Shown: positions 1-33,091 of the stretch, piece by piece | Position numbering within the stretch: the stretch's first letter is position 1 | How the letters are laid out: every line of letters begins with the position of its first letter | Origin: a virus | Virus record (IMG/VR): IMGVR_UViG_3300000256_000006 | Coordinates: 1 to 33,091 of that record | Strand: one strand, 5' to 3' | Length of the DNA: 33,091 bases | Made by a program: the position numbers and the translations under genes | Notes under the pieces: model-generated | What the model was told of the DNA's origin: nothing | Database searches by the model: none | The model's input: only the letters and a program-made list of their open reading frames with translations

Positions 1-362
1 ACAATCGCGTAATTAGCATTGGGTATAATGGCATGCCCAGCGGCTGGACAAATGAGTGCGAAAATGAAGTTGTGGAAGTTCCATTGGACCAAGCAAGCCT
101 GCCTGAAAACGAAATTAGATCCTTAGTTACAAAGCCAGAAGTTCTTCATGCAGAGTCCAATGCTATTTGTAAGTTAGCACGTAGCAGTGAAAGTGGAGAA
201 GATGCTAGTGCATTTGTTACACACCAGCCCTGTTTAGATTGTGCTAAACTCCTGTACCAAAGCGGTATTACACATGTATATTATGTACATCCATATAGAT
301 TAGATCATGGGCTAAAGTTTTTAAAAGAGTGCGGGATACACGTTGAACAAATGGTGGTCTAA
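1..362 (+). CDS. dCMP/CMP deaminase family protein, 5' partial
   Basis: Zinc-dependent deaminase that probably converts dCMP to dUMP, which feeds thymidylate synthesis. The frame is open from the first complete codon at position 3, and the residues before the internal ATG at 33 (a SIGYNGMPSG stretch) are typical of the N-terminal core of phage dCMP deaminases, so the true start lies before the window. The zinc site is visible: the HAE motif at 155-ish (His49-Ala-Glu of the visible part) and PCLDC (Cys77 and Cys80). The C-terminal part fits the family and ends normally. The stop codon overlaps the next start (TAATG), which implies coupled translation. ThyX, encoded nearby on the other strand, would use the product. 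The family call is firm; dCMP rather than another cytidine substrate is inferred. Confidence 0.9.
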   Translation, partial: NRVISIGYNGMPSGWTNECENEVVEVPLDQASLPENEIRSLVTKPEVLHAESNAICKLARSSESGEDASAFVTHQPCLDCAKLLYQSGITHVYYVHPYRLDHGLKFLKECGIHVEQMVV

Positions 363-526
363 TGGAAACCTGTGATCACTGCACTAGAGAGATTGTCGAG
401 GAAGTACCAGAAAACTCTGGATATGGAGTCTGTGGTGGTTTGCATTGCGGGCATATGCGAGTATATGGACTATTTAATGAAGATTGTAGACAAGTTATTG
501 TTAGAGCAGATATAAAAGATGTTTGA
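362..526 (+). CDS. small cysteine-rich protein (54 aa), possible zinc ribbon
   Basis: Unrecognised short protein. It starts at ATG 362, sharing one base with the stop of the deaminase gene, and its TGA stop (524-526) lies inside the start region of the next gene (ATG 519), so the three genes are chained by overlaps. The sequence begins METCDHC and has a second cluster, CGGLHCGH, around residues 24-31, then a further Cys near residue 42. Two CxxC-like knuckles suggest a metal-binding ribbon; this is inference. No membrane segment or signal peptide is visible. The coupling on both sides is the main reason to believe it is translated. Confidence 0.6.
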   Translation: METCDHCTREIVEEVPENSGYGVCGGLHCGHMRVYGLFNEDCRQVIVRADIKDV

Positions 527-1760
527 TATCTTTTGTATGCAGATTACTAACGATCCAGTAGACTTACCTGCACACACAGAATACACTAGATGGAACGGCA
601 CACATTTGGATACCATTCGCAGGTGTGTAAATCGTGCTCGTACAGAGTACGTTTGGATTGTAGCTGACTGTTGCAATTATGCAACTTTCGATTTTACATG
701 GCAACCTGTGCCGTGGGAAGCAGATCAAATACATTGTTGGGCGAGTGGTAACCAAAAATTTGGTGATACATTTTTAGTGCCTGTGCAGGCTTTTAAAGAG
801 CAAGAAGCTGGGCTTAAACTTTTAGAGTGGTACGAACACATTAACTGGCATACCGATCCCTGTGTGCCACGCAAACCCTGGCCCACTGTTAACACGTTAG
901 ACGAAATTAGTAGCTTGTATGCATGGATTAAAAATACACCAGCAGATATAGTATATGATCCTAGTTTATGGAAAGAACGTAATCTACACGTTTTTAATAA
1001 GAGTGGAAGTGTACTACTAGTCCCTAGGGACTGTAAAACGCATTTTAAAGAGCAATACTACGACTATCCCTATATCTTGCGCCATAAAGAACATAATATA
1101 GCAGAACAGCCACTAGATGTTGTATATCTTTCTAATGGTGAAAAAAACGCTCTTAAAAACTATAATAACTTAAAAGAAGTTTGCCCTAGGGCAAAGTGGG
1201 TATCAGGTATTACAGGCAGGGCAGAAGCGTACAAGGCATGTGCAGAGGTAAGTGAAACGCCCTGGTTTTTTAATGTGTTTGCTAAGTGTAATATATTGCA
1301 AGAGTTTGACTTTAATTGGCAACCAGACTGGCTACAAGGAGACAAGCACTGGATTTTTCATGCTCGTAATCCTGTTAATGGATTAGAGTATGGCCACATG
1401 GGCATTATTGCTTATAATAAAAAGCTGGTACTAGAGCAAACTGAGTGGGGGCTAGACTTTACTCTAAGCGCCAGACACGGGGTAGTTCCTGTTGTGGGCA
1501 GTATTGCAGAATTTAACACCACGCCTTATGAAACCTGGCGTACAGCGTTTCGTGAATGTATTAAATTAACTCAACAGTCAGACATAGAGAGCCGCTACAG
1601 ACTAGAACAATGGTGTACTGTAGCAGAAGGCGAGCATGCTGAGTGGAGTATTGAGGGTGCTAACTATGCTACAGTATATGTAGCAAGCGGCAACAATTTA
1701 CAAGACACATTCGAGTGGGGGTTCCTTGAAGAACTCTTTAATAGCAAGTATAACTTCTAA
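519..1760 (+). CDS. 413-aa protein with two degenerate glycosyltransferase-like modules
   Basis: Function unknown. Residues about 199-400 are clearly related to the 304-aa protein at 15226-16140: both share a start like LDxxYLS, a region ending in ARNxVNGLxYGxxG (residues 282-294 here), WRxxFRE and a late GAxYxT stretch. The N-terminal part (about residues 35-90) repeats part of the same module: ARTEYVWIVADCCNYATFDFTW resembles residues 244-267, and both contain a DFxWQP motif. The DGD of the 304-aa relative, the likely metal and sugar-nucleotide site, is not kept in either copy (FAK in the second, ADC in the first). The protein may therefore bind a sugar or a partner rather than catalyse transfer. 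It overlaps the preceding small gene by 8 nt and runs convergently into the aminotransferase gene by 63 nt. Confidence 0.75.
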   Translation: MFDIFCMQITNDPVDLPAHTEYTRWNGTHLDTIRRCVNRARTEYVWIVADCCNYATFDFTWQPVPWEADQIHCWASGNQKFGDTFLVPVQAFKEQEAGLKLLEWYEHINWHTDPCVPRKPWPTVNTLDEISSLYAWIKNTPADIVYDPSLWKERNLHVFNKSGSVLLVPRDCKTHFKEQYYDYPYILRHKEHNIAEQPLDVVYLSNGEKNALKNYNNLKEVCPRAKWVSGITGRAEAYKACAEVSETPWFFNVFAKCNILQEFDFNWQPDWLQGDKHWIFHARNPVNGLEYGHMGIIAYNKKLVLEQTEWGLDFTLSARHGVVPVVGSIAEFNTTPYETWRTAFRECIKLTQQSDIESRYRLEQWCTVAEGEHAEWSIEGANYATVYVASGNNLQDTFEWGFLEELFNSKYNF

Positions 1761-2696
1761 AAGCTCTTCATCAGTGGTGTGCGGACTGCAAGGTATTTGT
1801 AAAAATTGATGGCAATTCCATGCAGCTTGTTCTACATCAGCAAGCGGCTGGCTGTATGCACGTTTAGTTTCAATCCTACGATGTGCTAAAAATTGTTGTA
1901 GTTCTTGTCTGTGCTGGGTATTAATAATAAATTTACTAACCTGACCAGTCGTTTGCGTTACGCAATCTACATACTGACTTAATTGTGCATGGTAATCTCT
2001 AGCAATTTCCTGCCTACGCTCTGTCCAGAACGGAAAGTGTTCTAACTTAACCAGCATTTCACCACAGTCACGTTCACTCATAACACTGTTTCCGCCAGTA
2101 TGTTCATCTACTCTGCGATGTCGACGTAACTCTCTAACCTTGTCTATAACTGCTAGGTCATTGCTTACGACTGCGCCACCGTTGCCAAAGTTTGGTAAGT
2201 TTTTTGTAGGATCAAAACTATAACTGGCTGTATTGCCCTGTAGTGGAGCACCAAAATGTTGTGCGGCATCTTCTATAATTCGAATATCTTGGGGTAGTTC
2301 TTCGTGGTTGCCGAATAGTCCAACCCATACTGCGACATTAACGTTTAAATTACTTGTAAGTAAATCCCAGTCCATTAAGCCATTTTTCTTAACATCAATG
2401 GCTAGTGGGTTACATCCAGCACGTATAATACTGTTAGCTGTAGCAATATAAGTTTGTGCTGGCATAGCAACAAACCCTCGAGCTTGCTCTGCAATTAATG
2501 CATAATATAATGCATCACTACCACTACCTACTATTGCGGCATGCTCGGCACCTGCTATATTAGCAAGTCTTTGTTCAAATTCTTTTGTAAATTCCCCTAG
2601 CATAACTTGACCTGACTTTAAGATCATTTGTGATACATTATCTAGAGCTGGTTGTAAATCTTTATATAGCCTATCTAAATTGTGTAGTCTTATCAT
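1698..2696 (-). CDS. DegT/DnrJ/EryC1/StrS-family PLP aminotransferase
   Basis: PLP-dependent aminotransferase of the family that makes amino sugars on sugar nucleotides (or aminocyclitols). Visible signatures are the substrate-side GSGSDAL stretch near residue 57, IEDAAQ with the ring-nitrogen Asp143, and SFDPTKNLPNFGNGGA, in which Lys165 should form the internal aldimine. At 332 residues it is shorter than the usual 370-390. The shortening appears spread along the protein, with a compact C-terminal half. Its last 21 codons overlap the 3' end of the plus-strand gene. It begins 2 nt after the stop of the small gene 2699-2926 and lacks a clear own ribosome site, so coupled translation is likely. 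An amino-sugar role fits the glycosyltransferase-like and carbamoyltransferase genes elsewhere in the window. The actual substrate is unknown. Confidence 0.9.
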   Translation of the reverse strand: MIRLHNLDRLYKDLQPALDNVSQMILKSGQVMLGEFTKEFEQRLANIAGAEHAAIVGSGSDALYYALIAEQARGFVAMPAQTYIATANSIIRAGCNPLAIDVKKNGLMDWDLLTSNLNVNVAVWVGLFGNHEELPQDIRIIEDAAQHFGAPLQGNTASYSFDPTKNLPNFGNGGAVVSNDLAVIDKVRELRRHRRVDEHTGGNSVMSERDCGEMLVKLEHFPFWTERRQEIARDYHAQLSQYVDCVTQTTGQVSKFIINTQHRQELQQFLAHRRIETKRAYSQPLADVEQAAWNCHQFLQIPCSPHTTDEELLEVILAIKEFFKEPPLECVL

Positions 2697-2698
2697 AG

Positions 2699-2926
2699 TT
2701 AATCATCATCTGTTTCGTCTTTAAGTTTAACTGTCTGATAGTCCTGAATAATTGCTTCATGTACTTCATCTAGATCGACTTCTTTATTGCCAATCATACG
2801 TAGAGCTTCTGTACCTGATACTTTTTTAATTCTACTAATTTTTGCAGCCAAAAGAATTAAGTCTGGCCTGCTAAGATTTTGATCTTGGTATCCTAAAAGT
2901 ACTTTATCTACGTCTATGTAAGCCAT
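2699..2926 (-). CDS. small hypothetical protein (75 aa)
   Basis: Unrecognised. The protein is acidic at its C-terminus (ends KDETDDD), predicted mostly helical by eye, without cysteines, signal peptide or membrane segment. The ATG at 2926 has an AGGA about 7 nt upstream. It sits between the 96-aa gene (9 nt gap) and the aminotransferase (2 nt gap) in the same leftward operon, so it is probably translated, perhaps as a small phage regulatory or accessory protein. No function can be given. Confidence 0.7.
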   Translation of the reverse strand: MAYIDVDKVLLGYQDQNLSRPDLILLAAKISRIKKVSGTEALRMIGNKEVDLDEVHEAIIQDYQTVKLKDETDDD

Positions 2927-2935
2927 GTTAGATTC

Positions 2936-3226
2936 CTATCTATTTTGCTTGTTATAATTTACTAGTAGCCAATGCGCCATATCAGTTTTATCTCGGAAAC
3001 TCATGTGTGCGTTATTATCATTGTCAAACCACCAACCCCATAGATCTTTACAATTTTTTGCAGCCCATTCAATAGTTAACCCGTTTACGCCAACACAATT
3101 TAAGTTAGTATTATGTTTAAATTTTTTATTATATCCGCATTTGCTAGGTATTTTCAATTTTAAAATATCCCATTCTTTATGTGTAAAACCAGCCGCATTA
3201 AATTTAGGCAGACTAGGCAGGGCCAT
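2936..3226 (-). CDS. hypothetical protein (96 aa)
   Basis: Unrecognised. The protein is rich in Lys, Asn and Trp. A short N-terminal part is followed by a core with Cys residues near positions 30, 44 and 59 and a WGWWFDNDNNAHMSF region in which aromatic and acidic residues cluster, ending in a helix-like MAHWLLVNY stretch. Its start overlaps the ThyX stop region by 14 nt, as do many genes here, which supports translation from this ATG. No transmembrane segment is seen. It could be a small nucleic-acid or protein-binding factor, but nothing in the sequence proves this. Confidence 0.7.
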   Translation of the reverse strand: MALPSLPKFNAAGFTHKEWDILKLKIPSKCGYNKKFKHNTNLNCVGVNGLTIEWAAKNCKDLWGWWFDNDNNAHMSFRDKTDMAHWLLVNYNKQNR

Positions 3227-3899
3227 TTAACATGTCTTTTGCTAATGGAAAGATTTCTGAAATAACTTTAGCGCATGCATGAGCAATTTCCATGTGTTCT
3301 TTTTGTGTACCATTAGCACCACGTAGTTCAATGTAATGTACCCAACTACGTAGAGTACCGTTCATATACAATCGTGTCTTGGTCAAACCTTCTGGTAATA
3401 CCTTACGTGCAAGTTCCTTTGCAATGTTATTTTCTAAAGCCCAGTTGTAAACTTCCTGAGCATGCATTGCAACTTCTTGTTGCTTATCAAACCAATCATG
3501 ATGTAGTCCGACATTTTCAGTTTCTATGGAATTCTGCCTGTTCTTAGTGTCTTGTAAACGGGCTTCACTGTAGACAAAGACATCGCCCATGTCTTCAGGA
3601 TTGGCGTAACGCTGACTAAATTCCTGAAAACTAAAGCTACGATGTCTTACAATTTGATGAGCAATGTCACGTGTAGTTTCAATCGCAAGGGTAGCGTTAA
3701 CCATTTCCAGTGGTGACCAATGTTTATGCTTAATTAAATATTTAATTAAACGCTCACTGGTTTCACTGTTAATTTGGTTACTAGGGTTACTAACCCTTGC
3801 ACAAAACGCAATAAGTTCCTGAATGTCAGCGTCAGCTAACTTATTTTCTTGTAAAAACTCTGGACTGGCTGTACTAGAACTAACTAGACTTACCTGCAT
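3213..3899 (-). CDS. thyX: FAD-dependent thymidylate synthase ThyX
   Basis: Converts dUMP to dTMP using methylenetetrahydrofolate, FAD and NADPH. The ThyX signature RHRSFSFQEFSQR is present at residues 85-97, matching RHRxxSxxxxSxR. HWSPLEM at 60-66 matches the family's conserved N-terminal helix, and the C-terminal region with RELRGANGTQKEHMEIA corresponds to the dUMP-contact region. The length of 228 residues is usual for the family. The ATG at 3899 overlaps by one base the TAA of the preceding gene. ThyX is common in marine T4-like phages and, with the dCMP deaminase at the window start, supplies thymidine nucleotides for viral DNA. Confidence 0.95.
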   Translation of the reverse strand: MQVSLVSSSTASPEFLQENKLADADIQELIAFCARVSNPSNQINSETSERLIKYLIKHKHWSPLEMVNATLAIETTRDIAHQIVRHRSFSFQEFSQRYANPEDMGDVFVYSEARLQDTKNRQNSIETENVGLHHDWFDKQQEVAMHAQEVYNWALENNIAKELARKVLPEGLTKTRLYMNGTLRSWVHYIELRGANGTQKEHMEIAHACAKVISEIFPLAKDMLNGPA

Positions 3900-4525
3900 T
3901 AAGCAGCTACCTTTTTCTTGCGCCCACGTTTTGGCTTAGGAGCAAGTCCTGGATTTAAGTCAATAGCTTGTTGCATTAGGCTTTCGGCTTCTTCACTGAG
4001 TACTTTAACTTGTGCTTTCATACCATCTGCTTGTCTTACCAAGTCTGCTGCAAGTGACTCGTCAGTTAATACTCCGCCAACTGCTGCACTTGCTTCTACG
4101 GCTGATCGAGTTTTATCTGGATGGGCTAGTCCACTGGTAGCATCTAGCTCTGCAAGTTTCTTGGCGGCATCGCCACCTGTTTCCATATCACGGATAATTT
4201 TGTTAATCTCGTCTAGTCTAGCACCTTGTTGTCCTGGACTTGGCGTAACTAAAATATCCTGAGTACGAACTTTTTTCATCCACTGTTCGCGATGGATTTT
4301 AACTAGTAAGTTTTCTCCATCAGTACCAACTACACGATGCAATGCATCGCCTAGATGTTTAGCGGCTTGACCAGCATTACTTTCCAAACAGGCCATAATA
4401 TCATTATGAACTGCACTGGGAAGACGATCTGGATAAGTTACTAGTGCCATATGATCTTCGTCAGGAACTTCCCTAAAAATCACTAGTACACTTTGATCGT
4501 TGTGTTTACCAACATGTTTAATCAT
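3899..4525 (-). CDS. hypothetical protein (208 aa) with basic C-terminal tail
   Basis: Unrecognised, though the style is that of conserved proteins in marine T4-like phages. I chose the ATG at 4525 (protein begins MIKHVGKH) because GGAG lies about 9 nt upstream and the start then overlaps the previous stop by 8 nt; the longer frame to 4600 would overlap that gene by more than 80 nt. Residues 1-95 look like a compact alpha/beta domain, the middle (about 110-185) is Ala- and Asp-rich and helical, and the end is a Pro/Lys/Arg tail, KPKRGRKKKVAA, which could bind nucleic acid. The role is unknown. Confidence 0.75.
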   Translation of the reverse strand: MIKHVGKHNDQSVLVIFREVPDEDHMALVTYPDRLPSAVHNDIMACLESNAGQAAKHLGDALHRVVGTDGENLLVKIHREQWMKKVRTQDILVTPSPGQQGARLDEINKIIRDMETGGDAAKKLAELDATSGLAHPDKTRSAVEASAAVGGVLTDESLAADLVRQADGMKAQVKVLSEEAESLMQQAIDLNPGLAPKPKRGRKKKVAA

Positions 4526-4859
4526 CGTTATTTTCTCCTTCATCTTGACTGGGTTCAGGCTGATTTGCGGCTTGTGCGCCGGGGGCCTGCCTAACACCAT
4601 TAGCTACTAAAAACGCAAACAGTCTGTTGTACAAAGTACCAACTACCTGCATTTCTTCAGCTTTAATAGCACCACGTTGTCCAGCAATTTCTAGAACTTG
4701 TGCCATTAAATTTAAATCATCAATACCTAACCCTACTGCGCCAGCTTGCTCTTGTGGTGCTGCATTTGCTTCACCTTCTTCGGATTCTGGAGCCCATGTC
4801 GCTGGATCTCCGCCAAGCATTGGCTCTTCAGGTTGTGTATTTTCCGTAGTATCACTCAT
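4518..4859 (-). CDS. acidic hypothetical protein (113 aa)
   Basis: Unrecognised. Both ends are low-complexity and acidic (Glu, Pro, Gln, Ala, Asp), while residues about 44-90 form a likely helical core (LNLMAQVLEIAGQRG then a VVGTLYNRLFAFLV stretch). No signal peptide or cysteines. The start at 4859 has a strong AAGGAG about 9 nt upstream and is the first gene of the leftward operon that reads through ThyX to the aminotransferase. Its 3' end overlaps the start of the 208-aa gene by 8 nt. A short helical core between disordered tails suggests a small scaffold, adaptor or inhibitor, which is speculation. Confidence 0.75.
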   Translation of the reverse strand: MSDTTENTQPEEPMLGGDPATWAPESEEGEANAAPQEQAGAVGLGIDDLNLMAQVLEIAGQRGAIKAEEMQVVGTLYNRLFAFLVANGVRQAPGAQAANQPEPSQDEGENNDD

Positions 4860-4910
4860 TATTTGTATCTCCTTATGTACAGCGATAAGTATATTATATA
4901 GGATAATATC
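4860..4910. promoter_or_regulatory. divergent promoter region
   Basis: This 51-nt gap separates leftward genes (start 4859) from the rightward secreted-protein gene (start 4911). It holds the near-palindrome TATATTATATA. On the minus strand this gives a perfect TATAAT (4893-4898) about 34 nt before the leftward ATG, and on the plus strand TATTAT-like boxes. Ribosome sites are AAGGAG for the leftward gene and AGGA at about 7 nt for the rightward gene. No convincing -35 box was seen. The arrangement fits host-sigma-type early or middle promoters rather than phage late promoters. Confidence 0.4.
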
Positions 4911-5504
4911 ATGATTCGCAACTTATTTTTTATGTTTTTTATATTTTTTTTAGTAATTTCCCCTGCTAAGGCTGATCCTGAAGAGCTTGGTTCTACACTT
5001 CCGTGGCAACAGCCTGTTGCACCACCGGAAAATGTAGTACCTAAAGAAAAAATTGTAAACAAAGAACAGATAAAATCGTTAATAATGATCATTGAGTCTA
5101 GCCTTCAGTGCCAGGTTGCTGCGGAATTAACTCGTAATTACTATTATATTTACCTAGGGTTTAAACAGGGTCTAGAAAAAACTGACCCTAATGTAATAAC
5201 AAAACAAGCCGTAAATCCGCCGCCTGCAATCAAAGCTCTACAAAAAGTACATAAAGAGTATGAGGACATAATTGTGTTTATTAAAACAGTATTTAAAGCT
5301 ACTGATCCTAGTGTTGACATAGACGGCGTTGAGAAAAAACGTTATATCGAACTAAGACAACAATTTAGTTCTAGATTAGTGTATGATAAAGTTGATCATA
5401 CGTATATTAACAGTGCTATGACTATTAATAGTGAGTGTTGGTCTAAATTAGATGCTCGTCAAAAACAAGTTAAGGAAATCTTTAGCTTACCTAAGTTACC
5501 TTAA
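4911..5504 (+). CDS. secreted/periplasmic protein of unknown function (197 aa)
   Basis: The protein starts with a classical signal peptide: a short basic start (MIRN), a very hydrophobic Phe-rich core, and an AKA-DP cleavage site after residue 21. The mature part begins with a Pro-rich linker (about residues 30-45), followed by a mainly helical domain with two cysteines (about residues 67 and 176) that could form a disulphide. It resembles no family I recognise. An AGGA lies about 7 nt before the ATG. It is a single rightward gene between leftward operons, and its stop overlaps the stop of the Na/Pi-like gene by 4 nt. A role in the host periplasm, such as modifying or shielding the envelope, is inferred only from the signal. 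Confidence 0.75.
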   Translation: MIRNLFFMFFIFFLVISPAKADPEELGSTLPWQQPVAPPENVVPKEKIVNKEQIKSLIMIIESSLQCQVAAELTRNYYYIYLGFKQGLEKTDPNVITKQAVNPPPAIKALQKVHKEYEDIIVFIKTVFKATDPSVDIDGVEKKRYIELRQQFSSRLVYDKVDHTYINSAMTINSECWSKLDARQKQVKEIFSLPKLP

Positions 5505-5941
5505 CTAAACCTTGTTAATAACCTAGCAATATGATGAACAAATGGCAGTAACGTAGCGGCCATAAACAGATTTACTCCACTATGAGCTAATGCAATCCTT
5601 AGTGTATCACCTTTTGGCATACCATCAGATACCAATGCTCCAGCAATCCATATAGTACCTGTTGTGCCAATGTTTGCACCCAGTACTGCCGCTATTGCCG
5701 CTGGTAGTGGTACTGCACCACTTGCTACAAGAGCAATTATTGCAGTTGTCGACAATGATGAACTTTGCCATAACAATGTCATAATAATACCACCTAAAAA
5801 CATCCAATATGGATTATGAATAAAATAGGATAAATGGTCCATATTACCCATTGATTTCATACCACCTGAAAACATTTTTAAACCAATATAGAAGATTACC
5901 AATCCAACAAGGGTAGTAAGTACAGGGTTACCTAGTTCCAT
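5501..5941 (-). CDS. half-size Na+/Pi-cotransporter-like membrane protein
   Basis: Related to the Na/Pi cotransporter family (PF02690, NptA type). The 146-residue product has about four hydrophobic segments and the family hallmarks QSSS (residues 59-62), GANIGTTGT (88-96) and the following ALAHSGVNL (118-125, like the family's AHxxFN). Full transporters carry two inverted copies of this unit in 300-550 residues; only one is present, so it would have to dimerise to transport, or it modulates a host carrier. I prefer the ATG at 5941 because AAGG lies about 8 nt upstream; an ATG at 5995 would add 18 Lys-rich residues and places the start 13 nt after the carbamoyltransferase stop. Sodium-linked phosphate uptake is an inference. 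Confidence 0.75.
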   Translation of the reverse strand: MELGNPVLTTLVGLVIFYIGLKMFSGGMKSMGNMDHLSYFIHNPYWMFLGGIIMTLLWQSSSLSTTAIIALVASGAVPLPAAIAAVLGANIGTTGTIWIAGALVSDGMPKGDTLRIALAHSGVNLFMAATLLPFVHHIARLLTRFS

Positions 5942-6008
5942 TTTATATACCTTTTTAATTAACTTATCTTTATTTTTAATTATTTTATTTTTCATTTGTT
6001 TGCATACT

Positions 6009-7499
6009 TTAATAGCTTGTACATACCTTGATACCATACTTTTCTGTCCATCGTTTGGCATCTTCTTCAGTATTAACCATGGGTTCACCTCTTATGTTTA
6101 AACTTGTGTTTAGCAACATAGGACAGTCTGTTAATACATACCATTTTTCTAATAACTCTCTAACTCCAGTATGATCGTTTCTACCCACAGTTTGCACACG
6201 ACTAGACTTGTCATGGTGTACAATAGCAGGATATTCAAAAGGATACTTACAGTTATACGTAAATTGCATATACGGGCTACTATCAAAAGCAGGCATATCA
6301 AAGTATTCATGAGCGTGTTCTTCAAGTATTATTGGAGCAAATGGTCTAAACTTTTGTCTACGTTTAATTTCGTTAACACGGTCTTTGATATCAGCACCTC
6401 TAGGGTCCGCAAGTAAACTCCTAGTACCTAATGCTCTAGGCCCAAACTCTGCTCGTCCTGCGGCTACTCCTACTATCTGATTTTCTATTAGTTCACTAAC
6501 AATGTCATCACTGGGATATATTCCAGGAATATTTGTACCCAAATATGGCCCTTTCCAAGTTAAACGTTTGCCATAACTTAGAGCAGCAGCACCTAAACTA
6601 CTACCACAGTCTCCTGGATTTGGCATAATCCATAATCTATTCCAACATTCACGTATTCTACTATTAGCGACACAGTTTAAAGCAACACCTCCCATGAATA
6701 CACAATCATCATAGTCAGGATACTCTGAAGCAAGTTGGCGCATTAGTGTACTTAAACAACGTTCGACTACTAGTTGTGCGCTGAGTGCAAGGCTATTTTT
6801 GTCAATGTCAGGCAATACTCCTTTAGGAATTCCTGCATGAAAATTAATCTTCCATGTTTGATTGTGATCTTCATTTACACAGGCTGACCATACATCCCTA
6901 TACCAATTTGGCATACCATAAGCCGCCATGCCCATAAGTATATACTCTTCTTCCATAGGCTTAAGACCAACTGCTTCTGTCATTGCACTATAGAATAATC
7001 CCATACTATTTGGATATCGTTTCTTTAAAACTGGTTTATACTGAGCTATACCTTTATCATCATAGCTCGCAAGATATGCGCTATAAGTATCCCATTCACC
7101 AATAGCATCAATTACAACTACAACAGCCTTTTCAAATGGTGATGTTTGAAATCCGGCCGCAGCATGGCTTAAATGATGTGAATAAGTTTTAATAGGACGG
7201 GTTATTCCAACCTCTGCTAAATGTTGCTTAGGGCTTTTATCTCTAAAAATTTTACTCCACTCGCCACTATACATTTGGCGAGTTTTTTTAAGCCATGGAC
7301 GTTCATACCAGGCAACTGTGCCATAATTCCCATAACTTAAGGCTTCGTCTATTATATCCTGATTTAAATTAGGATCGTTCTTAATACGACTGTATCGTTC
7401 ACTATGAGCCGCAAACAAGATATCTCCATCTGGACTTATAACACTAACACCAGCATCATGAAATCCTGCACTTACACCAATGGTATTAGGCGGCCTCAT
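6009..7499 (-). CDS. NodU/CmcH-family carbamoyltransferase
   Basis: O-carbamoyltransferase that makes carbamoyl-adenylate from carbamoyl phosphate and ATP and transfers the carbamoyl group to a hydroxyl, usually on a sugar or antibiotic. The N-terminal Kae1-like domain carries the metal-binding HHLSHA motif (residues 108-113), followed by DAIGEWDT near 131 and a GGVALN stretch. The C-terminal domain carries EFGPRALGTRS, RPFAPIILEE and NTSLNIRGEP, all close to the family consensus. Starting at the ATG at 7499 gives 496 residues and a 4-nt ATGA overlap with purM; the longer frame to 7550 adds residues that look like purM antisense. It probably acts on a cell-surface or virion glycan, in keeping with the aminotransferase and glycosyltransferase-like genes. 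Confidence 0.92.
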   Translation of the reverse strand: MRPPNTIGVSAGFHDAGVSVISPDGDILFAAHSERYSRIKNDPNLNQDIIDEALSYGNYGTVAWYERPWLKKTRQMYSGEWSKIFRDKSPKQHLAEVGITRPIKTYSHHLSHAAAGFQTSPFEKAVVVVIDAIGEWDTYSAYLASYDDKGIAQYKPVLKKRYPNSMGLFYSAMTEAVGLKPMEEEYILMGMAAYGMPNWYRDVWSACVNEDHNQTWKINFHAGIPKGVLPDIDKNSLALSAQLVVERCLSTLMRQLASEYPDYDDCVFMGGVALNCVANSRIRECWNRLWIMPNPGDCGSSLGAAALSYGKRLTWKGPYLGTNIPGIYPSDDIVSELIENQIVGVAAGRAEFGPRALGTRSLLADPRGADIKDRVNEIKRRQKFRPFAPIILEEHAHEYFDMPAFDSSPYMQFTYNCKYPFEYPAIVHHDKSSRVQTVGRNDHTGVRELLEKWYVLTDCPMLLNTSLNIRGEPMVNTEEDAKRWTEKYGIKVCTSY

Positions 7500-8353
7500 A
7501 TTACTTTGCCTATCACAACCGCATCCGGAATATCGATCGAATCTACACAATTGGTAACAACAATCATGCCGTAACCACAGTTAAAAACACTTTCAAATTC
7601 ATGTCTTGGAAGTTTACTTCTTTCCAACAAATCACTCCAAAAGCCATCCGGTATATCGTACTGTAATTCATAATTATAATCGCCTAATATACGAGGCAGA
7701 TTACCGTGTATTCCACCGCCAGTAATGTGAGCGCATGCCTTGATCCAGTCCTTGTTGTCCAGTATCTCGTTTGTATAGATACGTGTTGGTGTCAGTGGTA
7801 TCTCATGGCTGGGTAATAATTTACGTAGTAGGCTATATCCATTAGCATGAGGACCGCTACTAGGAATACCTAGCAATATATCTCCATGTGTTACATACCT
7901 AGGAAGAGTATAAAATCTATCATCCGGATCTATCACACCCATGCAAAATCCTGCTAGGTCGAATTTAGTACCTTCGTATACTCCGGGCATTTCAGCAGTT
8001 TCTCCGCCTACAAGTTCACAGCCTGCTAGTTCACATCCTAATTTAATACCCGCAAGTATACTTTTACTTTTTTCTAAGTCCAGTTTACCTGTGGCATAAT
8101 AATCTAGAAAACTATGCGGTTTTGCACCCGAACACAATACATCGTTTGTACACATAGCAACAAGATCAATGCCTATTGTATCAAACTTGTTGCGTTCTTC
8201 AGCAACTAGTAACTTTGTACCAACACCGTCAGTACTAAGCACAACCAGCACACTGCCTAGGTCTATGATAGCGCCATAATCTTTAAAGCCCAGATGCTTT
8301 ACTAACTTGTCTGCTAGTTCCACATCCACACCACTATCTTTATAAGAAATCAT
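7496..8353 (-). CDS. purM: phosphoribosylformylglycinamidine cyclo-ligase (AIR synthetase), shortened
   Basis: Catalyses ATP-dependent ring closure of FGAM to AIR in purine synthesis. Core motifs are intact: SYKDSGVD at the N-terminus, DGVGTK, GIDLVAMCTND, the FLDYYATGKLD loop, GCELVGGETAEMPG, SSGPHANGYS and ITGGG. The product has 285 residues against about 345 in cellular PurM. The missing residues are the linker between the N-terminal motif and DGVGTK, parts of the C-terminal domain and the last tail after FNCGYGM. Shortened PurM proteins are known in marine cyanophages, where they are thought to support nucleotide supply. Its ATG overlaps the stop of the 33-aa gene (ATGA), and its stop overlaps the carbamoyltransferase start, so all three are coupled. 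Confidence 0.93.
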   Translation of the reverse strand: MISYKDSGVDVELADKLVKHLGFKDYGAIIDLGSVLVVLSTDGVGTKLLVAEERNKFDTIGIDLVAMCTNDVLCSGAKPHSFLDYYATGKLDLEKSKSILAGIKLGCELAGCELVGGETAEMPGVYEGTKFDLAGFCMGVIDPDDRFYTLPRYVTHGDILLGIPSSGPHANGYSLLRKLLPSHEIPLTPTRIYTNEILDNKDWIKACAHITGGGIHGNLPRILGDYNYELQYDIPDGFWSDLLERSKLPRHEFESVFNCGYGMIVVTNCVDSIDIPDAVVIGKVI

Positions 8354-8451
8354 TTGTAAATAAACGGATCTCGTTTACGTAATTCTTTTAAACGTTTACG
8401 ATATTGTATTTCCATTTTAATACGATTAATTAAATTTTTAATCCACTGCAT
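8350..8451 (-). CDS. 33-aa basic peptide upstream of purM
   Basis: A very short frame reading MQWIKNLINRIKMEI and ending in KELRKRDPFIYK. It has a strong ribosome site (AGGAG about 9 nt before the ATG at 8451) and ends with a 4-nt ATGA overlap with purM, so it is well placed to be translated and to drive purM translation. The N-terminal half is an amphipathic, basic helix and the C-terminal half is Lys/Arg-rich. I recall similar xKELRKxDPFIY peptides in marine T4-like phages, but cannot verify this. It could associate with membranes or act as a translational coupler; function unknown. Confidence 0.6.
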   Translation of the reverse strand: MQWIKNLINRIKMEIQYRKRLKELRKRDPFIYK

Positions 8452-8464
8452 TAAGCAGTCTCCT

Positions 8465-8797
8465 TTAAAGGTAAACTAGGTATCGATATAAACCCAGCAT
8501 TAGTGATCCAGTAATTACTGTACCTGTTATCATTGCAGTCCAAAACCCTACATATGGCATTGTATATACAAATATAGGAAAAAACAATAAACTTACGCCT
8601 ACAAAGTATACGGTTTGTATACTAATTGTTTTAAATGTTTGCTCGTCTACACCGCTGTAGTACATGAATACAAATGCTACAAAACTAGCCAGTGGTATAC
8701 CCAGCACAAATGCTCCTATGGTAGGATATTTTTGACTCACAGTGCTTACAGTTGCAATTACTGCTCCACCTATAATAGCTTTAATTAGTAGTTCCAA
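8465..8797 (-). CDS. small four-helix membrane protein (DUF3147-like)
   Basis: About 110 residues with four hydrophobic segments (roughly residues 5-22, 27-45, 60-80 and 85-105), split by a short loop SGVDEQTFKT. Pattern and length resemble the DUF3147 family of small inner-membrane proteins, a tentative match. I chose a TTG start at 8797 (protein begins LELLIKAIIGG, read as Met) because DUF3147-type proteins begin at this hydrophobic segment and an AAGGA lies about 11 nt upstream. The ATG at 8854 would overlap the upstream radical SAM gene by 74 nt. With the TTG start the overlap is 17 nt. Its role is unknown; it might sit with surface-modification enzymes at the membrane. Confidence 0.65.
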   Translation of the reverse strand: MELLIKAIIGGAVIATVSTVSQKYPTIGAFVLGIPLASFVAFVFMYYSGVDEQTFKTISIQTVYFVGVSLLFFPIFVYTMPYVGFWTAMITGTVITGSLMLGLYRYLVYL

Positions 8798-10067
8798 TAC
8801 CGGGTATTTCCTTCCACCACTTAATAAGTTCAGGATCACGTAACGTGTCCACAAACCTTGTCCCTTTTCTACCTGTATCCAGACTTTCCATTCTTTGCTT
8901 GGCTCTGCATCTGGCCTCGAGATATACTTCCGACGGATACTCTTCTTCGAACGTTGGTCGATTAATTAGGTTTGTTAACACGTCACGCATTGCGCCGGGA
9001 GTTGCCGGCATTATACTATTAATTATCTGTTCTAGAATGGGCCGTGGAAGAAAGAGTGGACTCATTGCAATATCTGGAGTAAATGCAAACGTAGTCTTTG
9101 CTAATACTTCTACACCCAACTCATCTGCTAATTTAATAATTTCAGGTACCTCAAATAATCCAGGAGTAGTTAATGTAAAGTCTATACGCATCATGCGTCT
9201 GTTTCTAGCATGTCCTAGGCCTTGTTTAAAGTTTTCTAACCACTCGTCATATTTTAACCCAGTTCGTATATACTCTCCTACTTCACCAACACCATCTAGG
9301 CTAGCACATATTTGCCAGTCTCTAATTTTATCCAGTATATCATTGTACAAGTTTACGCCTTGATAGTCAATACGGCTTAGGTTTGTATTATAACGTGCAT
9401 ATAGTCCTGGGCCGTCCCCTAGTTCAATAATGCGTTGCATGTATCGCCAATGTTGTTCATACATAAGAGGCTCGCCACCAACCCAGTATATTTCTTCTAT
9501 ACGATGTTCTTCCACTGCTTGACTAAACTCAGCTTCTATCTGTGTGTCTTGATAGTTGCTAATTTGTTTTTTTACTGCTGGTTCCATCCAGGGTTCTATT
9601 TTGCCAGCTTTACGTGCTTCTGTTTCCCAGCTTGAACTTAGCATAGGGCCACACATACGACATTTAAAGTTACACAAATTACTAAAACGATAGTCCCAAC
9701 TAACAGGCTTCATTGTTGTATAACCAGTTTCGTCAGTGCTAGCAACAACTTCAGGATACTTGTGTGCAAACAAGTGTCCAAAATAATCACGATAAACGTC
9801 AGTGTTAAGTAGTTTCTTATCACATACTTCACACTCAGCTGGCACGATATTGTTCATCATATCACGTCTTACTCTACGAATACGTTCACTGTTCCAGTAC
9901 TCGTCTAAACTTTGTGGAGTGTATACGTTATCACCAGCATCAGTGTCAATGTATTGTGTAAAACTCTGTGCAGGTTCTCTACTAGCACAACATAGGCGTC
10001 TTTCTGTGACAGGTGACAAATACGTGTGAACCCAAGGTGCAAGGCATAAATTATCAGGCTTGTTCAT
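8781..10067 (-). CDS. N-terminal-twitch radical SAM protein 1
   Basis: Radical SAM enzyme with a SPASM/twitch-like cysteine domain placed before, not after, the barrel. N-terminal part: CLAPW (Cys8), CC at 26-27, then CEVC at 79-82, which should bind an auxiliary iron-sulphur cluster. The barrel holds CNFKCRMCG (Cys132, 136, 139) for the SAM cluster and GGEP at 197-200 for SAM binding. At 428 residues it matches the domain architecture called N-twitch radical SAM in phages and bacteria. Its ATG overlaps the previous gene by 14 nt. It belongs to the same subgroup as the next two genes (PW after the first Cys, a CC pair, CRxCG). The reaction is unknown; radical SAM twitch enzymes include MoaA and the aminocyclitol dehydrogenase BtrN. 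Confidence 0.9.
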   Translation of the reverse strand: MNKPDNLCLAPWVHTYLSPVTERRLCCASREPAQSFTQYIDTDAGDNVYTPQSLDEYWNSERIRRVRRDMMNNIVPAECEVCDKKLLNTDVYRDYFGHLFAHKYPEVVASTDETGYTTMKPVSWDYRFSNLCNFKCRMCGPMLSSSWETEARKAGKIEPWMEPAVKKQISNYQDTQIEAEFSQAVEEHRIEEIYWVGGEPLMYEQHWRYMQRIIELGDGPGLYARYNTNLSRIDYQGVNLYNDILDKIRDWQICASLDGVGEVGEYIRTGLKYDEWLENFKQGLGHARNRRMMRIDFTLTTPGLFEVPEIIKLADELGVEVLAKTTFAFTPDIAMSPLFLPRPILEQIINSIMPATPGAMRDVLTNLINRPTFEEEYPSEVYLEARCRAKQRMESLDTGRKGTRFVDTLRDPELIKWWKEIPGIGTTN

Positions 10068-11280
10068 AGTTTAAGAGCTGAGCTAATTTAACATGACTAT
10101 TACTTAAATGTTTGTCTCTTATCGTGTCAACCTCATTTAACTTTCTACGCAATGCATTCCCATCATTTTCATCGCTTCGTTGAGTTACAATAAATTTAAT
10201 ACTTCTAATCCTCTCTTCAAACTCAGGATGCATTACTATACATTTGTCCAAACTTATCATAGTAGGAGTCTTAAGACTAAGCGGTAAATTAAATAAACTA
10301 AATTCTTCTGGATCGTGCATTAAATTAAAATGTATATCAGGAATACCAGTTTGTTTAAACCAGCTAAGTATCTCACTCATGTACATTGTATTTTGTACAT
10401 TCCAAGTGGTACATACCTGGAACTCCAGTGGATACCCCTGGTCTTTAAGTTCTACAAACTTATTAATATTAGAGTTTACTGTTGTCCACTTTGCGCCATC
10501 ACGTTCGTACTCAAACTTATCTCCTACATTGTCAATGCTAAATGCAATTTGTACATTCTTAAAGTGTTTCCATACTTCACGTTGCTTGGGAAATTGCGTA
10601 CCATTTGTATTATAATGTATATCGATGTTACCAGCATATCCCTGATCTACTGCACGTTGTAGTAAATCAAAATGCTGTTTAATTAAGAAGGGCTCCCCGC
10701 CAGTAAATTCAAAGTACTGTATGTTTGGAAGTAGTTCGTCTAAGTGTTCCCAAAACTGTTTACTAGATCGAGGCCAACGTCCTTGTTTTAGCCAGTCGTT
10801 GGCTATATGATCTTTGCCTCCGTGTGCAGCTTCTTCTTGTGCCCACTTACTGCTTGACCATGGACCACATATACGACACTTTAAGTTGCAGATATTTCCC
10901 AGTTTAAGGTCTAAAAAGATTATGTTGTCACCATCTAGATTCTGATAGTCTATTTTTTGATCATAATCTTTAAACTTCTCTAACATGTACTGACGTTTGC
11001 TTTTTTTGTCAGCATCTTCTTCTTTAAAACACCGTTGACATGCACTGGGTTGTTTATTTTTACTAAATGCATATCTAAGATCCTGCATTTCTTCACTGCG
11101 AAATACTTCTTCCAGGCTATGAGTTTTAATGTTTACGTCTATTAACTCCCTGTCATACAAACAGCAAGGACGAAATCCACCTAAAGGAGTTGTTTCTAAA
11201 CTTATCCATGGCAATACACATCTATTTGGTATTTCTTTTCCAGTATAGTCTGGTAAAAACTTATCATTATCCATATTCAT
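10054..11280 (-). CDS. N-terminal-twitch radical SAM protein 2
   Basis: Same architecture as its neighbours: CVLPW (Cys21), CC at 39-40, CQRC at 81-84, then the SAM-cluster motif CNLKCRICG (Cys131, 135, 138) and GGEP at 194-197. After GGEP come the usual barrel strands with DIHYNTNGTQ and an FSIDNVGDKFEYERDG stretch. All cluster ligands are intact, so it should be active. At 408 residues it is the shortest of the five. The ATG at 11280 overlaps the previous stop by 14 nt; a second ATG lies at 11274 with a better-spaced AAGG. It clearly differs from proteins 1 and 3 outside the motifs, so these are not recent copies. Confidence 0.9.
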   Translation of the reverse strand: MNMDNDKFLPDYTGKEIPNRCVLPWISLETTPLGGFRPCCLYDRELIDVNIKTHSLEEVFRSEEMQDLRYAFSKNKQPSACQRCFKEEDADKKSKRQYMLEKFKDYDQKIDYQNLDGDNIIFLDLKLGNICNLKCRICGPWSSSKWAQEEAAHGGKDHIANDWLKQGRWPRSSKQFWEHLDELLPNIQYFEFTGGEPFLIKQHFDLLQRAVDQGYAGNIDIHYNTNGTQFPKQREVWKHFKNVQIAFSIDNVGDKFEYERDGAKWTTVNSNINKFVELKDQGYPLEFQVCTTWNVQNTMYMSEILSWFKQTGIPDIHFNLMHDPEEFSLFNLPLSLKTPTMISLDKCIVMHPEFEERIRSIKFIVTQRSDENDGNALRRKLNEVDTIRDKHLSNSHVKLAQLLNYEQA

Positions 11281-12559
11281 TAAGCCTTTCTAATTCAGGA
11301 AACACACTATAAAAGTTTTGATTTCTATAACGATCAAGAAAACTTAATTTATTTTTTAATTCAGAAATATGCTTAGTGTTATCAGTGTTAGTAATATAAT
11401 TCACTGCGGCCATATATCCTTTACTTGCTCTACTAAATTCATCTAATGGTTTTAAGTATTCTATATGATCATTGTATTTTTGTACAACTTCTTCTTTCAT
11501 CACTTCTGGTAATACGTCAATACGATAGTATTCTGGACTTTGCAAAATATTAATGTTCCAATCCATAGGCCTTACTAGTTCTAACTCAATCCACTCTTTA
11601 TGGAAATCTGGCAAGTGGTAACTATTCATAATACTTAATGTACTGCTCACATAAAAGTCTACAGTTGGGCATATTTTCAGCATTTCTTCACGGTTCTTAA
11701 CAACCTTTGACCACACTGTGCCATGACGCATTAGCTCTGCACGTTCATAACTTGCATCTAAACTTGCTCCTATACTAACACATTCAAATTCATTCCATAA
11801 CGGCAGTACACTATCGCCTTTAAATACCAGCTCTGTAAAGTTTGTATTGTATACTAATTTAACATCATTACGTCCTTGGCGCAGCAATTCCTTTAAAAGA
11901 TCATAATGTTCCTGCATCATTAGAGGTTCACCACCAGCAAAATATACTTCTTCTAAATATGGAATATGAGGAAGTAATTGCTCCCATGCATCTGTTTTAT
12001 ATCTACCTGCGTAACTTACATTAGGATGATCTGGCTTAAGCCATTGCATCTTCTTAGCTTCTTTAACCCAATTACTACTAAAAACATCTCCACAACTTCT
12101 GCATGCTAAGTTACATAAGTTGCTAAAACGTATATCGTAGTACCTAATCTTAAACTCATCACTATCCAGTGTTTTTATGTGATGGCCAAAGTTTTTGTTA
12201 CTACTGTTACGCATGCTAAAGAAGCCGTTGTCTTCTTGTTCATAGCATTTGGTACACACCTCACTTTTTATCTCATTAAGCATGTTATTTCTTAGTTCTT
12301 GCATTGGTTTGTCACGCCAAATTTCTTCCATGGTGTTTTCTCGCAATGAGCCAACATGGTTCTCATACTTTGCTAAACAACAAGGATAGGCTCTGCCGTC
12401 TGGATATGCATGCAAGTGTATCCAGGGTAGGATACAAAAAACATCACTTTTGATCAGCAGTTCAGCTTCTGTGGGGGTTAGCTCGTCCATGCTGATCTTT
12501 AGTGGCTCTCTACTTCCGTAATCCCAGCCTTCGTAATAGTTTTCTAGTTTATCTGTCAT
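11267..12559 (-). CDS. N-terminal-twitch radical SAM protein 3
   Basis: 430 residues from the ATG at 12559. This start gives a 4-nt ATGA overlap with the upstream gene; the frame could be extended to a TTG at 12574, but that looks less likely. Motifs: FCILPW (Cys42), CC at 60-61, CTKC at 102-105, CNLACRSCG (Cys149, 153, 156) and GGEP at 209-212. It carries about 20 extra residues before the first Cys compared with protein 2. It is part of the same coupled chain and shares subgroup signatures with proteins 1 and 2. Reaction and substrate are unknown; no precursor peptide gene adjoins it. Confidence 0.9.
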   Translation of the reverse strand: MTDKLENYYEGWDYGSREPLKISMDELTPTEAELLIKSDVFCILPWIHLHAYPDGRAYPCCLAKYENHVGSLRENTMEEIWRDKPMQELRNNMLNEIKSEVCTKCYEQEDNGFFSMRNSSNKNFGHHIKTLDSDEFKIRYYDIRFSNLCNLACRSCGDVFSSNWVKEAKKMQWLKPDHPNVSYAGRYKTDAWEQLLPHIPYLEEVYFAGGEPLMMQEHYDLLKELLRQGRNDVKLVYNTNFTELVFKGDSVLPLWNEFECVSIGASLDASYERAELMRHGTVWSKVVKNREEMLKICPTVDFYVSSTLSIMNSYHLPDFHKEWIELELVRPMDWNINILQSPEYYRIDVLPEVMKEEVVQKYNDHIEYLKPLDEFSRASKGYMAAVNYITNTDNTKHISELKNKLSFLDRYRNQNFYSVFPELERLNEYG

Positions 12560-13875
12560 AGTGTTATGTACCAATCTTTTAACTCTGGAAATGTCGTTTC
12601 AAAGTTTTTGTTTCTTCTTACGTCATATTGTTGGTAGAATTGCTTAAAATCATTGTGTAGTTTAGGCATTTCAAATGCTTCGTTGTGTGGTGTGTTAATA
12701 ACTTGTAAATATTCAATAAGTCTTTCCACCTGCCCTCGTTCGAAATCATGCAAGTCCCAGTTTAAAACATAACTGAGTCTACCAGCACATACATTTTTTA
12801 CACTCTGTGGTAATACTAAACAACTCTGAAAACTAGGAAAGCGTAATATATTTAAACTGAATACACCAAAGTCTTTGCCAAGTTCCTGTCTTTTGTAAAG
12901 TATTTTAAATATAAGATCTGGTAAAGTACCCAAGCATAATGCATTAACTGTCATCATACAGTGTGTGCTTATACCTGCTTCACTAAGTCGCACTAAATTA
13001 TCCCACCAATAATCATAATGCAATCCATCTCTAATATATTCTGCATGGCTGCCTGTTGCTTCGCAACTTGTATAAACATCTAAACTTGGTAAATGTTGTC
13101 TTGCATCTATTAATTTGTCTATAAGTTCTGGTTTGCCTCCTAAATTACTGTTAATAGCTAAATGTGTTTTACTTTTGTCTGTATTAACCTTAAACCAATC
13201 TAATAATTTCCATAGTTCCGGACTCATTAAGGGTTCACCACCTGTAATACGTAGCTCGCGTAATGTTCGGTGTAAGTCTGTTTCCCACCATTTAAAAAAT
13301 GCTTCCACGTATGGATTGTATTCATTTAATCCAAATAGTTGGTTGTTATCATGAGTATGAGTAAAGTGATTACGACCATCACTAGTGAGATTGTTATAAC
13401 TGCCATGTTTTTTTAGATCATTAACCCAAGTAGTACTAAAAGCAGGATTACAGTAACTACATGCAAAGTTACATGTTCTGTCAAAGGCAATCTCTAGTGT
13501 GCGGAGATTTACATCGTCTTCACTGGGTGTTTCGTAAAACTCCTGTAATTCTTCGTTGCTGTAGATCGTCGATTTGTATACACGGTCGCTTACATATTTA
13601 GGACCCATGTCCTCTATTTTCCAGCAATACTCACATCCCTTGGGACGCTCGCCTACCTGCATTAGGCGGCGTTGCTCTTTCTTTTCAGGAGTATTGTGAA
13701 GGAGTTTAGGATTTTTTTGTACCTCTAGAGGATCTACTTTATGTGGTAACGGATGATGGCAACTCGTAGTCATTCCACTGCCTAACCAAATAGTAGCATT
13801 TCCCCATTTAGCACCACAAAAACTAGCACTCTTTGTGTCTAATTGTTGTTGTTTAAATTCAAGATCTGTTAGCAT
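12556..13875 (-). CDS. N-terminal-twitch radical SAM protein 4 (second subgroup)
   Basis: 439 residues. The N-terminal domain differs from proteins 1-3: SFCGAKW (Cys20), SCHHPLPHK (Cys39), a HNTPEKKEQRR stretch, then CEYCWKIEDMG (Cys81 and Cys84), with a single Cys where the first subgroup has CC. The barrel carries CNFACSYC (Cys135, 139, 142), NPAFSTTW directly after it, and GGEP at 212-215. These features are shared with protein 5 and define a second subgroup, probably with a different auxiliary-cluster environment or substrate. The start overlaps the gene before it by 17 nt and the stop overlaps the next start by 4 nt. The substrate is unknown. Confidence 0.9.
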   Translation of the reverse strand: MLTDLEFKQQQLDTKSASFCGAKWGNATIWLGSGMTTSCHHPLPHKVDPLEVQKNPKLLHNTPEKKEQRRLMQVGERPKGCEYCWKIEDMGPKYVSDRVYKSTIYSNEELQEFYETPSEDDVNLRTLEIAFDRTCNFACSYCNPAFSTTWVNDLKKHGSYNNLTSDGRNHFTHTHDNNQLFGLNEYNPYVEAFFKWWETDLHRTLRELRITGGEPLMSPELWKLLDWFKVNTDKSKTHLAINSNLGGKPELIDKLIDARQHLPSLDVYTSCEATGSHAEYIRDGLHYDYWWDNLVRLSEAGISTHCMMTVNALCLGTLPDLIFKILYKRQELGKDFGVFSLNILRFPSFQSCLVLPQSVKNVCAGRLSYVLNWDLHDFERGQVERLIEYLQVINTPHNEAFEMPKLHNDFKQFYQQYDVRRNKNFETTFPELKDWYITL

Positions 13876-15232
13876 TATATTCGCATGTACTCCAAAACTC
13901 AGTCATTCCTGGAAACGTTTCTAAAAAGTTTGTCCCACGTCGACGATCATGTTCGCTAAAAAAGCGATAAAAGTCTGCTTGTTTGCGCTCAATATCAGAT
14001 GTTCCTTGTTGCATCCACTGTAAGTCCCTACGCATTTTAAGTACTTCATAGTCCTTAAAGCCATGCATCTCGTCCAGGTTATCGTTCATAAAATTAATAC
14101 AATCCCAAATACATTGTTGATAACTTTTTGGTAGTATCTGCATACTCTGCCATTCTGGAGTTCTTAGCAATGGAGTATCAAACCAAATACGTTGGTATGT
14201 AGTAGTATGTTCTTTGCGTAGATATAAAATGTGTTCCAGTAATTGTTTAAGACTAACAATGCTAAGATTGTTCATTGTAATAATAAACGTTAAACTGCTT
14301 CTGCTAGGAACGTCCCTAACAAACTCTTCACATCTATTTATTGCTAGGTCAAAGTCTAAACCATGCCGTATATACTCTGCTTGTTCACCCCAGGTATCTA
14401 AACTTACAAACTGCATAAAGTGTTCTATCTGCTCGCCTTCACATAAGCGTTGCACATATCCTTTGTACTTGTCCCATATTTTAGGTTCAGTACTAAAGTT
14501 ACTGGTAACGTTTAAGTGCAAGTCTGACTTAGGGTTTTCCAACACATAATCAAATACTTTGTATGTATTAGGATCCATCATAGGCTCGCCGCCTGTCATA
14601 CGGAAATGTTTTAGTTCTTTATATAAATCAGGCCACCAACGCCAAAATGCTTCACGGTATGGATTATGTTCTCTATTAGGGATCGGACGTCGATCTCCTG
14701 TAAAGTGTGCAGGATCATTATGTGGTGTGTTAGTAGGATATGCGCCAAGTTCTTTTACTTCTTGTTCCCATGTACTGCTAAATTGCGGACTGCAATAACT
14801 ACATTTTAAATTACATGCGTGATTAAAATTTACTTCTACGTAGCTTGGATTATGGTCTACTAATGGGTTTGCTACAATATCATCAAAACTTTGCATGGCC
14901 CATGGCTCACCACTACGATAATGCCTATCGCTCATGTTTCCTTGTTTTTCTATATTCCAACAGTAGTTACATTCACTATGCTTAACTTTAGTAAATGGAT
15001 CTACCATTTCTTTACGGCGTTCTTTTTTGTGCTCTGTATTATGTAAAGCACTAGGATTATCTGCAAGAGACTCCACGGGAATCTTATGCAATGGTGGATG
15101 GTAACAACTATTAGTATGCCCAGTTGTTAAATGTAAACTTGTTTGCTTCCACTTAGCCAAACAGAAACTACCGCTTACTCCAGCCATTTTTCCTTTGGCT
15201 ATTTGTGCATCGTCTAAATAATCACTCACCAT
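13859..15232 (-). CDS. N-terminal-twitch radical SAM protein 5 (second subgroup)
   Basis: 457 residues, the largest and first-transcribed of the five. Motifs in order: SFCLAKW (Cys24), SCYHPPLHK (Cys43), HNTEHKKERR, CNYCWNIEKQG (Cys88, Cys91), then SDRHYRS. The barrel has CNLKCSYC (Cys140, 144, 147), SPQFSSTW and GGEP at 214-217. It is plainly homologous to protein 4 over its full length. It overlaps the DGD-type glycosyltransferase-like gene by 7 nt, which ties the radical SAM chain to sugar-modifying genes at translation level. An intact set of ligands predicts an active enzyme; its chemistry cannot be told from sequence. Confidence 0.9.
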   Translation of the reverse strand: MVSDYLDDAQIAKGKMAGVSGSFCLAKWKQTSLHLTTGHTNSCYHPPLHKIPVESLADNPSALHNTEHKKERRKEMVDPFTKVKHSECNYCWNIEKQGNMSDRHYRSGEPWAMQSFDDIVANPLVDHNPSYVEVNFNHACNLKCSYCSPQFSSTWEQEVKELGAYPTNTPHNDPAHFTGDRRPIPNREHNPYREAFWRWWPDLYKELKHFRMTGGEPMMDPNTYKVFDYVLENPKSDLHLNVTSNFSTEPKIWDKYKGYVQRLCEGEQIEHFMQFVSLDTWGEQAEYIRHGLDFDLAINRCEEFVRDVPSRSSLTFIITMNNLSIVSLKQLLEHILYLRKEHTTTYQRIWFDTPLLRTPEWQSMQILPKSYQQCIWDCINFMNDNLDEMHGFKDYEVLKMRRDLQWMQQGTSDIERKQADFYRFFSEHDRRRGTNFLETFPGMTEFWSTCEYNANRS

Positions 15233-16140
15233 CCTTCGGTTTTCCTATAAACATCTATTTCAGCAGTCATAGGATCATGCTCATGATATGTTTGGCTGTA
15301 GTGGTGTTTAAAGAACCTGGACTCATCGCTGTTGTAATCTACTATTGGCAGTTCTAGCTTCCGCCTAAGTTGAACACCAATGCTATCAAACAAGTCTGAA
15401 TTATAATCATGTTCTTCCCAGAGTTTATCTAGAACTTCAAAGTCTCTAACATCCTGATACTCCCAGTCAGTAAGCATTAGCCTGTACGTTCCATACCTAG
15501 CACCCAGCATTGCTTGAAATCCGTGTTTAGCATCTGCTCCTACACTTTGCCAGATGCACAACTTGTCAAAGTTTTTAGCATGTACCTGCTGTTTAAATTC
15601 ATCGATACTAGGTTTGCGTCCTTTGTTCAAACACATCTTAACACCTTCTCTAAAGCCAGCTCGCCATGCATGCTTCTCGTCTCCATTTGGATACGTTGTA
15701 CTGTATACATTGTTTAATGCTATATACTTTTGATCAAAACAAAACTCTACTAGAGTTTCGTCACTGCCGTCAGTTGCTTCGTGTGTACGCATTGTATTAA
15801 TAAACTCACGTGTCCAACAACTTAGTCCGCCATTGCCATACATAAGTCCGTTAACTGAGTTGCGAGCTTTCCAACGAAATACGCAATCAGCATATTCGTC
15901 TTTGATGTCTAACTGTACGTCAAAGAACTTTTCGTCTGGAATGTTGTCACCGTCTATTAGAATAAAACGTTCAGTGTCACTAATAGCAGCCGCGGCCTTG
16001 TGTGCGGCATCACTGCCTTCAACACCGTCTACTCTTTTAGCCCAGGGTACAATATTTTGTATCTTTACCCAAAACTCTTCTTTTTGTGGTTCATCATAAC
16101 TAAGGTAAATGCAGTCTAAATCAGCAATGTCAACCAGCAT
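15226..16140 (-). CDS. glycosyltransferase-like protein with DGD motif (304 aa)
   Basis: Looks like a GT-A-type nucleotide-sugar transferase: a beta strand FILIDGDNIPD (residues 59-69) places the Asp-Gly-Asp at 63-65 where such enzymes bind the metal and sugar nucleotide. It is followed by RWKARNSVNGLMYGNGGLSCW (89-109), WRAGFREG and a GARYGTYRL stretch. The plus-strand protein at 519-1760 is a two-module relative that has lost the DGD. The protein lacks signal peptide or membrane segments, so it should act in the cytoplasm. It overlaps the oxygenase gene by 11 nt and the radical SAM gene by 7 nt. Acceptor and donor are unknown; the family assignment rests on the strand-DGD pattern and context. 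Confidence 0.7.
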   Translation of the reverse strand: MLVDIADLDCIYLSYDEPQKEEFWVKIQNIVPWAKRVDGVEGSDAAHKAAAAISDTERFILIDGDNIPDEKFFDVQLDIKDEYADCVFRWKARNSVNGLMYGNGGLSCWTREFINTMRTHEATDGSDETLVEFCFDQKYIALNNVYSTTYPNGDEKHAWRAGFREGVKMCLNKGRKPSIDEFKQQVHAKNFDKLCIWQSVGADAKHGFQAMLGARYGTYRLMLTDWEYQDVRDFEVLDKLWEEHDYNSDLFDSIGVQLRRKLELPIVDYNSDESRFFKHHYSQTYHEHDPMTAEIDVYRKTEGW

Positions 16141-16954
16141 CTTCTAACGCCTTTAATAATTTACGTTTTTCATTCTTTAGTTCTGCTTTTTCCATTTCAT
16201 CTAAACGCAAATCATTGTTTTTATTAAATACTTCGCAGTTATAACTTATGCTCCAACGTTGTCCAGAACTGCGGAAGGGCCATACACTGTGGTTAAGCCA
16301 GTTTGGAAAACAGTATATGTCTCCTACAACTGGTTTAACTTTAAAGCTAGCTAGACTAAGAGTTTGACTCCTGCCATCCCAGAAGTTAATCATACCTGCA
16401 CTTGGGTCATGGTCTTCTAGTAACCATTCCCGTTCAATATCGTCTGGCATTTGGAAATAAGCAACTCCGCTAACGTGTCCACTATGTGTATGTGGCGGAT
16501 TAAAGTCTCCAGCAATGCTAATGTTTCCCCAAACATTCTGAATATTCACACTAATAGCCATTTCTTTTAAATGCTGTTCTACTATTTCTACGTGTTTAGG
16601 TGTAAACACGCCTTTTTTAAAACGCCACTCAACTATAATAGTACTAACATAATACTGACTACAAAGGTCAGCTAAACATGATGTTAATAATGGTGTTGTT
16701 TCTGTGCCCAGCATTTCTTCGTTAATTGTAAACTCTCTTGCATTATTGCCAGCAAGCCCATAACTATTATCAATTTCATCAGGAGTTTCTAGATGTAAAT
16801 CTTTGCACTGCTGTTTAAAGATTTCTTGCATGCCAGATACTAGTTCAGGTTCCATAACAGTACGGACAATATTACAGCTAAAAGGCCGGATTACTTCATA
16901 CTTGTCTCGCATTTCCCCAAGTTGTACTCTGTCATGCACATCATTAAGCGCCAT
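16130..16954 (-). CDS. 2OG-Fe(II) oxygenase (PF13759-like)
   Basis: Probable iron and 2-oxoglutarate dependent hydroxylase. The core is visible in the right order: FNPPHTHSGHVSGVAYFQMP with metal ligands His155 and His157 (an HxH instead of the commoner HxD), a NFWDGRS strand, GDIYCFPNWLNHSVWPF with His222, and GQRWSISYN with Arg233 for 2-oxoglutarate. This pattern is that of the phage-rich PF13759 group. The ATG at 16954 was preferred to the TTG at 16963 because GGAG lies about 10 nt upstream. This gives 274 residues and an 11-nt overlap with the preceding gene. It could hydroxylate the same substrate as the radical SAM enzymes, or a virion protein; the target is unknown. Confidence 0.85.
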   Translation of the reverse strand: MALNDVHDRVQLGEMRDKYEVIRPFSCNIVRTVMEPELVSGMQEIFKQQCKDLHLETPDEIDNSYGLAGNNAREFTINEEMLGTETTPLLTSCLADLCSQYYVSTIIVEWRFKKGVFTPKHVEIVEQHLKEMAISVNIQNVWGNISIAGDFNPPHTHSGHVSGVAYFQMPDDIEREWLLEDHDPSAGMINFWDGRSQTLSLASFKVKPVVGDIYCFPNWLNHSVWPFRSSGQRWSISYNCEVFNKNNDLRLDEMEKAELKNEKRKLLKALEDAG

Positions 16955-17312
16955 CGTCTTCAATCTCCTTTATGCAAAAAAATGGATTATCTTCCAGCGT
17001 TTCTGCTGGCGTGGATGTCCAGTAATTATGATTTGCTGTTTCTATACGAACAACTACGCCATCGTGTACACGATGGTTAACATCACTTACACTGTATGAT
17101 TTATCGATTACAATATAGGGAACATCCCATACAGTATCACTAGTTACTGTACTAGCTTCTCCCATAATAAACTCTCCAGTATCTTCATTATACGGCAATC
17201 TTCGTTCTGTGTCAATCGAGCTTTTGTCAAGGCCGGCTAGTGCCTGTGCAAAGGCTTGGAATCCTTGTTCCTCGTCTTCAAAACCCATGGGTGCTAGTGG
17301 TTCATCGTTCAT
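16944..17312 (-). CDS. hypothetical protein (122 aa)
   Basis: Unrecognised. Acidic N-terminus (MNDEPLAPMGFEDEEQ), a short helix around residues 14-28, then a beta-rich C-terminal half with WDVPYIVID and VVVRIETANHNYW strands, and a final FFCIKEIEDDGA. There is no Cys cluster, signal peptide or membrane segment. It overlaps both neighbours (11 nt each side), between a glycosyltransferase-like gene and the oxygenase. It is one of only two small proteins close to the radical SAM chain, so it could be a partner or carrier, but it lacks an obvious leader and core as in peptide precursors. Confidence 0.75.
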   Translation of the reverse strand: MNDEPLAPMGFEDEEQGFQAFAQALAGLDKSSIDTERRLPYNEDTGEFIMGEASTVTSDTVWDVPYIVIDKSYSVSDVNHRVHDGVVVRIETANHNYWTSTPAETLEDNPFFCIKEIEDDGA

Positions 17313-18156
17313 ATCGTTGTATTAACTCCGGTGTACAAAAATCTTTTTGGAAGTAATGAAATGGATATTGTTGTGCATATCCTCCTACGATTAGGGAGTA
17401 GTCTTTAGTCAATGTCCAGGGAACAGCATTACGCCAATCTATGTTAGGTTTCCACCCATTAACTGCACCCTTCATGTGTGTAAAGGTTGGATAGGTTAGT
17501 TTGGACTGGGCGGCAGATGTCCCTCCCACATTATAACCTCCTCCGTCCCAGAGGGCAGCGGCAATACCAAAGATAACGTCAGTATCAGGTATATCGTAAA
17601 CATTGTAATCAAGGATAGCATTAGAAACATGCTGCCAATTTTCCAGGATGTTTCGTGCAAGTGCAAAAAAGTCCAGGCTTGCATGGGAATAGCGAATGTA
17701 CATAAAACCATTATAAATATCGACCAGGCTATTAGCATCAAAAAACTTCCTGTAGTATCTACTATTACTTACATTACCCTGATAATCTCTAACATTACTG
17801 GTTAATATAACATCGTTATGTCTACAACCTGCCCACCAATGATCCAAGCTACGTGGAACTATCATATCAGATTCTAATTTAAACGTTTCCTTAAATGGTG
17901 TAAGTTGTAAAGCACTACATTCTAAAGCAAAAGGATTTTCTTGTCGTGGAACTTCAATAACATAATTAAAAACTTTACGCTGTTTGGGTGTTATTGTCTT
18001 AGCAGACTCAGTATCCACTACTACTGCAAATTTATTTATGGCACATGTTCTCTTAATGCTCAACGCAAGAAGATATGCTTGGTTAACATAATTAACTGTG
18101 TCACTATTTTGTGCAAACGTAAGCCAACCTTGAGGCTCTACTTTTTCATTGAACAT
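17302..18156 (-). CDS. glycosyltransferase-like protein A (284 aa)
   Basis: Probable GT-A or GT8-like transferase. A strand FKLESDMIVP holds an acidic ESD (95-97) in the position of a DxD motif, preceded by TPFKE. Later come a NGFMYIRYSHASLDFF region, a DIPDTDVIFGIAAALWDG stretch and a C-terminal YPFHYFQ segment with His. It is a distant paralogue of the 259-aa protein at 18627-19406: TPFKETFKLESD matches SPFDQTLLIDVD, and both have a helix with ILENW or VQRNW followed by an acidic DV or DF and an IANQLMNG or IAAALWDG turn. It is the first gene of the chain that runs down through the five radical SAM genes. Substrate unknown. Confidence 0.7.
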   Translation of the reverse strand: MFNEKVEPQGWLTFAQNSDTVNYVNQAYLLALSIKRTCAINKFAVVVDTESAKTITPKQRKVFNYVIEVPRQENPFALECSALQLTPFKETFKLESDMIVPRSLDHWWAGCRHNDVILTSNVRDYQGNVSNSRYYRKFFDANSLVDIYNGFMYIRYSHASLDFFALARNILENWQHVSNAILDYNVYDIPDTDVIFGIAAALWDGGGYNVGGTSAAQSKLTYPTFTHMKGAVNGWKPNIDWRNAVPWTLTKDYSLIVGGYAQQYPFHYFQKDFCTPELIQRYER

Positions 18157-18211
18157 TTATCTTTATTGCTTTCCAAAATGTACTATACTACTTATTATAC
18201 TAAATAATTTT
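18157..18211. promoter_or_regulatory. divergent intergenic region, likely promoters
   Basis: The only gap within about 10 kb of packed genes. On the minus strand a perfect TATAAT (18194-18199) lies about 38 nt before the ATG at 18156, which could serve the radical SAM chain. On the plus strand TATACTAAATAA lies directly before the ATG at 18212, leaving no room for a normal leader, and no ribosome site is visible there. So the rightward gene may be leaderless or use an unusual start. No good -35 was found for either direction. Confidence 0.35.
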
Positions 18212-18637
18212 ATGAACAGCAATATATTTCACTGCGCCGTTGAGGGTGGATTTCTTGAAACAACTTTGCCGTTCTATACCGAAATCTTAGGTTGTAAATT
18301 AGGTCCTCGCGAAAAAGGCCGTTGGCAGGATATTGACTTCTGGGGCAACGAGCTTACGCTACATGAAAGTACACCACGCATGGGATTAGAAGGACACAGA
18401 CATCCTGTGGACAGAGAACAAGTTTGGGTTCCACATTTTGGAATTCATTTATCTCCCACAGATTATAGTCTGGTTGTTCGTTGTATTCAAAACGGCCCTG
18501 GGTTTTTAGATAATCCAGTTAATCGTTTTAACTCCATGGTTACTAGCCAAATTACTTTTTTTGTTGCTGATCCTAACTTTAATGTGATAGAAATTAAAAA
18601 AATGGTGGGCAACTACTATCAAAGTACTAACGTTTAG
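18212..18637 (+). CDS. VOC/glyoxalase-fold protein, extradiol-dioxygenase-like
   Basis: A small vicinal-oxygen-chelate protein of the COG3565-like group (predicted dioxygenase). Visible features are FHCAVEGG near the N-terminus with His7, FYTEILGCKLG, the IDFWGNELTLH strand, VPHFGIHLS with His75, and VIEIK with Glu127. His7, His75 and Glu127 are the usual metal ligands of the family. The product has 141 residues, a usual length. The longer frame to 18149 is unlikely, since it would overlap the divergent gene. It is the only rightward gene between 5504 and the window end, and its stop overlaps the leftward gene by 11 nt. It may be a metabolic or resistance-type gene picked up from a host; the substrate is unknown. 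Confidence 0.8.
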   Translation: MNSNIFHCAVEGGFLETTLPFYTEILGCKLGPREKGRWQDIDFWGNELTLHESTPRMGLEGHRHPVDREQVWVPHFGIHLSPTDYSLVVRCIQNGPGFLDNPVNRFNSMVTSQITFFVADPNFNVIEIKKMVGNYYQSTNV

Positions 18638-19406
18638 AATACTCTTCTAGTGATTCTCTAATTTCAGGATCCTGTAGACATTGTTTATTCATACAATGTA
18701 AGTTTGTATCTTTTATTTTTACAGCATTAAATGAATCGCCGTGCCTGTAACGTATGTATAGCTCAGTGTCTTTAACTTTGTATATAGTATCTTCTGTACT
18801 TAAACTAGCAAGCGGATGATTAAAATAGGTTCCACTACTGTAGCCATTCATTAACTGGTTTGCAATAGTTAAGCTAAAGTCATTGCGATACTTGCCAGCC
18901 TTAAATCCGTAGTACTTTGCATAGTATCGCCAGTTACGCTGTACGTTTTTCATATTTTCAAATATATTATGAGCTAACTGACACTTGCGGAAGTAAACTA
19001 CTGTAGCCCAAAGCATGGGCAATCCTGATCTAGTCATAGTGACATCATTTTTAAAACTATTTGTTTGTGTAACATCCCAAACTTTATCGTAACACAAGAA
19101 CTCATGATTTGTATCAAAGTATTGTGCTAGATTGCTGTTAAACGACAAATAGTCTACGTCTATCAACAAGGTTTGATCAAATGGACTTAGGTCGTATGCT
19201 AGTGTTCTATCAGCATTGTACCAGGGTACTGTTACAGTACTATTGTGCCAGCGAAACGCTCTAACATTACCAGGTACTGCATCACCTACGTGTATGTGTG
19301 TATCAATACCTAGATGTTTTTGTACGAGCCTTGCGGCAAGTTCTGCAAAGCCTATATAGTCTATTGTTTCATGTGGTGTAGCAAGAAGTAGTGCGCCTTT
19401 ACTCAC
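18627..19406 (-). CDS. glycosyltransferase-like protein B (259 aa)
   Basis: Paralogue of the 284-aa protein at 17302-18156. The LLIDVDYLSFN strand gives a proper DVD motif (83-85) for metal and nucleotide sugar, preceded by SPFDQ. A WATVVYFRK strand, a helix ending VQRNWRYYAKYYGF and DFSLTIANQLMNG follow. The C-terminal part has a GDSFNAVKIK stretch. The start is a GTG at 19406, with an 8-nt overlap with the preceding gene. A short convergent overlap with the VOC gene ends it. The presence of DVD here against ESD in the paralogue suggests divergence in donor or activity. Confidence 0.7.
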   Translation of the reverse strand: MSKGALLLATPHETIDYIGFAELAARLVQKHLGIDTHIHVGDAVPGNVRAFRWHNSTVTVPWYNADRTLAYDLSPFDQTLLIDVDYLSFNSNLAQYFDTNHEFLCYDKVWDVTQTNSFKNDVTMTRSGLPMLWATVVYFRKCQLAHNIFENMKNVQRNWRYYAKYYGFKAGKYRNDFSLTIANQLMNGYSSGTYFNHPLASLSTEDTIYKVKDTELYIRYRHGDSFNAVKIKDTNLHCMNKQCLQDPEIRESLEEYSKR

Positions 19407-19731
19407 TAAGCTGCCCTACTCTACGTACTTTTTTTAACTCTTGGTATTGATTGTGCCAATCATTTAGTACTTCATACCAACGAGCTCTGCACCTTTCATG
19501 CATTGCTTCTGCACTATCAATGTATACTGGGTTATCATAATCATCTATTAAATATAAATCTGTATGATCTTCCCAGGTGTTTAAAAAGCTCATAAGCTCC
19601 ATGGTTACCTGGAATTGCCCACCGCCATAAGTGATAGTTAGACGTTGTTCTTGCTGTTCTTTTAATGTGAGACGCTGACGATTGTGATCCAATCGCTGGC
19701 GTGCAAAATCTTCAAAGTTTTCTATATCCAT
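19399..19731 (-). CDS. hypothetical phage protein (110 aa)
   Basis: Unrecognised, but with the look of a small conserved phage protein. A charged N-terminal helix rich in Gln/Arg (residues about 5-30, coiled-coil-like) is followed by a strand pair, then LYLIDDYDNPVYID and a long helix with RARWYEVLNDWHNQYQELKKVRR. No Cys cluster or membrane segment. It is translated ahead of the glycosyltransferase-like gene (8-nt overlap) and sits just downstream of the fibre block, separated by a hairpin. It could be a fibre assembly or adaptor protein; this is only positional inference. Confidence 0.7.
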   Translation of the reverse strand: MDIENFEDFARQRLDHNRQRLTLKEQQEQRLTITYGGGQFQVTMELMSFLNTWEDHTDLYLIDDYDNPVYIDSAEAMHERCRARWYEVLNDWHNQYQELKKVRRVGQLSE

Positions 19732-19743
19732 GTACTCAGTATA

Positions 19744-19764
19744 ACAGGGCCACTAGGGCCCTGT
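19744..19764 (-). terminator. hairpin after fibre block
   Basis: ACAGGGCC and GGCCCTGT form a perfect 8-bp GC-rich stem around a 5-nt loop, between the stop of the fibre gene (19791) and the ATG at 19731. A second, AT-rich dyad (AATCCTA/TAGGATT) lies at the fibre stop. There is no clear U-run on either side, so it may attenuate or process the leftward transcript rather than end it fully. Confidence 0.4.
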
Positions 19765-19790
19765 CAACTTATTCTAAACTTTAAATCCTA

Positions 19791-20750
19791 TTAGGATTCT
19801 GTATTTGTTACTGTAGCGAACGTTACTGTTCCAACAGTATCAGTAATGTATGTGGTTGCTGGTGGTATTGCTGTAAATACGTCAGTTTTGTTACCATCAA
19901 CCTGATCAAGAACATTATAAATGTTTTTGTTATAGGATGTACTATCAGTAGCATCGTCTTTCCATGTACACTTTAAGTGAACAATATCTGAAATGTTGCC
20001 GCGGCTATCGCCATGTGCTGCTCCTGCTTTAACTTCTAACTGCCAATAATTGGCCGTATAAGGCGCAGTGTCTGCAACTTGCTTATAATGAACAACATAA
20101 CTTGTTGTTAAATCGTAGTATCCATTAGTTGATAAGTTAGTAGCTGGAGTACCTGACCCGCCATTTTTTTCCAGTGTGGTTGCACGTAGTCTAACAGTAC
20201 CAATAAGTGTATCAATTAAGTCCAGCCACTCGTTGTATTTTGCGTCTGCTGTGCCTCCTGCTAGTCCTGGAGCAACTTCAATATATCCGCCACTATTAAA
20301 GAAGTAACGTGCTTCGTCACCGCCAGCAAATGTGCAGGTAACTTCATGAACAATAGTATTTGTAAAAGTACCAGTTGATGTTAGCGTTTCTGTGTCTTTT
20401 GTAGTAGTAGTACTAGCTGCAACACTACCGCCAGCAACTGCTGTATCTAAAGTACCAATATCTGTTGCTAATGCACCGATAGCTGTAATTAGGTCACTTG
20501 TACTTGGATTAGTTACTGAATCTACAGTAATGTTTCCATCTTGTACAGTATGATCACTGATTGATTTAATTCTTGTTAGTAGTGTAGCCCATTGGGATGC
20601 AGTAATGGAATTTCCATCTGAAACACTAGAAACTGTTGTTGTTTGACCCCAGCCTCTAATTCCGGTGCCTTGGCCCCACAATGCATTAACACTAGTAACA
20701 AAACCATTATAGTGGGTATCAAGGATTGTATCACCCGTTGTATATGCCAT
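19791..20750 (-). CDS. phage structural protein (319 aa)
   Basis: Likely virion protein. The N-terminus (MAYTTGDTILDTHYNGFVTSVNALWGQGTGIRGWGQ followed by VSDGNSITASQWATLLTRI) matches the style of conserved virion proteins in marine T4-like phages, which share the HYNxFVxxVNxLWG and GWGQ-type features. The remainder is Thr/Ser/Gly-rich and beta-sheet-like, including EARYFFNSGGYI and a YNEWLDLIDTLIG helix. There is no signal peptide. An AAGGA about 9 nt before the ATG, preceded by a TATAAATT box, supports this start. It is the last of the leftward structural genes. It could be a baseplate or fibre-associated protein; the exact position in the virion is unknown. Confidence 0.75.
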   Translation of the reverse strand: MAYTTGDTILDTHYNGFVTSVNALWGQGTGIRGWGQTTTVSSVSDGNSITASQWATLLTRIKSISDHTVQDGNITVDSVTNPSTSDLITAIGALATDIGTLDTAVAGGSVAASTTTTKDTETLTSTGTFTNTIVHEVTCTFAGGDEARYFFNSGGYIEVAPGLAGGTADAKYNEWLDLIDTLIGTVRLRATTLEKNGGSGTPATNLSTNGYYDLTTSYVVHYKQVADTAPYTANYWQLEVKAGAAHGDSRGNISDIVHLKCTWKDDATDSTSYNKNIYNVLDQVDGNKTDVFTAIPPATTYITDTVGTVTFATVTNTES

Positions 20751-20769
20751 TTAGTTTTTTCCTTATCTA

Positions 20770-22206
20770 TTAATTTATAGTTACAAAGGCCTCTACTGTA
20801 CCTTCTGATTCTGTTGATTTGGTTGAGATTGCGCGGCCAATGACATTGAATGAAGTCGCTTCATTTTCGTCCGCTGCTCTTGCAAGTCCATTTCCAGCAC
20901 TAACAAGTCTATCTCCTTTATTTACCTTTCCAACAACTTTTACGGGAACTCGACCCGCAACAGCAACCGCTGTTCCAGTATCCAAAGCCGCATTCATTAG
21001 GTAAGCTGGGCGTGTACTAATAACACCAAAGACGTTACTTGCTAATTCATCATTAACACGAGTAATTTCTTCAACACCACCCAGTGCAACTACTGTGCCT
21101 GGTGCGTATTTTGCATCACTTGTAAAATTTTCTGCAACGTCAGCGTATTGTGCAGCACTTGCTGTACCGTTAAATGTTGTAGCAAAAACTTCATTAATTC
21201 TTGTGACACTAGAACCAAAGTTAACTGTTCCACTAACAAGTAAGTTACCTGTCATTGTACCACCTGTTAGTGATAGTGCGCCTGCACCACTAACCTGAGC
21301 GTCAACGTATGCTTTTGTAGCACCATCTTGAGCTGCGGTTGGATCTGCTAGACTTGAAATTTTCTTACTGCTAATATCAACAGTACCTGTACCATTTGGT
21401 GTTAGGATAATACTTCCGTTAGTGTTAGTGTTAGTAAACACTGGGTTACTGCTGCCGTTGATACCAATTGTTAAATCACTATCTACACCAACAACCATAC
21501 CAGTGTCGTTAAGAACACTTAGGACACCACTTGTACTATCGCTAGCGTTACTACGCAAGTAGTTTGCTGCTGTAACTCCGCCTAGTGCATCTGAGTCTGT
21601 ACTTGTACCTTGTAACTTAGCACCAGTTACAGTAGAGCTAATTTGTAAACCAGGTTTAATTGTTGTAAAGCCGCCGATGCTTGTTTGTGGAGTAAATTCG
21701 GTGTCTTTACTTACTGTACCAACAACTGTGCTGCTTACGTAAAGTTTAACAACAACATGGTCTGCTGCTGCATTGTCTGTTACAACTTCAACAATAGCAC
21801 CAGATGTGCCAGTTCCTGATGTAAATGCAGGACCAATAGTTGTAAATCCACTACCATTGTACACTTTCAACTGACCGTTAGTGGTATCCCACCAAAGGTC
21901 ACCAGTAACACTACTGGATGGTTCGCTGCTGCTAGCTGTACTTGAGCTAACTGTTTTAAATGCTGACCCAGTGTAAACTTTAAGCAAACTGTTAGTAGTA
22001 TCCCACCACATTTGCCCAGCCAAGGGTGACCCTGGCGCACTGGTATTCGCAAAATTTTCTAACAGTTTTACGTAGTTTTCGTTTAGAAACTCTCCGTATC
22101 CTGCGTAATTCTTACCAACTAGGACTAGATCTGTAGTTGTATCAATTGTACCGTCTGACACGGTAGCTAACACAGATCCGCTAGTTTTATTGACTGTATA
22201 TGCCAT
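20770..22206 (-). CDS. tail fibre-like structural protein (478 aa)
   Basis: Residues 1-55 form an N-terminal part with a FLNENYVKLLENFA helix. Two WWDTTN repeats (about 67-88 and 104-125, each followed by LKVY and GSxFxT) resemble fibre shaft modules. A beta-rich middle follows. A PNGTGTVDISSKKI block with AQDGATKAYVDAQVSG (residues 270-307) recurs in the 915-aa fibre. The last about 135 residues (343-478), containing AQYADVAENFTSDAKYAPG, GVISTRPAYLMN and GRVPVKVVGKVNKGD, form a domain also found at the end of the 915-aa protein. The start has GGAG at about 9 nt. Probably a trimeric fibre with a shared tip or chaperone-like domain. Confidence 0.85.
   Translation of the reverse strand: MAYTVNKTSGSVLATVSDGTIDTTTDLVLVGKNYAGYGEFLNENYVKLLENFANTSAPGSPLAGQMWWDTTNSLLKVYTGSAFKTVSSSTASSSEPSSSVTGDLWWDTTNGQLKVYNGSGFTTIGPAFTSGTGTSGAIVEVVTDNAAADHVVVKLYVSSTVVGTVSKDTEFTPQTSIGGFTTIKPGLQISSTVTGAKLQGTSTDSDALGGVTAANYLRSNASDSTSGVLSVLNDTGMVVGVDSDLTIGINGSSNPVFTNTNTNGSIILTPNGTGTVDISSKKISSLADPTAAQDGATKAYVDAQVSGAGALSLTGGTMTGNLLVSGTVNFGSSVTRINEVFATTFNGTASAAQYADVAENFTSDAKYAPGTVVALGGVEEITRVNDELASNVFGVISTRPAYLMNAALDTGTAVAVAGRVPVKVVGKVNKGDRLVSAGNGLARAADENEATSFNVIGRAISTKSTESEGTVEAFVTIN
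20772..20779 (-). promoter_or_regulatory. possible late promoter box TATAAATT
   Basis: One base from the T4 late consensus TATAAATA, 21 nt before the ATG of the 319-aa structural gene and overlapping the upstream stop codon. Weaker than the two others in the fibre block. Confidence 0.3.
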
Positions 22207-22232
22207 CTTTTATTTCTCCACGAGCTTTAAAT

Positions 22233-22240
22233 TATTTATC
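22233..22240 (-). promoter_or_regulatory. probable T4-type late promoter box GATAAATA
   Basis: GATAAATA on the minus strand, 26 nt before the ATG of the 478-aa fibre gene (22206) and followed by a GGAG ribosome site. One base from the T4 late consensus TATAAATA. Spacing matches the box before the 915-aa gene, and both lie in the short gaps between structural genes. Confidence 0.5.
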
Positions 22241-22261
22241 ATGTTATATAAACTAACAATA

Positions 22262-22927
22262 TTATAAACTTGTTAGATTAGTTAAAGTTTGGATACGAAT
22301 TGTGTAATCAATTTGTATCAGCCTGTTCAAGCTCTTCTGAACAGGATGGAAAATAACATGAGTTAATAACTTGCCCGTATTAACTGTTCCGATCCAACTT
22401 TTAAGGCCTAGCTCATCAAATGTATATGTATCATTAAAATTACTAGTATTATCAAATGCTTGCTGATCATTGGGTTCACCATAATCTAACAGGCAACTAA
22501 CAACAGTATCAGTATAAATGTTTCCACTTACATGACTTACTGTTAATTTATTTCTTCCAGCATCTGTATTTAAACTGGAATTATCGTCTACTACCTTGTA
22601 GTAGGTTTGATTATATAAACTGGCATTCTGTCCACTGCTATTAGCTGGCAAATATGTAATTACGCCTGTTGGATCAACGCTCGTGCCTCCATTGCCAAAA
22701 GCTATTTCATGAATAAAACCAGTTGTTTTATTACTCACACTTAACGCTAGTGCTTCACTCATATTCTCATAGTGAATAGCATTTCGTTTGTTTACAATAT
22801 CTTCTCCAGTTTCCGGATCAAAGATACGAATGTGACCTTCCATCATTACCCCGCCTTGTTCTTTAAGGGGAGTAGTGGGTTGTGGATTTTCTAAATTTTC
22901 CATATTTTCTTTTTCACTGTCTTGCAT
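22262..22927 (-). CDS. phage structural protein (221 aa)
   Basis: Probable virion protein. The first 30 residues are charged and Glu/Asn/Pro-rich, then a folded region carries IRIFDPETGEDIVNKRNAIHYENMSEALALSV. A HEIAFGNGGTSVDPTGVITYLPANS segment and a YNQTYYKVVDD segment follow, and the rest is beta-rich. This order (a charged start, then FGNGGTxVDxTG) is one I associate with conserved structural proteins of marine T4-like phages, but I cannot name the T4 counterpart. AAAGG about 9 nt before the ATG and a 4-nt gap to the upstream 915-aa gene indicate joint translation. It may form an adaptor between fibres and baseplate. Confidence 0.7.
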   Translation of the reverse strand: MQDSEKENMENLENPQPTTPLKEQGGVMMEGHIRIFDPETGEDIVNKRNAIHYENMSEALALSVSNKTTGFIHEIAFGNGGTSVDPTGVITYLPANSSGQNASLYNQTYYKVVDDNSSLNTDAGRNKLTVSHVSGNIYTDTVVSCLLDYGEPNDQQAFDNTSNFNDTYTFDELGLKSWIGTVNTGKLLTHVIFHPVQKSLNRLIQIDYTIRIQTLTNLTSL

Positions 22928-22931
22928 TATA

Positions 22932-25679
22932 CTATACCTTTAACATACATTCAACAAGTTTTTCACTCGTGTCTGCGTTGGGCTCTAAAGCTATACCTAC
23001 TCGTTCACCAGGAGCGGTTACACTAGCCACGCCGTTGTTATCAGCACGTACAAGTTGACCCTTCTGAACTGGTCCTAAAACACGAACTGGTACCCGCCCC
23101 ACTAGCGCAACATTTACGCCATTAATTTCACTGTTCATTAAAAATGCTGGTTCAGCACTAACTACGCCTGCAGGTATATCATCAGAGTTGCAAAAAGTTA
23201 CTTCCATTGATCCGCCAACACATAAAACTGTGCCTATTGGATAGTTTGAATCTGGGTAATATTTCTCTGCTAAGTCAGCATATTTTGCTGAAGTACTTGT
23301 TCCTGCAACATTAGTTGCTGTTAAAGTATTTGTACCTGGATTATACTTTAGATCTGTATCTGTTCTTATTGCTTCACTGCCTGTTGCTGTATCAACAAAT
23401 GTAATAAAATGATCTGCAGCCGTAGTATTAGTTGCTGTAAGTTTTACAGTTGTAGCATCTACACTACCTGCACTTAGTGCTACTGCACCAGTTCCGTCAA
23501 AACTAACATTTACTGCCGTAACGTCACCTGATATACCAATGTTTTGGGCACCTGCTAATGCTGTTGCGGTTGCAGAGTTGCCAGTACATGATCCACTTGA
23601 CCCACTTGTATTACCAGTTACGTTACCAATTAAGTCAGTGTCAAGTGACTTATTCATTACAAACTTTGTGCCTGTGTGTGAATATGTTAGAGTAGCGTCT
23701 GCACCGTCGATTGTTATTCCAGCACCATCAGCGGCTGAACTATCAGCCGCGCCGTCTGCTAGTGTAATGTTTAGATCTTCAACTTTCATTTCAGCGGTGT
23801 TAAGAGTAGTTGTAGTACCACTGACTGTTAAGTTTCCTGTAACAACTAACGCTCCGCCCACTGTAATGTCATCTGGCAGTGCAATTTTAATTTTGTTATT
23901 ACTTACAGTAGTAGCAATTTCATTTGTTGTACCTTCAAACGTCAGTGTATCTGTACCAACTGTAACAGCATCGTTTGACCCCGTGTCAGCGGCGATTGTA
24001 AGTACAGTGGATACACCACTTACTTGTGAATCTACATAAGCCTTTGTAGCGGCATCCTGTGCGCTACCTGGATCAGTAACATTAACAATTTTGTTACTAT
24101 TCATATCCATGTTGCTGTCAAGTTCTACAACACCAGTGCCGTTTGGCAACAGTACTAGGTTAGCATTGGTTGCATTTGTTGTAATATTATTATCGTTAAT
24201 AGTAACACTATCAACTATTAAACTATTAAATGTTCCTGAATTAGTAACTACTACTGTTCCACTAGTTGCAATATTACCACTTGTATTTGCTACTGTGAAA
24301 GCACCATCTACATCAATGCCTCCATCTAAGCTAGCAAGTCCACCAACATTAAGTGTTCCTGAAATAGTACCAACTTCTGTAATACTGCTCAAGTTACCAG
24401 TATTAATAATCGTTCCAGATACGTCTGGGAATGTATGTGTTCTTGCACCAGTTCCTGTAGCAGTTGTAATTGTGTGAGCACTGCCGCTGGTGTTCATAAC
24501 TATGTCAGTGCCTGAACCAATAGTTAAGTCTGCAGCCATGGTGCCAATGCTTGTGATATTTGTTTGTGCGGCCGTAGCAAGTGTACCTGTAATATTGCCT
24601 GTTGCTGTCAATGCACCATTAACGTTTACGATACCTGTGCCATTTGGTGTTAGTTCAATATTAGCATTAGTTGAAATGTTTTCAATAGTATTTGCTGCAC
24701 TATTAATTTTTAAGTTACCAAATTCTGGACTATCAACAAGACTGATATTTAAGTCATTTGCGTTTTGCGTAATAGTTAGGTTGTCGCCGTGATTAATTGT
24801 TCTAAATCTTAATTCAACACCGCTCTTGTCTTTAAATATTTCATTAAAGCCACCTACATTAGAAGCTCTGTTTGTTTCTCCGCCTGCTGCACCTGGCAGT
24901 TCAGCTAATTCAATTTTGCTGGTTGTACTATTATATACAAGTCCAAATCCGTTAGTAGTGCTTGTTAGGTCTATGTCGCTTAACTGTCCTACGCTGGTTG
25001 CTTGTATTTTAGTTAATACTCTAGCATCTGTATAATATAAATTTGTTTGTTCAGGCACATCTGCTGTACTAACTTGATTAGCACCAGTTCCAAAATCAAT
25101 ATGTGTATCGTCAATACCGTCTGTTTTAATAGTTACTGCGCCACTACTTACTGTAAAGTGATCAGTGCTAAAACTAGCAATACCTTTATTACTTGCAGTA
25201 GCGTCTTCACCACTAACAACACCGCTAGCAATATCAATACCTTCTCCGGCTGTAATGTGCGCTCTAACTTCAGTGGCACTAGGACCAGTATATGTAAACA
25301 CACCAGTTGAACTGTTATACGCTAGGCTACCATCTCCGCCAGCATCAGTTACACTGACTTGCGCTCTAACTTCTGCAGAACTTGGACCAGTAAATGTTAG
25401 TACACCAGTGCTACTATTATAACTTAGTGCGCCATCGCCACCGCTGTCAGTAACACTAATTGCCGCTCTTGATCTAGCATCAGTGTAATATAAATTTGTA
25501 TTTTCTGTAATGTTAGCTGTAGTGAGCGTGGTAGCATTGCTAGTAGCTGCTACTCCGTTAATGGTTTTAACGTAGTTTTCCTCTAGTGTATTAGTTCTAG
25601 TGTTCAGATCAGTAAAGTTACCATCCACTTCGGTATGGGTTAGAGGTACACTTTTACTGCTTCTTAATGTTATTGCCAT
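22932..25679 (-). CDS. long tail fibre-like protein (915 aa)
   Basis: The N-terminus carries the typical phage-fibre start SVPLTHTEVDGNF and a short NLNTRTNTLEENY helix. Two near-identical repeats of about 34 residues follow (AISVTDSGGDGALSYN and its copy, residues 73-140). Then come many beta-roll segments with GNLT, PNGTG and ATKAYVD blocks; one such block (24020-24150) is almost the same as one in the 478-aa protein. The last 127 residues (about 789-915), with AKYADLAEKYYPD, GVVSAEPAFLMN and GRVPVRVLGPVQKGQ, are a paralogous tip domain. The protein is Thr/Asn/Ser-rich with little hydrophobic core, as in trimeric fibres. It begins 53 nt after the giant protein's stop. Confidence 0.88.
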   Translation of the reverse strand: MAITLRSSKSVPLTHTEVDGNFTDLNTRTNTLEENYVKTINGVAATSNATTLTTANITENTNLYYTDARSRAAISVTDSGGDGALSYNSSTGVLTFTGPSSAEVRAQVSVTDAGGDGSLAYNSSTGVFTYTGPSATEVRAHITAGEGIDIASGVVSGEDATASNKGIASFSTDHFTVSSGAVTIKTDGIDDTHIDFGTGANQVSTADVPEQTNLYYTDARVLTKIQATSVGQLSDIDLTSTTNGFGLVYNSTTSKIELAELPGAAGGETNRASNVGGFNEIFKDKSGVELRFRTINHGDNLTITQNANDLNISLVDSPEFGNLKINSAANTIENISTNANIELTPNGTGIVNVNGALTATGNITGTLATAAQTNITSIGTMAADLTIGSGTDIVMNTSGSAHTITTATGTGARTHTFPDVSGTIINTGNLSSITEVGTISGTLNVGGLASLDGGIDVDGAFTVANTSGNIATSGTVVVTNSGTFNSLIVDSVTINDNNITTNATNANLVLLPNGTGVVELDSNMDMNSNKIVNVTDPGSAQDAATKAYVDSQVSGVSTVLTIAADTGSNDAVTVGTDTLTFEGTTNEIATTVSNNKIKIALPDDITVGGALVVTGNLTVSGTTTTLNTAEMKVEDLNITLADGAADSSAADGAGITIDGADATLTYSHTGTKFVMNKSLDTDLIGNVTGNTSGSSGSCTGNSATATALAGAQNIGISGDVTAVNVSFDGTGAVALSAGSVDATTVKLTATNTTAADHFITFVDTATGSEAIRTDTDLKYNPGTNTLTATNVAGTSTSAKYADLAEKYYPDSNYPIGTVLCVGGSMEVTFCNSDDIPAGVVSAEPAFLMNSEINGVNVALVGRVPVRVLGPVQKGQLVRADNNGVASVTAPGERVGIALEPNADTSEKLVECMLKV
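25260..25460 (-). repeat. tandem repeat inside the 915-aa fibre gene
   Basis: Two adjacent copies of a unit of about 34 codons (residues 73-140), each reading VTDxGGDGxLxYNSSTGVxTxTGPSxxEVRA. The unit ends in the same EVRA motif in both copies. Divergence at some positions indicates an old duplication or strand-slippage product kept under selection. Confidence 0.75.
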
Positions 25680-25704
25680 TTTATTCTCACTACGTATTTA
25701 CCTA

Positions 25705-25712
25705 TATTTATT
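25705..25712 (-). promoter_or_regulatory. probable T4-type late promoter box AATAAATA
   Basis: AATAAATA on the minus strand, 25 nt before the ATG of the 915-aa fibre gene, one base from TATAAATA. Located in the 53-nt gap after the giant structural gene. The similar spacing of the box at 22233-22240 supports it. Confidence 0.5.
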
Positions 25713-25732
25713 TGCTATGATTTACTGGGGTG

Positions 25733-28700
25733 TTAAATGTCCAGCTCTCCAAAGTATCCTTCATCTGCATATTCGTCTTCAACGTACTTGGGTGACTGGA
25801 ATTCTGCAATGTAATTGGGCAGCGATGCTTCACAAGCCTTAAGGAATGCTGCATTCGTACTTGAAGAACTTTGTAAGCCAAATCCATTTGCAGACGTACT
25901 AGTTCCAACGTCATACCAAGTTTGTGTATGTGTATTTGTAGCTGGTAACCGTTGTGCTTCAGTTGTGTCATACACTTCTGTACCTTTTATATGCCTAGGC
26001 GCAAACCTTGTGCCATTCGTTCCTCTACGAATACCAGTAACAAAATGATCTTCGTGACTAATTTCCCAATACGTAATTCGTTCGTTACCAACATAGAGAA
26101 CTCCGGGTTTGTCAGCATTTCTACTAACTAGTGGCAATCTAGTTGCATCTTCAACATATATCTTTGTATCTTCTGCTACTAAATCTGCTGAAAGTTGTGT
26201 TTGTCCATCATTACATAACCTAAAGTACTCGTAAGTACCAAGCATGTCGTTAACCATTCTGTAACCAATGGTAGGTTCCGTAATATTTTCAGTAAAGTGC
26301 GTAACTATAATTTCACTAGATGCTGAAACAGTTTGACTACTTAAATCTATTTTTCCTGTTGTATCAATCGTAAACTCTCCCGGATGAAGTTTTACACCAT
26401 CCAGTGTTATCCATAAATTGTTAGTATTTGTAGGTGTTCTGTCTAAAGTGTACTTTTTGTTACTACCCTGCCCAATGTAAACTTTTGTTTGCGTTCTTAA
26501 GGTGTCATGGTTGTTAAAGGATGTAACATGTAACTTATCACCGCCGCTAAATGCAAATCCGCTGTTAAGTCTTAACTTACCAGCATCTATAAAGTATTCG
26601 TTAGAGTTGCGTGTACTAACAATAAGTGTATCACCAGCATTGCCAGCATCTAGTATAGTTACTTGCCAAATTAATGTGCTTGTTTCATCCAATACTGTTG
26701 ATAATGTAAAGTCTTGAATGTAGTTTAGGTTTATACTAACGTTGTTTGTCTTGTCAAGCCTAACAACTTGGATATCACCAACAGCAACATTTGCTGAATT
26801 TTCTCCAGCAGTATTTGGAGTATTGTAAGCAACAGTACTACCGTCTAATGTATAATATTCACTATTAGCTGGGCGTAGTCTTTCTGATCCTTTTTCAACA
26901 ATAATATTTCCTGAAATTGGATTAGCAAAGTCATCATCAAACGCTTGGTCTAAGTCATATATGTATGTACCACCAACCAGTGTTATGGTCTGTGTTTGTC
27001 CGTATGTAAACGCTGGTTTTGTTGCTGCCCGATTACTAATAAATGCATGTATTACACTTCCGTCTGGATTAGTATCATTAATAGTTATTGTAACACGATT
27101 ATTTTGGTTGCTAACACTGTGGTCTACTGAAACACCATCACGTAATACCAAGCTCTGTACGTAACGTGTATAATCAACACCAAGTGTGTACTGGGCAGTA
27201 CTTGCATCACCTATTAGTACTTCTTCATGTACTAGTTTTTCACCAGTTGTACCAAATCCATAAATGTAAATTTGCGTTCCAGCACTTGGCTGCGTAGTAA
27301 AGCTAATTGTACGAAATTCGTAGTCAGTAGTAAAGTCGTGTATTCTTGTAGCGCCTTGGTAAACTACCAGGTAGTCAACGAGCTCTTTACGCTGCGAATT
27401 GGCATAACTAAACTTATTATTAGTGCCGTCTGCTGTATAAACTCTGGTAACAGATTTAAATCCATTCCCGTCCCCTAAAAAGTCATCACTAGGATCAGTG
27501 TAAACTTCTATATCTAGATTATCAAATACAATTCCTGGAATAACTTCTTCTGGTGCATGGCTTGAGTATGTGTCTACAAATAATCCACCATCTATATTGA
27601 TATCTTCTGGTGCTGTGCCAAGTGCTAAGTCAGTAAACGTGCTTCTCATTACAGTGTCTATGCCGCCAGTAACTGCAAGTCCATCCGCATCTACTTCAAA
27701 GTTATCAAAACCAACAATATCCCATACTGCACTATCATATCCAGGTTCCCTATCAAAACCTAGTCCACTTACTTTGTTTCCATTATAATCTGTTCCAGGT
27801 TGTAGTAAATTTAAGTCGTCTCCAACCATGCCAACTCCAGGCACGTAGTAACTTGCAATTCTATCTGCGGCACTAGCTAACTTCTCATCTGCGTATGCAA
27901 CAAGTATTTCGGTGCCAGCACTATCTTCTACTCCAAATGTAGTTCCACTTGTAAATCCACCAGTTGCAGTAACTTCATAAACTTCCTGCTTACCAGTAAC
28001 TTCATTATAGTGTGCAATTAGATCTTGGTAGTCGTAACTTGTACTGGCGGTCCAGTCTTTAACAGTACTACTGTAAGTAATTCTATCAAATTTAATTGTA
28101 GTGTCAAACTCGCGAGTAGTATCGTTTGCAATTCTTGGATTTAGTACTAGTCCAGAACCTTGTCCTGTTACAGTAATTGTTGGATTTTTAGTATATCCGC
28201 TTCCTTTAGTAGTTACCGTAACTTTTACAATACTGTCTCCGTTTGTAACAGCCGTTGCAGTTGCTTGTACTCCACTAGTTGAGTCAGGAGCACTAATAGT
28301 AATTGTTGGGTTATCTAGAAATCCTGTTCCAGCATTTACAATAACAATGTTATCTAGATAGTAAGTATAGTTTTCACTCCACGACTTGTTAAGGCCCTGT
28401 GTGCGAGTAATTTCGTCACCACCAAAATCACCGCTGGGTTTTCTAAAATAATTTGTTGTTGTATCAAAAAAGCTATGCTGATCAAAATCTGTTATATCGC
28501 CTTGGAACTGATCATCGCCGTCGTAACTTGCTACATACTCTCTAATATTAGTGTGATAAGGCTTAACTTCATTAATAAACTCTTCAATAAACGTACTATT
28601 ATCTAACTGGTATGTTGGATACTGGTCTAGGTTTCTTATTTTGTGTAATACTTTAATAAAGCTGGTCTTAAATATCCAGTCTGTATTACTAAGATGTAAC

Positions 28701-31700
28701 TCTTGCAACGCATACTCAATCATTCTAAAGAACAATTCGTTTTTATTGCTAGCAAGTGTGCCTACAAAAATTTCATCAAAAACTGCGTTTGCAATATTTC
28801 TAACTTCCTGTTGCGGCACACGATCATATTTTTCAAAGTCAAACACGCCACTGTCAAATCCAATGTAACTGCCACTGGATGCATTAGCAAAGTCATATAT
28901 GGTGTCCAGTATCTTAATAGTTCCGTTCTCAATAATAATCTCATCCCAGCCACTGGTTGTCAACTTAAAGAAACTATAGTTACCATCATCGTTGCTTAAT
29001 ACTTTAGAAATATCACCAGTAACCGCAGTAGTAAGTGCAATTAAATCTGGCTCTGTATTAACAGTAAATTGCGGAATTGTGGTGCTGTCATAATCGTCGG
29101 CATACCAAGTAGTATACTCCCAGAACCTAGCAGTATTAAATGCTTGTACTCTGTCTAAAAACCAAGTACGAGTATTATCAGTTTCTACTACCAGTGAGTA
29201 AATAGCCCAATCACCGCCTAGAGTACTATCACTCTCAACAAGTACTTTATATCCAGCACTAAATGTTAATGTATTAAGAAAATCTCTAGTAGTAATATCA
29301 GCAACCTTTTGATCCCAGGCTCCGCTTGATTTAGTTGGCTCTGGATCAGTTAGGAACAAATTAGTAAGACTAAATTGTCTGCTAATAGGCGTAGTAAGGA
29401 ACACCTTGTTACAGTAAGTAATAAAATTCTTTAATGCTTGCTGTCTGTTAACAAATAATGTTTGTCTTGGTCTAATAGCAATTCCGTAGCGTTCTCCTTG
29501 ACTTAATGATGCGTCTGGCACAACAGCTCCGGTTTTATCAGCTCCAGCAAGACTGTCTATTAACTTAGTCTTTATGTCTCTTGGAATATCTTGCTTGGGA
29601 TCACCTTCGCTAACTAGTTCAAATTCACTGTGTAGTACACCTTCATTTTTAACAACATCATAGTTAATACTAAGAACAACATTTCTGTCTGCCCAGGTAC
29701 TACTAAGATTATTCATTATAAAAGCATTCTTATCTACAACACTAAGATATTTTAGTCCTGCACTTGCTGGATCTTCAATAAGTTGTCTAACACTTTCAGT
29801 ACTAAGGTGTCTACGATCATCTTCAGGGTATACGTTAAGTCCAGTTACCCAATAGTAGTAATGTGTTACAGTACTATTAGTTGCAGGATTATATTGCAAG
29901 GATACACAATAAGCCTCGTCATTTTCATATTTAGGTGTACCTTCTAAACCAAACTGTACATGTTCACTTGGCAATACAGGACTCTGCACCCATTCATAAA
30001 TATCTACTGAACTTCCAGGAAAGAATCGGTTCCAATTTTGAACTCTGTAGTCTAATTCACCTTGCTCGTACTCAATAACACGGCATGTACTTAAATCCCA
30101 CCAAAGTCTACCAACATACTCGTTATCCCAGTTATTATTTTCTGAATGTGTAACTTCGTTAGGTATAGTGGTAACACTGTACGTAGAAGGATCAATTGGA
30201 ACAATATAGTCTAGTTCTGATTGTACTCTGCCAGGCAACTTATTTTTAAATATGTCTATAGTGTCAACAAAGTCAATAATCTCGCTATTGGTCTTATCAT
30301 ATGTAGCTACACGATTGATAACATCAATGTTAATTTTAGCTGTTTGCTCTCTATACTTTTCCCAGGAACTTTTGTTTAATGCATTATTAAAGTAATAGAA
30401 GCTACCAGCATTTGTTTTCCACTCATTGTCTGCACTACTACCAACAAATAATCGACCACGATTTATTGCTAAACTAGAACCAAATTTATCTAATTCATTT
30501 ATTTTGGTATTTCTTAACTGTTGCCCGTAAGCATAAAGTGGTGGATTACTAATACTTTGTACAGTTCCTGTGGTTACTGTACTGTCTAGCAAATCGTAAA
30601 CATATGCGGCTCCGCTTTGTGTAACACGATCAATAAACTTAGTACTGTCTGCATCAAAGGTAGTCAAAGCGTCGTTATATGTTAGTGATGTAGTTACTGT
30701 ATCTCTATCAAATGCAACATCAAGCATCGTGCTAGCACGATCACTACTAATAACACAACGTTGATTAGCTACTCCGCTTACAGGAATGTGCTTATCAAAA
30801 GTTATTACTCTACCAAAATTTTCGTTCTCAACTAACAACGGATGGTTAATTTTTTGACTAAACTTAAAAGGTTCTACTTCTGCTCGTACACGGAATGTAT
30901 CTCCAGTGCCAGGCCGCACTTTTAGCTTTTGGTTTGGTACTTGATTTATACTAGTAATTGTTACTTGACCAGTACTAGTTAGATTTGCATCATGCAATGT
31001 TAAATTACTGCTATTGTTAACCGAAGATGCAAAGTCACTTGGACTTGCACTAGTGTTAAAATTCATTACAACTTCAAAGTCATCAACAAATATACTATCC
31101 AGTTGTTGCTGGAATGTTGCTGCATTACTGCTAGCAGTTGTAACTGATCCAAAGCGTAATCCTTCATCAATAAACACAAATGCACTACCAGTGTTAGGAT
31201 TAGTTTCATCTTCACCTGGTGATCCAACTACAGCTATCGTGCCGTATGCATCTAGTCCAACTGATGTTCCAAACTGCTCGTTATCTCCAAGTGCTTGGCC
31301 AGTTATTTGACTTTGATCTAGTCTCTGAATTTCTGCAAAATTACCAGTGTATACACGGATAATTTGTCCATTAGTTGGCCTATACCTAAAAGTAATAGTG
31401 TTTCCAGAAACTGTATAACGATTCTCACTACTATCACTGTCGAATGAACTAAAGCTACCAGTAGCTGGAACCTGCTTTACACCGTCAACTTCAATATAAA
31501 AGTTACTGGGTAATGTATTTGTAGTTGTAAATGCAGTAGTAACTCCGTCACCAGTAAATCGTTCTACTATGTGATGGAATAGGTATACTTCACCAGCTTC
31601 AGGAAATAATGTACTATCAGCACTAGCAACAGTACTAAACGGTGCGCCAACAATAACTGTTTCACCTGCTGTATCAGTGTCAATGTTATAACCAAACTGA

Positions 31701-33091
31701 TCTCCAGCCGTTGAATCACTGCCAGTAAAGCTGGCTGTGTGTTTATAATAACTACGCTGTCTAACAACAACACTAAGAGTGTTAGCTGGTGCGGTAGTAA
31801 ATGTTATTACACTTCCACCTAGTGTATAGTCTTTATAAGGAATATATTCTTTACCATTTCCGTCTTGTATGTAAAGTGCATCAATGCTTACTGGGGTAGT
31901 AGTAAGAGTAAAAGTTTGATCACTACCGTCTCCTGTAAAAGTTTGACTTGTTTCATCAGAAGTAGCAACTTCTACTAGAGTGTACACATGCACTTTGTTT
32001 TCACCAGTAGCACTTGCGTATATGTACCTATCGTCTTTACTCATTGTTACACTGTAACCAAACTTAGCATTAGACCCTGGCGATGCAAGTCTTATGGTTT
32101 GTCGAAGTGAATATGATCCATTGAAACTACGTTTATAAACAAACACTGCTCCGTTACTGCTATCGGTACTTGGCGCACCCACTGCTATATATTCGTTGCC
32201 AGCTGCAACGCTAAATCCAAAAGCATCAATGCTAGAACCAATATCACTAGGTGCTAGAGAAATGTTTGGATTAAACACACCTGAGCTATCTCTGAGATAA
32301 GGGTAAACTACGCCTGTTGACTGCTCTGGTGCACCAGAAAATACAGCTAATGCATCATCAGTAACTGCCAGGCTAGTGCCGTTTGCAGCATTGCCTGATG
32401 TCTCAATATTGAATATAACACTGTTAAAGTCCCAGGGATTGTCTTTTCTATATGCCGCCCACTGGTCATCTTCTGTAGCATCTACCCATGCAATTTCATT
32501 CTTTTCCCAACCGTATGCTGGTGTAAAGTTTGCAATATTAGATTTTGCAGGAAAGCGAACACTTACTAATTTAAACAACGGTATAACTAAGTTGCCAGAT
32601 GCATCTATTTCAATACCATCTTCAATACCAACTGTAAATGTTGTACTACCGCCAGTGCTTATAACTTTGTGTAACCCACCTGAAACTTCGTTACTTGATT
32701 TAACAACCACAATGTCATTTTTAACAATTCCATGTGCAGAATTTGTTGTGTAGGTGATTGCTTCAGTGCCAGTTTGCTCAATACTAATTATTTCAGCAAC
32801 TACTTCTGTTACACGATATATGTCCCAATCAAAATTTGATTTAACAGTCCAGATTGTTGTTCCACGACCAATTTTATCAACACTATCAGTTAGAACTTCT
32901 AAGTTGTCTTCTAAGTTAAAAACAGTAAAGTCTGCATCATCTAATCTTGGATAACCAGCACCAACAATGTCAGTTTTTTTATTGTCCGAGCTTCTAGGCA
33001 GGAATATGTTTTTACTAAAATTATTTGGAACTTTGTAAAGATCTTTTTCGTAATAACTTAGTCTATCAACATCAGCAGTATCGTTACTGTC
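25733..33091 (-). CDS. giant fibre-like structural protein, 5' partial (at least 2,452 aa)
   Basis: The frame is open to the end of the window with no stop, and the codons upstream of the GTG at 32710 read as ordinary protein, so the start lies outside. Residues encoded at about 31160-32400 and 30380-30490 carry FG-GAP (integrin-alpha-like propeller) repeats: FGFSVAAGNEYIAVGAP, FGTSVGLDAYGTIAVVGSP and FGSSLAINRGRLFVGS. Between and after them lie FTGDGxxxxF modules at about 31750-31942 and 31340-31558. At the C-terminus are related YTADG and IGQGS modules (about 27235-27445 and 26290-26485), and a DNPTITIS and GSGYTKNPTITV pair. It ends with the compact sequence YADEGYFGELDI. Such long beta-rich proteins are usual for fibres or baseplate-associated proteins of marine T4-like phages. 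Its precise role is unknown. Confidence 0.88.
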   Translation of the reverse strand, partial: DSNDTADVDRLSYYEKDLYKVPNNFSKNIFLPRSSDNKKTDIVGAGYPRLDDADFTVFNLEDNLEVLTDSVDKIGRGTTIWTVKSNFDWDIYRVTEVVAEIISIEQTGTEAITYTTNSAHGIVKNDIVVVKSSNEVSGGLHKVISTGGSTTFTVGIEDGIEIDASGNLVIPLFKLVSVRFPAKSNIANFTPAYGWEKNEIAWVDATEDDQWAAYRKDNPWDFNSVIFNIETSGNAANGTSLAVTDDALAVFSGAPEQSTGVVYPYLRDSSGVFNPNISLAPSDIGSSIDAFGFSVAAGNEYIAVGAPSTDSSNGAVFVYKRSFNGSYSLRQTIRLASPGSNAKFGYSVTMSKDDRYIYASATGENKVHVYTLVEVATSDETSQTFTGDGSDQTFTLTTTPVSIDALYIQDGNGKEYIPYKDYTLGGSVITFTTAPANTLSVVVRQRSYYKHTASFTGSDSTAGDQFGYNIDTDTAGETVIVGAPFSTVASADSTLFPEAGEVYLFHHIVERFTGDGVTTAFTTTNTLPSNFYIEVDGVKQVPATGSFSSFDSDSSENRYTVSGNTITFRYRPTNGQIIRVYTGNFAEIQRLDQSQITGQALGDNEQFGTSVGLDAYGTIAVVGSPGEDETNPNTGSAFVFIDEGLRFGSVTTASSNAATFQQQLDSIFVDDFEVVMNFNTSASPSDFASSVNNSSNLTLHDANLTSTGQVTITSINQVPNQKLKVRPGTGDTFRVRAEVEPFKFSQKINHPLLVENENFGRVITFDKHIPVSGVANQRCVISSDRASTMLDVAFDRDTVTTSLTYNDALTTFDADSTKFIDRVTQSGAAYVYDLLDSTVTTGTVQSISNPPLYAYGQQLRNTKINELDKFGSSLAINRGRLFVGSSADNEWKTNAGSFYYFNNALNKSSWEKYREQTAKINIDVINRVATYDKTNSEIIDFVDTIDIFKNKLPGRVQSELDYIVPIDPSTYSVTTIPNEVTHSENNNWDNEYVGRLWWDLSTCRVIEYEQGELDYRVQNWNRFFPGSSVDIYEWVQSPVLPSEHVQFGLEGTPKYENDEAYCVSLQYNPATNSTVTHYYYWVTGLNVYPEDDRRHLSTESVRQLIEDPASAGLKYLSVVDKNAFIMNNLSSTWADRNVVLSINYDVVKNEGVLHSEFELVSEGDPKQDIPRDIKTKLIDSLAGADKTGAVVPDASLSQGERYGIAIRPRQTLFVNRQQALKNFITYCNKVFLTTPISRQFSLTNLFLTDPEPTKSSGAWDQKVADITTRDFLNTLTFSAGYKVLVESDSTLGGDWAIYSLVVETDNTRTWFLDRVQAFNTARFWEYTTWYADDYDSTTIPQFTVNTEPDLIALTTAVTGDISKVLSNDDGNYSFFKLTTSGWDEIIIENGTIKILDTIYDFANASSGSYIGFDSGVFDFEKYDRVPQQEVRNIANAVFDEIFVGTLASNKNELFFRMIEYALQELHLSNTDWIFKTSFIKVLHKIRNLDQYPTYQLDNSTFIEEFINEVKPYHTNIREYVASYDGDDQFQGDITDFDQHSFFDTTTNYFRKPSGDFGGDEITRTQGLNKSWSENYTYYLDNIVIVNAGTGFLDNPTITISAPDSTSGVQATATAVTNGDSIVKVTVTTKGSGYTKNPTITVTGQGSGLVLNPRIANDTTREFDTTIKFDRITYSSTVKDWTASTSYDYQDLIAHYNEVTGKQEVYEVTATGGFTSGTTFGVEDSAGTEILVAYADEKLASAADRIASYYVPGVGMVGDDLNLLQPGTDYNGNKVSGLGFDREPGYDSAVWDIVGFDNFEVDADGLAVTGGIDTVMRSTFTDLALGTAPEDINIDGGLFVDTYSSHAPEEVIPGIVFDNLDIEVYTDPSDDFLGDGNGFKSVTRVYTADGTNNKFSYANSQRKELVDYLVVYQGATRIHDFTTDYEFRTISFTTQPSAGTQIYIYGFGTTGEKLVHEEVLIGDASTAQYTLGVDYTRYVQSLVLRDGVSVDHSVSNQNNRVTITINDTNPDGSVIHAFISNRAATKPAFTYGQTQTITLVGGTYIYDLDQAFDDDFANPISGNIIVEKGSERLRPANSEYYTLDGSTVAYNTPNTAGENSANVAVGDIQVVRLDKTNNVSINLNYIQDFTLSTVLDETSTLIWQVTILDAGNAGDTLIVSTRNSNEYFIDAGKLRLNSGFAFSGGDKLHVTSFNNHDTLRTQTKVYIGQGSNKKYTLDRTPTNTNNLWITLDGVKLHPGEFTIDTTGKIDLSSQTVSASSEIIVTHFTENITEPTIGYRMVNDMLGTYEYFRLCNDGQTQLSADLVAEDTKIYVEDATRLPLVSRNADKPGVLYVGNERITYWEISHEDHFVTGIRRGTNGTRFAPRHIKGTEVYDTTEAQRLPATNTHTQTWYDVGTSTSANGFGLQSSSSTNAAFLKACEASLPNYIAEFQSPKYVEDEYADEGYFGELDI

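Follow-up and report, generated by a model that had tools for sequence, protein, structure and literature searches.

What does a virus build with five consecutive radical SAM genes, and on what acceptor? The question is raised by IMG/VR record IMGVR_UViG_3300000256_000006, a virus contig of 48,263 bp, from which a stretch of 33,091 nt (the window) was analysed at its full length. A first-pass annotation described nine coupled genes running from position 18156 down to 8781, and proposed that the five radical SAM enzymes among them form a multistep decoration pathway. The chain is real and lies on the minus strand, but its head-to-tail overlaps, measured from the first start codon after a stop, are 7–20 nt rather than the 4–17 nt originally given.

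Along the minus strand, baseplate wedge and hub genes are followed by a gene for a giant structural protein, several tail-fibre genes, and then u110, GTd, GTc, u122, a 2OG-Fe oxygenase, GTb, and R5-R4-R3-R2-R1 (Table 1). A plus-strand gene (18149–18637) separates GTd from GTc, and the same interruption is found in a close relative (L051). Past R1 are genes for a small membrane protein, PurM, a carbamoyltransferase, a Na/Pi-type protein, ThyX, and a DegT aminotransferase, and then GTa, for which Pfam and PHROG searches returned no match. The window has fewer T4-type late promoter motifs (TATAAATA, CTAAATA) than the shuffle mean rather than an excess, and the timing of expression therefore cannot be argued from them.

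Table 1. Genes of the radical SAM cassette and its surroundings, with positions in the window.
Feature	Position	Strand	Evidence
R1, N-twitch radical SAM enzyme, 428 aa	8781..10067	-	NF033640 290 bits; orthologues in 24 loci
R2, N-twitch radical SAM enzyme, 408 aa	10054..11280	-	NF033640 335 bits; orthologues in 24 loci
R3, N-twitch radical SAM enzyme, 435 aa	11267..12574	-	NF033640 378 bits; model pLDDT 94
R4, N-twitch radical SAM enzyme, 439 aa	12556..13875	-	NF033640 306 bits; 136 invariant residues, 24 loci
R5, N-twitch radical SAM enzyme, 457 aa	13859..15232	-	NF033640 315 bits; 156 invariant residues, 24 loci
GTb, GT-A-like putative glycosyltransferase	15226..16140	-	model pLDDT 92, weak Foldseek matches; invariant D63-x-D65
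2OG-Fe(II) oxygenase (PF13759), optional member	16130..16963	-	65.4 bits vs cut-off 27
u122, small protein, closer relatives only	16944..17312	-	no family match; 12 loci
GTc, GT8-family glycosyltransferase, glycogenin-like	17302..18156	-	glycogenin profile match, E 4.6e-8
GTd, GT8-like, paralogous to GTc	18627..19406	-	hhalign probability 99.8 to GTc; DxD = D83/D85
u110, small conserved protein, between the tail-fibre and glycosyltransferase genes	19399..19731	-	upstream of GTb, 71/76 listed loci
Tail-fibre genes tf19, tf20, tf22, tf23; putative glycan acceptors	19791..25679	-	PHROG tail fibre matches: tf20, tf23
O-carbamoyltransferase, downstream partner	6009..7550	-	PF02543/PF16861
GTa, 413 aa, related to GTb, same island	519..1760	+	in GTb single-linkage family; recurs near radical SAM genes
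DegT/DnrJ/EryC1 sugar aminotransferase, accessory	1698..2696	-	PF01041 152 bits

The five radical SAM genes were said to be intact, and they are. Each product exceeds the curated 170-bit cut-off of NF033640 (N_Twi_rSAM), with scores of 290–378 bits, and exactly five proteins of this kind turn up when the whole 48,263-bp record is searched independently in six frames. The N-terminal twitch cysteines and the core CxxxCxxC cysteines are C8/C26/C27/C79/C82 and C132/C136/C139 in R1, C21/C39/C40/C81/C84 and C131/C135/C138 in R2, C47/C65/C66/C107/C110 and C154/C158/C161 in R3, C20/C39/C81/C84 and C135/C139/C142 in R4, and C24/C43/C88/C91 and C140/C144/C147 in R5. The SPASM family PF13186 matches the N-terminal part of R1–R3, in R1 with a score slightly under the cut-off.

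To follow these genes in other viruses, IMG/VR loci holding all five were collected and those with near-identical R3 collapsed, leaving 24 distinct loci. These were gathered by homology from contigs that are fragments, and the counts are not independent samples of viruses. In each of R1–R5, both sets of cysteines are invariant across the 24 loci, and GGEP occurs in every one. The enzymes share 24–35% identity with one another, and each forms its own clade (support 1.0, 1.0, 1.0, 0.99, and 0.85), R4 and R5 being sister groups (support for the joint clade, 0.997). Where synonymous change is unsaturated, dN/dS of the radical SAM genes is 0.06–0.15; GTc is less constrained, reaching 0.39 in one pair. 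On these comparisons, R1–R5 appear as five old enzymes, each separately maintained, with no recent duplicates among them. That the five are drifting copies without distinct roles is extremely unlikely. They do belong to a single family, in which R4 and R5 are sisters, but their divergence, low dN/dS, invariant cluster ligands, and retention as separate orthologues at all 24 loci already contradict such a reading. Duplicates lacking pocket residues, which would have suggested drift, were not seen, and the motif residues are kept under purifying selection.

The arrangement is conserved along with the enzymes. The order tail fibre > u110 > GTd > GTc > GTb > R5 > R4 > R3 > R2 > R1 is kept in 22 of the 24 loci, with the eight genes from GTd to R1 on the same strand; in the other two, R1 and R2 are swapped. 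Members may lie as much as about 3 kb apart, with variable cargo in between. A carbamoyltransferase is detected near R1 in 19 loci. The oxygenase was correctly identified in the first-pass annotation, but its place as a core step is rejected, being present in only 6 of the 24. The cassette core thus reaches beyond the nine-gene chain, taking in GTd, u110, and the tail-fibre genes on the upstream side and usually the carbamoyltransferase on the downstream side.

A second collection was seeded on GTb, so that loci were not found through the radical SAM enzymes alone, and a third on the family profile. Each scan returned at least about 600 stretches, and the N-twitch radical SAM family is therefore abundant; the best 80 matches were used, which favours the nearest lineage. 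Among the best 80 GTb matches, N-twitch radical SAM genes occur downstream at all 66 loci with at least 4 kb of downstream sequence, and are the very next gene in 33 of them. On the other side, GTc, GTd, and tail fibres precede GTb in 76/76 loci with at least 4 kb upstream, and u110 does so in 71. Among the matches listed for the family profile, 51 of the 54 loci of at least 17 kb hold at least four radical SAM genes. Scattered single copies without shared partners were not seen; related phages hold all five enzymes with their partners. The proposal that the five genes are kept together as a multistep pathway is well supported. Nine related contigs of 220–347 kb encode 7–17 members of the family apiece, and 14 control genomes encode none at the same threshold.

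The carrier of this cassette is, by its sequence relationships, a relative of the jumbo T4-superfamily phages. Its baseplate wedge protein is nearest to those of Phosso, Atu_ph07, SCTP-2, and CBB types (33–37% identity). A megablast search of the window against phage records found no near relative, and GTb and GTd had no match among phage records. Some apparently bacterial matches (L130–L134 and L198) proved to be phage contigs binned into MAGs.

It is the partners of the enzymes that indicate a substrate. Two glycosyltransferase-like genes had been noted within the chain. GTc holds up as a GT8 enzyme, while GTb is GT-A-like only weakly, and a third, GTd, lies just outside the interval. GTd is homologous to GTc and its D83/D85 pair is invariant. 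GTb matched no sequence family; its AlphaFold model finds mostly GT-A glycosyltransferases and sugar nucleotidyltransferases with Foldseek, at E about 1e-3 and TM about 0.3, and D63/D65 are invariant. It is probably a GT-A protein, judged from this model. An in-frame fusion joins a GTb-like domain to an N-twitch radical SAM protein at two loci (L091 and L126), and length and position indicate the same fusion at a third (L104). The glycogenin-like GT8 enzyme GTc, its homologue GTd, and the probable GT-A protein GTb together point to sugar chemistry.

Cargo at related loci includes cytidylyltransferases, NDP-sugar epimerase/RmlD, UDP-glucose dehydrogenase, and a mannose-phosphate isomerase C-terminal domain, as well as GT7, C-methyltransferases, DegT, and B12-radical SAM proteins. 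Pfam gave no support for three similarities seen by eye, which carry no weight here: to a sulfotransferase in an N-terminal extension of R5 (L064), to an SGNH hydrolase in a C-terminal domain (L115), and to GT10 in one protein family (f3). Cellular homologues occur in Bacteroidota: in contigs L145, L163, and L179, a carbamoyltransferase gene follows the N-twitch radical SAM gene, and in L163, inspection of the sequence beyond it indicates a glycosyltransferase, an SDR epimerase, and a UDP-sugar dehydrogenase. These surroundings read as an exopolysaccharide-type cluster. Across cellular neighbours the tally is diffuse (radical SAM 11, carbamoyltransferase 4, and PhyH 4 of 100) and is therefore taken as supporting evidence only.

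Profile and fold comparisons bear on the kind of reaction. In a profile of R3 relatives, positions 12–83 match the twitch domain of BtrN (184–258), while the core matches viperin; the domain that is C-terminal in BtrN sits at the N terminus here. The R3 model matches radical SAM folds in general, including viperin, CteB, anSME, BlsE, and QueE. Foldseek is blind to the permuted order of twitch and core, and the low TM-scores for R3 are thus little informative. Since the radical SAM core has its best PDB match, by profile and by fold, in viperin, the enzymes might conceivably act on a nucleotide, another soluble metabolite, or a hypermodified DNA base. This is very unlikely, as R1–R5 score 18–28 bits (best 27.7) against the viperin model NF038283, whose cut-off is 180, and the genes that consistently accompany them are for tail fibres and glycosyltransferases, not replication.

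SPASM and twitch relatives act most often on peptides. The radical SAM enzymes could accordingly modify side chains of the tail-fibre protein through epimerisation, cross-links, or C-H functionalisation, with the glycosyltransferases acting separately or on the products; CteB, anSME, and SuiB are indeed among the best fold-search matches. We nevertheless consider this improbable. A scan of the enzymes themselves for the RiPP recognition domain (PF05402) gave no match in R1–R5 at E <= 0.01, peptide-maturase family models all fall far under their curated cut-offs, and the neighbouring genes encode sugar enzymes rather than peptidases or transporters. A glycan substrate is favoured over a peptide.

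The reading that we prefer, at roughly even probability, is that the cassette is a glycan-assembly and glycan-tailoring set adjoining the tail-fibre genes of a jumbo T4-superfamily phage. Its sugar substrate, reaction types, order of steps, and acceptor are all putative. A glycan would be assembled in the host cytoplasm by the two GT8-type enzymes, GTd and GTc, and the GT-A-like GTb. The five non-redundant N-twitch enzymes would then modify its sugars successively, by epimerisation, dehydrogenation, or deoxygenation of the kind known from BtrN or NeoN. In each, the CxxxCxxC cluster would generate the 5'-deoxyadenosyl radical, and the N-terminal twitch cluster could accept or donate electrons. 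The carbamoyltransferase would finish the product, in some phages along with the oxygenase, a methyltransferase, or an aminotransferase. The acceptor may be the tail-fibre protein encoded directly upstream.

In the main rival reading, the same chemistry would serve a different acceptor, namely a surface glycan of the infected host (LPS core or another polysaccharide), remodelled to block superinfection or alter adsorption. This is how glycosyltransferases in the pelagimyophage host recognition cluster (PMC7029224) and polysaccharide clusters in jumbo phages (PMC7824862) have been interpreted. One GT8 protein of Vibrio phage K566 weakly matches an LPS 3-alpha-galactosyltransferase, and the Bacteroidota homologues sit in surface-polysaccharide-like clusters. 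Membrane-associated genes, however, are almost absent from the cassettes: a simple Kyte-Doolittle scan found two or more hydrophobic segments in only one of 301 genes, which implies no flippase, polymerase, or membrane glycosyltransferase and accords with a soluble protein as acceptor. That argument is weakened by the GT8 enzymes that act on LPS core, which are likewise soluble and free of membrane segments. The position directly after the tail fibres, kept at all 76 testable loci among the best 80 matches, also speaks against a host-surface acceptor, though co-selection of tail fibres and receptor modification could explain it too. Overall, remodelling of the host surface seems rather unlikely, if well short of negligible. 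Because tail fibres precede all testable GTb loci and membrane proteins are nearly absent, a cytosolic virion-protein acceptor is favoured, and the tail fibre is the likeliest acceptor, ahead of the host surface, although not decisively. The more specific claim, that phage tail fibres receive a sugar or glycan (or protein modification) not known before, built by a dedicated five-enzyme radical SAM pathway, we advance tentatively and at slightly less than even probability.

If the tail-fibre glycan reading is right, demanding, oxygen-sensitive chemistry would be tied to receptor binding or surface remodelling, and a wealth of radical enzymes for sugar chemistry would reside in uncultured jumbo phages. 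It would mean a virion decoration built by radical SAM enzymes, in a lineage devoting 7–17 members of one family per genome. The conserved partners and order would let the role of each enzyme be tested, and a first test is feasible in cultured Vibrio phages, one of which (QD01) is reported on Vibrio natriegens Vmax. A function would also be assigned to a large radical SAM family. R1–R5 are members of NF033640, but its name carries no function, and its definition includes neither a fixed five-member set nor the tail-fibre and glycosyltransferase partners found here.

Among characterised enzymes, BtrN and NeoN of aminoglycoside biosynthesis likewise combine a radical SAM core with a single twitch-type auxiliary cluster domain. 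In those enzymes the twitch domain is C-terminal, however, while in R1–R5 it is N-terminal, and here the enzymes are viral, with five paralogues in one cassette. Among isolates, Vibrio phages K566/K567 and KVP40 carry several N-twitch-like radical SAM genes, and in K566 five family members are coupled with two GT8 genes and a GT4-like gene. These phages are distant (about 22–27% identity in tblastn matches), the KVP40 copies score under the NF033640 cut-off, and neither GTb, GTd, GTc, nor the tail-fibre order was detected in them. In K566 and KVP40, the radical SAM genes adjoin nucleotide-metabolism genes rather than tail fibres, an observation that counts against a tail-fibre acceptor.

The first-pass annotation took the pathway to be undescribed. 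A search largely confined to papers outside subscription turned up no account of the ordered five-enzyme cassette, of its orthology, or of the glycosyltransferase-like fusions, but radical SAM cassettes in comparable phage regions had already been reported, without a function (PMC7029224, PMC7150976). Phage glycan islands are known, and a conserved radical SAM pathway within one is not described as such in the literature found. Surface-polysaccharide clusters of jumbo phages and cyanophages similarly combine glycosyltransferases with nucleotide-sugar enzymes, and a related cyanophage cluster carries carbamoyltransferases and 2OG oxygenases (PMC7824862); the text of that survey, however, makes no mention of radical SAM enzymes. 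In Tasman Sea viromes, genes for radical SAM enzymes, RmlD, and glycosyltransferases are over-represented (PMC7150976), an enrichment that cassettes of the present type could explain. A parallel in position is the host recognition cluster of pelagimyophages, a variable region, bounded by the VrlC and gp14 genes, that lies beside T4-like baseplate and tail-fibre genes and holds GT8 glycosyltransferases and radical SAM cassettes (PMC7029224). The present locus fits the position beside such genes: upstream of the cassette, on its own strand, are the tail-fibre genes and the genes for baseplate wedge and hub. In its description, the pelagimyophage cluster is hypervariable and the radical SAM genes are cassettes added to it (PMC7029224), whereas here five orthologous enzymes hold their order across divergent phages, and the closest baseplate homologues come from jumbo phages.

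In the oxygenase of the window, H158-x-H160 occupies the site of the HxD motif of classical 2OG enzymes, the comparison here being with those classical enzymes. Among the genes that lie downstream of the cassette, ThyX and PurM appear to serve nucleotide metabolism and to be unrelated to it.

Domains resembling GTb, the GT-A-like putative glycosyltransferase of the cassette, are fused to N-twitch radical SAM enzymes in related loci, and in L126 several related repeats precede the fused part. A second kind of cluster, represented by L047 and its relatives, includes R3-like and R2-like genes; its N-twitch radical SAM genes directly adjoin one for a B12-binding radical SAM protein, and GTd, GTc and GTb are absent nearby.

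Coordinates of features in the window and in related loci
Feature	Locus	Position	Remark
ThyX, PurM, short Na/Pi-type protein, carbamoyltransferase	window	3213-8353	grouped together, downstream of cassette
Oxygenase	window	16130-16963	
GTb-like domain + N-twitch radical SAM fusion	L091	7036-8964	
GTb-like domain + N-twitch radical SAM fusion	L126	8207-11101	
GTb-like domain + N-twitch radical SAM putative fusion	L104	6415-8349	basis: length and position only
B12-binding radical SAM protein	L047	11197-13356	719 aa; also in relatives
N-twitch-like radical SAM genes	L129 (K566)	4391-21758	several

Phage pieces carrying the cassette also occur under bacterial MAG labels, including Pelagibacter, Flavobacterium and Rhodobacteraceae (L130-L134, L198), and these represent binning contamination or captured infections. 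Separately, MAG contigs of Elusimicrobia and unclassified bacteria (L146, L162, L137) encode long N-twitch radical SAM proteins in extensive arrays, with up to eight on one piece of contig; some of the proteins contain TPR-like repeats, and lengths reach 1,210 aa. These arrays are an expansion, in cells, of the cassette's radical SAM family.

Several N-twitch-like radical SAM genes are likewise present in the cultured Vibrio phages K566 and KVP40 (L206), where their annotations go no further than hypothetical, radical SAM, heme biosynthesis or QueE; both phages are useful models for laboratory work.
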